Source: Enterococcus mundtii (GTDB taxonomy: Bacteria > Bacillota > Bacilli > Lactobacillales > Enterococcaceae). From it: DNA of 64,000 bases. Each line of letters opens with the position of its first letter. Position 1 is the first letter of the stretch. The notes beneath the pieces are model-generated. The model saw nothing but the letters and a program-made list of their open reading frames with translations, had not been told where the DNA came from and made no database searches. Where the stretch lies: assembly GCF_002813755.1 (NCBI RefSeq), contig NZ_CP018061.1, forward strand, positions 1,230,001-1,294,000, written 5' to 3'. Positions 1 through 64,000 of the stretch are shown here, piece after piece. Made by a program: the position numbers and the translations under genes.

Positions 1-1
1 A

Positions 2-1369
2 AGACAAGCAAGAAAGATACTTCAAAATTTGATGAGAGAATATGAAGAAATCGGATTCTCAAAAAAAACGCACACCTCTTTGATTCTAGATAAAGATGAA
101 TTGCGTTGTATGCCACAACTAACCGATACGGAATATCTCGAATTGATCAATATTTTCCAAGAAAGATATTTTGCAGAATCAAATTTATATCAGACATTGT
201 TATATGTGTTGGAAAAAAGGAAATTCAGTGTTTCAGATATTGCAAAATATCTAATCTATAGTGAGTCACATGTATACAAACTTTTAGGAAAGTTGAAAGA
301 ATTGTTTCAATTATTAAAAATCGATATTCGATTGATGAAGATCAATGAAACATTGATTGAATTAACAGGTAGTGAATCTACTATACGTATGTTGCATTAT
401 CTGGGGATTGCTGTCATTTCAAAAGGAAACTATTGGCTGTTCAAAACGATTACTCAAGAAGAAGTGATCGATTTCCGGTTGTCAATCAACTTTGATCATT
501 ACGAAAATTTATCTCCGCTTGGGAAAAAGCGTATCAACTATTTATTAGCGGTCTGTTTGATATCATTGAAAAACGGGTACCAAATCCATGATCTACCCTC
601 AGAACTCGTAGAGCTAGGAGAAACAGTCTATAAGGAGGAGATGGATGCGTGTTTAGAAAAGCTGACTGTCAAAAAGATGATAGATGGAACAAATTCACGA
701 AATGAATGTATCCATTTCGCCTTTCTATCCAACTATTTTGCACAAGATTTAAATAAGAAAGAAGAAAAAGAAGAACTGGGGAGAAAGCTAGGGGAGCTAA
801 AGAAGAATTCGATCGTCACCAAATGTAAAAAATTACTTATGTGCATGATTGATTACTTTCATATACCAGAAACGATTTTTTATCAATTACTCTATTATTT
901 GACAAACAAATTAGTCACTATCCATCATTTGGAATTATATAAATTTATGCCTATATACCATGATGCACTACCAACAAATCGTTATGGGTCCTATATAGAG
1001 CGTTGCATCGATAAAAACTTAAAATCTTACCAAAATGAGCCTTCTTACAATCACATCAAAAATAGTTTTGTGCAAGTCATCTTAGGAAGCTTGGTCTCCA
1101 ACAGTCTTAAATCTGAACATAAAGTTTATGTGGAATTTTTTAACCTTCCAGAATCTAAAAATATAGTCGAAAATGTTATTACACATTACTACAATAATAA
1201 ACGAATAAAAATCGTAGAATCGTATCATCATGCTGATATCGTTATTTCGGATACCCATGGATACGAAGATAAAGATTTATTTTATTTTAAGCATATCTCA
1301 GATAAGGATTCATGGACGAGGTTGGGATCGTATTTTAATAAAGTCATCGTAAATACGTACAAATTTTGA
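2..1369 (+). CDS. Mga-family transcriptional regulator, 5' end cut by window edge
   Basis: Cytoplasmic DNA-binding regulator of the Mga/AtxA type. The reading frame is open to the left edge with no stop, and the first ATG (position 29) has no convincing ribosome binding site. The usual N-terminal wHTH of about 40 residues that precedes this region in the family is missing, so the gene most likely begins upstream. Visible parts are the second Mga-type helix-turn-helix (around residues FSVSDIAKYLIYSESHVYKLL), a helical PRD-like middle and an EIIB-like C-terminal stretch. It lies 261 bases upstream of a secreted LPMO gene on the same strand and could control it, but that is inference. The family call rests on overall resemblance rather than an alignment. 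Confidence 0.7.
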   Translation, partial: RQARKILQNLMREYEEIGFSKKTHTSLILDKDELRCMPQLTDTEYLELINIFQERYFAESNLYQTLLYVLEKRKFSVSDIAKYLIYSESHVYKLLGKLKELFQLLKIDIRLMKINETLIELTGSESTIRMLHYLGIAVISKGNYWLFKTITQEEVIDFRLSINFDHYENLSPLGKKRINYLLAVCLISLKNGYQIHDLPSELVELGETVYKEEMDACLEKLTVKKMIDGTNSRNECIHFAFLSNYFAQDLNKKEEKEELGRKLGELKKNSIVTKCKKLLMCMIDYFHIPETIFYQLLYYLTNKLVTIHHLELYKFMPIYHDALPTNRYGSYIERCIDKNLKSYQNEPSYNHIKNSFVQVILGSLVSNSLKSEHKVYVEFFNLPESKNIVENVITHYYNNKRIKIVESYHHADIVISDTHGYEDKDLFYFKHISDKDSWTRLGSYFNKVIVNTYKF

Positions 1370-1630
1370 CAACCGATTGACTAAATAACATAATCAGATA
1401 CAATGAATCGAAGTTATTTGCCAAATCTGTTTATCATCTCTTGGTTTAAATGAACAATAACTGAATAATAGTTTTGTTTTTCACAAGATATAAATATTTA
1501 TATATAAGTGTTTATTTGTATATAATACACTATATTGTGATTAATTGAACAATATAAGGTCGCTATTTTTAAATAAGTTATTATGTTATAAAAATAATGT
1601 AACAAAAAAATATTGGAAGGAAGGTATGAT

Positions 1631-2983
1631 ATGAAAAAAAGATTATTGGGTAGTGTGGTATTGGTTTTAAGTCTAGGAGGAATAATTTTTGGTGCGACAA
1701 AAGATGTTTCTGCACATGGGTATGTAAGGGAGCCAATTAGTCGAGGATACCAAGGGTCATTAGATGCCCGCACCAACTGGACTGCAGCATTTCAGAAGTA
1801 TGGGGCAGTGATCAATGAGCCACAATCTTTAGAAGCATTGAAAGGCTTCCCAGTAGCAGGACCAGCGGATGGACGAATTGCTTCTGCAAATGGCGCATTA
1901 GGTTTTCAGTTAGATCAACAAACAGCAACTTTATGGACAAAGCAAGATATCAGTACTGGTCCTAATAATTTCACTTGGCATTTTACGGCAAATCACCGGA
2001 CTGCGAAATATCATTACTACATCACGAAAAATGGTTGGGATCAAAACAAACCACTTGCGAGAGAAGATCTAGAACTATTATCGGAAATCGATGGTGGCGG
2101 ACAATCTTCTGCGAATATTAGCGCAACGCACACAGTCAATATTCCAGAAGACCGAATGGGGTATCACGTTATTTTAGCAATTTGGGATATTAGTGATACT
2201 GCGAATGCCTTTTACAATGTGATTGATGCGAATATCAAAAGTAATGGAGCAATACCAGTCGTACCAAATAAACCAACAAATGTCAGAGCAGTGAATACGA
2301 CAAAACAGTCAGTTTCACTTTCTTGGGATGCACAAGCAGCTGCTGAAAAATACAATGTGTATCGTGATGGTCAACTGATTACTACAACTTCTGCGAACAA
2401 CTATCAAGATAATCAATTAACAGCAAATACCACGTACAAGTACGAAATCGAAGCAGTATCGTTTACCGGACAAGTATCTGAAAAAAGTGATGCGCTTCAG
2501 GTAACAACGTTAGCAGATAACGAAGTAGAAGTGCCAACAAGACCAGGTAACTTACATTCAATGGGAGAAACAGTGAACTCAATCTCATTGATGTGGAATC
2601 CTTCTAGCCACTCTGCAGGAATCAAAACATATGAAATCTATAGAGATGGCCAATTAGTTGGTCAAACTGCAAATACAACTTATCTAGATACTGGATTGAA
2701 TGCTGGGACTCAGTATGCGTATACAATCAGAGCAGTGAGTAATGATTCTATTCGATCAGAGGACAGCAACCGTTTAGTGATTTCAACAAAAACAAATGAA
2801 ATTGCGCCACCAAGTGAACATCGTCAATTTGAATTAGGAAGTTTAACTAATCCTGTGTTGTACACAAAAGATGAAATCATCTTCCATGAGGGGAAACTGT
2901 ATACAACATTAGTGACTCATTTTAATTATGGTGATCCATCTTGGGCGCCAGATAGTGCAGCTAGTTTATTTAGAATTAAATAA
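1631..2983 (+). CDS. Secreted AA10 lytic polysaccharide monooxygenase with FnIII and chitin-binding modules
   Basis: Copper enzyme that oxidatively cleaves chitin (possibly cellulose) outside the cell. I start at 1631 because GGAAGGAAGG precedes this ATG; an earlier in-frame ATG at 1613 overlaps that site. The signal peptide ends at Ala28, so the mature protein begins with His29 (HGYVREP), the first histidine-brace residue of AA10 enzymes. The second brace histidine is about His122 in FTANHRT, and a Phe before NVIDANI fits the axial position. Two FnIII modules follow (about 211-293 and 304-388), then a C-terminal CBM5/12-like module (about 399-450) with conserved Trp and Tyr. The single-domain enterococcal LPMO is shorter, so this is a multimodular version. 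It sits between two Mga-like regulators. Confidence 0.9.
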   Translation: MKKRLLGSVVLVLSLGGIIFGATKDVSAHGYVREPISRGYQGSLDARTNWTAAFQKYGAVINEPQSLEALKGFPVAGPADGRIASANGALGFQLDQQTATLWTKQDISTGPNNFTWHFTANHRTAKYHYYITKNGWDQNKPLAREDLELLSEIDGGGQSSANISATHTVNIPEDRMGYHVILAIWDISDTANAFYNVIDANIKSNGAIPVVPNKPTNVRAVNTTKQSVSLSWDAQAAAEKYNVYRDGQLITTTSANNYQDNQLTANTTYKYEIEAVSFTGQVSEKSDALQVTTLADNEVEVPTRPGNLHSMGETVNSISLMWNPSSHSAGIKTYEIYRDGQLVGQTANTTYLDTGLNAGTQYAYTIRAVSNDSIRSEDSNRLVISTKTNEIAPPSEHRQFELGSLTNPVLYTKDEIIFHEGKLYTTLVTHFNYGDPSWAPDSAASLFRIK

Positions 2984-3308
2984 CTTTTAAAAGTCTTTTA
3001 GCCTTTTGGATTATTTTAGGATTCTAATAGAATAACTTTTTTGTAGAAAGCTTAAAAACATCAGAGGGCCATTTATTGTAGATAAATAAAAACAGTGGTA
3101 TATCGTTATTAATTACGCCTTAGAGAGGCTATACAATTTGTATAGCCTCTTTTTTCTTGTTATCTCTCAAATCTAAGATCTATAAAAAAACTTTAAAAAA
3201 ACTTCGTCTTCTAAAGAAATTTTTTTCTCTAAGTCGGGAAATACAATACCTCGAAATAAAAAAACATATTGTTTATAGTGAAGTTGTTATGTGAAAGGGG
3301 GAAGGTAA
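2984..3308. other. Intergenic region between LPMO and second Mga-like gene
   Basis: AT-rich spacer of 325 bases. It contains one strong terminator hairpin (listed separately) and a purine-rich ribosome binding site just before 3309. I see no ORF or RNA gene. TACAAT at 3242-3247 could be a -10 box, but it lacks a good -35. Confidence 0.5.
3122..3156 (+). terminator. Rho-independent terminator after the LPMO gene
   Basis: Inverted repeat AGAGGCTATACAA / TTGTATAGCCTCT with a tiny loop, followed by a T-run. It separates the LPMO transcript from the T4SS-associated operon. Confidence 0.85.
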
Positions 3309-4769
3309 GTGGAAGAGATTCTTGAACGATTAATATCGAATGATTACAAAAAACGTGTCGTATTTATCTTGAATACTTTAGAGAGAAGAAAAAATGTGAC
3401 CGTTCAATATCTTGCAAAAAGTCTCAAAGTAACTAGAAGAACGATTACCAATGATTTAAAAACGATTCAAGATGAATTTTCCGACACAATTGAAATATTG
3501 ACTTCCTATAAAGGGGTCAGCATGTTTGTATTGAACCATTTTAAGTTATTCGAGAAAAAAAAATCTTATTACATGAATGAAGACTTAGTAAAAGTGACAA
3601 CAAGTATCCTTACAGGTGAACTGAAGCAGGTGATCGATTGGAGCTGGGAATTACACTACTGTGAGAAAACAGTGATCCAAAAAATGCGAAAGCTAAAGAA
3701 AATCTGCCATCAATATGGTTTGAATTTAAAACTTTCACCGGTTGAATTTATAGGGAAAGAAATCAGAATCAGAAAACTGTTTATTGATCTTTACATTAAA
3801 TCAGCATATCTAGAAATCGAAGATTATTGCCCCTATAAAAATGAAATGGAAGAAATAACCAAAATCGTTTTGGCGTTATGTTCGGATGTTTCCCAATCAA
3901 TCACAAAGAAAATACTTGCTTTAACTTTTATCCGGTTTGGAAAAGACAAATTATATATCCAGTCGCGATTGTTAGATTGGTTTAGAAACAATCCCTTAAC
4001 GAATCAATTATTCGTTGAATTTATTCAATTAGATTGTTTCAAGACCTACTCTAAAGAAGTCATTTTTGAAGAATGTTGTTTTATAGCTTGTATGATCCAT
4101 TTACATGAATGTTATTACACAGAGATTGAAAAACACAATAAAGGATTTGCAGAATACTTTGGTTTTTCTGAGACAGTCAAACATTTGGTTTTAGATCTCA
4201 AGAGTGTTCTGGGGAATCGGATCCAAGTTGATAATGAGCAACTGTATTCAATTGTCAATTGCTTTTTATTTCAAGAGAAAATCAAACAGGAACTTGAAAT
4301 TGATTTTTCATATAACGATGAAGAATCGGCGATACTGATTGATTCAATCAACCGGCGACTATATAAAGAAATGAATACAGTCATCAAAAGAAATAAAGCG
4401 ATCCAAAAGAATTTCCTGCAAAAAAGGTGTGCTTCATCATTTACTTCTGACTTATTACTTTTCTTATATACGAACAAGGCATGTGAAGTTTTAAGTACAG
4501 TTGTTGTTGCATTGAAACGAGGATTTTTAACGGATTTTGCTTTAAATGAAATTATTGAAAGATATCTACACACCAGAGCAAGCATCATGTACCAGGAACA
4601 ATTGGAAACCATTGAAAATCCACTTGACGTAGATATATTAGTGACAAATATACTACCATTTCCGTATCAAGTTGGTGATAAAACCAAAATGTTTTATCTA
4701 CCAGAAAAAGCAGATATTGACCGAACGATGGACATCGTTTCAGACTTGCTCGTTACGGATTTTAGATAA
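3309..4769 (+). CDS. Mga-like helix-turn-helix regulator upstream of the T4SS operon
   Basis: Predicted cytoplasmic transcription factor of 486 aa, near full length for the Mga family. The start is GTG, preceded by the purine-rich AAAGGGGGAAGG. The N-terminal wHTH is visible in VTVQYLAKSLKVTRRTITND (about residues 30-50). A second HTH-like stretch follows near residues 105-130 (ELHYCEKTVIQKMRKLKK), then a long helical region and a short C-terminal tail. The gene ends 35 bases before the coupling-protein gene, whose ribosome binding site lies in that gap. Co-transcription and control of the secretion operon are therefore plausible but not shown. It resembles the truncated regulator at the left edge in architecture. 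Confidence 0.7.
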   Translation: MEEILERLISNDYKKRVVFILNTLERRKNVTVQYLAKSLKVTRRTITNDLKTIQDEFSDTIEILTSYKGVSMFVLNHFKLFEKKKSYYMNEDLVKVTTSILTGELKQVIDWSWELHYCEKTVIQKMRKLKKICHQYGLNLKLSPVEFIGKEIRIRKLFIDLYIKSAYLEIEDYCPYKNEMEEITKIVLALCSDVSQSITKKILALTFIRFGKDKLYIQSRLLDWFRNNPLTNQLFVEFIQLDCFKTYSKEVIFEECCFIACMIHLHECYYTEIEKHNKGFAEYFGFSETVKHLVLDLKSVLGNRIQVDNEQLYSIVNCFLFQEKIKQELEIDFSYNDEESAILIDSINRRLYKEMNTVIKRNKAIQKNFLQKRCASSFTSDLLLFLYTNKACEVLSTVVVALKRGFLTDFALNEIIERYLHTRASIMYQEQLETIENPLDVDILVTNILPFPYQVGDKTKMFYLPEKADIDRTMDIVSDLLVTDFR

Positions 4770-4804
4770 TAACAAAGATCACTTATGTCATTTAGGAGGG
4801 CAAG

Positions 4805-6544
4805 TTGAAAAACTCAAAGACTTGGTATTATAAATTACTTTTACTATTTTTATTTCTTGTATTCGCGTATACGGCAAATCGGACCATCCTGATTTACGAG
4901 AATTTCCGACAACAGACAGAAGATATCGCACAAGTCTTGGTTCGCACAATCGATCAATTTGGACTAGAAGTCAGTCGCTTTGAGTTTGACTTTAGTTATA
5001 GTTTAGCAAGTATTATTGGTACATTGACAATCGTGGGGGGGCTTGCTCTTGGTATCTTGTATCACTCAGGTATGCCGAAACATACAGAGTTTGAATATGG
5101 AAGTGCCAGATGGGGCAACAAAAAAGACATCAAGCCGATGATGGATAAAAAAAAAGACAACAATATCATTCTCACAAAAAGTGAATCGCTGTCTATGTCT
5201 GGTCGTATGAAGATCACTAAATCTAATAACTTTAATCGGAATAAGAATGTGATCGTAGTAGGAGGAGCCGGGTCAGGTAAAACAAGATTCTATGTGAAAC
5301 CTAATTTGATGCAACTGCATTCCTCTTATGTCGTCAGTGATTCTAAAGGACTCTTGTTAAGTGAAACAGCAACGATGTTTAAAGAAGCAGGTTATGAAAT
5401 CAAGGTTTTTGACTTGATCACGCGGGAAAATACAGATTATTATAATCCTTTTACTTACATCCGGACCGAAGACGATATTTTAAAAGTCGTCAACAACTTG
5501 ATCAAAAATACTTCAGATCCTGAAAAAAAGGGTGGCGATGATTTTTGGGAAAAAGCTGAAACGGCCTTATTGATGGCTACGTTTAGTTATCTTTTACAAG
5601 AAGTTGATGAGGAAGATCAAACATTGACGAACGTCGTTGAAATGGTCCGCTTAGCAAACTGTCCAGAGGATGTGCCTGATTATGTTTCCCCACTGGATGT
5701 GATTTTCAATGAACTTGAAGAAAAAGATCCTGCCAACTTTGCAGTCGCGCAATATAAAATTTTCAAATTAGCAGGGGATCGCACCGCAAAAAGTATTTTA
5801 GTCAGCTTGGGAGTACGATTATCGCCTTTTGATATTCCGAATATCAAAAAAATCGTGAGTAAAGATACTTTAGCATTAGACACTGTTGGGGACAAGAAAA
5901 CGATCATCTATATTTTGTTATCAGATACAGATACAAGTTTCAATTTCTTAGCAAGTATGTTGTACCAACAATTATTCGATAGTTTAGTGTACAAAGCAGA
6001 CAATGTCTACAAAGGTCGTCTACCACATCATGTGCGATGTGTCTTAGATGAATTTGCCAATATTGGACAGATTCCAGACTTTGAAAAAGTGATTTCAGTG
6101 ATTCGAAGTCGCGAGATATCGGTCAATGTGATCTTACAAAACATCAGTCAGCTTAAAAATTTATATAAAGATACTTGGGAAACAATCATCGGGACCAGTG
6201 ACGTTTTTCTGTATTTAGGTGGAATGGAGTTAAGTACGCATGAGTATATCTCCAAATTACTAGGGAAGAAAACGATCCAGCACAAGAACATTAGTATCAC
6301 CAAAGGTAGTAATGGGAACTACAGTGAGAACTATCAAAAAATGGGTCGAAATTTATTGGATGTAGATGAAGTGGCGAACCTAAGTGGAACAAAAGCGATT
6401 TTGAAGATTCGTGGAATAGTTCCGTTTATATCAGAAAAATATGATATTACCAAACATAAAAATTATAAAAAACTAGGAGATGTGACTCCAGAGAATTGGT
6501 ACGAACGAAATCAATCACCGAAAAACGAAGAGGAGAATGGATAG
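4805..6544 (+). CDS. VirD4/TrsK-type T4SS coupling protein (TraG-family ATPase)
   Basis: Membrane ATPase that docks substrates to the type IV secretion channel. The start is TTG with AGGAGG upstream. Two N-terminal membrane segments lie at about residues 9-28 and 60-85. Walker A GGAGSGKT is at about 153-160, and Walker B with LDEFANIG near 412 is followed by the typical ISVIRSREISVNVILQN segment. At 579 aa it is a normal length for Gram-positive TrsK/PcfC-like proteins. It is the first of a tightly packed run: the next gene starts 2 bases after its stop. No relaxase is seen nearby in this window, although relaxases are the usual partners of this protein. Confidence 0.92.
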   Translation: MKNSKTWYYKLLLLFLFLVFAYTANRTILIYENFRQQTEDIAQVLVRTIDQFGLEVSRFEFDFSYSLASIIGTLTIVGGLALGILYHSGMPKHTEFEYGSARWGNKKDIKPMMDKKKDNNIILTKSESLSMSGRMKITKSNNFNRNKNVIVVGGAGSGKTRFYVKPNLMQLHSSYVVSDSKGLLLSETATMFKEAGYEIKVFDLITRENTDYYNPFTYIRTEDDILKVVNNLIKNTSDPEKKGGDDFWEKAETALLMATFSYLLQEVDEEDQTLTNVVEMVRLANCPEDVPDYVSPLDVIFNELEEKDPANFAVAQYKIFKLAGDRTAKSILVSLGVRLSPFDIPNIKKIVSKDTLALDTVGDKKTIIYILLSDTDTSFNFLASMLYQQLFDSLVYKADNVYKGRLPHHVRCVLDEFANIGQIPDFEKVISVIRSREISVNVILQNISQLKNLYKDTWETIIGTSDVFLYLGGMELSTHEYISKLLGKKTIQHKNISITKGSNGNYSENYQKMGRNLLDVDEVANLSGTKAILKIRGIVPFISEKYDITKHKNYKKLGDVTPENWYERNQSPKNEEENG

Positions 6545-6546
6545 AA

Positions 6547-6783
6547 ATGAACAATAATCAACAATTATTACAGGATGTATTTAATTTGATTTCAAGATTT
6601 ACGATGGTTGGCGGAGGATTATGGATCATTTGGGGAACCGTGATCTTAGCTGGTGCGTTAAAAGATAAAAATGGCCCGCAACTACAACAAGGAATTTGGC
6701 AGGTCGTCGGCGGTGCATTGATTTTAGTTGCCGCAGTTTGGTTCGTGACCGCATTTGATGTCGGCTCACTTTTAAGTAGGTAG
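6547..6783 (+). CDS. Small two-TM T4SS protein (Maff2/TrbC-like, PrgF position)
   Basis: A 78-aa protein with two hydrophobic segments (about 18-36 and 52-70) separated by a short loop KDKNGPQLQQG. The size and the topology match the small pilin-like or Maff2 proteins found between the coupling protein and the VirB6-like gene in Gram-positive conjugation operons. I chose ATG 6547, preceded by AGAGGAG; an upstream in-frame start inside virD4 is a shadow. The role is inferred from position and shape. No catalytic residue or prepilin site is visible. Confidence 0.65.
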   Translation: MNNNQQLLQDVFNLISRFTMVGGGLWIIWGTVILAGALKDKNGPQLQQGIWQVVGGALILVAAVWFVTAFDVGSLLSR

Positions 6784-6812
6784 AAAATTTTTTATAGAAA
6801 GAAGGTTAATCA

Positions 6813-7637
6813 GTGCGCTCAGCGATAATGATGCTATTTGATCGAATGATGGAATATTTGAATGGGGACAATATTGCAGAAACCTTAAGCCGTGGTTTGC
6901 AAGATTACATGGCAGATGCCTATCGAGTAGCAGGAATCATCCAACAAACGATCATAGCTCCAGTTGCATTTTCAATACTAGCGATATTCATCTTATTTGA
7001 ATTTCAAAAAATTTCTTTAAAAGTAGAGAATGCAGGTGGTGCTCCAACTTTGGGATTTGAAATGATCATGAAAGCATTTGTAAAATTTATTATTTGTTAT
7101 ATTGTCATCTTAAGAATCCAAGTGATTCTCGATGCCATTGTCGCATTAGGGGCAATGTTAGCAGGGCAAATAATGGCCCTAAATAGAGATGATTTTTTAA
7201 GTTCTTATCGCAATGTAGTCAATTCAGCAGTAAGCAATCTTTCGTGGTGGGAAGTAATGGTCGTATTAATGATTTTTGTTGTTCTATTTTTAGTTTCTTT
7301 AGTAGTAGGGGTCTTTATCAATGTCATCGTTTATATAAGATTTTTTGAATTATATATATTCAGTGCGATTGCTCCTATTTCGATGGCGGCATTACCCCAT
7401 CAAGAGTTTTCATCGATGGCAAAAGGATTTTTCAAGAATTTTGCAGCTTCCTCCTTACATGCTGTAATGATCGCATTAGTATTGACCATTTATCCTTTGA
7501 TTTTTGTGAATTTCTTAAATAGTCATAGGAGTGGCATGTGGTCGCTGATTTTTGGTTTGACGATTTACATGATTGCTTTGATGTTTGCAATAAATAAGAC
7601 AAAAGGATGGGCGAAAATGATTGTATCCGCCTCATAG
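6813..7637 (+). CDS. VirB6/PrgH/TrsL-like polytopic T4SS channel protein
   Basis: An integral membrane protein of 274 aa with about six hydrophobic stretches (roughly residues 45-66, 89-118, 148-172, 172-195, 213-235 and 245-262), the profile of the inner-membrane channel subunit of type IV secretion systems. The start is GTG with GAAAGAAGG seven bases upstream. It is preceded by the small two-TM gene and followed after 15 bases by PrgI, the standard order in Gram-positive conjugation modules. Loops carrying conserved Gly and Pro (IAPISMAALP) resemble the TrbL/VirB6 superfamily. The assignment rests on topology and order, not on a diagnostic motif. Confidence 0.8.
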   Translation: MRSAIMMLFDRMMEYLNGDNIAETLSRGLQDYMADAYRVAGIIQQTIIAPVAFSILAIFILFEFQKISLKVENAGGAPTLGFEMIMKAFVKFIICYIVILRIQVILDAIVALGAMLAGQIMALNRDDFLSSYRNVVNSAVSNLSWWEVMVVLMIFVVLFLVSLVVGVFINVIVYIRFFELYIFSAIAPISMAALPHQEFSSMAKGFFKNFAASSLHAVMIALVLTIYPLIFVNFLNSHRSGMWSLIFGLTIYMIALMFAINKTKGWAKMIVSAS

Positions 7638-7652
7638 AAAGGAATAAAAGCA

Positions 7653-8003
7653 ATGGCAATTGAAGTCAAAGTCCATAAAGATGTACGTGAATATAAAGAA
7701 CGGATCGTAGCAGGTATGAGCGTACGACAATTAGGCTTTCTGTCTGTGGCGGTGTTGACTAACATCGTGATCAGTTTTGTGTTTGTGCGCTTTTTTGGTT
7801 ACTCCATGGACGTGATCAGTTGGCTGATGATTCTCGTTTCAATGCCAATCGTCGCTTTTGGGTGGCTAAAAAAAGAGGGACTGCCTTTTGAACGCTATTT
7901 GAAATACTATTTTATTTACCATTTTGATCAAGGAGTAGTTGTTTATGAAGAATCTGATACGTCCCAATTTCATGAAGGTGAACTTCAGGCAAAACAAGAA
8001 TAA
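7653..8003 (+). CDS. PrgI-family T4SS membrane protein
   Basis: A 116-aa protein of the PrgI family (VirB3-like position). It has a short basic N-terminus with KDVREYKERIVAGMSVRQLG, two membrane segments at about 27-46 and 52-68, and a conserved LPFERYLKYY stretch after the second. PrgI proteins pair with the VirB4 ATPase and are found only in T4SS operons, so this gene anchors the identification of the locus. Its 3' end overlaps the start of virB4 by about 60 bases, consistent with translational coupling. Confidence 0.9.
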   Translation: MAIEVKVHKDVREYKERIVAGMSVRQLGFLSVAVLTNIVISFVFVRFFGYSMDVISWLMILVSMPIVAFGWLKKEGLPFERYLKYYFIYHFDQGVVVYEESDTSQFHEGELQAKQE

Positions 8004-10254
8004 AAAAAATATGCAAGAAGAAAAAAAATCTTTTTTACTTTATGAAGAAATCTATGATAACGGTATTTGTTTAATTACTGAGAATGAATACTCAATAACG
8101 ATCCATATTGACGATATCAGTTATCAACTTTGTTCCGAAGAACAACGTATGCAGATATTCATTAAATATTGTGAGTTCCTAAATTCTTTGGAAGCTTCCA
8201 TTGATTACAAAGTCACGTTAGTAAAAAAGAAAAAAACAGTCGAAGAATTGACTCATGTGCTGTTTAAAGAAAAAAATGAACAATATGATGATAAGTACCG
8301 CCAAGAAATGAATGACTATCTAACAGCGAAAATCAACGAAAAGAAGAATGCGTTTGAAAAGAAAATTTTTATTACGTTTACTCAAAAACATGAGAATCAG
8401 GAATTTGCGGAAAGAGAGTTATTCTTGATTGCCGATCAATTGGATCTATTCGCTCGAAAAATTGGTTCGACCATCCATATTTTAAAAGGGGAAGAACGGA
8501 AAGAATTGATCGGTCAAATCATAAATAATGAGAATCATACATTACTACCGAAACAAGTCGATCTCAAATTAGATAAGCGCCTGATCAAGATCGATGACAA
8601 ACTAAATCAGACCCTCTATTTGAATGGTTACCCTGCCGAACTATCTGATGAATGCTTAACAGGTCTTATGGAGATCGATGAAGAAATCACTCTTACGGTT
8701 AGTTGCAGGCCGATACCGATGGCAAGCAGTTTCGACTTAGTAAAGACTAAAATGGCTTACATGGATCAGCAAAAAGTGGATGAACAGCGAAAAGCCTTAA
8801 ATAGTGGGTACGATTATGACATGCTACCCTATGACCTGACTTATTCCCTGGATGAAGCAAAAGAGCTTTTAGATTCATTACAAAGTAAAAGCCAGAAACT
8901 ATTTGAAGTAACTGTGTTGATCAATTTCTCCGCAGAGAATCAGGATAACTTAAATAAAATCGCGAGTAAAATCAAGTCGGTAGGGCGAAGATTTGGTTGC
9001 ACGATCATTGAACTAGCGTATTTACAAAAATTTGCTTTAAATACAATATTACCAATAGGAAAGAATCATGTTCCTTTAAATCGCTTATTGGCAACTTCTG
9101 CGGTTTCGGCGTTGATGCCATTTTCGATTTCTGAAATGCTTCATGAGAATGGCAATTATTATGGGATCAATTCTGTGACAAAAAATCTGACGATTCTTGA
9201 TCGGAAAAAACTAATGGCGCCCAATGGGTTTGTCTTGGGCACACCAGGATCAGGTAAGAGTTTCTCTGTCAAACGGGAAATCGTCAATGTTTTACTGAGA
9301 AACGCCAAAGACGAAGTGATCGTCATTGATCCTGAATCAGAATATCAGCATATTTGCTCGCAATTTGATGGTCAAATGGTTCGATTGGCTGGTAATTCAA
9401 ACACCTGCATCAATCCGATGGATATCAATAGTAACTATGGCGATGATGCAGACCCGATCGCTTTAAAAACACAGTTTTTGATTTCACTTTGTGAGTTGAT
9501 CACGGGGGGGATTTTAGGGCTATCTTCCCAACAAAAGACGATCATCGACCGAGTATGCCGAAAAATTTACCAAGAACAGACACAGTTGCCGACATTAAAA
9601 GATTTTTATACGGCGCTAAATGCACAGCCAGAAGAAGAGGCAAAGCAATTGGCGATTGAATTGGAGCTTTATACAGAAGGTAGTCTAGCGCTATTTTCCA
9701 AACAAACGAACGTGGATTTAAATAAACGTTTGGTCATTTTCGACATCAAAGATTTAGGGAAACAACTCAAACCATTCGGAATGTTGGTCGTTTTAGATCA
9801 AATTTGGAATCGAATCACATTAAATCGAGAATCAGGAATCCGTACATGGTTATATATAGATGAATTACAGTTGCTCTTTACAAATGAATATTCAGAAAAT
9901 TATTTCTTTGAATTGTGGAGTAGAGCAAGAAAATGGGGGGCTATACCGACAGGGATCACCCAAAATGTCGAGACGCTATTATTGTCGGATCTAGCCAGAA
10001 GAATGCTTTCTAATAGCGATTTCGTTGTCATGTTCAATCAAGCAAAATCTGATCGCTCAGAGTTGACTCGTTTATTCGATATATCGGAAGAGCAGGAAAA
10101 GTATGTTTTAAATGGGAGTGAAGGTACTGGTTTGATGGTGTTTGGGGACACGATCATTCCATTTGAAGACCGACTGCCTAAAGAGACGAAACTCTATCAA
10201 ATCATGACAACTAAACCTGGTGAAGAGGTAAAAACAAAGCAAGATTATGAATGA
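7945..10254 (+). CDS. VirB4-type T4SS ATPase
   Basis: Cytoplasmic or peripheral ATPase that energises type IV secretion. Walker A GTPGSGKS is at about residues 432-439, and Walker B LYIDELQ near 636 is followed by the RARKWGAIPTGITQN motif typical of VirB4/TraE. I chose ATG 7945, ten bases after AAGGAG. TTG 7939 is too close to that site, and ATG 8011 lies beyond the PrgI stop and is an alternative. At about 769 aa the length is normal. The gene overlaps PrgI upstream and the hydrolase gene downstream (8 bases), so expression is probably coupled. Confidence 0.93.
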   Translation: MKNLIRPNFMKVNFRQNKNKKNMQEEKKSFLLYEEIYDNGICLITENEYSITIHIDDISYQLCSEEQRMQIFIKYCEFLNSLEASIDYKVTLVKKKKTVEELTHVLFKEKNEQYDDKYRQEMNDYLTAKINEKKNAFEKKIFITFTQKHENQEFAERELFLIADQLDLFARKIGSTIHILKGEERKELIGQIINNENHTLLPKQVDLKLDKRLIKIDDKLNQTLYLNGYPAELSDECLTGLMEIDEEITLTVSCRPIPMASSFDLVKTKMAYMDQQKVDEQRKALNSGYDYDMLPYDLTYSLDEAKELLDSLQSKSQKLFEVTVLINFSAENQDNLNKIASKIKSVGRRFGCTIIELAYLQKFALNTILPIGKNHVPLNRLLATSAVSALMPFSISEMLHENGNYYGINSVTKNLTILDRKKLMAPNGFVLGTPGSGKSFSVKREIVNVLLRNAKDEVIVIDPESEYQHICSQFDGQMVRLAGNSNTCINPMDINSNYGDDADPIALKTQFLISLCELITGGILGLSSQQKTIIDRVCRKIYQEQTQLPTLKDFYTALNAQPEEEAKQLAIELELYTEGSLALFSKQTNVDLNKRLVIFDIKDLGKQLKPFGMLVVLDQIWNRITLNRESGIRTWLYIDELQLLFTNEYSENYFFELWSRARKWGAIPTGITQNVETLLLSDLARRMLSNSDFVVMFNQAKSDRSELTRLFDISEEQEKYVLNGSEGTGLMVFGDTIIPFEDRLPKETKLYQIMTTKPGEEVKTKQDYE

Positions 10255-13200
10255 AACATACGAGGGGAATAAACAAGAAAACAACAAGCAGCAAGATCTG
10301 TTATCGATCAAATTGAAACGTGTCAGTACGAAAGAGCAAAAAAAGAAAGCACTGAAAAAACGACTCCGATTCAAAAAACGTCAACAAAAATTAGCGAGAA
10401 AAAAAAGAGATAGCTTACAGCCGAAAAATAGAAATATCGTTGATTTCAAACAACATATGGTGAATAGCCAGTCAAGAAAAGAGCCATTAAGTAAAGGCGC
10501 AACAAGCAAAAAACCATATGCTAGTCATTTTAAAAAGCGTCATCTTATAACAAATAAAAAAAAGTTAAACAAAATCAATAGTAACAAACAACATAGTACC
10601 ACAAGAGAAAAGGCCTATTTCATAAAGAATAAACATCGCTCTCCTAAAGAAATCAATCATGCGCTTTTAGGAATAAAAAAAAGACAAACTTCACCTAATA
10701 ATAGTGGAACGAATCAGCGAAGTCAGCTTTTTTCTGAAAAAATCAATAAACAAAAACTAGGATCAAAAAAATTCTACCATAAGAAACAAGAAAAGCTAGG
10801 TAAAAATGTTCTCAATCTATCTGGCATAAAGAATACACTTACTACGAATAAGCAGACCAGAGCAAAGAAGCTTGAAGAGAAACTATTCGGCATCAAAGAC
10901 AAACTTGAACGTAAACATCAAGTGTTAAGTAACTCCAACAAAGTTAAACGATTAAAAAAGCAAACAAAAATGCCATCGAAAAAAAAATTCAAACCCAAAC
11001 TGAAAAAAAATCTGGCACAAACAGCCATAGACACAGTTGGCAGGAACAAAGATGGCGAATTGAATATTCTTGGAGTTCTTTTAGTCTTATTTATTATTCT
11101 CAAACTGATCCTCATGTTGTTGTCCGTCAAAGTAATGATGATCTTGGCGGTCGTCATCGTCGTTATCGTCGTGATTATCGCCATCTTTAATTTTATCGCT
11201 AGTATATTTACTATAAAAACGGAAGATATGGCATTAGCAGAGGCGTATGAGCATGTCACACTTTTGGATGCCAGAAAGAACAAAGAAGTGCAACAAGTTT
11301 TTGAAGATTTTTCAGAAAATTCTGAAATCGAAGAAGTATATTTTGTTGTAAATGGTGTTGCAAGACCAGATAACAATTTTATCTATAGCTCTGATGCAGA
11401 TACGTACCTCTATTACCTGAATGCAAAATATGAAGATTATAACATCAGTAAACGTATCTCAGCGAGTAGCAATATCTTTGGTGCAACAAGAGTTCGTGGA
11501 GAAGTAGAAGGAATCCATGGGTATACCTTTAGTTACACAACGAAAATCGAAACAAGAGAAGTACCAATTATTTATCCTGATGAGACTGATCCAGAAGAGG
11601 ATGGATCGGAAGACTCTGAAGACGATGATGAATCAGAAGAACCGGATGATTCAGAAGAAGACGAGGACTCAGAAGAAGAACCGGATGATTCAGAAGAAGA
11701 CGAGGACTCAGAAGAAGAAGCAGATGATTCGGAGGAAGATGAGGATTCAGAAGAAGAACCGGATGATTCGGAGGAAGACGAGGACTCAGAAGAAGAACCG
11801 GATGATTCAGAAGAAGATGAGGACTCAGAAGAAGAACCGAATGATTCAGAAGAAGACGAGGACTCAGAAGAAGAACCGAATGATTCCGAAGAAAATCAAA
11901 CGAATGACACTCTAAATGGGGACCAACCCCCTACCCCTCGTAATGAAGAAGATCGTCCAACGCATCGTACGATAAAAGTGGCGTTGATCAATATTGAGAT
12001 CAAAACAATCAGTCAGTTTATTGATGAAAATTCAGATACGCTGACAGAGGAAGAACTAGATAAGTTTGGACCGATCCAAGAATTGGACCGATTTGAGAAT
12101 AAAGTATTTTTGCAAAGTCCTTTTGGCATGAACCAAGACGCCATCGTTGTTCAAAAATATGGCTATCGAGGATCAAATGACAGAAATAGACATGATCATA
12201 TCGAGCTGTTGGCTGAGCCTGGCACGCCTGTCTATGGCATCGATAATTCTGGATCAGGAAGAGTACATGCTGCTGGCAATGATTATGTCACTATCAATAC
12301 TTCTTTGAGCAAAAGAGTTGTGTTGTCTCCATTAAAAAATGTCCGAGTGAGAAATGGTGAGTGGATAGATGCCGATACAATCGTAGGAGAAACCACAGGA
12401 AATTTAAAGGTTGAAGTCATTGAACGTCGAACATTCTGGCCAAACAGACATATTTATCCATCTGCTTATATTTTTGATCTGGAATTTCAATATCCTTCTG
12501 AGATAGAAGGATTTACACATCATTCTTCAAGAACGATCTCAGGAAGTCTTAAAAATCCTGGACAAATGATTTTACAATGGGAACATCTTGTTCGAGAAGC
12601 TTGTGAAAAGTATGGGATTCCAGAGTATGTCAACATGATTTTGGCAATCATCCAAGTAGAATCCGGTGGTGATGCAGAAAGATTCCCTGATATTATGCAG
12701 GCTAGTGAGTCACAAGGTTTGTCTCCTAATACGATCGATGATCCAGAACTATCAATTGATCGAGGCACCCACTATTTTGCCCAATTATTAAGCAAAGCGA
12801 GAGACTTACATCTTGATGATCGTGCGGCTCTTCAAGCCTATAACTACGGAGAAGACTTTTTAAACTGGTTAGCAACTACCAATAACCAATATAGCTTCTT
12901 TCAGGCAGAGTTATATGCAAGGGAAAAAAGCAACAGACAGACTGTTACTTATACCCATCCAGTAGCGTTAGCATATGGATTTTCATGGCGATATGCTTAT
13001 GGAAATATGTTCTATGTTCCTATAGTAACTAACTATCTATGGCTCGAAAACTCAGATTTCCTTGAGGCTGCAATCAATGAGATTGGCACGATCCAAGGAG
13101 AGAAGTACTGGCGATGGTATGGATTTGAAGGAAGAGTAGAGTGGTGTGCGATCTTTGTGAGTTGGGTAGCAGATCAAGTAGGGTATCTCAACCAAGAAAA

Positions 13201-13474
13201 AATAATCAAGTCTGCTAACTGTTTACAAATGATCAACTGGTTTACTGAAAAAGGGAACTATAAGAAAGCTTCAGAGAACTATCATCCACAACCAGGTGAT
13301 TTGATTTTCTTTGATTGGAATGGAGGTGGTACTGGAAAAGATCACGTTGGGATCGTAGAGTTTACAGATGGTAATATCATCCAGACCGTCGAAGGTAATA
13401 CTGCTGATAAAGTAGCTAGAAGGACCTATTTTATCAATGATCCAAGCATTTCAGGTTACGGTATTCTTCAATAA
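10247..13474 (+). CDS. PrgK-like T4SS cell-wall hydrolase (degenerate M23, lysozyme-like and CHAP domains)
   Basis: A large bitopic protein that opens peptidoglycan for the secretion channel. Residues 1-260 are extremely Lys/Arg/Gln-rich and presumably cytoplasmic. Hydrophobic segments lie at about 272-318. Then comes an extracellular stalk with a 13-residue acidic repeat (about 465-548). An M23/LytM-like fold (about 625-745) has lost the usual metal ligands: LSPL replaces the YxHL-type motif and LKVEV the HLHFE-type motif. A lysozyme-like domain (about 771-898) has Glu in QVESGG. A CHAP domain (about 938-1075) has Cys in EWCAIFVSW and His in DHVGIVE. The three-domain layout matches PrgK of pCF10-type systems. 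The start overlaps virB4 by 8 bases. Confidence 0.88.
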   Translation: MNETYEGNKQENNKQQDLLSIKLKRVSTKEQKKKALKKRLRFKKRQQKLARKKRDSLQPKNRNIVDFKQHMVNSQSRKEPLSKGATSKKPYASHFKKRHLITNKKKLNKINSNKQHSTTREKAYFIKNKHRSPKEINHALLGIKKRQTSPNNSGTNQRSQLFSEKINKQKLGSKKFYHKKQEKLGKNVLNLSGIKNTLTTNKQTRAKKLEEKLFGIKDKLERKHQVLSNSNKVKRLKKQTKMPSKKKFKPKLKKNLAQTAIDTVGRNKDGELNILGVLLVLFIILKLILMLLSVKVMMILAVVIVVIVVIIAIFNFIASIFTIKTEDMALAEAYEHVTLLDARKNKEVQQVFEDFSENSEIEEVYFVVNGVARPDNNFIYSSDADTYLYYLNAKYEDYNISKRISASSNIFGATRVRGEVEGIHGYTFSYTTKIETREVPIIYPDETDPEEDGSEDSEDDDESEEPDDSEEDEDSEEEPDDSEEDEDSEEEADDSEEDEDSEEEPDDSEEDEDSEEEPDDSEEDEDSEEEPNDSEEDEDSEEEPNDSEENQTNDTLNGDQPPTPRNEEDRPTHRTIKVALINIEIKTISQFIDENSDTLTEEELDKFGPIQELDRFENKVFLQSPFGMNQDAIVVQKYGYRGSNDRNRHDHIELLAEPGTPVYGIDNSGSGRVHAAGNDYVTINTSLSKRVVLSPLKNVRVRNGEWIDADTIVGETTGNLKVEVIERRTFWPNRHIYPSAYIFDLEFQYPSEIEGFTHHSSRTISGSLKNPGQMILQWEHLVREACEKYGIPEYVNMILAIIQVESGGDAERFPDIMQASESQGLSPNTIDDPELSIDRGTHYFAQLLSKARDLHLDDRAALQAYNYGEDFLNWLATTNNQYSFFQAELYAREKSNRQTVTYTHPVALAYGFSWRYAYGNMFYVPIVTNYLWLENSDFLEAAINEIGTIQGEKYWRWYGFEGRVEWCAIFVSWVADQVGYLNQEKIIKSANCLQMINWFTEKGNYKKASENYHPQPGDLIFFDWNGGGTGKDHVGIVEFTDGNIIQTVEGNTADKVARRTYFINDPSISGYGILQ
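11641..11890 (+). repeat. 39-bp tandem repeat encoding the 13-residue acidic unit DDSEEDEDSEEEP
   Basis: Six nearly identical units plus a partial one, with only occasional changes (P to A, D to N). They form a highly negative stalk between the membrane segment and the wall-hydrolase domains of the PrgK-like protein. The near-identity at DNA level suggests that copy number varies between strains. Confidence 0.95.
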
Positions 13475-13493
13475 AGAGAGAAAGAGATAAACA

Positions 13494-14423
13494 ATGAAAC
13501 AAATAAAAAATATAGTTGAGTCAAAAGAAGGAAAAAGAATCGTGTTTATAGCTATCGGCATTTTCATCACCATGTTCAGTTTTATTTTTTACTCGCTATT
13601 TTTTCATAGCGGTACGAATGAAAACTCGGAAGGTACCGCTAGTAGTAAGCCTTTGTCTGCAAGCGAGCAAAGAAAAGAGGACCTAAATTTAGTAGAAAGA
13701 AATGAAGCCTTAGTTTATAGAGGTATTTGGTATTCTGATCGAGCGGATGGCATGGTTTTGGAATTAAAAAATGACGGAACTTATCAAAGTACCAGTTGGC
13801 TCACAACGGGTCAGTATCGCTTAGTAGATACAAAGCTTGTTCTGACGGACAAAGAGAAAGAGGAAGTTTCTTTTGAGCTGATGACAAGGTTAGGCGAAAC
13901 GATTTTCTTTTATGAAGACAATGAAGGGAACACGACCTATTTCTATCCTAGTGTTGCATTGATGGAAAGGGCCAAAGAAATTATTGATTCCAGTGGGGAA
14001 GAAATCGATGAGATAATCAGTCAAAAATGGAATGACGTGTTACTTCAAGGTAGTTGGACGGGAACGACGATGAATAGTCAAGTGTTGATTGATTTTACAG
14101 AAGACACATTTGTCCAAAGAAAAGTGGAAGACGGAAACGAAATAAGTCGAATTTTTTACTATCGCGTCATTTCTGAAGATATTTCTGAGACGCTATGTGT
14201 ACTTGAACTATCAGTCACAGATGAAAATTCAGCAGTGATGACATTTGAGGTCACCTTAGAAGAGACACAATTCGGTTATCGCATGCATTCCCTCCCAGGG
14301 ATGTTTTTATGGGTAAATGATTACGAAAAACCACATCAAGCTGTGCGATTAACTCAAACAGGTATTTTTAGAGAAGAAAATTCATCTTTAGAACAATTAC
14401 TTGAACATCGCTTGAATGGTTAA
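13494..14423 (+). CDS. Membrane-anchored extracellular protein of the T4SS operon, function unknown
   Basis: A 309-aa protein with a short cytoplasmic head, one membrane segment (about residues 17-39) and an extracytoplasmic part. That part seems to contain two similar beta-rich halves, each beginning with a Gly-x-Trp turn (RGIWYSDRADGMVLELKNDG near 80 and QGSWTGTTMNSQVLIDF near 188), which is reminiscent of lipocalin-like domains. The single-TM N-in topology is also that of VirB8/TcpC proteins, and this system otherwise lacks an obvious VirB8, so a structural T4SS role is possible. I do not recognise the family. It lies 19 bases after the hydrolase gene, with GAGAAAGAG as a likely ribosome binding site. 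Confidence 0.6.
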   Translation: MKQIKNIVESKEGKRIVFIAIGIFITMFSFIFYSLFFHSGTNENSEGTASSKPLSASEQRKEDLNLVERNEALVYRGIWYSDRADGMVLELKNDGTYQSTSWLTTGQYRLVDTKLVLTDKEKEEVSFELMTRLGETIFFYEDNEGNTTYFYPSVALMERAKEIIDSSGEEIDEIISQKWNDVLLQGSWTGTTMNSQVLIDFTEDTFVQRKVEDGNEISRIFYYRVISEDISETLCVLELSVTDENSAVMTFEVTLEETQFGYRMHSLPGMFLWVNDYEKPHQAVRLTQTGIFREENSSLEQLLEHRLNG

Positions 14424-14461
14424 TCGACTCTAAAAAATTCTTCATTGAATGGAGGAGACCG

Positions 14462-17400
14462 ATGTTTTATAAAAAATACGAAGACTATCTTAAAGAATAT
14501 ATAAACAAAGATATTTCAATAAAATCAGTAAAACCTCATGAAGAAAAAGTATTCAATGAGTTTCAAGCAAAAGCAATATTGGATAGTAATCCTGAAACTT
14601 TCAGAGAAGAATTCCACTTCGTTCTAGACTTGATTTCTTCAAGAAAAGAAGTGAACGAAGAAAAGACAAATGATTTAAAACAATCATTTGAAAGGATGCT
14701 CAAAAACATTGATCCATCAGACTACAATACGTTGAGATTCTCCATTTATAAATCGCGGATGATCGTCTTAAAACAAGATATACGTGAGCAAGAAACAAGG
14801 ACAAAAGATGCGGCACCCACTTTTACGTCAAACACACAGTTACAAGCATCTGACGAATTAGTAAGTCCTAAATTAGTGGCTGAACAAGAAAGAAGATTTG
14901 CAGAACAAGCCTCACTCAATAAGAGAGACAACGTAAAGCAAGAAGTTTTATCTAATGAGCAGATCAAAGAGAATGTCTCGATGCACGTAAATTCTGTCCA
15001 CACGACGAATCAATATACAAAAGAAGAACACCATGAAAGGCTTAAAGTGAGTGATTTAAAAGAACAATTTGAAAAAGAACGTTCTTTTAATAAAGAACCG
15101 CATTCAGCTGGAGTACCATCAGGAACAGTCAACAGATTGCGACAATACTATGAAGGTCTGAATCATTCATCAAATGATCATTCACCATTAGAAAGTCGAA
15201 AGTCATCTAGATGGAGAACCCCGCAAAAGAACGATTCGCTGAACGTTCAAAATAGGCAAAATCAACCGACAGATCGACGGAGCCAAAGAGATGAAGGAAC
15301 ATCGTCCTATCAAAAGGCTCCTTCATTAAAAGGTACTAGCGAATTTGTGCGTAGAGGAAACGAAAGCACAGTCTATACGAATGAATCATCACCCACAAAT
15401 AAAGCAGAGCCGGATCAAACCGGCATGACGAACGAAGAATTTCAAAGACGGCGAGATCGATTTGGCAATCTGCCTGGACCAAGTAACGAACCACCAGTCA
15501 TTGAGAGAACAACCCAAAGCGAACCGGATAACTACCAGACAGCTACTTATCAAAATTCACCTAGGCAACAACGAAGTAGTGAGCTAGTACAAGAAGGCAG
15601 AGCAAGCAGGGTAGATAGCAACGATACCTTAAGGACAAATAATGCAGAATCGGGTTCAGCTGGTAGGTCGAATGAAGAAATACAAAGATATCGAGACCGA
15701 TTCGGCAATCTGCCTGGACCAAGTAATGAACCACCAGTCATCGAGAGAACAACTCAAAGCGAATCGGATAATTATCAGACAGCTACTTATCAAAATCCAC
15801 CTAGGCAACAACGAAGTAGTGAGCTAGTACAAGAAGGCAGAGCAAGCAGGGTAGATAGCAACGATACCTTAAGGACAAATAATGCAGAATCGGGTTCAGC
15901 TGGTAGGTCGAATGAAGAAATACAAAGATATCGAGACCGATTTGGCAATCTGCCTGGACCAAGTAACGAACCACCAGTCATTGAGAGAACAAATCAAAGA
16001 AAACCGGCTAACTACCAGACAGCTACTTATCAAAATCCACCTAGGCAGCAACGAAGTAGTGAGCTAGTGCAAGAAGCTCAAGCTAGTAGGGTAGATAACA
16101 ATGACTCGTTAAGGACAAACAATGCAGAATGGAATCAAACTGGTAGGGCGAACGAAGAATTTCAAAGATATCGAGACCGATTTGGTAATCTGCCTGGACC
16201 AAGTAACGAACCACCAGTCATCGAGAGAACAACCCAAAGCGAACCGGATAATTATCAGACAGCTACTTATCAAAATCCACCTAGGCAGCAACGAAGTAGT
16301 GAGCTAGTGCAAGAAAGTCAAGCTAGTAGGATAGATAACAATGACTCATTAAGGACAAACAATGCAGAATTGAGTCAAACTGGTAGGGCTGACGAAGAAT
16401 TTCAAAATCTTCGTGCTCGATTTGAAAACCTGACTGGTACAAGCAGTGAACCATCACTTTCAAAGAAAAAGAGTCGTGGAGAGAGTGAACATCAAGGAAC
16501 TTCTTATCATAGAGCTATCACCAGGCATGACAGTAGTGAAAGCGTACGTAAAGTAAACGAAAGCGCAGTTGATACGAATGATTCATCATCTGCAAATAAA
16601 ATAAAATCGAATCAAACCGGCTTGACGAATGAAGAATTCCAAAACCGTCGCGCTCGATTTGAAAATCCTAGTGTAAAAAGTGATAACCGCCTTGCAACAG
16701 AAGCAACGGGTCAAGTGAGGGCAGCGAGAGACCAGTTTGAAAAAGCGAGCAATCTTCCTGACGACCGACCAGCTCCAGAATCCACGGGACGAGTGAGAGC
16801 AACGAGGGACCAGTTTGAAAAAGCAAATGCCCATCCAAATGAGCGACCAGTTCCAGAATCCACGGGACGAGTGAGAGCAACGAGGGACCAGTTTGAAAAA
16901 GCGAATGCCCATCCAAATGAGCGACCAGTTCCCGAATCAACGGGTCGAGTGAGAGCAGCGAGAGATCAGTTTGAAAAAGCGAGTGACCTTCCTGACGACC
17001 GACCAGCTCCAGAATCCACGGGACGAGTGAGAGCAGCGAGGGACCAGTTTGAAAAAGCGAATGCCCATCCAAATGAGCGACCAGTTCCCGAATCAACGGG
17101 TCGAGTGAGGGCAGCGAGAGACCAGTTTGAAAAAGCGAATGCCCATCCAAATGAGCGACCAGTTCCCGAATCAACGGGTCGAGTGAGGGCAGCGAGAGAC
17201 CAGTTTGAAAAAGCGAGTAATCTTCCCAATGACCGACCAGTTTCCGAATCAACGGGTCGAGTTGAAGAGATGCGAAGACAGTACGAGTCCAGAAATGGGA
17301 GAGAAACTGAAGCTAGTGTCTCTAACGAAACATTCCAACAACAAAATGGCTTGGCTAATGAAAGATTTCGTCAACGCCGAGACCAATTTGAAAATCCTGT

Positions 17401-19162
17401 TGTAACAAGTAGTGATGGATCAAAATCAGAAGAAACTGCTATAGCCGATCAGCTAGATCGTAGAAAAGAAACAAGCAACCAACCTACTGCTAACTCTGCT
17501 GATCAAACAGGTATCGCTGCTGGTAATACGAAAAAAATCCGTGAATTGTTAGCTGATAAACTCAAATTTAATCCAGTAGAGAAAGTACCACCTGAAACAA
17601 ATACCCAAACAGCTACTCAAATAGATAGTTCCCATCCACCAGTAGAGGAATCTGCCTCTGACACTCAAAACAGCCAAATGAGAAATCAGATGCGTGAAGG
17701 TGGTGAACTGAGATCAACGAAACTGGATGGAACGAGTACAGCAACTGGAGGAATGGATAAAAAGCAGTCGCAAAGCACAGTTGATTCTTTAGATAAACTT
17801 GGAATAGACGTGAGTAGTGATACTTTTGGTTTAAATGAGAATGCTTCAGATAAAACGGATAAATCTACTGAGACCGATTCTATGAACGACGATGTAGAAT
17901 TGCCAGGATCAGTACCGCTTACAGAAAAAAAGAAAATCCATACAAAAAAAAGCCGAGCGATTCAAATCGGAAGACTTTTGTTGAACTTACTACCATTAGC
18001 ATCTTGGCCGTTGATCAGTATGTGGGTAACTGGCATTTTAGGTATCGTTCCAATTTACTTTGCTATGTATGGACTACCATTAACTCGGTTTATTTACGTG
18101 ACTATTTTGATTGCCGTTTATGGACCAAAACTCATCAACTATATTCTTAAACTTCGTTCTAGAATACAAACCTATCGCCAGGCAGAACGAAGTCGACAGA
18201 GAAACTTAGAAGATCGAGTGATTGATCCAAAAGAAAAATCAATTCAAAGAGAAACTGCCGCTCATGAGAAAGAAACAGCAAAAACAAAACAACAGAATCA
18301 CTCATCAGAAAAAGTCAGTCCTGAAAATTCAGAAAAAGACAAATCTGTAAAGGGTTATTTTAAAAGAAATTGGAAATCTCTCGCCATCATCTTTGGTGTT
18401 GGGATAGTTGTAGCAGGAATTGGTATCGCACTGACACCAGTAATAGCACCATATATATTTGCGATAGCCACTTCAACTCCGTTATTTATGTACAAAGTAA
18501 CTTCAGTTATTGCAATGGCACTTGCGGTTTCCTTTGGTGTGACCGCCTTGAGTAAAGGACTGCATGCACTACAAAGAAAGTTTTATAAAAAAGAAGATCA
18601 AACATTAGAAACCACAACACAAAAAGAAACAATCGAAAAAAATTCTTTAGAGGTAGATAAGAATTTTGATAAAGCCTATGAAAAAGTGGATAAGGATGAT
18701 CGGGCACCTGCCCATGATAATTCGTCAATAAAAAGTGCTGGTTCAAAAGAAGATGGCATAAAACTCGCTAGTAATGAGACGAAATCAATGGAAAAAAGTC
18801 CATATGCATGGGTCTATGGTCAAGAGACAGAAAACAAAACCCAAAATGAAGCGAATCGTTCAAGTCGGTCGAATTCGTTCAATACCCATGAAACACTTCA
18901 TGTGAAAGCGGATATTCATGAGCCACCATCACAGTCCTCTCGTGATAACCGTACGACGAATCAATTAGGTGAAGCCGCAAGACATCGGTTGGATAATACA
19001 AAATCTGAAAGTAATCCACAGATTACTGAACAGAATAAGGGAATCAATCGTCAGCCGGCCGTCAAAGAGGCATTTGATTCAATCAAACAAAAAGCAATTT
19101 CGAAGAGTAATAATGTCAGTGGCAAGCCCCTACTGAAAGGTCAAATATCTTTTGAAAAATAA
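14462..19162 (+). CDS. Giant 1566-aa repeat protein with C-terminal membrane segments and ISKS tail; possible T4SS substrate or component
   Basis: I do not recognise the family. Residues 1-115 form a compact helical domain. A long hydrophilic region follows, with 80-residue repeats (about 325-644 plus diverged flanking copies) and seven 26-residue repeats (752-933). The C-terminal third has two hydrophobic hairpins (about 1164-1240 and 1297-1366) separated by charged linkers. There is no signal peptide. The extreme C-terminus carries KAISKSN, also found at the ends of two small proteins further down the operon. The ATG is preceded by GGAGGAG. It lies between T4SS structural genes and a MucBP surface protein, so it may be delivered by or tethered to the channel. 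That is inference. Confidence 0.6.
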   Translation: MFYKKYEDYLKEYINKDISIKSVKPHEEKVFNEFQAKAILDSNPETFREEFHFVLDLISSRKEVNEEKTNDLKQSFERMLKNIDPSDYNTLRFSIYKSRMIVLKQDIREQETRTKDAAPTFTSNTQLQASDELVSPKLVAEQERRFAEQASLNKRDNVKQEVLSNEQIKENVSMHVNSVHTTNQYTKEEHHERLKVSDLKEQFEKERSFNKEPHSAGVPSGTVNRLRQYYEGLNHSSNDHSPLESRKSSRWRTPQKNDSLNVQNRQNQPTDRRSQRDEGTSSYQKAPSLKGTSEFVRRGNESTVYTNESSPTNKAEPDQTGMTNEEFQRRRDRFGNLPGPSNEPPVIERTTQSEPDNYQTATYQNSPRQQRSSELVQEGRASRVDSNDTLRTNNAESGSAGRSNEEIQRYRDRFGNLPGPSNEPPVIERTTQSESDNYQTATYQNPPRQQRSSELVQEGRASRVDSNDTLRTNNAESGSAGRSNEEIQRYRDRFGNLPGPSNEPPVIERTNQRKPANYQTATYQNPPRQQRSSELVQEAQASRVDNNDSLRTNNAEWNQTGRANEEFQRYRDRFGNLPGPSNEPPVIERTTQSEPDNYQTATYQNPPRQQRSSELVQESQASRIDNNDSLRTNNAELSQTGRADEEFQNLRARFENLTGTSSEPSLSKKKSRGESEHQGTSYHRAITRHDSSESVRKVNESAVDTNDSSSANKIKSNQTGLTNEEFQNRRARFENPSVKSDNRLATEATGQVRAARDQFEKASNLPDDRPAPESTGRVRATRDQFEKANAHPNERPVPESTGRVRATRDQFEKANAHPNERPVPESTGRVRAARDQFEKASDLPDDRPAPESTGRVRAARDQFEKANAHPNERPVPESTGRVRAARDQFEKANAHPNERPVPESTGRVRAARDQFEKASNLPNDRPVSESTGRVEEMRRQYESRNGRETEASVSNETFQQQNGLANERFRQRRDQFENPVVTSSDGSKSEETAIADQLDRRKETSNQPTANSADQTGIAAGNTKKIRELLADKLKFNPVEKVPPETNTQTATQIDSSHPPVEESASDTQNSQMRNQMREGGELRSTKLDGTSTATGGMDKKQSQSTVDSLDKLGIDVSSDTFGLNENASDKTDKSTETDSMNDDVELPGSVPLTEKKKIHTKKSRAIQIGRLLLNLLPLASWPLISMWVTGILGIVPIYFAMYGLPLTRFIYVTILIAVYGPKLINYILKLRSRIQTYRQAERSRQRNLEDRVIDPKEKSIQRETAAHEKETAKTKQQNHSSEKVSPENSEKDKSVKGYFKRNWKSLAIIFGVGIVVAGIGIALTPVIAPYIFAIATSTPLFMYKVTSVIAMALAVSFGVTALSKGLHALQRKFYKKEDQTLETTTQKETIEKNSLEVDKNFDKAYEKVDKDDRAPAHDNSSIKSAGSKEDGIKLASNETKSMEKSPYAWVYGQETENKTQNEANRSSRSNSFNTHETLHVKADIHEPPSQSSRDNRTTNQLGEAARHRLDNTKSESNPQITEQNKGINRQPAVKEAFDSIKQKAISKSNNVSGKPLLKGQISFEK
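15434..16393 (+). repeat. Four 240-bp tandem repeats (80 aa) in the giant T4SS-linked protein
   Basis: The units begin at 15434, 15674, 15914 and 16154 and are close to identical at DNA level. Each encodes EEFQRYRDRFGNLPGPSNEP followed by a Gln/Asn/Ser/Thr-rich spacer. Diverged partial copies flank the array on both sides (about 15340-15433 and 16394-16680). The perfect 240-base period shows recent expansion. Confidence 0.95.
16715..17260 (+). repeat. Seven 78-bp tandem repeats (26 aa) in the giant T4SS-linked protein
   Basis: The unit encodes VRAARDQFEKA-(S/N)-x-x-P-(D/N)-(D/E)-RP-x-PESTGR. Two alternating subtypes (ASNLPDDRPAP and ANAHPNERPVP) are mixed along the array, which points to unequal recombination. 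The RxRDQFEK core is the same as the RDRFGN core of the adjacent 80-aa repeat. Confidence 0.95.
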
Positions 19163-19182
19163 AGAATACGGAGAGAGATTCA

Positions 19183-21759
19183 ATGAATAAAATCAAACTA
19201 ATGAGCATATTTAGCGTCATCTTGTTGCTCTTGCATTTTCCAGTGAGTGTTTATGCTACTTTTAATGATTATATGCTCAATGAGATCCATCAAGGAAAGA
19301 GCTTACGTGCATGGTTGTATGACGAAGGAGAAAACGCAATCTCTCAACAAATCAATGCTACACCACAAGTAGATGGTTCTTTGGGGGTTGATGTGGGGGA
19401 TAGTGTGAGTTTTTCGGTTAATATTCCTACCTACGCCCTGGTGGCAGACCGAGGTGGTTGGATTCCAGCACTGACGGGAGGTAAGAGTGGAAATACGCCT
19501 GTCCCCAATTACTTTTATACTCAGATGCGTTATGGAAAGTCACCAAATCTGCCAGGTAATTTTAGCATAGGTGAGGTGACCGCGACAAATCTTCCTTCGG
19601 GAGTGACCATTAGCAGGGTAGTTGGCCCGACTACGGGAAATCTTACAAGAGTTGATGTGACAGTTACTAGGTCACAGGTGAGTGCGGCAAATGGCCATAC
19701 TAACTCAATCAATCTTAACTTGAGTTCGCTTTATTTAGATACATGGGCAATTGATCCAACAACTGCTGATTTTTTTGGAAACAACCCGATTAATGTAGGG
19801 GGTATTACACTTACTAATCTTAATTTGGGCACATTGTCACTGCGAACAAAAAATTTAATCAGAGTGAGATATATCGATGAGGAAAGTAATGAACTCCGAG
19901 ATCCACTGGTAGAACAAATGGAGGTTGGTCAAAACTATGCGTATACACCTCCAGTCATTCCGGGATATACCTTCAGCAGATTATCATCTGGAAGCGCAAG
20001 TGCTTCCGGTCAGATGGCAGCTGGTCCGGAAAGACTTGTTGAATTTGTCTATACAAAGAATCCAACGGTGGGCGGAGCGATCACGGTGAACCACGAATTT
20101 ATCGGTGCTTCAAGTATGAATAGCAGTGAACGATTCACAAACGTGGGGAATGTGGGCGATCGATTTGAATTGACACCTAGAACAGAAGCTGGCTGGCAAG
20201 TAAAAGGTGAATTGCCAGAAGTGGTAGTGACAGAACAAGCACAAACGGTGACGATTCAATACGAGCGAAAACCTGGAGGTGCCATCACCGTCAATCATGA
20301 ATTCATTGGCGATTCTTCTATGAATACGAACGAAGTGATTACAGATGTCGGGAATGTCGGTGATCGTTTTGAAATGACGCCACGAAAAGAAGCGGGTTGG
20401 CAAGTAAAAGGTGAGTTGCCAGAAGTGATAGTGACAGAACAAGCACAAACGGTGACGATCCAATACGAGCGAAAACCTGGAGGTGCCATCACCGTCAATC
20501 ATGAATTCATTGGTGATTCTTCTATGAATACGAACGAAGTGATTACAGATGTCGGGAATGTCGGTGATCGTTTTGAAATGACGCCACGAAAAGAAGCGGG
20601 TTGGCAAGTAAAAGGTGAGTTGCCAGAAGTGATAGTGACAGAACAAGCACAAACGGTGACGATCCAATACGAGCGAAAACCTGGAGGTGCCATCACCGTC
20701 AATCATGAATTCATTGGCGATTCTTCTATGAATACGAACGAAGTGATTACAGATGTCGGGAATGTTGGTGATCGTTTTGAAATGACGCCACGAAAAGAAG
20801 CGGGTTGGCAAGTAAAAGGTGAGTTGCCAGAAGTGATAGTGACAGAACAAGCACAAACGGTGACGATCCAATACGAGCGAAAACCTGGAGGTGCCATCAC
20901 CGTCAATCATGAATTCATTGGCGATTCTTCTATGAATACGAACGAAGTGATTACAGATGTCGGGAATGTCGGTGATCGTTTTGAATTGACGCCACGAACA
21001 GAAGCGGGTTGGCAAGTAAAAGGTGAATTGCCAGAAGTGATAGTGACAGAACAAGCACAAACGGTGACGATCCAATACGAGCGGAAACCTGGAGGTGCCA
21101 TCACCGTCAATCATGAATTCATTGGCGATTCTTCTATGAATACGAACGAAGTGATTACAGATGTCGGGAATGTCGGTGATCGTTTTGAAATGACGCCACG
21201 AAAAGAAGCGGGTTGGCAAGTAAAAGGTGAGTTGCCAGAAGTGATAGTGACAGAACAAGCACAAACGTTAACGATCCAATACGAGCGTAAAGTTGGCGGT
21301 CAAGTAGTCGTCAACCACATTTTTGAGGAAGCACCTGAAAAAAATCGAATGGACATTCTACTTGGACGTTGGGGAGAAGCTTTTAAGGCGGAGCCAATGC
21401 AAATAGCTGGTTGGGAAGTAAAAGAAACCATCGGCCAACCTACAGGTGTATTTACAGATGAGAAGCAAGAGATAAATTTCATCTATGTTAGGAATGAGGA
21501 GCAGCCGATACCAGAGGAAGACAAACCTAATGATAATAAGGATAAGTACCCTGAGACAAAACCGGTGGACCAAACAACTAACAAAAAAACTTCAACTAAA
21601 AAGAATGATGGGGTCGCAATCAGAAGAAAAGAAGAGAAGCGTTCGCTACCAAGATTGAATAGTCAAGCAGGTATTTCCTTAACTGTAGTAGGGACGTCAA
21701 TGGTTGCATTTGTCTTTTGGAAACAACTAAAAAAGCGAACTAAATGTAAAAATAAATGA
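19183..21759 (+). CDS. Surface protein with MucBP-type repeats and degenerate C-terminal sorting signal
   Basis: A predicted wall- or membrane-attached adhesin of 858 aa. The signal peptide is about residues 1-25 (cleavage near VYA). A non-repeated N-terminal domain reaches about residue 220. One classic MucBP module follows (IRVRYIDEESNELRDP..., about 225-295), then six 68-residue beta modules beginning with AITVNHEFIG and a seventh diverged one beginning with QVVVNHIFEE. After a hydrophilic spacer the C-terminus reads LPRLN, a hydrophobic helix and a Lys/Arg-rich tail. This has the shape of a sortase signal, but Thr and Gly of LPxTG are replaced. MucBP modules bind mucin or other glycans in lactobacilli. 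It lies 20 bases after the giant repeat protein, so it is probably part of the same transcript and may promote cell-cell contact. Confidence 0.85.
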   Translation: MNKIKLMSIFSVILLLLHFPVSVYATFNDYMLNEIHQGKSLRAWLYDEGENAISQQINATPQVDGSLGVDVGDSVSFSVNIPTYALVADRGGWIPALTGGKSGNTPVPNYFYTQMRYGKSPNLPGNFSIGEVTATNLPSGVTISRVVGPTTGNLTRVDVTVTRSQVSAANGHTNSINLNLSSLYLDTWAIDPTTADFFGNNPINVGGITLTNLNLGTLSLRTKNLIRVRYIDEESNELRDPLVEQMEVGQNYAYTPPVIPGYTFSRLSSGSASASGQMAAGPERLVEFVYTKNPTVGGAITVNHEFIGASSMNSSERFTNVGNVGDRFELTPRTEAGWQVKGELPEVVVTEQAQTVTIQYERKPGGAITVNHEFIGDSSMNTNEVITDVGNVGDRFEMTPRKEAGWQVKGELPEVIVTEQAQTVTIQYERKPGGAITVNHEFIGDSSMNTNEVITDVGNVGDRFEMTPRKEAGWQVKGELPEVIVTEQAQTVTIQYERKPGGAITVNHEFIGDSSMNTNEVITDVGNVGDRFEMTPRKEAGWQVKGELPEVIVTEQAQTVTIQYERKPGGAITVNHEFIGDSSMNTNEVITDVGNVGDRFELTPRTEAGWQVKGELPEVIVTEQAQTVTIQYERKPGGAITVNHEFIGDSSMNTNEVITDVGNVGDRFEMTPRKEAGWQVKGELPEVIVTEQAQTLTIQYERKVGGQVVVNHIFEEAPEKNRMDILLGRWGEAFKAEPMQIAGWEVKETIGQPTGVFTDEKQEINFIYVRNEEQPIPEEDKPNDNKDKYPETKPVDQTTNKKTSTKKNDGVAIRRKEEKRSLPRLNSQAGISLTVVGTSMVAFVFWKQLKKRTKCKNK
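20077..21300 (+). repeat. Six 204-bp tandem repeats (68 aa) in the MucBP surface protein
   Basis: Units start at 20077 (diverged), 20281, 20485, 20689, 20893 and 21097. The last five are almost base-for-base identical, so copy number is likely to vary between strains and the array could be mis-assembled in short-read data. Confidence 0.97.
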
Positions 21760-21790
21760 TACCAAACGTTTGATTTAAAGGAGGAGTTCG

Positions 21791-22351
21791 ATGATCACCA
21801 ATGAACAGCCAGATCCAGAGGTAAAAATGCTACAAAAAACATCCTTGAAAACACCTAAATTTGGTTTTATGGGACTGAAATATTTAGGAAGATTTGTCGT
21901 AAAAGTGACGAAGATGATCAAAAATAGAATCACAAAAAAGAAAGAAAAAGAGCAATCACCTTTAGAAGCATCTGCTAATACGACGAAGGCAACTAAAAAA
22001 CAACCTGTCAAGTTGGAAGCTGCGAAAGAAAAAGCGCCTGTTGTAAAAAATATCGCAACAAAAACCAATCGGAACCTTTTTCAGTTTTTATACAAATTAG
22101 GAGCGAACTTCATGAAGTTTGATCTATTAAAGAGTATAAAGACACTCGGTATTGGTGCTACCTCTTCACAACGAAGAATTAAATCAGCCGAAGTCAAAAC
22201 AGTGAAAGCGGCAAAACAACAATCCGTTGCTAAAATCAAAAAATTGAGCTTTTCCACAGTAAAAAAAGAGGCAATCAGTAAAAGTAATAAAATCAATCAA
22301 TTATCAAAAAATAATCAGTTAACTAGAAGACCGTCATTGCAAAGATCATAA
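21791..22351 (+). CDS. Highly basic hydrophilic protein with C-terminal ISKS tail, unknown function
   Basis: A 186-aa Lys-rich protein with no signal peptide and no clear membrane segment, preceded by AAAGGAGGAG. The N-terminal third contains a FGFMGLKYLGRFVVKV stretch that may be amphipathic; the rest is low-complexity Lys/Ala/Ser. The tail STVKKEAISKSNK closely resembles SIKQKAISKSNN at the end of the 1566-aa protein upstream. Within the T4SS run this similarity is most simply explained by a common recognition signal. No enzymatic domain is recognisable. Confidence 0.6.
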   Translation: MITNEQPDPEVKMLQKTSLKTPKFGFMGLKYLGRFVVKVTKMIKNRITKKKEKEQSPLEASANTTKATKKQPVKLEAAKEKAPVVKNIATKTNRNLFQFLYKLGANFMKFDLLKSIKTLGIGATSSQRRIKSAEVKTVKAAKQQSVAKIKKLSFSTVKKEAISKSNKINQLSKNNQLTRRPSLQRS

Positions 22352-22397
22352 AGAATTCTCATGATCAATTGGAGGCATCCTGATTGGAGGAGAAAGA

Positions 22398-22577
22398 ATG
22401 GAATATGAGCGTATGAGTGATGAACAACGAAGAAACGGTCGCGAAACTAAGCGAATCCAAACAACGAAAAGGATAGAAGAAAACAAGAGAGAGCAAGAAC
22501 GCGTTTATTTGGAGAGTGTTCGATCGTCAGAGGGATTCAAACGTTCGTTACAAAAGAAAAATAAAAATAAGAAATAA
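22398..22577 (+). CDS. Small 59-aa charged protein, unknown function
   Basis: The ORF starts at ATG with GGAGGAG seven bases upstream and ends with TAA at 22575-22577. The product is rich in Arg, Lys, Glu and Gln, with a helical look (MSDEQRRNGRETKRIQTTKR...) and a very basic C-terminus KKNKNKK. It sits between the two ISKS-tailed genes on the same strand. The strong ribosome binding site and the operon position support a real gene. I cannot assign a function; a small accessory or chaperone-like partner is possible. Confidence 0.6.
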   Translation: MEYERMSDEQRRNGRETKRIQTTKRIEENKREQERVYLESVRSSEGFKRSLQKKNKNKK

Positions 22578-22644
22578 GTCATTTTGTTCATAAATAATAT
22601 CGCGAAGACAGATAAAGGATTTCTTTAAGAAAGTGGGAATGATA

Positions 22645-23835
22645 ATGGATGAACAACTCATAAAATTAAACCAAAGAATTGCACGCATAAAAGATATCAA
22701 TGATCCTGAATACGATCGCTTAGTAGCAGAGAGAAATAAGGTGCGACAACAAATCGCTGCGCGGAATGAAAGACAGTCGGCCGCTTCATCCAGTACCTCG
22801 AGAGTAACTGAAGTAAAAACTGATCCTAAAAAGATTCAGCAATTAACGGAAAAAATTTCAGAGAAACAAGCGCAAATAAACCGTATCAAAGATATGAGTG
22901 ATCCCCGCTATGAAAAATTAGAAGCGGAGAAAACACAGTTGATCAGAGAAAGAGAAACTGAACGTCTCAAATCAGCTAAGAGTCATGAACTTACAGACAA
23001 AACAGGCATAGCTGGGCAAGCGAATAGGGACTCAACGATCGTCAAAACAGATTTAAAAAATGTCCAAAAAATGATCCACCACGATCTGGATCAACAATTT
23101 GAAAAACTATCTAATTTTTTTGAGGAGTATAAATTTCAGTATGATTCATCAAAGGATGAAAAAAACATCAAGGAATTAGGTGAGAATATCGACATGCATA
23201 AAAAAAGATATGACCTGAAGATGAAAAATAGTTTTAATGACGCGGGTTTCTATGGCAGGTTTAAGAAAAATGAAAAACAAAGTGAACTAGCACTCGGAAA
23301 TTTTATCGAAACCTGGAAAGAAGACCAAGGCTACCATCGAGATACTCATTCCGCTATTGAAAAAATCCATGAATTGAAAGAAAAAATTGTAAAAAATCAT
23401 AATTTAGAGAAATACAGTATGAAAGTCAACACAAAACAAAATGAATTAGCCGAATTACAAAGTAAAAAACAGCGAATCAATTTTTTTAGTAAGTATATTT
23501 TTAACCGCGAAAAATATCGTCAATTAAAAAATCAGATCCATGAATTAAAAAACGAATTGAATATTATAGGAGAAGCTCGATCACTAGCTATGAAAGGCGA
23601 TTTCACAAAAGCAGAGGCTTTATTCAATGTGAGTGAACGCACAGGGACTTCTCATGAAGTGAAGCAGCGAAGACTTACTCAAAAAACGTTATCGCCTTCC
23701 TTGGCTACAAGTATTCCTGGTCCTAGTAAACTGCAAAACAAAATGGAAGCAAGCATAAGCAAATCAGCAGAAATCATGCAACGCAAGAGTTCAGAGAAAT
23801 TGCGTAGTTCTTCCCCTAAAGAGCAACGCGCATAA
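22645..23835 (+). CDS. Coiled-coil hydrophilic protein with duplicated N-terminal unit and ISKS tail
   Basis: About 396 aa, soluble and mostly helical. Two similar segments open the protein (IKLNQRIARIKDINDPEYDRL near 5-25 and KISEKQAQINRIKDMSDPRY near 75-95), each a short coiled coil ending in IKDxxDPxY. A second helical region spans about 135-330, and the C-terminal tail contains ASISKSAEIMQRKSSEK, 26 residues from the end. In-frame starts exist at GTG 22633, ATG 22639 and ATG 22645. None has an ideal ribosome binding site, so the start is uncertain by a few codons. It is the last gene before a strong inverted repeat and a surface-protein cluster. The function is unknown. The shared tail suggests that it is handled by the same machinery as the upstream ISKS proteins. 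Confidence 0.65.
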   Translation: MDEQLIKLNQRIARIKDINDPEYDRLVAERNKVRQQIAARNERQSAASSSTSRVTEVKTDPKKIQQLTEKISEKQAQINRIKDMSDPRYEKLEAEKTQLIRERETERLKSAKSHELTDKTGIAGQANRDSTIVKTDLKNVQKMIHHDLDQQFEKLSNFFEEYKFQYDSSKDEKNIKELGENIDMHKKRYDLKMKNSFNDAGFYGRFKKNEKQSELALGNFIETWKEDQGYHRDTHSAIEKIHELKEKIVKNHNLEKYSMKVNTKQNELAELQSKKQRINFFSKYIFNREKYRQLKNQIHELKNELNIIGEARSLAMKGDFTKAEALFNVSERTGTSHEVKQRRLTQKTLSPSLATSIPGPSKLQNKMEASISKSAEIMQRKSSEKLRSSSPKEQRA

Positions 23836-23842
23836 AAAAAAG

Positions 23843-23879
23843 TATCTCTAATCGATAAAAATTTTATCGATTAGAGATA
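23843..23879 (-). terminator. Long inverted repeat; terminator-like for minus-strand transcription
   Basis: An almost perfect 18-bp inverted repeat (TATCTCTAATCGATAAAA and its complement). The A-run lies on its left flank (23833-23841), so a U-tract follows the hairpin only when it is read from the minus strand. No minus-strand gene is seen to the right until pbp1A, so it may instead be a structural or regulatory palindrome. Confidence 0.5.
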
Positions 23880-23983
23880 TCAATGATTAATTGTCTGATG
23901 AATAGTCACGTTGTTAATTTATAAGAACTCTAACAAAGAAAGAATATTCGCTTGTTGCAACAGCTAAAAGTTAAGGAGTACCA

Positions 23984-26863
23984 ATGAAAAGCAAAATAAA
24001 TAGTAAAATAATCATCTTAATGACCGTATTAGTGATTCTTTTGACCCATCTACCTTTTCATTTTGCCTATGGATCAGAAACTAGTGAACCTGCACCCGAA
24101 AGCCAAAATGATCCAAGTTTAGGAGTAGAGAGAAATGCAACAATCACATTTGAAACAAGCCCTTCAGAAGGTGGTAGACCTCGTTCTATGCCACATATAA
24201 CTCCGCCTGGGGGAAGTTTATTATACACTATCAGTGCAAATCCGAACCAAGGGTTTCGTTTTGTTCGATGGGAGCTAATCAACGGATGGAATGCTTCGAT
24301 AGGCAATCTAAATGCAGAAACAACAAGTCTTAATATCTCTACTGGTGGCCCTATAGGACCACCAGTACATGAGACGATAACGATACGAGCAATATATGAG
24401 AGGGTTTACAATTTAACTTTCCAATCTTCTCCAAATGCTGGAGGAAATCCAAGAGCGGATCAAACAATACTGGCACAAGGTGAAACGACCACGATCCATG
24501 CCAACGTTTCGAATGGATATCGCTTTGTTCAATGGGAGCCTGTTTCTGGAAACGCGACTATTGCAAACCGAACGAGTCAAAGTACATCCATTACGATGGG
24601 GGCAGGAGATTCGTCAATTCGAGCAGTCTACGAACAAATCACCCATAGTGTGAGTGTGCAGGCAAATCCAACGATTGGTGGCAATCCTAGGGTTTCAGCT
24701 TCATCCGCTGCCCAAGGAGCAACCATCAATTTGAATGCAAATCCAGCTACCGGTTATCGTTTTGTCAATTGGCAGTTTCGAACCCAAAATGGGGCAACCA
24801 TAACGAATAGTAATCTGGCGAATACCAGTTTACGAATGGGTACGGGACCTGTGAGCGTCCAAGCCAATTATGAACGCTTGCAACAAGGTAGTGTCGTCGT
24901 AAGGTATGTGGACGAAGAGGGTAATGAGTTAGCTCAAAGCGATATTTTAACGGGATTTAGCGGAGAAGCATATCGTACAGAAGCAAAAGAAATCGAAGGG
25001 TGGGAATTGCTTGTTAAACCGGAAAATGCAACAGGGGTTTTCACGAATGTGGAGCAAATAGTCACCTATACTTATCGGAAGAACCAGCAGTTATGGGGAA
25101 CTGTCCCTTGGGAATACGACGAGGCAACGAAAACGATCCATTTGTATGGTGGAATCGCTGGATCGGTCCCAGAAGCGCCATGGAAAAGCCATTCTGAAGT
25201 TGAAACGATCATTGTCACCAACGAGGTATTTTTACCGGAAAATAGCGCATCTCTTTTTAACGGGGCAAGACAGTTAGAAAGTATTGAAGGTGTAGGAAAC
25301 TTTAATACATCTAAGGTAACGAATATGGATGAGATGTTTGCACGTACTTCGGCGCTAAAAGAGCTAGATATTAGTCAATGGGATGTGTCTAATGTAACTA
25401 GCATGAGTCACACATTTGCTTGGATGACCAATTTAAGAAAGCTAGATGTCAGTCAATGGGATGTTGGGAATGTGATCGATATGGGGAATTTATTTATGTC
25501 TTCCTCTTCGCTAGCTGAATTAGATTTGAGCAATTGGGACACAAGAAATAAAAATATTAGTGGCATGTTCTATCTTGCATTAAGACTTTCATCCCTTAAA
25601 TTAGGAGAAGAATCAGTTATCGGAAATACCAGCTTACGAACTATCGTTCCTACAGCGGAATATACAGGACGATGGGTGCTTGAAGAAAGTTTGGATAGTT
25701 CAGTTCGAACAATCGCTTTTGAGAATTCAAACGAATTTATGGCAAATTACGACGGAAATCATCCAGGAACTTATGTATGGGAACGTTCTCGTCCGGAAGA
25801 ATTAGTGGCAACATTAGAGCCATTAAGTGACCAATCAACAGCAATCACTGGCTGGATGACAGAAGTAACGGATAGTCGAACAATCACTTACCAAAATACA
25901 GCGGGACAAACAGTCAGTGTAACTAAAGAATCACCGAGGATCAAGTGGGGAGATTACCAAGATGCAGATCAACGGATTCGACAGTTTGAGATACCCTTAG
26001 CAGAAAATGAGCGTTTAGCAACAGACACACAGGTAACGCTCGCTATTGCTAAACCATCCGTCGAAACAACTGGTGATTTGACGATTGACGAAAAGGTAAT
26101 CAAAGGGATCGACTACACTGCAAATCACTTTACATTAGAACGTAATAAGTTAGAGGGATTAACCAGTGAAGCAGAACTCCATGAATTGATTCTGAAGGAA
26201 AGTCAGGCAACAGCACACGATGTTTTGACACAGGACGATCGCAGTCAGGAAATTAAAATCGTAGCTACGGATTTAACCAAGGATGAAGTGGACGATGGCA
26301 CGTATTTTTCTACATTTCAAGTAGGGAACAAAGCCTATCAGTTTACAATAGGCATTGATGTTAGTTCGAAGATCCATCATCTAAAAGTTTCCATACCGAC
26401 GAAAATGGTGTTCGAATCCCTCTACCAAGGCGAGGAAACTAATCGTGAATTTGTTAGTCCAGATTACGAGATACGTAATCATTCAGATCTTTCTGTTGAT
26501 ACGTATGTGAATCAGTTCATTGTTGAAGATGATGCAGGGGTCACCTTGTTAAGGGAGGATGAAAATCCTTTAGATCACGCGCCATTGCAAGAAGGACAAC
26601 CGAAAAAATTCTCTGATATCAAACAACCACTATTGGAATTACAGTTGATGTCTAATGAAACCAAAATTTCTTTATATGGACGAAGAAGTGAACAACGCTT
26701 GGCACAAGTTGCACCATATTCAAGTGTCCCTTTCCATTTGACCGGTCGATTTTATGGGCCATATCCTAAGTGGATCTCGGAAAGTGAAAATGAACAAGGG
26801 GGCTATTATCAAGAGTCATTCGTTCCCACCTATCGTATGATTTTACGATTTGTTCCCAGATAG
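23984..26863 (+). CDS. Large secreted surface protein: InlB B-like repeats, MucBP, BspA-like DUF285 repeats and WxL-operon-type C-terminal domain
   Basis: A cell-surface protein of 959 aa, ATG after AAGGAG. The signal peptide is about residues 1-32. Three tandem beta modules with GYRFVxW cores (about 45-305) resemble divergent InlB B-repeats. A MucBP-type module follows (VVVRYVDEEGNELAQ, about 305-365). BspA-like DUF285 leucine-rich repeats come next (about 420-540; the LDISQWDVSNVTSM pattern occurs three times), then a spacer and a C-terminal beta domain (about 800-959). That last domain resembles the 187-aa protein downstream (SPDYEIRNHSDLSV versus SPAYHVTNHSALSV). No LPxTG and no WxL motif is present, so attachment must be by another route. 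It heads a four-gene csc-like cluster. Confidence 0.85.
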   Translation: MKSKINSKIIILMTVLVILLTHLPFHFAYGSETSEPAPESQNDPSLGVERNATITFETSPSEGGRPRSMPHITPPGGSLLYTISANPNQGFRFVRWELINGWNASIGNLNAETTSLNISTGGPIGPPVHETITIRAIYERVYNLTFQSSPNAGGNPRADQTILAQGETTTIHANVSNGYRFVQWEPVSGNATIANRTSQSTSITMGAGDSSIRAVYEQITHSVSVQANPTIGGNPRVSASSAAQGATINLNANPATGYRFVNWQFRTQNGATITNSNLANTSLRMGTGPVSVQANYERLQQGSVVVRYVDEEGNELAQSDILTGFSGEAYRTEAKEIEGWELLVKPENATGVFTNVEQIVTYTYRKNQQLWGTVPWEYDEATKTIHLYGGIAGSVPEAPWKSHSEVETIIVTNEVFLPENSASLFNGARQLESIEGVGNFNTSKVTNMDEMFARTSALKELDISQWDVSNVTSMSHTFAWMTNLRKLDVSQWDVGNVIDMGNLFMSSSSLAELDLSNWDTRNKNISGMFYLALRLSSLKLGEESVIGNTSLRTIVPTAEYTGRWVLEESLDSSVRTIAFENSNEFMANYDGNHPGTYVWERSRPEELVATLEPLSDQSTAITGWMTEVTDSRTITYQNTAGQTVSVTKESPRIKWGDYQDADQRIRQFEIPLAENERLATDTQVTLAIAKPSVETTGDLTIDEKVIKGIDYTANHFTLERNKLEGLTSEAELHELILKESQATAHDVLTQDDRSQEIKIVATDLTKDEVDDGTYFSTFQVGNKAYQFTIGIDVSSKIHHLKVSIPTKMVFESLYQGEETNREFVSPDYEIRNHSDLSVDTYVNQFIVEDDAGVTLLREDENPLDHAPLQEGQPKKFSDIKQPLLELQLMSNETKISLYGRRSEQRLAQVAPYSSVPFHLTGRFYGPYPKWISESENEQGGYYQESFVPTYRMILRFVPR

Positions 26864-26917
26864 CGGGCATAGATGTACGAGATAAAAGAATGATAATGAC
26901 TAGGAGACGTTCAACCA

Positions 26918-27442
26918 ATGAGTAAAACAAAACGAAGGAATCAACAAAAGAAACGACGGAAGAACGGCGTCTTATTGTTGTTTGTTTCTTTGTTGGTGAT
27001 GGCTGTTGCTAGTTGGTATTGGTTTGGTCACAAAGAACCCACTCCAGTTATCAGCGCAGATTTGTTGCCTGAAATCAGTGATGCGAGTGATCAACGGATT
27101 TCTGAGCGTGCGCAAGAACTAGCAGATGCAAATTATTTCACCTTGCAGATCAACCCAGAAGCAGTTTTCGAAAATGGCAGAAGTCGTGGATCGATCGAAA
27201 TCGTCAATCCTGGCACGAATGTTTATCCGATTGCGGTCGATATCACGATCAATGATACGAAAGAAGTGATTTATTCTTCTGGCGCGATTTATCCCAATCA
27301 ATTGATTGAAGCGGTGTATTTGAAGCGACCTTTAGAAAAAGGAGAATATCCAGCAACAGCGACAGTCAATATCTATGATCCAGAAACCAAAGAAAAACAA
27401 GGCGTAACCGAAGCAGAAATCAGCATATTGATAAAAAATTAA
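26918..27442 (+). CDS. Membrane-anchored beta-sandwich protein of the csc-like surface cluster
   Basis: A 174-aa protein with a very basic N-terminus (KRRNQQKKRRKNG), one membrane segment (about residues 18-36) and an extracellular domain. That domain has a bacterial Ig-like look: RGSIEIVNPGTNVYPIAVDITI, then YPNQLIEAVYLKRPLEKGEY. The pattern is that of a small periplasm-type chaperone or adaptor, as with the DUF916-like members of WxL operons, although it is much shorter than those. It lies between two genes encoding a shared beta domain, 24 bases before the next start. The function is inferred from context only. Confidence 0.6.
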   Translation: MSKTKRRNQQKKRRKNGVLLLFVSLLVMAVASWYWFGHKEPTPVISADLLPEISDASDQRISERAQELADANYFTLQINPEAVFENGRSRGSIEIVNPGTNVYPIAVDITINDTKEVIYSSGAIYPNQLIEAVYLKRPLEKGEYPATATVNIYDPETKEKQGVTEAEISILIKN

Positions 27443-27466
27443 TCCAATTTAAGTGAGGCTACCTAA

Positions 27467-28030
27467 ATGAAAAAAGCAACAAAATTAGTGTTAAGTATTC
27501 TAACAATTACAGGAGTATGTATTAGTGGAATTACCGCTTTTGCTAGTCCAGTCCAAACCATCGATGGGCGAGAAGGTGCAACTTCTGGAGATATCACTAT
27601 AAAGGGGATCATCGGTGAATTTGATAATACAAAGCCTGGTCCAAATCCAGAAAATCTCGATCAATGGATCAATGTGACCCTACCGACGACAGCTATTTTC
27701 CGGACAACAGAAGAATCTGAGCATAAAAAGATTACTTCTCCGGCTTATCACGTGACGAACCATTCTGCGCTAAGTGTGCGGGCTTCCGTCTCAAATGTGA
27801 CAGAAGTCAAAGAAATGAGCGAAGTGGATCGACTAACGATCAACACGATCGAATTATTCAACAAAGGAGTTTCGACAGTTACAGCTACGCCTTTATTCAC
27901 CTTATCTGGTAATGAGGGGAATCATACAGTCGGTAACTTCCAATTTAGTGGGGATGCGACACCGAGAAATGCTTCCGTAGAAAGTAATCCGAGCTTTAAA
28001 CTAGTATTGAATTTTGCAGTAGAGGAATAA
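27467..28030 (+). CDS. Secreted WxL-operon-type protein lacking the WxL motif
   Basis: A 187-aa protein with a clear signal peptide (cleavage after TAFA, about residue 27) and a single beta-rich domain. The pattern VTLPTTAIF ... ITSPAYHVTNHSALSV ... FKLVLNF recurs in the C-terminal part of the 959-aa protein upstream. The overall size and operon position match the small WxL proteins of csc clusters, but the C-terminus ends FKLVLNFAVEE with no Trp-x-Leu pair. It is 5 bases from the small LPxTG gene, so the two are surely co-translated. It may be the major subunit of a surface layer or fibre. Confidence 0.65.
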   Translation: MKKATKLVLSILTITGVCISGITAFASPVQTIDGREGATSGDITIKGIIGEFDNTKPGPNPENLDQWINVTLPTTAIFRTTEESEHKKITSPAYHVTNHSALSVRASVSNVTEVKEMSEVDRLTINTIELFNKGVSTVTATPLFTLSGNEGNHTVGNFQFSGDATPRNASVESNPSFKLVLNFAVEE

Positions 28031-28035
28031 AGCGA

Positions 28036-28407
28036 ATGGAAAATCTACTATCAGATAGTACGATGAGGAAGTCTAGAAGTAAAAAATGGCAAGTTTTATC
28101 GGTACTACAAATACTTTTTATTATCAGCTTATCCTGTTCAACCATAGTTAAGGCAGAAGAGGTGCAATCTACTCACAATATCAGAGTATCTGGTACGATT
28201 GGATCAACTGTTGAAGAAACAAAAGAAGCAAACAAGCACCAGACACTAGTCGCTGATCTTTCTGCGATCACAAAACAAAATCTACCCGAAACAGGAACAG
28301 TAGTAAATCAACGAATTGTTTTCTTAGGTTATCTGTTGATTGGTATTTCTGGGGGAGTAGTTTTGTTTTCTAGAAAACGAAACTATCCTATTGAATACTT
28401 AAAATGA
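28036..28407 (+). CDS. Small LPxTG wall-anchored protein of the csc-like cluster
   Basis: A 123-aa protein: an N-terminal signal segment (about residues 18-40, ending VKAEE), a short extracellular part and a canonical sortase signal LPETG followed by a hydrophobic helix and SRKRN. Small LPxTG proteins of this size are typical of csc/WxL operons, where they are thought to anchor or seed the complex on the wall. The mature N-terminus HNIRVSGTIGS resembles DITIKGIIGE at the mature N-terminus of the preceding protein, which may reflect a shared beta strand. It is the last gene of the plus-strand run. Confidence 0.8.
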   Translation: MENLLSDSTMRKSRSKKWQVLSVLQILFIISLSCSTIVKAEEVQSTHNIRVSGTIGSTVEETKEANKHQTLVADLSAITKQNLPETGTVVNQRIVFLGYLLIGISGGVVLFSRKRNYPIEYLK

Positions 28408-28456
28408 TCGATCTAGTAGGGAAATGAGCGTTGAAAAATGACAGAAAACGAGTAAA

Positions 28457-28489
28457 CAAAAAAGCCATCCGCAGAGGATGGCTTTTTTC
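28457..28489. terminator. Bidirectional terminator between the surface cluster and pbp1A
   Basis: The symmetric hairpin AAAAAGCCATCC / GGATGGCTTTTT with a five-base loop has an A-run on one side and a T-run on the other. It can therefore end transcription from both converging operons. Confidence 0.9.
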
Positions 28490-28494
28490 TATGG

Positions 28495-30885
28495 TCAATC
28501 ACTACTGTTTCTAGACGAAGATCGAGTAGAAGGTGCAGTTCGTGTCCCGCTGTCACCACCAGCAGCATTTGTATCTTCGGAACTTGGCGGCGTAGCAGAG
28601 GATTCAGGTGGTGCTTCCTCGCTAGAAGATGCTGGTGGTTCTGTAGAAGGCTCACTACTTGGTTCAGTTGGTTCACTACTTGGTGGCGTTGACTGTTCAG
28701 AGCTACTAGGTTCAGTCGTTGAGCTTGTAGAAGTCTCAGGAACAGTTTCGCTCGTTGAAGAATCTGGAACAGGAGTTACAGGGACGACCGCAGATGAAGA
28801 AGGAATCGTCGTTGACGGCACCGTAGCGTTTGAATTGCCAGATGATGATGCATTTCTAAAGAATAATTCACCACCAGAACGGTACAGTCCGTTAGGCATC
28901 GTCCAATCCGTATTTGTCACATTTGCGGAGACAAATTTCATCAATTCGCGATAAACATCTGAAGCTACATCTGTTCCAGTGGAAGTGATCGGAGTCATTT
29001 TATCATTGTATCCCGTCCACACAGAAATTGCATAATTCGGTGTGTAACCAGCAAATAAAATATCTGGATAAACGCCCGTTGAGGTACCTAACTTAGCATA
29101 TTCCTCGTCCGTATAATTAGATGTTCCTGTTTTACCTGCTTGGATCAACCCTGGGATTGCGGCATTCGTACCGGTTCCGCGAGTAATCGTATCTTTCAAG
29201 ATGTCAGTAACCATATACGCTGTCTCTTCAGACATCGCTCTTGTTCCTTCTGGTTCAAATGTTTCTTCAGTGCCATCTTGGAAAACGATCCGATTAACGT
29301 ATTGTGGTTTATAGTAAGTACCACCGTTTGCTAAGGCAGCGTATGCTGCGGCCATTTTTTCAGAAGAAGCACCGTATTTTGTACCATCTTGTTGTTCAGT
29401 ATTACTTGAAATCGCATTTGACTGATGGATCGTGCTATATTCGATCCCTAAGCTACTCAAGAATTCTGCAACTTTATCTGCGCCAACTTCATTGAAGAGC
29501 TTGACTGCTGGGACGTTTCTTGAAAGGTATAACGCTTGGCGCAAGGTGACCATTCCCATGTAACGGTTGTCCCAGTTCGAAACAGGAATAGAAGTTCCTT
29601 CATAATTGTAAGGTGCATCGGCGATCAATTTGCCAGTAGAATAGTTCAATTCTTCAAATGCTGGCGCGTAGTCAGTGATCGGTTTCATGGTTGAACCAAA
29701 GTCACGAGAGGTATTAACAGCTAAGTTATTACCTAAAGCGACATCATCCGGAATGTTTCTTCCACCGATCTGCGCGGTGACTTGTCCAGTATTGACATCG
29801 ATCAACGTAGTGGCTACTTGCATTTGATCATCTGGATATGCAACGTATTGATCTGTATTCACCACATCATATAAGTGTTTTTGGGCATTCAAGTCTAAGT
29901 TCGTATAAATATCTAAGCCATCGGTATAGACATTCTTGTCTGTTTTAGCATGGACTTCATTGATGACCTCTTTGACATAATTGTCGACGATCCGTGTATT
30001 AGTGTCTTCTTGGGTTAATTCTTGTAACCCATCCGTGATCGGTGTATTGATCGCTGTATCGTACTCTGTTTGAGAGATTTTTTCGTTTTGGAGCATCGTG
30101 TACAAGACAGTATCACGACGTTTTTTTGCTTGCTCTGGAAACTGGTAAGGATCATAAGCTGACGGTGCTTGAGGCATTCCTGCTAAAAGCGCGGTTTGCG
30201 GTAAATTCAATTCGCTTAATGTTTTTCCAAAGTAAGATTGAGCCGCTGTTTCCATGCCATAAAGACCGTTAGACATATAGACTTTGTTGACATAGTAGGT
30301 CAATATCTCTTGTTTTGATTTCGTTTGTTCCAGTCTGACAGCCATCCAGGCTTCTTGGGCTTTACGTCTGATTGTTTGGTCTTCGGTACTAGTCGAGAAG
30401 AAAGAGAGCTTGATCAGCTGCTGAGTCAACGTACTACCACCTTGTAAGCCGCCAGATGTAAAGTTGGATAATGCGGCACCGATGATCCGAACAGGGTCGA
30501 CACCGATATGTTTGTAAAATCTTCGGTCTTCGACTGAAACGATGGCATCTTCAAGTGTCTTTGGCAGTTCATTGGCAGAAATTTTTTCTCTTTTTTCTGC
30601 TCCTAGATCCTCAAATAACTCGCCATCTTTCGTATAAAGTTTTGACGAAACTGTTGCATCCAGTTTTTCGTCTGTCAAAGCAGGAGCATCTTTGGCATAA
30701 AACCAAAAAAGTCCGACCCCTGCGAGAAAAGCGACACAGATCAAGGAAAGACCAATTAAAAGAATACGTGTGATCAATCCTTTTCGATCTTTTCCAGTGC
30801 CTTTTTTCGTTGATTGTTTTCCTCTTTTCTTTGGAGAAGAAGAGGAGGTGCTTCTTTTAGAAGATCTCGTTTGATTAGTTGGCAT
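28495..30885 (-). CDS. pbp1A: Class A penicillin-binding protein 1A
   Basis: Bifunctional peptidoglycan synthase. It has a Lys/Ser-rich cytoplasmic head, one membrane helix (about residues 41-63), a GT51 glycosyltransferase domain (catalytic Glu in VEDRRFYKH; GGSTLTQQL) and a transpeptidase domain with STMK (nucleophile Ser), SRN and KTGT. The last 110 residues or so are a Ser/Thr/Pro/Glu-rich wall-spanning tail. I place the start at 30885: AAGGAG lies nine bases upstream on the minus strand, whereas the earlier in-frame ATG at 30903 overlaps that site. The gene overlaps the end of recU by 11 bases, the standard recU-pbp1A pair of Firmicutes. Confidence 0.96.
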   Translation of the reverse strand: MPTNQTRSSKRSTSSSSPKKRGKQSTKKGTGKDRKGLITRILLIGLSLICVAFLAGVGLFWFYAKDAPALTDEKLDATVSSKLYTKDGELFEDLGAEKREKISANELPKTLEDAIVSVEDRRFYKHIGVDPVRIIGAALSNFTSGGLQGGSTLTQQLIKLSFFSTSTEDQTIRRKAQEAWMAVRLEQTKSKQEILTYYVNKVYMSNGLYGMETAAQSYFGKTLSELNLPQTALLAGMPQAPSAYDPYQFPEQAKKRRDTVLYTMLQNEKISQTEYDTAINTPITDGLQELTQEDTNTRIVDNYVKEVINEVHAKTDKNVYTDGLDIYTNLDLNAQKHLYDVVNTDQYVAYPDDQMQVATTLIDVNTGQVTAQIGGRNIPDDVALGNNLAVNTSRDFGSTMKPITDYAPAFEELNYSTGKLIADAPYNYEGTSIPVSNWDNRYMGMVTLRQALYLSRNVPAVKLFNEVGADKVAEFLSSLGIEYSTIHQSNAISSNTEQQDGTKYGASSEKMAAAYAALANGGTYYKPQYVNRIVFQDGTEETFEPEGTRAMSEETAYMVTDILKDTITRGTGTNAAIPGLIQAGKTGTSNYTDEEYAKLGTSTGVYPDILFAGYTPNYAISVWTGYNDKMTPITSTGTDVASDVYRELMKFVSANVTNTDWTMPNGLYRSGGELFFRNASSSGNSNATVPSTTIPSSSAVVPVTPVPDSSTSETVPETSTSSTTEPSSSEQSTPPSSEPTEPSSEPSTEPPASSSEEAPPESSATPPSSEDTNAAGGDSGTRTAPSTRSSSRNSSD

Positions 30886-31516
30886 TCTTTGGTTCTCCTT
30901 CATTAGATTCTAAGTACTGGTCGATTGCTTGCAAGTATGGAACACGAGGGGCAAAGCCACTTGGAATCTCGATTCCTAATTCTTCAATCAATGAAAGCGG
31001 CAAGGATTTCCTTCCTTGTGTCTGTTGTTCGTGCCAATAGTGGACTAAATGTGTACTATCTAAATAAAAACAACGCTGTAAGGCAGAAAACCATAAAAGG
31101 ACAAAACAGATTCCTCCTTGTTTTTGACAAGCTTCCATATGTGAGATTTGATGGGGATGAAAATTTTTAAATGGAAATGAAGTTTTGTTTTTTGTCTCTT
31201 TTGCTTCAAAATCCAAATAGAAACCTCGATAGACACCGTTATAATCAGTTGTGGAAGCCTGTGTAAAATAAGCTTCTTTAATGACAGCGGCACTACGTCG
31301 AGGATAGTCAACTTTTACGATTTGAACCGGTGTTGGCTTTTTATGGATAACGGCCATTTGATGTGCCAGATAATACTCGTTGCTTTCATTGATGGCTTCT
31401 TCAAATCGCATCCCGCGATTGCCAAACTCCGTATTTGGGTTCCTTTTTACTTGTTTTTTTTCTTTGGACGAGGCATCCTTGATATAAGGACGGCCATTTG
31501 GATAGCGTAAAACCAT
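30875..31516 (-). CDS. recU: Holliday junction resolvase RecU
   Basis: Structure-specific endonuclease that resolves Holliday junctions in recombination and chromosome segregation. It is 213 aa and starts MVLRYPNGRPY. Family motifs seen are GNRGMRFEEAINESNEYY, DYNGVYRGFYLDFEAKET (catalytic D-x-E-x-K core) and FPFKNFHPHQISHM. It is co-transcribed with pbp1A, overlapping it by 11 bases, and divergent from ypsA across a 64-base gap. Confidence 0.97.
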   Translation of the reverse strand: MVLRYPNGRPYIKDASSKEKKQVKRNPNTEFGNRGMRFEEAINESNEYYLAHQMAVIHKKPTPVQIVKVDYPRRSAAVIKEAYFTQASTTDYNGVYRGFYLDFEAKETKNKTSFPFKNFHPHQISHMEACQKQGGICFVLLWFSALQRCFYLDSTHLVHYWHEQQTQGRKSLPLSLIEELGIEIPSGFAPRVPYLQAIDQYLESNEGEPKNAN

Positions 31517-31540
31517 GATCGAATCACTCTCCTAGGCCAC

Positions 31541-31546
31541 ATTATA
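31541..31546 (-). promoter_or_regulatory. Likely -10 box of the recU-pbp1A promoter
   Basis: TATAAT on the minus strand, about 25 bases upstream of the recU ATG and followed by a CTAGGAGAG ribosome binding site. The -35 region (a T-rich CTTTCT-like stretch) is poor. Confidence 0.5.
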
Positions 31547-31580
31547 GCAAAAAAGCACAGAGAAAGAAAAGGAAACTGGA

Positions 31581-32120
31581 ATGGATACAATAAAAGTAAT
31601 GTATATCTCTGGTTATCGCAGTTTTGAATTAGGTATATTCAAAGATAATGACCCTAAAATGACAGTTATTAAAAAAGTTTTAAAAAATGAATTGACCCAA
31701 TTGGTGGAAGAAGGATTGGAATGGGTGATCATCAGCGGTAACTTAGGCGTCGAATTATGGGCAGGTGAAGTCGTCGCTGAAATGAAGACGGATTATCCAG
31801 AATTGAAGCTTGGGATCATTTATCCGTTTGCAGAGTTTGGCAATGGCTGGAATGAGAACAATCAGGAAAAGAAAAGGCTGGTAGAACAGCTTTCTGACTA
31901 TCGTGAGTCGGTGAGTCACCAACCCTATCAATCACCAAGTCAACTAAGAAATCATACCCAATTTATTCTACAACATACGGACGGGACACTATTGATTTAT
32001 GATCCAGAATATCCTGGAAAAACAGACTATTTTTTTAAGGATGCACAAAAATATCAAGGGAGTCATCCTTATGAGATTCGAACCGTCAGCATGGATGATT
32101 TGCAAAATTTTAGTGAATAA
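31581..32120 (+). CDS. ypsA: DUF1273 / YpsA family protein
   Basis: A 179-aa cytoplasmic protein of the YpsA family (SLOG/Rossmann-like fold). It has the typical start VMYISGYRSFELGIF, the WVIISGNLGVELWAGEV glycine turn and the LGIIYPFAEFGNGWNE segment. In Bacillus and Staphylococcus YpsA is linked to cell division and is encoded next to gpsB, exactly as here. It is divergent from recU. Confidence 0.93.
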   Translation: MDTIKVMYISGYRSFELGIFKDNDPKMTVIKKVLKNELTQLVEEGLEWVIISGNLGVELWAGEVVAEMKTDYPELKLGIIYPFAEFGNGWNENNQEKKRLVEQLSDYRESVSHQPYQSPSQLRNHTQFILQHTDGTLLIYDPEYPGKTDYFFKDAQKYQGSHPYEIRTVSMDDLQNFSE

Positions 32121-32133
32121 AATAATATAGTGT

Positions 32134-32162
32134 TTGATTTATCAAGTCTTTTCCGATACAAT
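32134..32162 (+). promoter_or_regulatory. Promoter for gpsB
   Basis: TTGATT (32134-32139) and TACAAT (32157-32162) separated by 17 bases, about 48 bases before the gpsB start. Confidence 0.7.
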
Positions 32163-32209
32163 AAAAAAGTAGAAACGTTAATACGTAAATGAGAACTAGA
32201 GGTGTAAAT

Positions 32210-32623
32210 ATGGCGAATTTGATTTATAGTCCTAAAGACATTTTACAACAAGAATTCAAAACAAAAATGCGCGGATATGATCCGATCGAAGTGGACGAAT
32301 TCTTAGACAATATTATCAAAGATTATGAGAATTACAGCAAACAACTCCTTGCTTTACAAGAAGAAAACGATAAATTAAGTGCAAAAGTCGCTCAATTGTC
32401 GAAAAACCAAGGAGCAGCTCCAAGTCGTGCACAACAAACAGAAACTCCTAAAAGTGCGGCAGTAACGAATTTTGATATTTTAAAACGTTTATCAAATCTT
32501 GAACGTGAAGTATTTGGTAAAAAATTAGATGCACAAGCAGGAAATGTACCACCAGTAACACCTAATCCAAACAACTATACATCAACAAATGAACATGACA
32601 ACGAAGCAACACGTCAGTTTTAA
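32210..32623 (+). CDS. gpsB: Cell division regulator GpsB
   Basis: A DivIVA-like protein of 137 aa that links division and elongation by binding class A PBPs. The N-terminal lipid- and PBP-binding domain is clear (LIYSPKDILQQEFKTKMRGYD, then VDEFLDNIIKDYE). A coiled coil follows, then a Gln/Pro-rich linker and a short C-terminal helix with FDILKRLSNLEREVFG. I start at ATG 32210 because AGAGGTG lies just upstream; the in-frame ATG at 32189 has no such site. Its target-type partner pbp1A is encoded 1.3 kb away. Confidence 0.96.
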   Translation: MANLIYSPKDILQQEFKTKMRGYDPIEVDEFLDNIIKDYENYSKQLLALQEENDKLSAKVAQLSKNQGAAPSRAQQTETPKSAAVTNFDILKRLSNLEREVFGKKLDAQAGNVPPVTPNPNNYTSTNEHDNEATRQF

Positions 32624-32634
32624 GCAATGAATCG

Positions 32635-33022
32635 ATTTGTGGTTTTCGGGTAATCGCGGTCTGGCTTTGACCAGACTGAGGAAAGTCCATGCTCGCACAG
32701 GCTGTGATGCCTGTAGTGTTCGTGCTTAGCGAAAAAATAAGCTAAGGTACTCTTTTAGAGTAACGGCAGGAAAACAAGCTAAGGTTTCGGCTATGCTTCA
32801 GTATCCTTGAAAGTGCCACAGTGACGAAGCGAATGAGGAAACTTGTTCGGTGGAACGCGGTAAACCCCTCGAGCGAGCAACCCAAACAACGGTAGGGGCG
32901 CTTTTTGTCGGGGAATCAGAACGAGACAAAAGGGCAGTTGATCTGCAGATAGATGGTTACCGCTTTGTTTTTTCTCCCTGGAAAAACAAAGTACAGAACA
33001 TGGCTTATAGAAAACCACATCT
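32635..33022 (+). ncRNA. rnpB: RNase P RNA, class B
   Basis: The catalytic RNA that matures tRNA 5' ends. Recognised by GAGGAAAGTCCATGCTCGCAC near the 5' end, the AGTAACGGCAGG-type core, GTGGAACGCGGTAAACCCC, and the 3' closing strand. GTGGTTTTC at 32639-32647 pairs with GAAAACCAC at 33010-33018 to form P1, and flanking ATCGATTT / AAATCGAT could extend it. The position between gpsB and ypsC is conserved in Firmicutes. The ends are estimated to within about 10 bases. Confidence 0.95.
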
Positions 33023-33310
33023 TCAGGGAATAAATCGATAGGCGAATAACAGCCTAAAAAATCAGTACTAAGAATAGCTTTTTTTCTACGTCAGGCCTTT
33101 TCACATTGAAAAGATCGGATGTAGGGAATTTAGAAGAGGGTGTGACGGAAGCGCACAGCTCCAAGAATTAAGCAGCAACATACGAAAATAGCTTATCGTA
33201 TTTTTGGGTGTTGTTGCTTATTTTCTAAGGGCTGCTTCTGCCACACCATTTGTTTGATTATAGAGGACGAAGGTCATCATGCCTCTTTTTTGATTGATAA
33301 GGAGAATACA
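33023..33310 (+). other. Structured intergenic region between rnpB and ypsC
   Basis: No ORF of note. An imperfect hairpin (CTAC...CCTTTT with AAAAG...GTAG, about 33088-33124) is followed by GTGTG/CACA pairing near 33140-33160 and then by a strong terminator. It could be the rnpB 3' trailer, a small RNA or an enterococcal intergenic repeat. Confidence 0.4.
33169..33225 (+). terminator. Terminator hairpin downstream of rnpB
   Basis: AAGCAGCAACA pairs with TGTTGTTGCTT around an AT-rich inner stem, followed by ATTTTCT. It ends whatever transcript crosses the structured region after rnpB. Confidence 0.7.
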
Positions 33311-34480
33311 ATGGATAAAAATAGAGAATTCAATTTAATAGCGACAGCGGCAAGCGGGCTAGAAGCATTAGTAGGAAAAGAACTTAGAGATCTTGGCATC
33401 GAGTGCCAAGTCGAAAATGGTCGTGCGCGTTTCAAAGGAACGATGGAAACGATTGCTACAACAAATCTATGGTTACGTACAGCAGATCGCATCAAGATCG
33501 TCGTGGGTGAGTTTGATGCCCGTACGTTTGATGAGTTATTTGAGCAAGTCAAAGCGTTACCATGGGAAGACTACCTTCCGTTAGACGCCTCTTTCCCTGT
33601 TGCAGGAAAATCGATCAAATCGACGCTTTATAGTACACCAGACTGTCAAGCCATCACTAAGAAAGCAATTGTTGAAAGACTACGTACGTATTATCATCGT
33701 CCGTCTACTGTGCCGTTGACAGAAACCGGCGCACATTTCCAACTAGAAGTTGCTTTACTGAAAGATCATGTGTTAGTGACCCTTGATACGACTGGTCCAA
33801 GTTTATTCAAACGCGGTTATCGTTTAGAAAAAGGTGGTGCCCCATTAAAAGAAAATATGGCAGCAGCTTTAGTGATGTTGACGAACTGGCGAAAAGATCG
33901 TCCGTTTTATGATCCAGTTTGTGGTTCAGGAACACTGTGTATCGAAGCTGCACTGATCGGTCATAATATCGCCCCTGGTTTCAATCGTGAATTTGTGTGT
34001 GAGACGTGGGATTGGTTCGATCCGGCTATCATGGAAAAAGTTCGTGCAGCAGCAGAAGAACAGGCAGATTATGATATCGAATTAGATATCACTGGGTCTG
34101 ATATCAATGGTCAATTGATCGGTATCGCCAGAGCCAATGCGGAAGAGATCGGTTTAGGCGATTCCATCACCTTCCAACAACGGGCAGTGAAGGACTTCAA
34201 AACGGAAAAAGAATACGGCGTGATCGTTGCTAATCCCCCTTATGGTGAACGCTTAGGCGAAGAAGAATCCGTTCGTCGTCTCTACAAAGAAATGGGTGAG
34301 GTTTTCCGACCATTGAAAACGTGGAGTAAGTACATCTTGACAAGTGATTTGGCATTTGAAGAATTTTACGGACAAAAAGCAACAAAAAAACGTAAATTAT
34401 ACAATGGTGCATTGCGCACAGATCTGTTCCAATATTGGGGAACTCGTCCACCAAGAAAAGAACGGACTGAAAACGAATAA
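33311..34480 (+). CDS. ypsC: THUMP-domain 23S rRNA (guanine-N2) methyltransferase, RlmL/YpsC family
   Basis: SAM-dependent RNA methyltransferase of about 389 aa. It has an N-terminal ferredoxin-like and THUMP region (about 1-160), then a Rossmann methyltransferase domain with DPVCGSGTLCIEAAL (SAM site) and catalytic NPPYGERLG. The start is ATG 33311 with AAGGAG seven bases upstream; the in-frame upstream codons lack a site. The gene order gpsB-rnpB-ypsC is as in Bacillus. It corresponds to the N-terminal half of the fused E. coli RlmKL. Confidence 0.92.
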   Translation: MDKNREFNLIATAASGLEALVGKELRDLGIECQVENGRARFKGTMETIATTNLWLRTADRIKIVVGEFDARTFDELFEQVKALPWEDYLPLDASFPVAGKSIKSTLYSTPDCQAITKKAIVERLRTYYHRPSTVPLTETGAHFQLEVALLKDHVLVTLDTTGPSLFKRGYRLEKGGAPLKENMAAALVMLTNWRKDRPFYDPVCGSGTLCIEAALIGHNIAPGFNREFVCETWDWFDPAIMEKVRAAAEEQADYDIELDITGSDINGQLIGIARANAEEIGLGDSITFQQRAVKDFKTEKEYGVIVANPPYGERLGEEESVRRLYKEMGEVFRPLKTWSKYILTSDLAFEEFYGQKATKKRKLYNGALRTDLFQYWGTRPPRKERTENE

Positions 34481-34561
34481 CTAGGATATAAGTATGGACA
34501 CCTAAAAAACATGGTTGGGACTTTAAGACCTTTGACCCTATGATTTTTGGAGGAATTGAAA

Positions 34562-35026
34562 ATGAATGAACAAGCAAAAAAGTATTGGAAAGAATTTTGG
34601 CAAGGTGAACTCCCTCCAACAAATGTTACTGCAGAGCAGTGGGGTTGGGAAGGAACACCGATGGCAGATGAGTTGGCAGACTTGATTTTAAAGGGGATCA
34701 AAACGGCGTCATGTTCATCATACGATGAATGCCTGTATTACGATGAAGACCCTTTGTCTAAAATCGGAAGTTATACCATTGTTTTAAATAGTAAAGACGA
34801 ACCTGTAGGCATCATAAAATATACAGATATGACGATAATGCCGATGAATGAAGTAACAGAAGAAATTGCCCGTGCTGAGGGTGAGGGTGATTTGAGCTAT
34901 GATTACTGGTATAAAGTTCATAAAAAATTTTTTAGGGAATTAATGCCCCAAATTGGAAAAGAATTTTATGAAGAGATGCCCCTTGCTGTTGAACGGTTTG
35001 AATTAATCAACGCAAAGGAAATGTAG
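34562..35026 (+). CDS. ASCH-domain protein
   Basis: A 154-aa cytoplasmic protein of the ASCH (PUA-like) superfamily. It shows the characteristic LADLILKGIKTASCSSYDE segment, a central SYTIVLNSKDEPVGIIKYTDM strand pair, and DYWYKVHKKFFREL near the end. ASCH proteins are thought to bind RNA or modified nucleosides; some members hydrolyse N4-acetylcytidine, but I cannot say which applies here. The start is ATG 34562 after GGAGG. Confidence 0.85.
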   Translation: MNEQAKKYWKEFWQGELPPTNVTAEQWGWEGTPMADELADLILKGIKTASCSSYDECLYYDEDPLSKIGSYTIVLNSKDEPVGIIKYTDMTIMPMNEVTEEIARAEGEGDLSYDYWYKVHKKFFRELMPQIGKEFYEEMPLAVERFELINAKEM

Positions 35027-35089
35027 TAAATGTAAGTGAGCGATAACTATTGGATAAATGATAACTAGGATAAGTTGGAGGATTTTTGG

Positions 35090-36592
35090 ATGAATGAAAA
35101 GGAATTTTTGAAAGAAGTCAAAGAAATCGATTTAATGAGTCAAGCGTTAACAGTATTGGACTGGGATATCCAAACAGGTATGCCAGAAAAATCAAGTGAA
35201 GAACGCAGTGAAGTCAACAGTTATTTATATGGGCTATATTTCTCAAAAAAAGTCGGACCGAAAATCGCAGAAGCAATCGAATACTTCTCTGCGCACCCTG
35301 ACGAGTTGTCTGAAGTCGGAAAAACGGTTTTTGAGAAAGTCAAAGAAGACTATGAATTAGAGCATAAAGTACCGGAAGAATTGATGATTGCATTAACTTC
35401 TGCGACTTCTAAAGCCCACACAAAATGGCAAGAATCGCGTGAATCAAACCAATTTGCTGATTTTGAATCCGCGTTATCTGAGAACATCAAGATCACAAAA
35501 CAGTTGATCCCATATTGGCGTAAAGAGGAGAAAACAGACTATGATGTGCTGTTGAATCAATATGAGCCAGGAATGACTGTAGAGATCTTAGACCAAGTAT
35601 TTGACCAAGTCAAAGAAGGTATTATATCCATCCGTCAAGCCTTAGTCGAAAAAGGAACAGCACCCGAAACGGATTTTCTTTCACGTAAAATGACGAAGGA
35701 ACAACAAAAACGCTTTGTAGTCGGTGTGATCAAACAGTTAGGCTATGATTTTTCTAGAGGTCGCTTAGATGACACGATCCATCCATTTATGATCGGGATC
35801 AACCGTAATGATGTCCGCATCACGACACGTTGGAATGAAGAGGACTTCAAAATGGCAACGTTTGGAGTGATCCATGAAGCCGGACACGGGATGTATGAAC
35901 AAAATATTGATGAAAAATATACGTATACACCAGTAGGCGAAGGCACATCAATGGGCATCCATGAGTCGCAATCACTTTTCAATGAAATCATTGTCGGCAG
36001 CAACCGCAGTTTCTGGGAAAAGCAGTACCCATTCTTCCAAGAGTGTGCTGAAGGAACCTTTGATGATATTTCTTTTGATGATTTCTATCGTTCATTACAG
36101 TATACAAAAGCAAGCTTGATTCGGATCGAAGCAGACAGTTTGACGTATCCATTACACATCATTATACGTTATGAGATCGAAAAAATGATGTTCAATGAAG
36201 GGTTAGAAGTTGAGAAATTACCAGAAGTATGGAACCAAAAATATGAAGAGTATTTAGGTATCCGTCCAACAAACGATTTAGAAGGGATCTTGCAAGATGT
36301 CCATTGGTCAGGTGCAAGTTTTGGTTACTTCCCATCTTATGCGTTAGGATTCATGTATGCTGCACAATTATTACATGCAATGAAAAAAGATATCGCTGTT
36401 GATGAGATTTTAGCTTCTGATGATTACTCACCGATCAAAGAGTGGATGACAGAAAAAATCCATCAGTACGGCGCATCAAGAAAACCAAATCAATTGATCC
36501 AAGATGCGACAGGAGAAGCATTGAATCCGCAGTACTTGATCGATTTTATGCGAAAACTTTACTTTAGCGTTTATGGTGTTGAAGAAGTCTAA
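35090..36592 (+). CDS. Thermostable carboxypeptidase 1 (peptidase family M32)
   Basis: Cytoplasmic zinc carboxypeptidase that removes C-terminal residues from peptides. It is 500 aa, normal for M32. HEAGH (about residues 262-266) is followed by the family motifs GTSMGIHESQS (third ligand Glu) and IRPTNDLEGILQDVHWSGASFGYFPSYALG. The start is ATG 35090, preceded by TTGGAGG; an upstream in-frame TTG overlaps that site. Confidence 0.95.
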   Translation: MNEKEFLKEVKEIDLMSQALTVLDWDIQTGMPEKSSEERSEVNSYLYGLYFSKKVGPKIAEAIEYFSAHPDELSEVGKTVFEKVKEDYELEHKVPEELMIALTSATSKAHTKWQESRESNQFADFESALSENIKITKQLIPYWRKEEKTDYDVLLNQYEPGMTVEILDQVFDQVKEGIISIRQALVEKGTAPETDFLSRKMTKEQQKRFVVGVIKQLGYDFSRGRLDDTIHPFMIGINRNDVRITTRWNEEDFKMATFGVIHEAGHGMYEQNIDEKYTYTPVGEGTSMGIHESQSLFNEIIVGSNRSFWEKQYPFFQECAEGTFDDISFDDFYRSLQYTKASLIRIEADSLTYPLHIIIRYEIEKMMFNEGLEVEKLPEVWNQKYEEYLGIRPTNDLEGILQDVHWSGASFGYFPSYALGFMYAAQLLHAMKKDIAVDEILASDDYSPIKEWMTEKIHQYGASRKPNQLIQDATGEALNPQYLIDFMRKLYFSVYGVEEV

Positions 36593-36622
36593 AAAATTCT
36601 CTAATAGAAGGTGAAAGCGGCA

Positions 36623-37297
36623 GTGGATAAATTAAGTGAAATTGCTAACTACAGCATGGCACAATTGTCTTTGGATCGTTCAGGACATGGTGTGGACCAT
36701 ACGAATCGAGTAGTCGAACTTTCTCGACAAGTCCTTGAGACACTACCGCAAGCCGATTCTTTTATCACGCTGGCAGCGGCATATCTACACGATACGATCG
36801 ATGATAAAGTGGTCGAAGATGAAGAGCAAGCGAAAGAAGGACTCAGAGTCTTTTTGGCAAACATCGGAGTGGCAGAATCAGAGATTCATCAAATCTTTCA
36901 TATCATCGAAAATATGTCTTTTTCAAAAAGTTTGTCTGATAACGTCGAATTGTCCTTAGAAGGCAAGATCGTACAGGATGCAGATCGTTTAGAGGCGTTA
37001 GGTGCGATGGGTATCTTACGTACAGCATATTATGGAGGACATAAGGGGCATCCGATTTTTGACCCAGTTATCCAGCCAATCAATTATACGAACAAACAAG
37101 AGTATCGTAAAGGTTCGACAGTCATCAATCATTTTTATGAAAAATTGTTGTTACTGCCAGATCAAATGAATACGGAATTTGCGAAGCAAGAAGCAAAACG
37201 ACGTGAAGCGTTCATGCGTGAATTTCTAGAGGAGTTCTACAAAGAATGGTTTGTGGGCGAGGATTCACTTGATGCACAAACCTGGCGTAACCGATAA
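36623..37297 (+). CDS. HD-domain phosphohydrolase (YedJ/YpgQ-like)
   Basis: A metal-dependent phosphohydrolase of about 224 aa. Motifs are GHGVDHTNRVV (first His), AAAYLHDTIDD (HD pair) and IVQDADRLEALGAMGI (distal Asp), the pattern of the YpgQ/YedJ group, which acts on nucleotides or pyrophosphate. I prefer GTG 36623 because AGAAGG lies 11 bases upstream, while GTG 36611 abuts that site. It follows the M32 gene by 30 bases and may be co-transcribed with it. It ends before a hairpin repeat that probably terminates transcription. Confidence 0.9.
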   Translation: MDKLSEIANYSMAQLSLDRSGHGVDHTNRVVELSRQVLETLPQADSFITLAAAYLHDTIDDKVVEDEEQAKEGLRVFLANIGVAESEIHQIFHIIENMSFSKSLSDNVELSLEGKIVQDADRLEALGAMGILRTAYYGGHKGHPIFDPVIQPINYTNKQEYRKGSTVINHFYEKLLLLPDQMNTEFAKQEAKRREAFMREFLEEFYKEWFVGEDSLDAQTWRNR

Positions 37298-37352
37298 TTA
37301 AATCAAAAGACATGTCTTGACCATTCGTCCTCTTGCGTCATCTAAAATCAAA

Positions 37353-37475
37353 TAGACGGCGGGAACAGAAGGAAGTTCTTCGTAAAATAAGGCGTCATCC
37401 ACAAAAAGTTGAAAAACAATTTTCGTGGATAACGCCTTATTTTTTGAGGCTAAACACGTCTGTCTCGACCTCATC
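37353..37475 (+). repeat. Copy 1 of a ~120-bp palindromic interspersed repeat
   Basis: The centre is an imperfect hairpin (AATAAGGCGTCATCCAC and GTGGATAACGCCTTATT, 37386-37443). The flanks (GGCGGGAACAGAAG on the left, GGCTAAACAC on the right) recur in inverted order around 54176-54293. It lies between the converging HD-domain gene and a minus-strand membrane gene, and can act as a terminator for both. Confidence 0.85.
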
Positions 37476-37478
37476 TTT

Positions 37479-37805
37479 CTATTTGTTTTTTTTTCGAATT
37501 TGCTTGATCCTTAACAAAGCTCGGAAGATATTCAACAAAAATAATAAAGTAGCAATACCAATCGGTACCCAGATCAAATAGACAGAATAGCCAAGTTCTG
37601 CAGAAAGTTCTGCACTTGAAGTATGTGAAAGCTCAGAGAGTGCTTGTTGCCATGTCTGTAGGTTGAAAACAAGCATAAAGCCTGCGATGATCAATAGAAT
37701 AAAGCCTAAGTAATGGATCGATGTCCGCTTACGAATCAATGCAAAGACTAAATACAGAATAAGTAAAAATGCTGGAACACCAAATACAAAATAAATATTA
37801 AGCAA
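37479..37805 (-). CDS. Small membrane protein, unknown function
   Basis: About 108 aa with three predicted membrane segments and a basic C-terminus (RIKQIRKKNK). The start is probably TTG at 37803-37805: GAGGAGG on the minus strand lies nine bases before it, whereas the longer ATG-initiated versions would begin at or before that ribosome binding site. I do not recognise the family. It is divergent from the VanZ/RDD gene. Confidence 0.6.
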   Translation of the reverse strand: MLNIYFVFGVPAFLLILYLVFALIRKRTSIHYLGFILLIIAGFMLVFNLQTWQQALSELSHTSSAELSAELGYSVYLIWVPIGIATLLFLLNIFRALLRIKQIRKKNK

Positions 37806-37932
37806 AATGAATCGCCTCCTCATAATAATCATACTTCAATTGATAGGAATTTAAAAATAATTTAGTCATTACTTGCATTCTTTTCACCAATATTGCTAAG
37901 ATAACTGTATTCAAAGGAGGTCTTTTTGTTTT

Positions 37933-39078
37933 ATGGCAAGTTATATCGAGCCGATTCGTTTTGCGTTGATTGTCTTTCCTTTTCTCGCATTGGCGATTTC
38001 TGCTATCTTTTTTATTTATGAATACCGAAAGTATGGAACGTTTCTCCTAACTAGAGCGGTCATTTTATATTCATTTGTCTTTTATCTATTATGTGCTTAC
38101 TTTTTAGTGATTTTACCTTTACCTACTAAGGAAGCTGTTGCGCAAATGACAGGTCCAAAAATGGAATTACACCTATTTGCGTCTTGGGAGAACTTCAGAG
38201 CGAATACAGTCCTCGTCTTGTCCGATCCGAGTACCTATTTACCTGCGATGCGACAAAGTGTTTTTTTAGAGCCATTATTCAATGTCTTTTTACTTTTACC
38301 GTTTGGCATCTATTTAAGGTATTATTTCCGACTGTCCTTTGTCAAAACGGTCTTTGCAAGTTTCTGCCTCTCTCTATTTTTTGAGTTGACACAATTAACA
38401 GGTCTTTACTTTATCTATCCACGTCCGTATCGATTATTCGATGTCAATGATTTACTAACGAATACATTTGGCGGAATGCTTGGCTATCTTGTGACGCCAA
38501 TCTTTACGTTTATGTTGCCAACAAGAGCGAGAATGGATGAAGTATCGTATGAAAAAGGCAAGACAGTCTCTTTGACACGCCGTCTGCTTGCCTATTTGAT
38601 CGATTGGTTTTTCTTATCTATTTGTTCGTCGATCATCGGATTGGTAGCCGGATTATCGTTTGGAAGTAGCGAGTTCACTTCCTACAGTTGGTGGTTGTTC
38701 GTGCAAGTCTTTCTATATTTCATGATCCTTCCTTTCTTAACGAATGGCAGAACACTTGGAAAAAAAATCGTCCGGATCAAGCTAGTTGAAGATGGCAGAG
38801 AACGAATCAGATTTCGTGCGTTGTTCATTCGCTATGCGTATCTCTATTTCTTGTTTTATGGGCTAGGCTGGTTGAGTCAATTAGTTGGTCCAGTCATCAA
38901 TCAAGCGACTGGTGTCACACAGATGAGTGCAGTGTTCATTTTCTTATGTACCTTGGTCGCACAGTTCATTTTCGGTCTGAATCTATTCTTATCTTTTATC
39001 CGCAAAAAGAGAGTTTTATTCTATGAGAAAGCGAGTCATACTTACACGATCAGTACGATCAAAGATAGAAAAGCCTGA
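37933..39078 (+). CDS. VanZ-like / RDD-domain integral membrane protein
   Basis: A 381-aa protein. The N-terminal half is VanZ-like with four to five membrane segments; FFELTQLTGLYFIYPRPYRLFDVNDLLTN contains the family's conserved FDVNDLxxNTxG core. The C-terminal half is an RDD-type domain (LLAYLIDWFF ... GRTLGKKIVRIKLV) with further membrane segments. VanZ homologues affect teicoplanin or antimicrobial susceptibility in some bacteria, but most VanZ-RDD fusions have no known role. The start is ATG after AAAGGAGG. Confidence 0.9.
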   Translation: MASYIEPIRFALIVFPFLALAISAIFFIYEYRKYGTFLLTRAVILYSFVFYLLCAYFLVILPLPTKEAVAQMTGPKMELHLFASWENFRANTVLVLSDPSTYLPAMRQSVFLEPLFNVFLLLPFGIYLRYYFRLSFVKTVFASFCLSLFFELTQLTGLYFIYPRPYRLFDVNDLLTNTFGGMLGYLVTPIFTFMLPTRARMDEVSYEKGKTVSLTRRLLAYLIDWFFLSICSSIIGLVAGLSFGSSEFTSYSWWLFVQVFLYFMILPFLTNGRTLGKKIVRIKLVEDGRERIRFRALFIRYAYLYFLFYGLGWLSQLVGPVINQATGVTQMSAVFIFLCTLVAQFIFGLNLFLSFIRKKRVLFYEKASHTYTISTIKDRKA

Positions 39079-39105
39079 CCTTTTCAAGCAAAATAAGCAA
39101 ATTTA

Positions 39106-39114
39106 TGGTATAAT
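39106..39114 (+). promoter_or_regulatory. Extended -10 promoter element for cshB
   Basis: TGGTATAAT fits the extended -10 pattern (TG-n-TATAAT), 39 bases before the cshB start. The -35 region is weak, as is usual for extended -10 promoters. Confidence 0.65.
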
Positions 39115-39153
39115 TCCAAAGTCGTGAAAAATACAAAGAGAAGAGGTGTCGAA

Positions 39154-40503
39154 ATGAGTCATTTTAAACAATTCAATTTTCATCCGTTTATCAACGAAGC
39201 GTTAGCAGAAAAAGGGTTCCAACAACCAACAGAAGTGCAAGAACGATTGATTCCTTTGATTTTAAAAGGGAAAAATATCATCGGACAATCACAAACTGGT
39301 TCAGGAAAAACGCATACGTTTCTTTTGCCTCTATTTCAAAAAATCAATGCCAATAAAGAAGAAGTCCAAGTGGTGATCACAGCACCAAGTCGTGAACTGG
39401 CGACACAGATCTATGAAGCTGCTGTTCAAATCGCTAAGTTTTCCGATCCAGAGATTCGCGTATCGAATTTTGTCGGCGGAACAGACAAACAACGTCAATT
39501 AAATCGCTTGAATCACCAACAACCGCAAATCGTTGTCGGTACACCAGGGCGTATCCTTGACATGATGAATGAGCAAGCTTTAAAGATCCATACAGCCTTT
39601 GCTTTCATCGTGGATGAAGCAGATATGACCTTAGATATGGGATTCCTGAATGAAGTTGATCAAATCGCTAGCCGCTTGCCAGAAAAATTACAATTTTTAG
39701 TTTTCTCAGCAACGATTCCAGAAAAATTACGCCCATTCTTGCGTAAATATATGGAAAATCCAATCATCGAAGAAATCAAGCCAAAAGCAGTGATCTCAGA
39801 AGATATCGAGAATTGGTTAGTTTCAACAAAAGGAAAAGATAAGAATCAAACGATCTATCAATTACTGACGATCGGGCATCCTTATTTAGCAATCGTCTTT
39901 GCAAACACGAAACAACATGTAGATGAAATCGCTGATTACTTGAAAAACCAAGGACTGAAAATAGCGAAGATCCATGGAGATATCACTCCTCGTGAACGTA
40001 AGCGTGTGATGCGCCAAGTGCAAAACTTAGAGTATCAATATGTAGTTGCGACAGACTTAGCTGCTCGTGGTATTGATATCGAAGGTGTTTCTCATGTCAT
40101 CAATGCGGAGGTTCCAGAAGATCTAGATTTCTTTATCCACCGTGTCGGTCGTACTGGTAGAAATGGCTTAAAAGGAACAGCGATCACTTTATATGCACCA
40201 AGTGATGAGCCATTGATCGAAGGCATCGAAAAAATCGGGGTTGTCTTTGAGCCAATGGAAATCAAAAATGGTGAAATCGTTAAAACCTATGACCGTAACC
40301 GTCGGACGAAACGAGAAAAATCAAAAGATAGTCTTGACCCAACACTGATTGGTTTAGTCAAAAAGAAAAAGAAAAAGATCAAACCTGGTTACAAGAAAAA
40401 AATCGACTGGGCAATTGCGGAGAAAAATAAAAAAGACCGTAAGATCGAAAAACGTCAACAAACGCGTACAGCCAGAAAAAATAAAAAGAATTCCAACAAA
40501 TAA
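39154..40503 (+). CDS. cshB: DEAD-box RNA helicase CshB
   Basis: ATP-dependent RNA helicase of 449 aa (cold adaptation, ribosome biogenesis and RNA turnover in Firmicutes). Motifs are PTEVQERLIPLI (Q), QTGSGKT (I), PSRELATQ (Ia), TPGRI (Ib), VDEADM (II), SAT (III), ATDLAARGIDI (V) and HRVGRTGR (VI). The C-terminus is a Lys/Arg-rich tail that binds RNA. I start at ATG 39154, preceded by AGAGGTG, rather than at the upstream GTG 39124. A strong terminator follows the gene. Confidence 0.93.
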   Translation: MSHFKQFNFHPFINEALAEKGFQQPTEVQERLIPLILKGKNIIGQSQTGSGKTHTFLLPLFQKINANKEEVQVVITAPSRELATQIYEAAVQIAKFSDPEIRVSNFVGGTDKQRQLNRLNHQQPQIVVGTPGRILDMMNEQALKIHTAFAFIVDEADMTLDMGFLNEVDQIASRLPEKLQFLVFSATIPEKLRPFLRKYMENPIIEEIKPKAVISEDIENWLVSTKGKDKNQTIYQLLTIGHPYLAIVFANTKQHVDEIADYLKNQGLKIAKIHGDITPRERKRVMRQVQNLEYQYVVATDLAARGIDIEGVSHVINAEVPEDLDFFIHRVGRTGRNGLKGTAITLYAPSDEPLIEGIEKIGVVFEPMEIKNGEIVKTYDRNRRTKREKSKDSLDPTLIGLVKKKKKKIKPGYKKKIDWAIAEKNKKDRKIEKRQQTRTARKNKKNSNK

Positions 40504-40538
40504 AAGCAGTCATGAGCGAATCACGCTGCCCTTGACTA

Positions 40539-40594
40539 TCAGCCCCAAAAACCTAAATAGTAAATCTATTTTTGGTTTTGGGGCTGATTTTTTT
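40539..40594. terminator. Bidirectional terminator between cshB and the GNAT gene
   Basis: TCAGCCCCAAAAACC pairs with GGTTTTGGGGCTGA, followed by a T8 tract on the plus strand. The converging genes on both sides make it useful to each. Confidence 0.85.
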
Positions 40595-40613
40595 TATGAA
40601 TAAACAGTTTATA

Positions 40614-41042
40614 TTAGGAGAACTGTTTTCGCATCTGTTGACAAAGGATACCGTCTTCGATCAGTGGGTCTGAGAAACTCTGATAGCCTTGCTTTTCGTA
40701 GAAAGGAACGGCGGGGAGCTCTGCAATCAAATAGATTTCTTTGAATGCTTCATTTATTGCTCGTTTTTCTGCCAATTGAAGCATTTCTCTGCCAATCCCA
40801 CGTTTGCGCCAGTCTTTTGCGACACAAAAACGATCAAATTGGATTTGCTCATCGCTTTGTTTTTGGTAACGCAAGGTAGCAATTGGCTGTTCGTTATGGA
40901 TCATGACAAGGTTCGGGTAATAGGCATCCTTACCGTCAAATTCTAAATGAGCAGGTATTTCTTGCTCTAACACGAATACGTCATAACGTAAAACGTAACT
41001 GCTGGCTTTTATCCATTCTTCGGTTCCAAAATACGTTTCCAT
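40614..41042 (-). CDS. GNAT-family N-acetyltransferase
   Basis: A 142-aa acetyl-CoA-dependent acetyltransferase of the ElaA/YjcF type. It starts METYFGTEEWIKASSYVLRY with the FVLEQEIPAHLEFDGKD segment. The acetyl-CoA loop is RKRGIGREMLQLAEKRA, and VPFYEKQGYQSFSDPLIEDGI follows. The substrate is not predictable. It has AAAGGAGG upstream on the minus strand and is convergent with cshB. Confidence 0.9.
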   Translation of the reverse strand: METYFGTEEWIKASSYVLRYDVFVLEQEIPAHLEFDGKDAYYPNLVMIHNEQPIATLRYQKQSDEQIQFDRFCVAKDWRKRGIGREMLQLAEKRAINEAFKEIYLIAELPAVPFYEKQGYQSFSDPLIEDGILCQQMRKQFS

Positions 41043-41123
41043 TATTTTGCCTCCTTTTGGATTCTTTCTTGATTATAGCAAGGAAAACGTAGACCGCAAA
41101 CAATGAAAAATCAAAAAGTAGGA

Positions 41124-41152
41124 TTGACAGCATCGCTAAGAATACGTATACT
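41124..41152 (+). promoter_or_regulatory. Promoter of the alaS T-box transcript
   Basis: Consensus TTGACA (41124-41129) and TATACT (41147-41152) with a 17-base spacer. Transcription would start near 41160, giving a leader of about 240 bases. Confidence 0.85.
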
Positions 41153-41159
41153 GATAAAG

Positions 41160-41400
41160 TACAAAAAGGACATAGTTTGTTTTAGACTGACTCACAGAAA
41201 ATTCTTTCTCGGCTGAAAAAAGAATAGTCACTGTTCAAACTGCTCCCTTTTTCAATTTGATAGAAATATCAACGCGACTCAGCGTTAACGAGTTTAAGAG
41301 GTAATGAGTAAACATCATTGCAATCAAGGTGGTACCGCGAGTTTTCGTCCTTGGCTGTAATGGTGTTTTTTGTCGTTTATTATGTAGAAAGAAGGTAAAA
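41160..41400 (+). promoter_or_regulatory. T-box leader controlling alaS
   Basis: Uncharged-tRNA sensor. The T-box sequence AAGGTGGTACCGCG is at 41326-41339, followed by GTTTTCGTCC and a T-rich stretch that can form the competing terminator. The upstream part contains the usual GAATAG-type stem I element. A GCT triplet in ACTGCTCCC (about 41237-41247) is a candidate alanine specifier but is not verified. The leader should allow read-through into alaS when tRNA-Ala is uncharged. Confidence 0.93.
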
Positions 41401-41402
41401 CA

Positions 41403-44045
41403 ATGAAAAAATTAAGCAGTGCAGAAGTACGTCAAATGTTTTTAGACTTTTTCCAAGAAAAAGGACATACGATCGAACCTAGTGCTTCACTAGTACCGGT
41501 CAATGATCCAACCTTATTATGGATCAACTCAGGAGTGGCGACACTAAAGAAATATTTTGATGGGTCTGTTGTACCAGACAATCCAAGAATCACGAATGCG
41601 CAAAAATCGATTCGGACGAATGATATCGAAAATGTTGGGAAAACAGCTCGTCATCATACGATGTTTGAAATGTTAGGGAACTTCTCGATCGGCGATTATT
41701 TCAAAGAAGAGGCAATCCACTGGGCATGGGAATTTTTAACAAGTCCAAAATGGATGGCGTTTGATCCTGAGAAATTATATGTCACTGTTTATCCAAAAGA
41801 TACAGAAGCAAAACGTATCTGGCACGAAGAAGTTGGGTTATCTCTTGACCATATCGTGGATGTAGAAGATAACTTTTGGGATATCGGTGCTGGACCATGT
41901 GGTCCAGATACAGAGATTTTTTATGATCGTGGCGAAGCCTATAATGACTTGGAAGAAGATGATCCTGAAAACTATCCTGGTGGCGAAAATGAACGTTATC
42001 TTGAAATCTGGAACTTAGTATTCTCAGAGTTCAACCACAAACCAGATAATACGTTTGAACCTCTTCCACATAAAAACATTGATACGGGCATGGGCTTAGA
42101 ACGAATGGTTTCCATCGTTCAAGATGCACCAACCAACTTTGAAACAGATTTATTTATGCCGATCATCCATGCAGTTGAGCAATTGAGCAACAAAGTAAAA
42201 TACGGTGAGGATGCCTTAACTGATATTTCATATAAAGTAATCGCAGACCATATCCGCGCATTATCTTTTGCAATCGGTGACGGGGCATTGCCTTCAAATG
42301 AAGGACGCGGCTATGTGTTGCGCCGTTTGTTGCGTCGAGCAGTCATGCACGGAAAAAAATTAGGGATCGAGCAAGCTTTCTTATACCGTTTAGTGCCTGT
42401 TGTTGGCGAAATCATGGAGAGCTACTACCCTGAAGTGTTGGAGCAAAAAGAATTTATCGAAAAAGTCGTTCGTACGGAAGAAGAACGTTTCAATGAAACG
42501 ATCAACGAAGGTCTTGAGATCTTGAATCAAGTGATCAAAGAGGTAAAACAAGCAAACGGAACAACGCTTGCTGGAAAAGATATCTTTAAACTTTACGATA
42601 CGTATGGATTCCCAGTCGAATTGACAGAAGAAGTGGCGGAAGATGAAGGATTGAATGTCGATCACGCAGGCTTTGAAACAGAAATGCAGGCGCAACGTGA
42701 GCGCGCGCGTGCGGCTCGTAATACAGAAACATCGATGGGTGTTCAATCTGCTTTATTGACAGATATCAAAGTAGACAGCAAATTCATCGGTTATGACCAT
42801 ATTGAATCTGACAGTGAATTACTAGTGATCGTCCAAGACGAAACAATCGTCAGTGAACTATCGGATGGGGAAGCTCAATTGATCTTTGATCAAACACCAT
42901 TTTATGCTGAAATGGGTGGACAAGTAGCCGATCAAGGTTGGATCATTGATGCAGCTGGTGAAACAGTAGCTAATGTGACCGATGTTCGTAAAGCACCAAA
43001 TGGACAATTCTTGCATAAAGTAGAAGTCCTTTCTGAAATCAAAGAAGGAAACACCTATCATTTATTGATCGATGAACCAAGACGTAACCGAATCGTCAAA
43101 AACCATACGGCTACTCACTTATTGCACAAAGCATTAAAAGAAGTATTAGGCGATCATGCCAACCAAGCAGGTTCATTGGTTGCACCAGGCCATTTACGTT
43201 TTGACTTCACACATTTTGGGCAGATCACAAGTGAAGAATTGGCGAAAATGGAACAAATCGTGAACGAAAAAATCTGGGAAGCGATTCCTGTCGAAACCAT
43301 CGAAACAGATATCGACACAGCGAAAAACATGGGCGCAATGGCATTGTTTGGCGAAAAATATGGCAATGAAGTCCGCGTGGTCAATATCGGCGGTTGGTCG
43401 ATCGAATTATGTGGTGGTACGCATGTCGGTAATACCGAAAACATCGGAATCTTTAAAATCGTTTCTGAATCAGGGATCGGTGCAGGGGTTCGTCGGATCG
43501 AAGCGGTGACAAGTAAAGAAGCTTATGAATTGTTGGAAAGCGAAGAACAACAACTAAAAGAAGTTGCGGCAATCGTGAAATCACCACAATTGAAAGAAGT
43601 CGTAGCTAAAGCAGAACAATTGCAACAACAAGTAAGAGAACTACAAAAAGAAAATGAACAATTGGCAAGTAAGTTAGCCAACCAACAAGCAGGGGATATT
43701 TTCAAAAATCCAGAGACGATCAATGGCAAAACGATCATCACTGCGCAAGTTAAAGTAAAAGATATGAATCAATTGCGTCAATTAGCTGATCAATGGAAAC
43801 AAAAAGCAGTTTCAGATATTCTTGTCTTGGCAAACGAACAAGAAGGTAAAGTCAGCTTGTTAGCAGCAATGACACCTGAAGCAAATGAAGCAGGCTTAAA
43901 AGCCGGCGATTTGATCAAAGCAATCGCACCGAAAGTCGGCGGTGGTGGCGGTGGTCGTCCAGATATGGCGCAAGCAGGTGGAAAAAACCCAGCGGGTATC
44001 TCAGACGCATTGACAGAAGCAAAAACATGGTTAGAAAATAAATAG
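41403..44045 (+). CDS. alaS: Alanyl-tRNA synthetase
   Basis: Charges tRNA-Ala and edits mischarged serine and glycine. It is 880 aa, full length. It starts [22 protein letters not shown]. The class II core includes [23 protein letters not shown] and GMGLERM. The editing domain has HTATHLLH (about residue 568) and CGGTHV (about 670). A C-terminal coiled coil and a Gly-rich C-Ala domain end the protein. Regulated by the T-box leader directly upstream. The ATG has GAAAGAAGG upstream. Confidence 0.98.
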
Positions 44046-44078
44046 AAGCAAGCGTAGGTTTTTACTACAAATAAATGG

Positions 44079-44121
44079 CAAGCGAGTTTGGGCTGATTTC
44101 CCAAACTCGTTGCTTTATTTT
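44079..44121 (+). terminator. Terminator after alaS
   Basis: AAGCGAGTTTGGG pairs with CCCAAACTCGTTGCTT around a seven-base loop, followed by ATTTTC. Confidence 0.85.
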
Positions 44122-44212
44122 CATTGGCTCAACGGTTATTGCTATGTACACATTTATTGACAAATCAACAAAACGCTATAGGATTAGAGTAAAGCAAACA
44201 GGGGGAGATTCA

Positions 44213-44809
44213 ATGAATAGCAAAAACAAAACATTTCGGTTAGTACTTCGTGCCATTTTGTTAGCCATCATTATCGTTCAATCAATGATTCCATGGTTAG
44301 GCTTTATTCCATTAGGTTTTATTAGCTTGACGATCATCCATATCACAGTGATCGTAGCGGCCGTAGTATTAGGACCGAAAGATGGCATGTTGATCGGCTT
44401 GTTCTGGGGAATTGCGACGATCATCCGTGCCTACGCGATGCCAACTACACCCTTCGATACATTGGTTTTCACCAATCCAATCATCTCAGTTGTACCCAGA
44501 GTTTTAGTGGGACTCGTTGCTGGCTTTGTATTCCATTGGTTGTATAAGCGTTCATCGACGATCGTCGTACCGGCTGTTGTAGCTGGAATACTAGGCTCTT
44601 TAGTCAATACGGTCCTTGTTTTAGGATTGATGGGCTTATTTTATACGAATGCCACAGCTCAAGCTTATGGTGTCGATGCTTCGGTCTTGTTCAAGACACT
44701 TGCTGGAATTGCAGCAATCAATGGGATTCCAGAAGCTATCGGCGCAGGGATCATCACACCATTACTCGCCAAAGCATTATTTGCAGCAACACCTTTAAAA
44801 CCTGAATGA
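44213..44809 (+). CDS. ECF transporter substrate-binding (S) component
   Basis: A 198-aa integral membrane protein with about six membrane segments, the size and pattern of vitamin-type ECF S components that share a common EcfAA'T energising module. The Ala/Gly-rich opening AILLAIIIVQSMIPWLGFIPLG and the GPKDGMLIGLFWGIATIIRA loop resemble the pantothenate (PanT)-type group, but the substrate is not certain. The start is ATG 44213 after GGGGGAG. The upstream extension of the reading frame crosses the alaS terminator and is not coding. Confidence 0.85.
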   Translation: MNSKNKTFRLVLRAILLAIIIVQSMIPWLGFIPLGFISLTIIHITVIVAAVVLGPKDGMLIGLFWGIATIIRAYAMPTTPFDTLVFTNPIISVVPRVLVGLVAGFVFHWLYKRSSTIVVPAVVAGILGSLVNTVLVLGLMGLFYTNATAQAYGVDASVLFKTLAGIAAINGIPEAIGAGIITPLLAKALFAATPLKPE

Positions 44810-44847
44810 TATAAGATCAGCAATCACAGATAAAAGGAGTCACAAAT

Positions 44848-45987
44848 TTGGCAAAGAAACAAGAAACACTGACAGCAAAAGAACGAACAAAAAAAGCATT
44901 GATGGCAGGAGTATGGGGTCTGTTAACTAATGTGATCCTATTCGTTGCGAAATTGATGATCGGACTACTCTCTGGAAGTGTGTCAATCATGGCGGATGCC
45001 ATCAACAGTTTGTCGGATACCGCTTCTTCTGTTTTGACTTTGATTGGCTTCAAAATCGCGGCAAAACCAGCAGATCCGGAGCATCCTTATGGACACGAAC
45101 GTTTTGAATATATTAGTGGATTATTCGTGTCTCTCATCATCACGTACGTCGGATTCCAGTTCTTACACTCCTCAATTGAAAAAATCATCGATCCGGAAAA
45201 TATTGCGCTATCACCGATCATCTTTTTAGTTTTAGTCTTTTCGATTGCTTTAAAAGTTATTCAGGGGCGTATGTACAAGAGAACTGCAAAAATGATCGAT
45301 TCGGAAACCTTACATGCAACTGCCAAAGACAGTTATAATGATGTATATACGACATTTGCTGTTTTACTCTCAGCTTCTGTCGAATGGTTAACAGGTTGGC
45401 GCGTGGATGGCTATATTGGCTTCTTGTTAGCACTTTACATCTTGTACAGCGGCGTAATGATGTTAAGAGAATTCGTGTATGAATTATTAGGTAGCCGTCC
45501 CACTGTCGAACAGATCCAGGCGATGGAGGAGCAGCTGAATGGCTATACGAAAATCCTCGGTTATCATGACTTGTTAGTTCATAATTACGGACCAAATCAG
45601 CGCTTTGCTTCTGTTCATGTGGAAGTGGATGATCGGCTAGATTTAAATGAAGCGCACAAGATCATGGACATCATCGAAAAAGACTTCAAAAAATCTTTGG
45701 GTGTAGAATTAGTCTGTCATCTAGATCCGGTACCAGTTGATAATGAGAATTATCAAGAGATTCTCAATGAGTTGAAAAAAATCATCAATGAGACAGCAGA
45801 AGGCTTGAAAATCCATGATTTTCGCATGATCCATAAAGGCCAGATCCTACAATTTGATGTCGTTGTTCCTGAAGGTACACGTTTGTCAGATGAGGAATTA
45901 GAGCGCATGATGCGTATCCAAATAGAAAAGAGAGTTGGTGAGTATCATTTGGATATCACCTTTGACCATAACTATTTGCTTTTTTAA
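44848..45987 (+). CDS. Cation diffusion facilitator family metal efflux transporter
   Basis: Exports divalent metal ions (Zn, Mn, Fe or Co) in exchange for protons. It is 379 aa with a TTG start and AAAGGAG upstream. Membrane segment 2 carries SIMADAINSLSDT (metal-binding Asp residues), and segment 5 carries DSYNDVYTTFAV (second metal site). PYGHERFEYISGLF matches the CDF signature. A long C-terminal cytoplasmic ferredoxin-like domain follows (about 215-379), longer than usual with an extra C-terminal subdomain. It follows the ECF gene by 38 bases. Confidence 0.93.
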   Translation: MAKKQETLTAKERTKKALMAGVWGLLTNVILFVAKLMIGLLSGSVSIMADAINSLSDTASSVLTLIGFKIAAKPADPEHPYGHERFEYISGLFVSLIITYVGFQFLHSSIEKIIDPENIALSPIIFLVLVFSIALKVIQGRMYKRTAKMIDSETLHATAKDSYNDVYTTFAVLLSASVEWLTGWRVDGYIGFLLALYILYSGVMMLREFVYELLGSRPTVEQIQAMEEQLNGYTKILGYHDLLVHNYGPNQRFASVHVEVDDRLDLNEAHKIMDIIEKDFKKSLGVELVCHLDPVPVDNENYQEILNELKKIINETAEGLKIHDFRMIHKGQILQFDVVVPEGTRLSDEELERMMRIQIEKRVGEYHLDITFDHNYLLF

Positions 45988-46076
45988 CACTTTGCTTAAA
46001 AAAAGATATGGGCTGTTCTGTCATTCATGTGGACATCTGGCGCCATAAGATTTTAATAAAAGAGTTTGACTTAAAT

Positions 46077-46133
46077 AAAATAAGCAAAAAGCCTGAAAAT
46101 ATTTTTGTATTTTTGGGTTTTTTGCTTATTTTT
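46077..46133 (+). terminator. Terminator after the CDF gene
   Basis: Long stem AAAATAAGCAAAAAGCC / GGGTTTTTTGCTTATTTT, with an inner AT-rich loop and a trailing T-run. Confidence 0.85.
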
Positions 46134-46138
46134 GCAAG

Positions 46139-46630
46139 AAGGAATCTGGAATATCGTCACTTTATAGTTGGGAAAGGATAAAGGAGGATTAGACTAGATT
46201 TTCAGGTTATTTTTTTCTTGAACGAGGGGTTCCTTTTTGATTACATAAAATGAACATAGCTGGTGGCATCGTAGACGTGCAATAGAAAGTATCTTTTAAC
46301 AGATGTGTATTTTTAAAATTTATATTTCTTTACCAAATAATTTTGAATTCTATGAATAAAAACCAGATTTTTTTTTCTGGATCAAGAAATAATAGTAGTT
46401 GTTGTATAAATACTATCAAGTAATATAAAAATAAATATTTTGTTCCATCAATGATTTTTGAATTTTCAGTATTGACAATAGGAATAATAATGGATGTAGG
46501 TTGTGTATTTTAAGAAATAATGAGTTTCAATGATTCTTATCATTCACAAGGTAAAAATTCTTGTTGCAACGTTCAGCTGTTGCTGAAGTCTTGGAAGTCT
46601 GTCAATCGAATGAATTGAGGAGTGAATAAG
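46139..46630 (+). other. Long AT-rich leader upstream of the first giant protein
   Basis: About 490 bases without a credible ORF. It contains TTGACA at 46472-46477 with a loosely placed AT-rich -10 region, the palindrome AATGATTCTTATCATT at 46529-46544, a small hairpin TTCAGC/GCTGAA at 46571-46586, and GAGGAG before the ATG. The length and composition suggest that regulation acts here. Confidence 0.5.
46529..46544. promoter_or_regulatory. Palindromic candidate operator AATGATTCTTATCATT
   Basis: A 6-4-6 inverted repeat whose half sites ATGAT/ATCAT resemble those of Fur-family metal regulators. The spacing is not that of the classic 7-1-7 box, so this is only a candidate. It lies about 87 bases before the giant toxin-like gene. 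Confidence 0.3.
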
Positions 46631-49600
46631 ATGCCAATAGAAGATCATCGTAAACCAATAGGAACATTCAATAATAAAAGATATAAAAATTTCAACACAA
46701 AAGCCGAACAACGAATGGTCAACTATATTTCTAATCATTCTGGGAAACAACCAACAAGAGAAGGTCTTAAGACGGCGGTTGGAATGCTTTACGCATTCAG
46801 TCTGTTTCAAAATTTCAAATTAGAAGAAGAGATGCCAAACAAGCAAAGGGCTGTTCAAGAAGAGCGTGCTATTTTTGAGATGGATACTTTTGTCGTAACA
46901 GATGATTGGATCAATCATAAAGATGAAGTAGTCCACTCGTTAACCTCAAGTTCAACGTTCGATGGCGGAAAGACTTCCGATGTATTGAATAAAAACAGTA
47001 CACATGGTGGATTTGAACCCAAGATAAATACGTCAACTCCTTTGGCCGAAGCAGCACACTTATGGAGTTTAGAGGTTCATAAATTCGTACATGGTCTAGT
47101 TGAACTAGAAAATTGCACGACGACAAAAAAAGAAACAATCGGTCGGAAATGGGGATTATGGGAACAACCTCGAAAAGTACAAACTCACTTTAAAACCATA
47201 TGTAAAGTAGCAATTGCTAAATCTCAAAAGATAAATGAAAAGGACAAAGAGCATTCACCCCTCCTTCAACAATTCTATTTCAAAAAAATCCCCCCAACAA
47301 ATGCCAGAGACTACTTTGAATTAAAAGATATCGCGGATAAACTTAAAAATGTGTTTGAAGGATTCGCTGATGAATCTCACAACGATAATATTACTAAAAA
47401 AAATGAGACAGACAACACAAACGATAACTATTTTCACGATGTGACTGAAGATTATTGGTTCTATGTAGTTGATAGTTTTCGCTCATTTGTTCGTAACAAT
47501 CTATCGAATCCTAGTGCTGAGGAATCAGAAGGGGAACCTTCTCGTCCATTTGATGAATGGATAAAAGGTAAATCTGAGGGGATACCAAGAGGGCATGAAG
47601 AGATTGGTAAAGAGCGAAGAAATAATCATCTGATCGAACATTCTTTTTTTACGCATCCCTTACCTGTCAGGCTGCCATTATCAAATGAAGAAGCCGAACA
47701 AATTACAACGACTATCTGGCAATTAACGAGTAGATTTGCCGAAAGTGTTAGCACATTTTTTGATCAGAAAACAAATTTATTTGGTGTCGGTGCCACATCA
47801 CTTCCTTCTAATCGCATGACACCTGAACCTCTTTCGGAACAGATTCCCAAAATAGGCTTTACTTCTTATGAAGATATCCCTGAGAAAACGGTGGATAAAA
47901 TCAATCGTATTATCGATACATACTTGAAGAGACAACCTTTTCCAGATGTTGACTTGGAGCCTATGATGCCTTTTTGGTACGATCACGATGTGTATCAACA
48001 GCGTGCTAAAACAGATGAGGTCAATGAAGCGGTCAAAGATTTTATGGGGGATCTTTCTATTCAAGACTTGTTTATTCTAATCGATACCTGGGAACAAGAT
48101 AGATTTGCCTTTCACCTTGTCTTAGAGAAAAGAATCTCTCTTGCGCATCTTATTCTAAAAAAATATGGGGTACCAGATCGTGCATTAACTTATAGAGAAG
48201 CCATAGAAATTGTACTTCAGTGGCGAACAAACAATATTTTTAAAGGATTTACATTTATTGAAGTGAGTAGTGTGATGGTTCATTTGACGGCTCCTAAAGT
48301 AAAGATGAGCAATCTCACGACAACGGCACCACCAGTCTCTGATTTAGATCAAGTAAACAATATCAAAGAAATCCTGAAAAATAATCTGATGCCTGAAGGA
48401 GTAGTATTTCAAAATTTACCGATCTTTTATTATGAATATGATCTTTTTTTAAATCGAAACAAAACGATTGAGGTAAAAGAACTTCTTCATGAGTTCTTCG
48501 AAAAAAATAAAATTGCGAGCAAGGAAGAAGCTACAGCTAAAGAAATAATTGATGGTCTCAACGATTTTGTGGAGTCGGGTGGAACTTCTGATTTTTTGGA
48601 ACAAGAATCAAGAGAACAATTCATCACTTATTATATTATGAAAGCCTATGGGGTAAAAAATATTCGGTTAGGTGATCCCTATTTGCTAACTAAAAAAACA
48701 GCTGTGCAACAACAATTGCAAACGAATTTACTATTAGAAGGGTGTACCTACAAAGAAAATACAGAACAAACAGTTCATTATCAATTGTCTGCACCAGAAC
48801 TCCCCTATACTGAACAGCTTCAAGAACAAAAAAACATTAGTGGGATCATTTATAATGACTTCATAAATGATCAGGCAGCGACTATATCGAATGTTGAACC
48901 CATCAAGCCATATTGTTATGATTATCAGATTTTCAATCAACGTGAAAAAACACTAATGGTAAACAGAGAAGTCAGGATTTTTCTTATTGCAAAACAGTTA
49001 TCCCTTGGGTATGTGTCAAACAGTGAATTAGTGAGGAAAATGCAAAGTTGGGTGCTTAGCGCAGGAAACTACGAGGAAACTGTCCAAAGACAAAAAGAGG
49101 TAGCAGAACTACTCCTAAAGCATTACGGGATTGAATGGCGATTATTGACTGTCCAGGATGCACGGGTTTGTATTCTTCAATGGGAAGACAATAATGCTCA
49201 GTTAAATTACCTTATCAATGAGAGTCAAGAGAGTGACCTTAGTAATAAAAAAGAGAAGATCAATACATTTCTTAAAGAAAATCACCTACAAAAAAAAGCA
49301 GATGATTCCCAAAGTGTTCAGGCAACAAAGCATGTTGAAGATATACATAACCAAAAAGAGGAGACCAAGCGAAGAGTTGCTGATTTTCTCAAAGGACAAG
49401 GTAGGAGTTGGAACATGTCTGATTCCAGTGCGTTTGCACAAACAATTACTCATTGGGTGTTGTTAGAGGGGGCGACGATCGAGGTGATTGATCCAGTCAA
49501 AATCAAACAATTGGCACAAGTGATTTTGAACGAAAAAAATGATGGAGTCATCTCAGGCGCACATGCCGAGTTAACCTATACAAAATGGTTATTTGAAACA

Positions 49601-52600
49601 TTTGACTTCGACGATCCGTCACTTGAATTGTCAACGCCAACTGATGAAGATGTAATACCTGTCCACATTGATTTAACTGAAAATGAACAAACCGCGGGGG
49701 AACCACTAAATCTCAGTGTAGGCAAGGAACAATGGCAGAATAAAAATATACGTGTCCAGTTGAATCAGTTTTTTATTCAACAAGGGGTTGTTCCTTATGA
49801 TCAATCATCGGAACGAATACTTATATCTATGGGAAAGTGGTTGACACAAGATGGTGTTGGCATGGTATTTATGCCAGATAAATTTCAGGCCATCGCCAAA
49901 ATCATTCTAAAAGAACTGAAGATGTATGGCGGATCATCAGAAGATAAAATTTCTGCAAAAATTGCTGAAGCTACTGTCATGAGATGGGCGATTGAAAATA
50001 TATTAAGTGGCTCGGTCGAAGAATACATGATAAGAAAAATTCTCGACTCACCCGATCCATCAAGCTTTACGATTGGACAAGTCAGAAAATTTTTAGAGGT
50101 CGATTCGTTAAGAAAAGAGGGTGTTATCAATATCCATAGCCTTGTCGGAAGAGATAGCAGAGAAGAACAAATGTTAAGAAAAGATCAGGTGGTTTTTGAA
50201 AAACTATGGATAAAATTTATCGAAAAAATATTACCTAATTATTTTCTTGAGTCTAGCAAATTAGCCGATGATCTATCGATATCTGATTTTGGCTCATTGA
50301 TGCAACTAGCAGGAGCAAAACTGTTGGCAGATGCTGGTTATTTGTCAGAATTCAGCAATAAAGATGAGATTACACTTGGTAAATTTTTTTGCGATTCTCT
50401 TAAAATACAATCCATAAAGCAAATTGAAGGGTTACAATACCTCCTAACCCCAGCTTTACTAGCTACTGCTCAATTAGATCCTGAAGGATTAAGAGAGGCT
50501 TTAGAGAATGGTAATCATAAAGTTTATGCCTTACAAAAGTTTATCACTTTCTGGCAAGAAATGACGGAGACAATCGTTGAGAATGAAAAAATACTCTATC
50601 ATGAGGTGGGGGAATATGAGGACGCAGTTACCAACTGGCGCCGAAAAAAAGCACTGGCAGAAAGTGTGAATAAAGAATGCAACAAACGTTCAGGAAAAAA
50701 CAGATTATTATTAGACCAAGCATATTTATTAGGCTTACCACCTTGTCCCGATGTTTACCAACCACCAGATCTAGAGGAATGGTACACACAGCTAACGAAA
50801 GACGTAGCCGACGCTTTTTTCAAAGTAAATCAGCGATTTATCGGCACCGCTTTAAATGGTTTAGATCAGTCAGAGAAAAATTTTCTATTTTCAAACGAAA
50901 CACAGATTTATAGTGCAACGGCTGAACTTAGGCATCAGCAACATTACTATGCACCACCAGCTATTGGAGGAATTCCAATAGTCAATTTCGGTGAGCGTGA
51001 GAAATGGTTGGATACTAACTTGAATCTAGAAAAAACAGATCTTTTTGCAGCGATCCGTGGAGGGGAAGAACGTTTGTATGCTGTGAAGAGATTGGAACAA
51101 TATGGGGGATATATTTTTTATCGAGTAGATAAAGATCCGCTATTATATCTTAAATATGGATTGTTTGATCAAAAAGACCTTTGGCGCAATGGTTATAAGC
51201 AAAACAGAGAAAAAATCCGAATTGGTAAGAAAGACTTCACATTTTCTACAAAAATCATTCGGGAGCATGAACTAGGACAAGGCTTGGATCAAGCAAGACT
51301 GAGTATCGCCATCAGTCAAATACAGCGAGATCATTTCTGTCGCCAGCTATATGAGTTTGGAAATGACAAGTCCGTACCTGAACAAATTGGGGATGTGGTC
51401 AAACATATTATCCCTTTTTATGATTGTATCGTCGGAATCATTGATGAAAATGTCTCTGATGCGGTCATTTCGTGTACAATTGATGTGGTTTTCTTGATCC
51501 CTGTCGTTGGTCAAGTGATGGGACTAAGTACAAATTTTGCCCTGGGGATGGCAAAAGCCGCTGCAGAAAGTGGAGTCAGACACGCTATCCGTAATGGAAT
51601 GAGATTCACACCAACTCGTTTAGAACTAAAAGCGATTCTTAAAAGTACAGCACACTATGCAGATCCTGGATTTGAGTTAGTCACTGATGGAGCAAAGTTG
51701 ATACTTAAAGGATTTTCTGAATTGAGAAGTCAATGGTTCATTCCTGCTCATTTGAAACCTTTATTAACGAAGCTAGAAACTTTAACAAAAAAAATACCTC
51801 CGTTGCCTGATGATCATGTACGGGCACAGCTGCCTGGAAAGGGCCCCTACAGCATCGTGAGACGTGTGAAAGACTCGTTGTACATGCAGGTGATGAATCT
51901 AAAAGATGGTGATATTTTTGGGGGATATTTCACATTACATGGCAGTCAGCTCAGATCTTTTGAAGGGGACTTGTTTTATAATGAGGAGGAGATTCAGCGT
52001 ATAAACAGGCTCGCACATCAAGTGGATACTTCACAAATATTTGTAGTAGAAAAAAATTTGAACCCCAAAGGATATGGTGAAGGGAAGGTATACACTGTAG
52101 AGAAAAATGGAGAAGTCATTGGTTCATTCGTTCAAATGAATCAACAAAAGGTCCCAGTTCAAATCCATGCGATTGAAGGTCATGGCTTACGTTATGACGT
52201 ATATGAAGGAGAAAAATTGTTTCCTATACGATTTAACGGCGTAGGCTGGTATTTTGAACCGGATACTTCGCCAAGATTAGCGAAAGAAGTCAGCGACTAT
52301 GTGATCAGTCAACCAGAACAGTTTGAAAGTATAAGTAGCCCCACTACTCTTTCTCCACCCGATGAATATGGCTTGATGCATGCCTCCTCAGGTAGATCTT
52401 ATATCAAGGTGAACAATCGCTATATTCCATTAATTTTAATCGACCGAGAAAATCAACGATATCATCTTGTTAAGAAAAAAGTAACTAGACCGCTGATAAT
52501 CTTGAAATTTGATGAGAGACATAACTACTTCCGTGTTGAGACCCCATTAGAAAGAATGATTGCTGAGCCACACCATGCAATCTTAGCGGGTGGGAAGAAA

Positions 52601-54124
52601 AGTATTCCTAATAAATCAACGAAAAATACAGCTGGAAGTACAAAAGCAAAGCAACCGATTCCACAAGTTGGAAAAGCTGGAACATCTCGCGATACAGAGG
52701 ATTTAGCAAAGATTGCTAAAATGTTGGAATACCCACCATATTACCAATTACCAGAGTCACTTGGTGTAGCGGAAACATTCAATCAATTCAGACAAGCCAC
52801 CATACTTACTGATCATCCAAAGAAGTTCAGGTATGAGGATGATCAAGTGAAGCTTCCAAGGTTGACTTCTTTTGTTTCAGAATTTGCGAATTTAAGTTCC
52901 CGTACTGATGGTATGGCAAAGGCAGCTATGAAGTATGAAATTGCAAGAATACTAGCGAATGATCCCGAGCTTCCTTATCGAATATTTCCTGGTTTTACCT
53001 CTGATAAAGTGCCAGAGTACATTGATGAATTCCAAAAAGAAGTAGCTTCGGGAGTCGATGAGGCCGTCACCTATCTCCAAACATTCAAGCAAAAAGCAGA
53101 GGAGTGGTTAAAACTTGAAACACTAGCAGAAATAACGCCAGGTCAATATTTGAATCACATGTTAAAGCTAGAAACTAGTGAAAATAAAGAACAAGTAATG
53201 AGAGAAGTCATCAAAAGATTACTCCTTATCGCTGATAAAAGCGAACAATTTCTCAACTTATCAAAAGATTTAGGCTATCAAAATATCTGGATCGTCTCTT
53301 CCGATTTAGTCTATGACAAAAAAACGAAAAACTATTATACAGCCAAAGTGAAACCTCCTACTACAGTAGCATTTGTCGTAAATGCTGATCCAGAATGTCG
53401 AATACTGATCATGGCGGATAAATTCCATATAAAGCCATCAGATAGGCCAGATACTCAAACTAGACCTAGTTTATTTGGAACAGTGATCCATGAAACAACG
53501 CATGTTGTATCAAGCACACTGGATTATGCTAGATTTGCAGATCCTCCGAAAGGATTTCAAAGTAGTGGGGAAGATATCAGAAAACGGTTTGACTTTGAAT
53601 ACCTGGACATAACATTCTCTGAGAATTTTGATCTCTTTGTTAGCCATTTGGCTCAAGAATTTGATTTGCCTAAATTAGCACGTAGTGAGGTGGTTAAGCA
53701 GCTTTTAGTTGATCCAATGTTAGCTGCTAATTTTCTGCTTTTAGATGCGGAAGTTGTGATGACGATTATTAGAGATCTTGTATTAGATAATGATTTTTTC
53801 AATCGCATACGTGTGAAAAGAGTGTTGAATGATGGGCCTTTAATCGATCCTACAATTCTCATGTTTTTTGCGCTGATGCACACGGGAAATTTTTTCATCT
53901 TAGAAAAAGAATATGAAATAGAAAAAAACCAAACTAAAGCAGGGAATTCAAGCGAGGACCATAATCACCCAACGCTTCCAACTACTACGAATGTTCGTGA
54001 AAAAAGAAGCTTTGCTGCCATCATCCAACAAGCATCAACAAATAGCAAGGAAGTAAATAGGACGTTAACTTTTTCATTTCCGAATGTAAATAAAAAAGAA
54101 TTGAATGTGAAAAGCCTTAACTAA
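46631..54124 (+). CDS. Giant toxin-like protein with internal repeats, hydrophobic translocation-like region and C-terminal HETTH metalloprotease motif
   Basis: 2497 aa, paralogous to the gene at 57751. The start ATG 46631 has GAGGAG eight bases upstream, and both paralogues then begin MPI-(E/D). No typical signal peptide is present. Order: an N-terminal domain shared with the paralogue (about 1-280); five diverged repeats of about 110-160 residues (near 440, 595, 760, 905 and 1035); a conserved block (about 1150-1560); a hydrophobic segment with PFYDCIVGIIDENVSDAVIS and IPVVGQVMGLSTNFALGMAK (about 1594-1640), which resembles the corresponding part of very large Pseudomonas dermonecrotic-type (DUF6543) toxins; beta-rich repeats of GYGEGKVY type (about 1700-1980); and a C-terminal domain with HETTH (His2287, Glu2288, His2291) followed by STLDY, as in M35-like zinc proteases. 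The toxin role is inferred. Confidence 0.75.
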   Translation: MPIEDHRKPIGTFNNKRYKNFNTKAEQRMVNYISNHSGKQPTREGLKTAVGMLYAFSLFQNFKLEEEMPNKQRAVQEERAIFEMDTFVVTDDWINHKDEVVHSLTSSSTFDGGKTSDVLNKNSTHGGFEPKINTSTPLAEAAHLWSLEVHKFVHGLVELENCTTTKKETIGRKWGLWEQPRKVQTHFKTICKVAIAKSQKINEKDKEHSPLLQQFYFKKIPPTNARDYFELKDIADKLKNVFEGFADESHNDNITKKNETDNTNDNYFHDVTEDYWFYVVDSFRSFVRNNLSNPSAEESEGEPSRPFDEWIKGKSEGIPRGHEEIGKERRNNHLIEHSFFTHPLPVRLPLSNEEAEQITTTIWQLTSRFAESVSTFFDQKTNLFGVGATSLPSNRMTPEPLSEQIPKIGFTSYEDIPEKTVDKINRIIDTYLKRQPFPDVDLEPMMPFWYDHDVYQQRAKTDEVNEAVKDFMGDLSIQDLFILIDTWEQDRFAFHLVLEKRISLAHLILKKYGVPDRALTYREAIEIVLQWRTNNIFKGFTFIEVSSVMVHLTAPKVKMSNLTTTAPPVSDLDQVNNIKEILKNNLMPEGVVFQNLPIFYYEYDLFLNRNKTIEVKELLHEFFEKNKIASKEEATAKEIIDGLNDFVESGGTSDFLEQESREQFITYYIMKAYGVKNIRLGDPYLLTKKTAVQQQLQTNLLLEGCTYKENTEQTVHYQLSAPELPYTEQLQEQKNISGIIYNDFINDQAATISNVEPIKPYCYDYQIFNQREKTLMVNREVRIFLIAKQLSLGYVSNSELVRKMQSWVLSAGNYEETVQRQKEVAELLLKHYGIEWRLLTVQDARVCILQWEDNNAQLNYLINESQESDLSNKKEKINTFLKENHLQKKADDSQSVQATKHVEDIHNQKEETKRRVADFLKGQGRSWNMSDSSAFAQTITHWVLLEGATIEVIDPVKIKQLAQVILNEKNDGVISGAHAELTYTKWLFETFDFDDPSLELSTPTDEDVIPVHIDLTENEQTAGEPLNLSVGKEQWQNKNIRVQLNQFFIQQGVVPYDQSSERILISMGKWLTQDGVGMVFMPDKFQAIAKIILKELKMYGGSSEDKISAKIAEATVMRWAIENILSGSVEEYMIRKILDSPDPSSFTIGQVRKFLEVDSLRKEGVINIHSLVGRDSREEQMLRKDQVVFEKLWIKFIEKILPNYFLESSKLADDLSISDFGSLMQLAGAKLLADAGYLSEFSNKDEITLGKFFCDSLKIQSIKQIEGLQYLLTPALLATAQLDPEGLREALENGNHKVYALQKFITFWQEMTETIVENEKILYHEVGEYEDAVTNWRRKKALAESVNKECNKRSGKNRLLLDQAYLLGLPPCPDVYQPPDLEEWYTQLTKDVADAFFKVNQRFIGTALNGLDQSEKNFLFSNETQIYSATAELRHQQHYYAPPAIGGIPIVNFGEREKWLDTNLNLEKTDLFAAIRGGEERLYAVKRLEQYGGYIFYRVDKDPLLYLKYGLFDQKDLWRNGYKQNREKIRIGKKDFTFSTKIIREHELGQGLDQARLSIAISQIQRDHFCRQLYEFGNDKSVPEQIGDVVKHIIPFYDCIVGIIDENVSDAVISCTIDVVFLIPVVGQVMGLSTNFALGMAKAAAESGVRHAIRNGMRFTPTRLELKAILKSTAHYADPGFELVTDGAKLILKGFSELRSQWFIPAHLKPLLTKLETLTKKIPPLPDDHVRAQLPGKGPYSIVRRVKDSLYMQVMNLKDGDIFGGYFTLHGSQLRSFEGDLFYNEEEIQRINRLAHQVDTSQIFVVEKNLNPKGYGEGKVYTVEKNGEVIGSFVQMNQQKVPVQIHAIEGHGLRYDVYEGEKLFPIRFNGVGWYFEPDTSPRLAKEVSDYVISQPEQFESISSPTTLSPPDEYGLMHASSGRSYIKVNNRYIPLILIDRENQRYHLVKKKVTRPLIILKFDERHNYFRVETPLERMIAEPHHAILAGGKKSIPNKSTKNTAGSTKAKQPIPQVGKAGTSRDTEDLAKIAKMLEYPPYYQLPESLGVAETFNQFRQATILTDHPKKFRYEDDQVKLPRLTSFVSEFANLSSRTDGMAKAAMKYEIARILANDPELPYRIFPGFTSDKVPEYIDEFQKEVASGVDEAVTYLQTFKQKAEEWLKLETLAEITPGQYLNHMLKLETSENKEQVMREVIKRLLLIADKSEQFLNLSKDLGYQNIWIVSSDLVYDKKTKNYYTAKVKPPTTVAFVVNADPECRILIMADKFHIKPSDRPDTQTRPSLFGTVIHETTHVVSSTLDYARFADPPKGFQSSGEDIRKRFDFEYLDITFSENFDLFVSHLAQEFDLPKLARSEVVKQLLVDPMLAANFLLLDAEVVMTIIRDLVLDNDFFNRIRVKRVLNDGPLIDPTILMFFALMHTGNFFILEKEYEIEKNQTKAGNSSEDHNHPTLPTTTNVREKRSFAAIIQQASTNSKEVNRTLTFSFPNVNKKELNVKSLN

Positions 54125-54175
54125 AAAGGATACATTCAGAGATCGATAAAAAAGAGGAAAGTCAAACCTAAGAAG

Positions 54176-54293
54176 AGATCAGAACTGAAGTGTCTAGCCT
54201 AGAGAAATAAGACGTCATCCACAAAAATTTGAAGAACAATTTTCGTGGATGGCGCCTTATTTCCGAAGAGGTTACTTCTGTTCCCGTCGTTTA
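54176..54293 (-). repeat. Copy 2 (inverted) of the ~120-bp palindromic interspersed repeat
   Basis: Read on the minus strand it matches copy 1 (37353-37475), including the flanks GACGGGAACAGAAG and AGGCTAGACAC and the hairpin core with GGCGCCATCCAC. It lies between the converging giant gene and the RNase H-like gene, so it probably terminates both. Confidence 0.85.
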
Positions 54294-54340
54294 TTCGGGT
54301 TTAGAATACGCGAGAGGAGTCATGTTCCACGCACAATATT

Positions 54341-54736
54341 TTATAATGATTTTTGTAAAGCTTGTCTAGCTAGATTATCTGCGCCTTTATTTTTACTTTC
54401 AGGTATCCACTGAAGAATCAACATTGAAAAATCTTTTAATAGACTTTGTATTTTTTCTAAATAGGGCAAGAAATCTTGGTTAGTAGTATGATTTTTATCG
54501 ATGGTTGATACAAGCACTTTACTATCGGAATAGCAGAGAATGATTTCTTCGGTCATCTGTCTATTCTTTAGAATTTCTAAAGTTTTTAAAAAGACTTCAA
54601 ACTCGGCTTGATGGTTTGAACCAAAGGATAAAGGGATAGACAACTGTTCTTGTTGATGATCAGCGACTAGTAATATTCCTCCACCGCTAGGTCCAGGGTT
54701 GCCTTTTGTTGATGCATCAATGTATACTTTTAACAT
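54341..54736 (-). CDS. RNase H-like protein
   Basis: An RNase HI-fold protein of 131 aa. The four acidic positions are visible: Asp7 in VYIDAST, Glu in NHQAEFE, Asp in CYSDSK and Asp in GADNLA. The glycine turn GNPGPSGGGIL fits the family. It lacks the basic handle of E. coli RnhA and resembles short Firmicute reverse-transcriptase-like RNase H proteins next to ebsA. Start at ATG 54736; a longer TTG start at 54757 overlaps the ribosome binding site. Confidence 0.88.
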   Translation of the reverse strand: MLKVYIDASTKGNPGPSGGGILLVADHQQEQLSIPLSFGSNHQAEFEVFLKTLEILKNRQMTEEIILCYSDSKVLVSTIDKNHTTNQDFLPYLEKIQSLLKDFSMLILQWIPESKNKGADNLARQALQKSL

Positions 54737-54811
54737 AAGGAAAAACACGCCCTTCAAAAATTGTCGGTTCGACTTATTATACCATTACAGATAAAGACAC
54801 GAGGTTGAAGA

Positions 54812-55249
54812 ATGAAAAAAAATATTCGCTGGCAGCCCGAAACGGCACAGTCGATCATTTATTGGTCATCAACATTTATTATTTTATTTTTGAGTTTGAT
54901 CTTATCGTTAGAAAATACAAGACCTTATTGGAAAAGTAATATTTTAATGGGGGTATTCTTTATTTTCCTTTTGCTAGGGTTACGACGCTCACTAGTTTTA
55001 AAAAAAGAGGCAATAAAAATAAAATATGCTGCTTTTTGGAGAGATCGTGAAATACCAATTGATCAAATCAAGGACGTCCATGTACAAAAACGCAAATTAT
55101 CTTTAACAATTGAAAAAAATAAAGAGCCATTTGTGATTTTTGTAAAAAGAAAGGCGCAAGTAGAATTACTGGACCACTTGAAATATCCTATGAAAAAAAC
55201 GGTAACGATGCCATCAATACTTAAGAATACGAAAGATGTAGTTGAATAA
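54812..55249 (+). CDS. ebsA: EbsA family membrane protein
   Basis: A 145-aa protein with two membrane segments (about 13-33 and 41-59) and a cytoplasmic PH-like tail (IKIKYAAFWRDREIPIDQIKDVHV). It starts KKNIRWQPETAQSIIYW, the EbsA pattern. EbsA was named from the enterococcal aggregation/pheromone system, where it is described as pore-forming or surface-related; its role is unsettled. It is divergent from the RNase H-like gene. Confidence 0.88.
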   Translation: MKKNIRWQPETAQSIIYWSSTFIILFLSLILSLENTRPYWKSNILMGVFFIFLLLGLRRSLVLKKEAIKIKYAAFWRDREIPIDQIKDVHVQKRKLSLTIEKNKEPFVIFVKRKAQVELLDHLKYPMKKTVTMPSILKNTKDVVE

Positions 55250-55388
55250 GATAAAGATTCTGTACGAGTTTAGAGGCACCAGTAAGAATCGAAACAAGAA
55301 TACTAGGTAGTAGCAGAGAATAGTAACAGAGAGTAGTAACCTGACTAATCTAGTAGTCAGGCAGAAATAATGAAAAGGAATAAAAAAT

Positions 55389-55426
55389 AAAAAAGCTATT
55401 CCAATCAATTGGAATAGCTTTTTTTA
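55389..55426. terminator. Bidirectional terminator between ebsA and the cold-shock gene
   Basis: The symmetric hairpin AAAAAGCTATTCCAA / TTGGAATAGCTTTTT is flanked by A- and T-runs and serves both converging genes. Confidence 0.9.
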
Positions 55427-55442
55427 TTTGCTTTGGCTGTGT

Positions 55443-55649
55443 TTATTCATTGATCTTTTTGACATGGGCCGCCTGAACGCCTCGATTCCCTTCAATAACG
55501 GTAAATTCTACCACTTGGTTTTCTTCAAGTGTTTTGAATCCTTCTTCTTCGATTGCAGTAAAATGTACGAAGATCTCTTCTGTTTCATCATAACTAATAA
55601 AGCCATATCCTTTTTTGTTATCGAACCATTTCACCATTCCTGTGGTCAA
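55443..55649 (-). CDS. Cold-shock protein (CspA family)
   Basis: A single-stranded nucleic-acid-binding chaperone of 68 aa. It shows VKWFDNKKGYGFI (RNP1-like), IFVHFTAI (RNP2) and VVEFTVIEGNRGVQAAHV. I place the start at TTG 55649 (MTTGMVKWF), 11 bases after AAAGG on the minus strand. GTG codons slightly upstream and ATG 55637 are alternatives. Confidence 0.9.
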   Translation of the reverse strand: MTTGMVKWFDNKKGYGFISYDETEEIFVHFTAIEEEGFKTLEENQVVEFTVIEGNRGVQAAHVKKINE

Positions 55650-55829
55650 AACACTCACGACCTTTCTATGTCTGATCATAGCCTATATTATAAAGAGAAT
55701 TAATAGGTACGTCAAATAAATCAAAAATCAGTTTTTTTTGTTTTTTTTTACAATGAAAACAGGTATAATAAGTATAACTTAACAAAAAATAAATATTCGT
55801 ATAGATAGTTCGTGAAAAGGGGCGTTTTG

Positions 55830-57500
55830 ATGAAAAGTGATTTAGAGATTTCACAAGAAACACAGCTAAAACCGATAATTAGAGTTGCGGATAGCATCGG
55901 AATCAATGAAGATGATCTAGAATTATATGGGAAATACAAAGCAAAAATAAATTTTACCACAATGAAGAATTTTTCGAAAAAAGAGGATGGTCGCCTCGTT
56001 CTGGTAACTTCTATCAATCCCACACCAGCTGGTGAAGGAAAATCAACAGTTACAGTCGGATTAGGTGATGCCTTGAATCAATTAGATAAAAAAGCTGTGA
56101 TTGCATTACGTGAGCCATCCTTAGGTCCAGTTATGGGAATCAAGGGTGGAGCTACTGGAGGAGGCTACGCGCAAGTATTACCAATGGAAGATATCAATTT
56201 GCATTTTACTGGAGATATGCATGCAATCACCTCTGCAAATAATGCACTGTCTGCCTTATTAGATAACCACATCCACCAAGGAAATGAGCTAGGGATCGAT
56301 CCGCGACGTGTCATTTGGAAGCGTGTCGTGGATTTGAATGATCGTGCATTGCGAAATGTGATCGTTGGATTAGGTGGACCGATTCAGGGGGTTCCAAGAG
56401 AAGACGGATTTGATATCACTGTAGCGAGTGAAATCATGGCGATATTGTGTTTAGCTGCTGATTTAGATGATTTAAAAGCTCGATTAGCACGAATCGTTAT
56501 TGGATATACTTACGATCGTCGTCCTGTAACAGCTGGTGATTTAAAAGCAGAGGGTTCCCTTGCTTTGTTGTTAAAAGATGCGATTAAACCGAATCTCGTG
56601 CAAACGATCTATGGTACACCCGCATTTATCCATGGTGGACCGTTTGCAAACATTGCTCATGGTTGTAATAGTGTATTGGCAACTAAAACTGCATTGAAAA
56701 TTGCTGATTATGTTGTTACTGAAGCTGGTTTTGGTGCAGATTTAGGCGGAGAAAAATTCCTAGATATCAAAGTTCCTAATTTGCAAAAAGCGCCAGATAC
56801 GATTGTGATCGTAGCGACTGTTCGTGCGTTGAAAATGCACGGGGGACTGGATAAGGCAGAACTACAAACTGAAAATCTTGAGGCTTTACACAAAGGATTT
56901 GCTAACTTGAAGCGGCATATTCGTAATATGAGAAGTTACAAGATCCCAGTGATCGTTGCAATCAATGAATTTGTGACTGATACAGAGGCTGAATTAGAGT
57001 TACTGAAGGAATTGTGCGAAAAAGAAGGAGTCATAGCAAAACGGGCAAGTGTTTGGGAAAATGGTGCCGAAGGGGGAGTTGAATTAGCAAAAGCAGTTGT
57101 AGAATTGATCGATACAAAAGACGCGAATTACGTTCCATTGTATCAATCTAGTGATTCAATCAAATCAAAAGTAAATGCAGTCGTTCAAAAAATCTACGGT
57201 GGTAAAGAAGTTTCTTTTAGCAAAAAAGCAGAGAATCAAATCCTTGAGTTTGAGAAAAATGGTTGGTCTGACCTACCGATTTGCATGGCGAAAACCCAGT
57301 ACTCTTTTTCTGACGATCCAACATTACTAGGTGCACCGGAAGATTTTACGATCACGATCCGTGAATTTGTACCCAAATTGGGTGCAGGATTTTTAGTAGC
57401 TTTGACAGGTGATGTGATGACAATGCCAGGATTGCCAAAGAAACCAGCTGCATTGAATATGAATGTGACGAATAAGGGAGAGGTAGTCGGTTTATTCTAA
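55830..57500 (+). CDS. fhs: Formate-tetrahydrofolate ligase
   Basis: Makes 10-formyltetrahydrofolate from formate, tetrahydrofolate and ATP for purine and fMet synthesis. It is 556 aa, the normal length. The P-loop TPAGEGKST starts at about residue 65. Other motifs are [36 protein letters not shown] and the C-terminal [32 protein letters not shown]. The start is ATG 55830 after AAAAGGGG. A strong terminator follows. Confidence 0.97.
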
Positions 57501-57545
57501 TCGAAAAATTTTGAAGTAGTCCTAACTAAACTTTTCAATACGAAG

Positions 57546-57597
57546 GTGTAAAAGCTAAAAAATAGCTGATCTATTTTTAGCTTTTACGCTTTTTTTA
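57546..57597 (+). terminator. Terminator after fhs
   Basis: GTAAAAGCTAAAAAATAG pairs with CTATTTTTAGCTTTTAC, followed by GCTTTTTTTA. Confidence 0.9.
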
Positions 57598-57685
57598 TAC
57601 TTATTGATGTATATTTAAATGACAAAAAAGTTCAAGTTTTTATTATTAAAAAAAAACTAGTCACGAGGCTGAACAGACTACCATG

Positions 57686-57691
57686 TATAAT
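57686..57691 (+). promoter_or_regulatory. Candidate -10 box for the second giant gene
   Basis: A perfect TATAAT preceded by ATG, about 60 bases before the ribosome binding site AAGGAGAGAG. No good -35 is visible. Unlike giant 1, no long palindrome precedes it. Confidence 0.4.
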
Positions 57692-57750
57692 TGTGGCATA
57701 AAATCTACCTTTAGGTTTGTATCTCATCAACAAAATAAGGAGAGAGAGTT

Positions 57751-60700
57751 ATGCCAATCGATAATCAAAGTAATCGAAAACGAAATGGTCAATTCAACAA
57801 TGAAAAGAATAATAAAGAAGATAAGCAGGCTTTTGAAGATGCAGTAAAAGCAATTTCTTCTGGTGTCGGTCATGCCCCTACACCAGAGATTCTTCATTCA
57901 CCATTGTTATTGTCATTATACGTCTCGAGCATTTTAGGAAATGTGGTCGTGCGAGGTGAGGGACCTAATCAACGCCAACCAATACATAATAGTGGCGCTG
58001 TTTTTGAAGCAGATACTATTGTCGAAGTGAAGCAACATGCGAATCAAACAGAAGTGCTACATGCGCTTACTTCGCATTCGACAGTGAACAGTACGTTGAT
58101 CACCCCAGCTTTGACAGAGAATACAACTGCAATTGTTTCTTTGCCTTCACGAGCTTTTCATGATAATACTGCTTATAATTTAACAGATTTTGCTCATCAC
58201 TGGAGTTTGAACGTACATAAAATAGCACATGGCATTGCAGAAACATATGGTTGCACAACAAATAAGACTATCACAGACCTCACAAAATTATGGGAAGGGT
58301 CAACTACTTCTAATCACACACAACTCAAGCATACAAAAGTCCACTTTAAAACCGTTTGTCAGAGTGCGATTGCTGAATCTCATAAGATGAATCAACAACA
58401 AATAGATAAACCCGCCGATCTACATCATTTTTCCTTCAAGAAAGGTGTAAGTGATCGTTCAGAACAACAATTTTTATTTGAAGATGCGGCGGAAAAATTG
58501 AAAAAAATTTTTCAACAATCATTTAACAAAACAACCAATCAGACGAAGCAACAGACAACAGAAAATGTGAAAAATGATGTTCCTGAGTCAGCTAGTTTCT
58601 TTGAGGGTTTAACAGAGGCATTCATTACATTTTTTCATGATTTTGATCAACCAATCTATACAGAAAAACTTGAAAGTTTAAAAGGAGATTCGCTGATCAC
58701 TCGCTTTTTATCCATGATGGCTCAAAGTATTTCCTATCAAGAAAAAATTCCTGATACAGCTAAACCTTCAAATGGTATGAATGTTCCTCATTCTTTTCGA
58801 GCGTATGCCTTTTCAAGTGAAGTTCCAACTTTGAATAAGGAAGAGGAAGGATTTGCGACACAATTTTGGATGTTGTTTAGCAAAATGGATGAAACACTAA
58901 CCAATTTTATAAAAAAGTGGGATCTATTCGTTGTTCGAGGGGCTGAGGGAAGGCCGATCAATGATCCGCGCTTCAATACTAGAGAGGAAAGTGAAGTCGA
59001 GACAGTTAAAGATAATCAGCGGGGACAGGGAACAATGAAGAATCCTGGATCTACTAAGATTGAAATCGTGAAAGGAATCATAGAGGATATTGAGCATGAT
59101 CGAGTCCCAACTAGTCGATACAAAGAGCCTTTACCCAACTTTTTTTACGATAAATATTTATTTCGGAGTAAGAGCGAGACAAAGAATGTAGTAAGAAAGT
59201 TGAAAGTCTTTTTGATCAAACAAAAAGCTGTGACTAAAAATGCTAATGATGTGGAAGTGATCAAAGCGCTTGAAAATTGGGTTAGAATCCGTCGTATTAA
59301 TGATATTTCACAAGACGCTTCCAAAGTCCAATTTGCCGCCTCTCTCATTCGTAAAAACTATGGTTTCAAGAATATCAGAATAGGTGATGCTTTGACGACG
59401 ACACAACTACAAGCAATCTTTATGCAATTGAAAGTCAATGTGTACTTGGCAAACTATACCTACCAAGAAAAATCGAAACCAATCCAACTGTCACCAGTGG
59501 AAAAAACGATTGAGGCTTATTATCGAACAGAAATAAATGTGTGCAATCAAATTTTTTCGGACTTCATCAATGATGCTCCTGCTACTGTACCAAAAAAACA
59601 GACGATTACTGCAGTTATTTACAATCGCGATCTCTTTAACAATCGAGAGAAAACAGAATCAGTGAATAAAGAATTGATTGATTTTGCACAAAAGCAAGGC
59701 TTCATTTTAAAGAATCCTACTGCAAGTGAATTGGTCCGATGGACGCGGATGTGGCTATTGAGATTAGGAAAATATGAAGAGATCGTGAGTCGAGAAGAAC
59801 TAGTAGCGAAAGAGTTATTGAGAGCATATGGATCAAATATGACACTTGCGGGAACAAACGAGTCACGAGCGGTCATACTCCAATGGGAAAATAATAATGC
59901 GCAAGCGGGTTATCGGTATAAAAAAAATCGTATAAATGCGATTGCGCCGGATGCTCGCAAGGATAAATCAGATCAGACCGAGGAACAACAAGTTCAATCT
60001 TTCCTTAAAGAAAATCATATCATACCTATGAATGCAACCACTCATGTCAACGAAGAAAATAAACAACAAAAATTCCCTGATGAACCATCAGAAGTCATCG
60101 ACAAACGAATCTGTCATTTTTTAAAAACAAAGGGTATTGTCTGTGATATATCAAATCCTCAGTTGTTAGCTGACAAGGTATCAAATTGGCTAATGCTTGA
60201 GGGTGCTGTTCAAAAAGTGATCGATCCTGTTAAACTAAAGGAACTCGCTCAAACGATACTGAATCAAGAAGATAATGGTCTTATTTCAAATAAGGAAGCA
60301 GAATTGACATTTTCAAATTGGTTAGAGAAAAAAATGGCAAAGAAAGAATCTCCTAGTTTGCCTGAAAATCAACCCAAAACTGTTAAACCGGTGTCAATAA
60401 ATGAAGATAACAAATGGAGAAGTCAGCAAGTGATTGATAAAGTGGGACAATATTTACGTCAAAATAATTTGATCACAGGGATGGCAACAAAAGAGGAAGT
60501 TCTGAGTGGAATTGGGAAATTGTTTGCACAAAATAATAATAATGGGGAGATAAACCCTGAAAAGGTACAAGCTATAGCAACAGTCATATTGAAAGAGTTG
60601 AACTTATATGGTGGAGCAGAGGATGAGTTGATTTCTGACAATGATGCACAAAAAACAGTCATGAAATGGGTCATGGAAAATGTGCTAGGTAGCTCAGTTG

Positions 60701-61782
60701 AAGAATATGCGACAAAAAAAATCCTTGATCATCCTAATCCTGCTACCTTTACGATTGGTGAGCTTAGAGATTCATTTAAACTGAATGAATTGATTAAGGA
60801 CAAACGGATCATGCTTAATAAAAAAAGCGATCCTAAAAAGTATAAAGAATTAGAAGCTAATATAAGATCTTTGTGGATTGGTTGTCTGAACTATCTACTC
60901 CCTAATTACTTTCTCACATCAAGTGCGTTGTCAGATAATCTGCTGATTTCCGACTATGGTTCATTGTTACAGATTGCAGGCTCAAGAATACTAGTAGCTT
61001 CAGGTATTCTTAATAAATTTGAAAAAGAGGAAATTCGTACGTTGGGTGCACTTTTCTTTGAGTCAGTCAGTGAAAAAGGAGTACAGGATATCGAAGAATT
61101 AGATCATCTGTTGATACCGGCATTATTCACGACGGCTCAGTTAGATGCGCCACGATTAAGAATAGCAATGGAGGCGGGTGACTATCGGGAAGTAGCTATT
61201 AGTACATTCATAAGCTACTATCAAAGAGGCTACTTTACGGTTATGGTTCACGAAGAAGAATTTAACCGCTTTTATCGAAACTATAAAACAGCTGTCATCA
61301 ACTTTAGGCGAAAACAAGCATTAGTGGATGAAGTCCTTAAAGAGTGTGAAAGACTTGGGATAAGAGTGCCTCCCTCTGCAGGAGAAGTATATTTAGCTGG
61401 AGGTAATCCTTGTCCAGGACCATGGATTCCGCGTAGTATCGAACCTTGGTATAGAGAGTTAACAAGTGATGTGGCAGAGTCGTATCATCTATTGAACCGA
61501 AAATTGATTGGGCTATCTGTCGATTCATTCAATCAGACAGAGTTAGATTTTATGTTTTCTCCTGAAACTCGTGTCTATGAAGGGACGGCTGAGTTTAGAG
61601 ATGAGGCTGCTCTTGCTTCGAACCCGATTGGATCGATTCCGTCTTTGATGATTGCTAGCAGAAAAGAAAATAGGGATGATTTGATCCTCCCCCTTAAACA
61701 GACTGATCTGTTAGTGGCTATTCGGGACAATGAAGTACGCACATATGCATTGAAGCGGTTAGAAAAAGAGGGGGGGGTATAG
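57751..61782 (+). CDS. Second giant toxin-like protein, N-terminal part; ends prematurely at a frameshift
   Basis: Reads 1343 codons from MPIDNQSNRKRNG to a TAG right after a G8 tract (61770-61777). It is clearly homologous to the giant at 46631 over its whole length: the N-terminal domain with WSLNVHKIAHGIAETYGCTT, then four rather than five internal repeats (near residues 465, 620, 785 and 890), then VLGSSVEEYATKKILDHPNP and LISDYGSLLQIAGSRIL blocks. Protein homology jumps to another frame at EGG|YSVYRVDQDP, matching YGGYIFYRVDKDP of the paralogue. A seven-G tract would join the two parts. Ribosome binding site AAGGAGAGAG. It may be phase-variable, a pseudogene or a sequencing error. Confidence 0.8.
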   Translation: MPIDNQSNRKRNGQFNNEKNNKEDKQAFEDAVKAISSGVGHAPTPEILHSPLLLSLYVSSILGNVVVRGEGPNQRQPIHNSGAVFEADTIVEVKQHANQTEVLHALTSHSTVNSTLITPALTENTTAIVSLPSRAFHDNTAYNLTDFAHHWSLNVHKIAHGIAETYGCTTNKTITDLTKLWEGSTTSNHTQLKHTKVHFKTVCQSAIAESHKMNQQQIDKPADLHHFSFKKGVSDRSEQQFLFEDAAEKLKKIFQQSFNKTTNQTKQQTTENVKNDVPESASFFEGLTEAFITFFHDFDQPIYTEKLESLKGDSLITRFLSMMAQSISYQEKIPDTAKPSNGMNVPHSFRAYAFSSEVPTLNKEEEGFATQFWMLFSKMDETLTNFIKKWDLFVVRGAEGRPINDPRFNTREESEVETVKDNQRGQGTMKNPGSTKIEIVKGIIEDIEHDRVPTSRYKEPLPNFFYDKYLFRSKSETKNVVRKLKVFLIKQKAVTKNANDVEVIKALENWVRIRRINDISQDASKVQFAASLIRKNYGFKNIRIGDALTTTQLQAIFMQLKVNVYLANYTYQEKSKPIQLSPVEKTIEAYYRTEINVCNQIFSDFINDAPATVPKKQTITAVIYNRDLFNNREKTESVNKELIDFAQKQGFILKNPTASELVRWTRMWLLRLGKYEEIVSREELVAKELLRAYGSNMTLAGTNESRAVILQWENNNAQAGYRYKKNRINAIAPDARKDKSDQTEEQQVQSFLKENHIIPMNATTHVNEENKQQKFPDEPSEVIDKRICHFLKTKGIVCDISNPQLLADKVSNWLMLEGAVQKVIDPVKLKELAQTILNQEDNGLISNKEAELTFSNWLEKKMAKKESPSLPENQPKTVKPVSINEDNKWRSQQVIDKVGQYLRQNNLITGMATKEEVLSGIGKLFAQNNNNGEINPEKVQAIATVILKELNLYGGAEDELISDNDAQKTVMKWVMENVLGSSVEEYATKKILDHPNPATFTIGELRDSFKLNELIKDKRIMLNKKSDPKKYKELEANIRSLWIGCLNYLLPNYFLTSSALSDNLLISDYGSLLQIAGSRILVASGILNKFEKEEIRTLGALFFESVSEKGVQDIEELDHLLIPALFTTAQLDAPRLRIAMEAGDYREVAISTFISYYQRGYFTVMVHEEEFNRFYRNYKTAVINFRRKQALVDEVLKECERLGIRVPPSAGEVYLAGGNPCPGPWIPRSIEPWYRELTSDVAESYHLLNRKLIGLSVDSFNQTELDFMFSPETRVYEGTAEFRDEAALASNPIGSIPSLMIASRKENRDDLILPLKQTDLLVAIRDNEVRTYALKRLEKEGGV

Positions 61783-64000
61783 TGTTTATCGTGTTGACCA
61801 AGATCCTCTTTTATTTTTAGAGCATGATTTAATGGACCTAAAATCACTTTGGTGGAAGAAATATAAAAAAGAAGGGGATAAGATTCGGATCGGCGATTAT
61901 TCTTATTCTTTTATGACACAGATCCACATGGATAAACAATTATCTCATGGTGATGATAGAGAATCGTTATTCAATAATATCAGTACGAAACATAAAGATT
62001 TACTGTATCAACAACTATATGACTCAGGAAATGACCAAACGTTAGCTAGTAAAGTGTGGGATACTGTTAGTCATTTCATTCCTTTTTACGATTGCGTAAT
62101 TGGCATTGTCAATAAGGATGCTGCAAGTGCAGTGCCAAATTGTATCATTGATGCGCTTCTTGTCATTCCTGTATTAGGACAAGTCACTACTATCAATATC
62201 CGTTTTGCATTGGGAGCAGCAAGAGTTATTGCAAACAATGGGGTAACGGGATTAATAAAATATAGCGCAAAAGTGCTTCCAAAACTTTCCGATCTGAGAA
62301 GTCTTTTGGCAAGTGTCGTGCGGTATATCGACCCAGGTATAGAGGCAGCAATTAATGGCGGACGATTTGTGATCAAGAACTTATTGAAACTTAAAGACCA
62401 ACCAATTCTTGCGAGAAATATTCATTTTGGACCTGTATTGATAAAACTAGAAAAATTTGAAAAAGAGATACCAGAACCAGTTATATCAAAAATGGGTATC
62501 AACGCCCGTTTACCTAGAAATGGTCCGCAAGTTCTTGTAAAAAAAATGAAGAACAGTTTATATGTCAAAGTTTCAGATTTTAAAAAGGGTGAAGTTTATG
62601 GGAAATATTTTACTTTAAGAGGAGAACAATTGAGAGAATTTGAAGGTCCAGCAATTTTTTCTCAAAAACAAAAGGAAATCATCAACTCTTTAAAAATAAA
62701 TATCCAGCCTGATGAGATGTTTATCGAAAAGCAAAATTTTTATCCTAAGGGTTATGGTGAAGGAACGGTCATGGACATATTGAAAAACGGCGAAAGAAAA
62801 ATGACTGTGATTGAAATGGACGATCAACTTGTTCCTGTTAGAATCCAAACAATCAAAAAATACGGTGTGCGTTATGACGTATTAGATGGCGATAAGGTAT
62901 TGCCAGTGAACTTTAATGGTATTGAATGGTATTTCGAACCAGATACATCCCCAATAATTTCGAGACCAGTAAAAATCGAAGTGACGAATCGTATCAATCA
63001 GTTTGAGGCCATATGGGATCCAAGCACCCTTTCGGCACCAGATGAAAATGGGCTGATGTGGAGTGCAGAAGGTCGATCCTATATTAAAATCCAGGAACGC
63101 TATATTCCTTTAGCGTTATTAGATAAGGAAAACAACCGATATCATTTAGTGAAAAAAGATATACTTGAGCCAATGACTGTCTTGCGTTTGGATCCTGGAA
63201 TCGATCAGTTCCGTTTTGAAACTCAATTGGAGAAAAGGGTAGTTGAACATCTGGACGATCTATTACTGGCTGGTGGCTTTGATCAAGGCGCAAGCACTTC
63301 CAAAGGTGGAAATGTCCCTGTCAGAGGCCAGCTATCCACTTTAACGCTTAACAATCCTAAATATCCACCATATATGGGGCTGCCTAAAATACCTGAAAAG
63401 TGGCCGGAATGGAAGACGCATATGAACGCAATTGAGATAGCTGGTCCCAGTACTGTATCTATAGTGGAAGATAGCCGAGTGGTACTTCCACCACTAACTA
63501 AGTTCATACCAGAACCACAAAAACAGATAAGGACAAATGAAGCGTTGACCCTAAAAAAAATCGCGATGGGAATCCAAAGTTGTTTACCCGATGAGTTGAA
63601 AAAAAATTTTCGCGTGTATGCTGGTTTAGATGCCGCTAAGATGCCTGAACATCTAAAAGCATTTCGGGACGTAGTTGCAAAAGAATATAATGAAGCACTG
63701 ACTATCTTAGATCAAGTTATCGAAGAATGTACATATATGCTTAAACTAGAAAAAATAAGTTCCACAAAGAGAGGAATCTATTTATCTAATATGTTTAATG
63801 TATATGGCAAACCCGAAGAACAGGCGGTATTAAAAGAAGGAGTCAAAAGGCTTAAGTCAATCGCAGAAAAAAGCAAAGCGTTTCTTAAACAGTCAGCAGA
63901 TTGGGGATTTAAGAATATTTGGATTGCTTCGACCGATTTACAAAAAGATGCGACTACCAAGGCATTCTATTCATTAAGCAAACAACGTATTTCGCCGTAT
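61778..64000 (+). pseudogene. Second giant toxin-like protein, C-terminal part in shifted frame, open to window edge
   Basis: The frame beginning TAT AGT GTT is open without a stop to base 64000 and encodes the continuation of the giant protein. It contains the hydrophobic segment HFIPFYDCVIGIVNKD ... IIDALLVIPVLGQVTTINI (about 62074-62200), the GYGEGTVM beta repeats and the FEPDTSP block. At the edge comes QSADWGFKNIWIASTDLQKD, which aligns just before the HETTH motif of the paralogue. No ribosome binding site or start codon suggests separate translation of this part. The protease region, if kept, lies beyond the window. Confidence 0.8.

Follow-up and report, generated by a model that had tools for sequence, protein, structure and literature searches.

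Conjugative Gram-positive type IV secretion systems (T4SS) with a CD1115-family VirD4, such as those of pMG2200, pEfmO_03 and pCF10, share with the locus described here a core of VirD4, VirB4, PrgI, VirB6-like and PrgK-like proteins, and some of them also resemble it in bearing common C-terminal tails, in their case on PcfB and on ArdC/YodL-type proteins. C-terminal signals are a known device of T4SS, and the bacteria-killing X-T4SS of Xanthomonadales employs a C-terminal signal domain termed XVIPCD. Bartonella (BID) and Legionella (E-block) likewise have C-terminal signals that a VirD4-type or related coupling system recognizes (PMC10025392). All three are diderm systems. Polyvalent proteins (ArdC, YodL and others) are predicted to be transferred by T4SS along with DNA (PMC5512222); several have tails in common with PcfB, whereas the tail proteins of our locus, of 1566, 186 and 400 amino acids, match no Pfam family at E<=0.01. 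Among Gram-positive bacteria, the 89K T4SS of Streptococcus suis has been proposed for protein export, as we propose for the present locus, and secretion of SspA-1 is reported (PMC12857230; PMC4897608). The 89K system differs in that DNA transfer is among its functions too (PMC3132442), and six of its seven candidate effectors carry predicted signal peptides, a signal unlike the tails considered here (PMC4897608). A review of December 2025 finds it surprising that hardly any function besides DNA transfer is known for Gram-positive T4SS, and names dedicated effector T4SSs in Gram-positives as a long-standing question (PMC12857230).

The window, a 64,000-nucleotide stretch of Enterococcus mundtii DNA, contains a T4SS locus that forms an insertion of about 30 kb relative to six relatives in a genome comparison; all features given below lie on its forward strand. 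The core consists of a VirD4-like coupling protein of the CD1115 family (4805..6544; NF045973 at 520 bits, cut-off 250; PF02534), the small membrane protein C95 (6496..6783), which neighbours VirD4 and is kept in type-B loci (74%), a VirB6/TrbL-like protein (6813..7637; 55-58% to the type-B protein), a PrgI family protein (7653..8003; PF12666), a VirB4-like ATPase of the CD1110 family (7939..10254; NF045971 at 885 bits, cut-off 325) and a PrgK-like lysozyme/CHAP protein (10247..13474; PF13702, PF05257). VirD4, VirB4, PrgI and the PrgK-like hydrolase all place the locus among Gram-positive T4SS of CD1115/CD1110 type, and PF04610 scores the VirB6/TrbL-like protein at 18.9 bits, below the cut-off of 25.9. 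We call this kind of locus type A; type B is a second relaxase-less T4SS of the same genome and of relatives, and type C comprises the T4SS loci without VirD4 (n=2). A 309-aa membrane-anchored protein (13494..14423) accompanies type A and B loci and occurs in 8 of 105 family genomes. It is followed by the candidate substrates, namely the 1566-aa protein Big (14462..19162), with repeats and hydrophobic segments, the 186-aa protein (21791..22351), which aligns with the End family of type-B loci, and, as a weaker candidate, a helical protein (22633..23835) whose length is 400 aa if read from the GTG at 22633 and 398/396 aa if read from the ATGs. Before the latter lies a basic 59-aa protein (22398..22577) that lacks the tail, as the earlier note had stated.

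Searches with PF03432, PF02486 and PF01076 found no relaxase beside the T4SS locus, and hence not the relaxase that would characterize an ICE. No MOBP relaxase was found on the chromosome, the PF03432 match being confined to contig C2 and below the cut-off, and a PF02486 match lies about 0.95 Mb from the T4SS locus; PF01076 gave no match, and the control of that search was likewise silent. A Pfam scan of 16 locus proteins showed no integrase, and neither PcfB nor ArdC was seen among locus proteins by this means. In lacking a detectable relaxase and PcfB/ArdC, and in tail residues that are largely different, the locus departs from conjugative CD1115-type T4SS.

The 1566-aa protein ends in ...SIKQKAISKSNNVSGKPLLKGQISFEK, the 186-aa protein in ...STVKKEAISKSNKINQLSKNNQLTRRPSLQRS and the 400-aa protein in ...NKMEASISKSAEIMQRKSSEKLRSSSPKEQRA, with tail motifs FDSIKQKAISKSNNVS (19073..19120), FSTVKKEAISKSNKIN (22250..22297) and LQNKMEASISKSAEIM (23731..23778), respectively. 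The word ISKS, correctly noticed earlier near all three C-termini, starts 21, 25 and 26 residues before the end. That the proteins are otherwise unrelated also holds, as BLASTP gives no mutual match at E<=1e-3. As to chance, one background ORF in 362 has [AS]ISKS in its final 35 aa. When the three tails are shuffled, 139 of 200,000 triples have some 4-mer in common, and among triples drawn from real C-termini 2 of 200,000 do. A genome scan with a DNA pattern, which misses an AGY serine at the first position such as the 400-aa protein uses, hit 66 places, nine of them judged to truly encode [AS]ISKS; three of these, in the 1566-aa protein, the 186-aa protein and a 323-codon frame that we take to be WhiA, belong to long frames, the remainder to frames of 20-61 codons.

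Proteins of this system that are otherwise unrelated thus have a C-terminal tail in common, as expected of a T4SS signal, less clearly so for the 400-aa protein. The tails of the 1566-aa and 186-aa proteins are strongly similar (19 aligned residues, score 51, z 4.7, first of 136 locus pairs), whereas the 400-aa tail aligns with the other two at scores of 23 and 32, mainly through the ISKS word, and 36 of 780 hydrophilic background pairs score at least 30. The 400-aa protein is weakly linked and is the weakest of the three candidate substrates. Tail conservation fails as a general argument, since the tail is clearly better conserved than its protein in the 1566-aa case and not so in the 186-aa and 400-aa ones. 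In the 400-aa family, ISKS, VSKS or VNKS stands in 16 rows, and ISKS as the motif itself is ruled out by homologues that read VSKS, VNKS or ITKS and by type-B tails without it. ISKS is one local spelling of a looser motif, and the search profile suggested earlier, xAISKSx, would miss the type-B relatives, whose tails carry a version with spaced residues.

Type-B loci encode three fast-evolving families of accessory proteins, Big, Small and End, with tails of the form phi-x2-phi-x3-[AS]-x3-[AS]. Our test set held 23 proteins from eight loci (G000, G002, G005, G006, G008, G009, G013 and G014), whereas those of G007 and G011 were excluded as close to G000; G005 yielded no Small ORF and G008 no End. 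A reduced-alphabet pattern scan took the place of full-alphabet EM, in which the log-likelihood at W=16 was not significant (143.3 vs 134.2-144.3 in shuffles), and in which W=14 (148.3 vs 124.3-133.8) and W=18 (166.2 vs 135.9-156.2) rose above the shuffles but gave inconsistent placements of the tails. Of 285,120 patterns the best one, phi..phi...[AS]...[AS], matches 16 of the 23 tails against 1.63 expected (z 11.3), the best of 40 shuffled sets reaching z 8.58. When picked on the Big family alone, this pattern matches 10 of 15 tails of the other families (1.25 expected) and two of the three window tails (0.28 expected); training on End or Small alone ranked other patterns first, without transfer. 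The wide form has no match in G005Big, G009Big and G009Small, and occurs in 4 of 82 internal hydrophilic segments of the same proteins and in 2.2 of 23 shuffled tails. Unguided alignment of nine End proteins leaves as invariant residues one Glu and the motif Ala, and pairwise tail alignment within six type-B loci gave mostly nothing, with z 4.0 for Big/Small in G000. A type-B tail profile recovers the 1566-aa tail among 1945 C-termini (E 7.5e-4) and does not recover the 400-aa tail. Further End homologues amount to 14 proteins, including the window-type P0024-P0026, and among the six that were read, the motif is retained in P0029, P0035, P0036 and P0037 and shortened by a 3-aa deletion in P0033, while P0034 is without tail; the new ones are too few to form an independent motif test. 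None of 20 ORFs in the two type-C loci, which lack VirD4, has a polar tail bearing the motif.

Conjugative elements with a CD1115-family VirD4 offer a comparison, since in some of them PcfB and ArdC/YodL-type proteins have C-terminal tails in common. A PcfB-tail profile finds eleven YodL/ArdC-like proteins and the ArdC of pEfmO_03 (E 3.6e-4 to 2.5e-3), and the relaxases of G028 and G020 (E 0.0019), with the first background protein at 0.27. These two relaxases are near-identical and represent one element type, and the annotated relaxases of seven plasmids gave no match, which slightly lowered our confidence; the link of the tails to the relaxase, the one established cargo, thus appears thin. 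Conjugative PcfB tails show no enrichment of the strict motif (1 of 17 vs 0.8 expected), and we therefore limit the claim to one of kind; with Asn allowed at position 12 there are 5 matches vs 1.4 expected, and the wider form matches 9 of 17 vs 3.0 in shuffles. Window tails align to PcfB tails with scores of up to 43, a resemblance equalled by hydrophilic background C-termini in 2-3 of 40 cases, and in pCF10 and L. paracasei no common tail appears among the top-scoring pairs. The window tails resemble the conjugative ones more in kind than in residues.

Taken as sequence evidence, the tails are best read as docking sites for VirD4, and probably as marks for export by a T4SS that has become a protein translocator. 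Each would be a polar, basic and probably disordered C-terminus that contains a short amphipathic helix. In this helix, positions 1 and 4 or 5 would be hydrophobic and positions 8 and 12 occupied by small residues, a pattern spelled AISKS or SISKS in the window; the VirD4-like protein would bind it and hand the protein to the VirB4/PrgK channel. We lean, by a little, towards a chromosomal, relaxase-less CD1115/CD1110-type system that would send the 1566-aa and 186-aa proteins, and with less certainty the 400-aa one, as proteins to the cell surface or into a neighbouring cell. The earlier suggestion that all three may be T4SS substrates gains from the type-B accessory tails, the VirD4-less loci without polar tail and the PcfB/ArdC/YodL tails, but it is weakened by the reduction of ISKS to a local spelling, by the relaxase link and by the 400-aa protein. 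A bolder version, which we hold only tentatively, would have types A and B, as two related locus families, represent an enterococcal conjugation machine turned relaxase-free protein translocator, whose cargo passport is a C-terminal amphipathic helix related to the tails of PcfB, ArdC/YodL-type proteins and some relaxases, with the fast-evolving Big, hydrophobic segments included, as a delivered effector that acts on neighbouring cells.

It is also conceivable, if rather unlikely, that the tails dock these proteins on VirD4 or another part of the machine, and that the proteins remain in the producer as components or recruiters. Big of type-B loci lies immediately upstream of virD4, the position of PcfB in plasmids, PcfB itself has the common tail and is possibly a recruiter that stays in the cell, and both Big and Small contain hydrophobic segments. 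However, the tail-sharing ArdC/YodL-type proteins are predicted cargo (PMC5512222), and the divergence of Big, Small and End far exceeds that of VirD4 and VirB4, as would suit delivered proteins; this is not decisive, because PrgK and the 309-aa homologue diverge too (52% and 51%).

That the tails are real and the type-A system is decaying, no longer exporting in many strains, we regard as improbable: virD4 and the MucBP gene are each split over two frames in E. mundtii Pe161 (G011), deletion fusions exist (P0022 and P0023) and G006 and G008 have broken type-B loci, but both the window and G007 have virD4, virB4 and prgK as open frames, and identity across the three type-A genomes (the window, G007 and G011) is 96-99% for VirB4 and above 99% for VirD4. 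The same fusions show that 3' ends can be exchanged, which would suit tails common through shared descent, 3'-end exchange or composition bias and without common function, as would the ease with which basic, Ser/Lys-rich tails give short matches (the shuffled triples above) and the non-independence of tails homologous within a family. The cross-family test with the pattern from Big, and shuffles corrected for pattern choice, oppose composition alone, and we give this account the least credence.

Under the preferred reading of VirD4 docking and export, the window locus is a chromosomal, relaxase-less candidate effector T4SS with named putative cargo and a testable signal. If the tails on PcfB and on ArdC/YodL-type proteins belong to this kind of signal, the cargo of many CD1115-type mobile elements may become predictable from sequence, and, if the reading is true, a Gram-positive bacterium would employ a DNA-transfer machine for protein export.

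Near their C-termini the 1566-aa (14462-19162), 186-aa (21791-22351) and 400-aa (from 22633) proteins carry the word ISKS, 21, 25 and 26 residues from the end, in agreement with the earlier note, which was also right that they are unrelated elsewhere: no mutual BLASTP match was found at E<=1e-3, and a Pfam search of the three returned no domain at E<=0.01. Among 362 background ORFs out of 400 kb of the same genome, [AS]ISKS occurred once within the last 35 residues, and a common 4-mer arose in 139 of 200,000 shuffled triples and in 2 of 200,000 triples of real C-termini. A DNA pattern for [AS]ISKS gave 66 genome places, nine of them judged true; the only long frames among these nine are the 1566-aa protein, the 186-aa protein and a 323-codon frame that we take to be WhiA. 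The claim of one tail in all three proteins holds for the 1566/186 pair, first of 136 pairs of C-termini from the locus (z 4.7, score 51), but the 400-aa tail fits both poorly (23 and 32), and what ties it to them is the ISKS word together with helix-like spacing. Its structure model has a low-confidence helix (366-392) carrying the motif, preceded by a stretch of pLDDT <50. At its N-terminal side (22633-22990) the 400-aa protein seems to consist of one helical-hairpin unit in two copies, residues about 9-45 and 67-105. Within the gene for the 1566-aa protein, long tandem repeats (NEEFQRYRDRFGNLPGPSNEPPVIERT... and TGRVRAARDQFEKANAHPNERPVPES...) occupy 15400-17300, and their number varies among three E. 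mundtii-type genomes.

The genome groups with E. mundtii relatives: out of eight homologues of the 400-aa protein with a species name, four come from E. mundtii. The protein is present in three of 15 genus genomes, as is therefore the window's type of T4SS locus (type A). A paralogous locus (type B), found in the same genome and its relatives, has a VirB4 56-58% identical to that of the window, in nine of the 15 genus genomes, and a VirD4 68-73% identical; no relaxase was found there. Like the island in the window, these loci begin with what look like Mga/AtxA-type regulators, and those with an end read adjoin a presumably menA-like gene. Three accessory families recur, Big (810-1525 aa), Small (104-133 aa) and End (202-264 aa). 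The 1566-aa protein is akin to Big in the regions around the hydrophobic segments, and the 186-aa protein is alignable with End. Between two type-B loci (G000 vs G009), identity falls from VirB4 (84%), VirD4 (81%), VirB6-like (73%) and PrgI (72%) through PrgK (52%) and a 309-aa homologue (51%) to Big (31%, 320 aa aligned) and End (30%, 166 aa aligned). Genome G006 keeps a type-B remnant lacking virB4; in this genome, a deletion fusion (L026 13058-14557) joins a VirD4 N-terminus in frame to an End2-like C-terminus, with a tail retained.

In the type-B tails a pattern was picked by eye, phi-x2-phi-x3-[AS]-x3-[SAT] (phi, hydrophobic), whose wide form (a hydrophobic residue at position 4 or 5) occurs in 20 of 23 type-B and all three type-A tails, against a mean of 2.2 and a maximum of 8 in 2000 rounds of shuffled tails. 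Among controls it matched 4/82 hydrophilic 60-residue segments taken from inside these proteins, 3/33 hydrophilic and 43/362 of all background C-termini, and, near the background rate, 21/155 of the remaining ORFs from type-B loci and flanks. Because this pattern was chosen post hoc from the same data, we scanned 285,120 patterns of four positions each, built from six residue classes. The top pattern in the 23 type-B tails was phi..phi...[AS]...[AS], with 16 matches against 1.63 expected (z 11.3; highest z in 40 shuffled sets, 8.58); background C-termini matched in 2/33 hydrophilic cases and 32/362 overall. Training on Big only put the same pattern on top again, matching 10 of 15 other-family tails (1.25 expected) and two of the three type-A tails (0.28 expected); training on End or Small only brought up different patterns, which did not transfer. 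A profile from 20 type-B tails, searched against 1945 C-termini, picked up the 1566-aa tail (E 7.5e-4) and the 186-aa tail (E 0.71), the 400-aa tail being absent from its list. Nine End proteins, aligned without guidance, have two invariant positions, an N-terminal Glu and the Ala of the motif; Big tails did not all align in register, and a full-alphabet EM motif search of the tails gave no clear motif.

A third, T4SS-like family (type C; VirB4 43-45%) was read in G000 and G005, where no VirD4 match lay at either locus and a genome search for TraG-D_C gave none near that of G000. The strict pattern of the scan occurs in 3/20 T4SS-linked ORFs of these loci, twice in a hydrophobic 67-69-aa protein and once in a 337-aa protein, the G005 counterpart of which lacks it. 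Type-C loci (records L055-L058; G000:C1 about 2475-2487 kb, G005:C2 about 381-394 kb) hold VirB4, PrgI, a VirB6-like and a PrgK-like protein next to LPXTG-type surface proteins; VirB4 at about this identity (44-46%) occurs in eight genus genomes.

On conjugative elements that carry genes of CD1115 or CD1110 type, a profile built from 17 PcfB tails matched, beyond PcfB copies, eleven 959-1165-aa proteins (E 3.6e-4 to 2.5e-3), all kin to annotated YodL and ArdC, an ArdC-like protein of pEfmO_03 (0.0015), relaxases from G028 and G020 (0.0019, and 56% to annotated ones) and 353-aa ArdC-related proteins (0.007-0.008); the best of 362 background proteins reached only 0.27. Outside the training set it found PcfB, YodL (0.0016) and a 314-aa protein (5e-4) on pMG2200, and none of seven annotated plasmid relaxases. 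Pairwise, these three pMG2200 tails ([KR]PSIR) make up the top three of 66 pairs; tails are alike in a zeta and an FtsK-labelled protein of a Paenibacillus plasmid (z 5.8, second of 36) and in DUF3801 and a small protein of Brevibacillus (z 4.1, first of 45), more weakly in a helicase and SSB of an S. suis record (z 3.1, fourth of 66), and pCF10 and L. paracasei show no shared tail among their best five pairs. Several elements therefore share one tail across unrelated proteins, in element-specific letters. The type-A/B motif residues are only partly the same there, and each type-A tail surpasses 149 of 150 background C-termini sampled in its likeness to PcfB tails, a level that 2-3 of 40 hydrophilic ones equal. 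The VirD4 C-terminus is acidic in seven of eight conjugative plasmids (net charge of the last 40 residues between -5 and -13) and in G009 type B (-14); the S. suis record (+6), the window (-1) and G000 type B (+5) have no acidic tail.

The window VirD4 and VirB4 belong to the CD1115 and CD1110 families, both far above cut-off; next come PrgI and a PrgK-like protein of lysozyme/CHAP type. Searching the genome for a MOBP relaxase gave a match on contig C2 only, below cut-off; Mob_Pre gave none, but its control was silent too, and a Rep_trans protein sits about 0.95 Mb away. The locus lies between what we take to be pbp1A (28495-30903) and nth, a separation of roughly 30 kb (-1.7 to 28.5 kb). Six other genus genomes, out of 15, were examined and have the two genes as neighbours: they adjoin directly in three, while one ORF separates them in two and five ORFs do so in one. 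At the left end of the island (29-4769) two regulator genes, of Mga/AtxA type by their look, flank one whose product resembles a secreted, chitin-binding protein of LPMO type. Between the tail proteins and beyond them (19183-21759, 23984-28407) come surface proteins, some with MucBP repeats and others with DUF285, InlB-like repeats or a degenerate LPXTG-like end, which may be adhesins for the same system.

That the type-A system is decaying seems to us improbable; it is suggested by virD4 lying in two frames in strain Pe161 and by in-frame deletion fusions in other strains (P0022, P0023), which join a Big N-terminal part or a MucBP protein to the 400-aa C-terminal part. Both fusions retain the 400-aa tail. 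Docking of the tails without export we consider unlikely, if less so than decay. In the titles and abstract openings of the open-access papers listed, we found nothing on a C-terminal signal of CD1115-family substrates, nor on the present locus. The most economical account of these sequences, to which we give slightly better than even chances, is that a helix ending a polar tail would dock on VirD4 and that the tail-bearing proteins would be the protein cargo of a machine without a relaxase. On the conjugative elements, the zeta-toxin family protein (L201 8068-8730, Paenibacillus plasmid) and the 2422-aa helicase and SSB (L196 33370-41276, S. suis record), whose tails resemble others within their own element, would be candidate co-transferred proteins.
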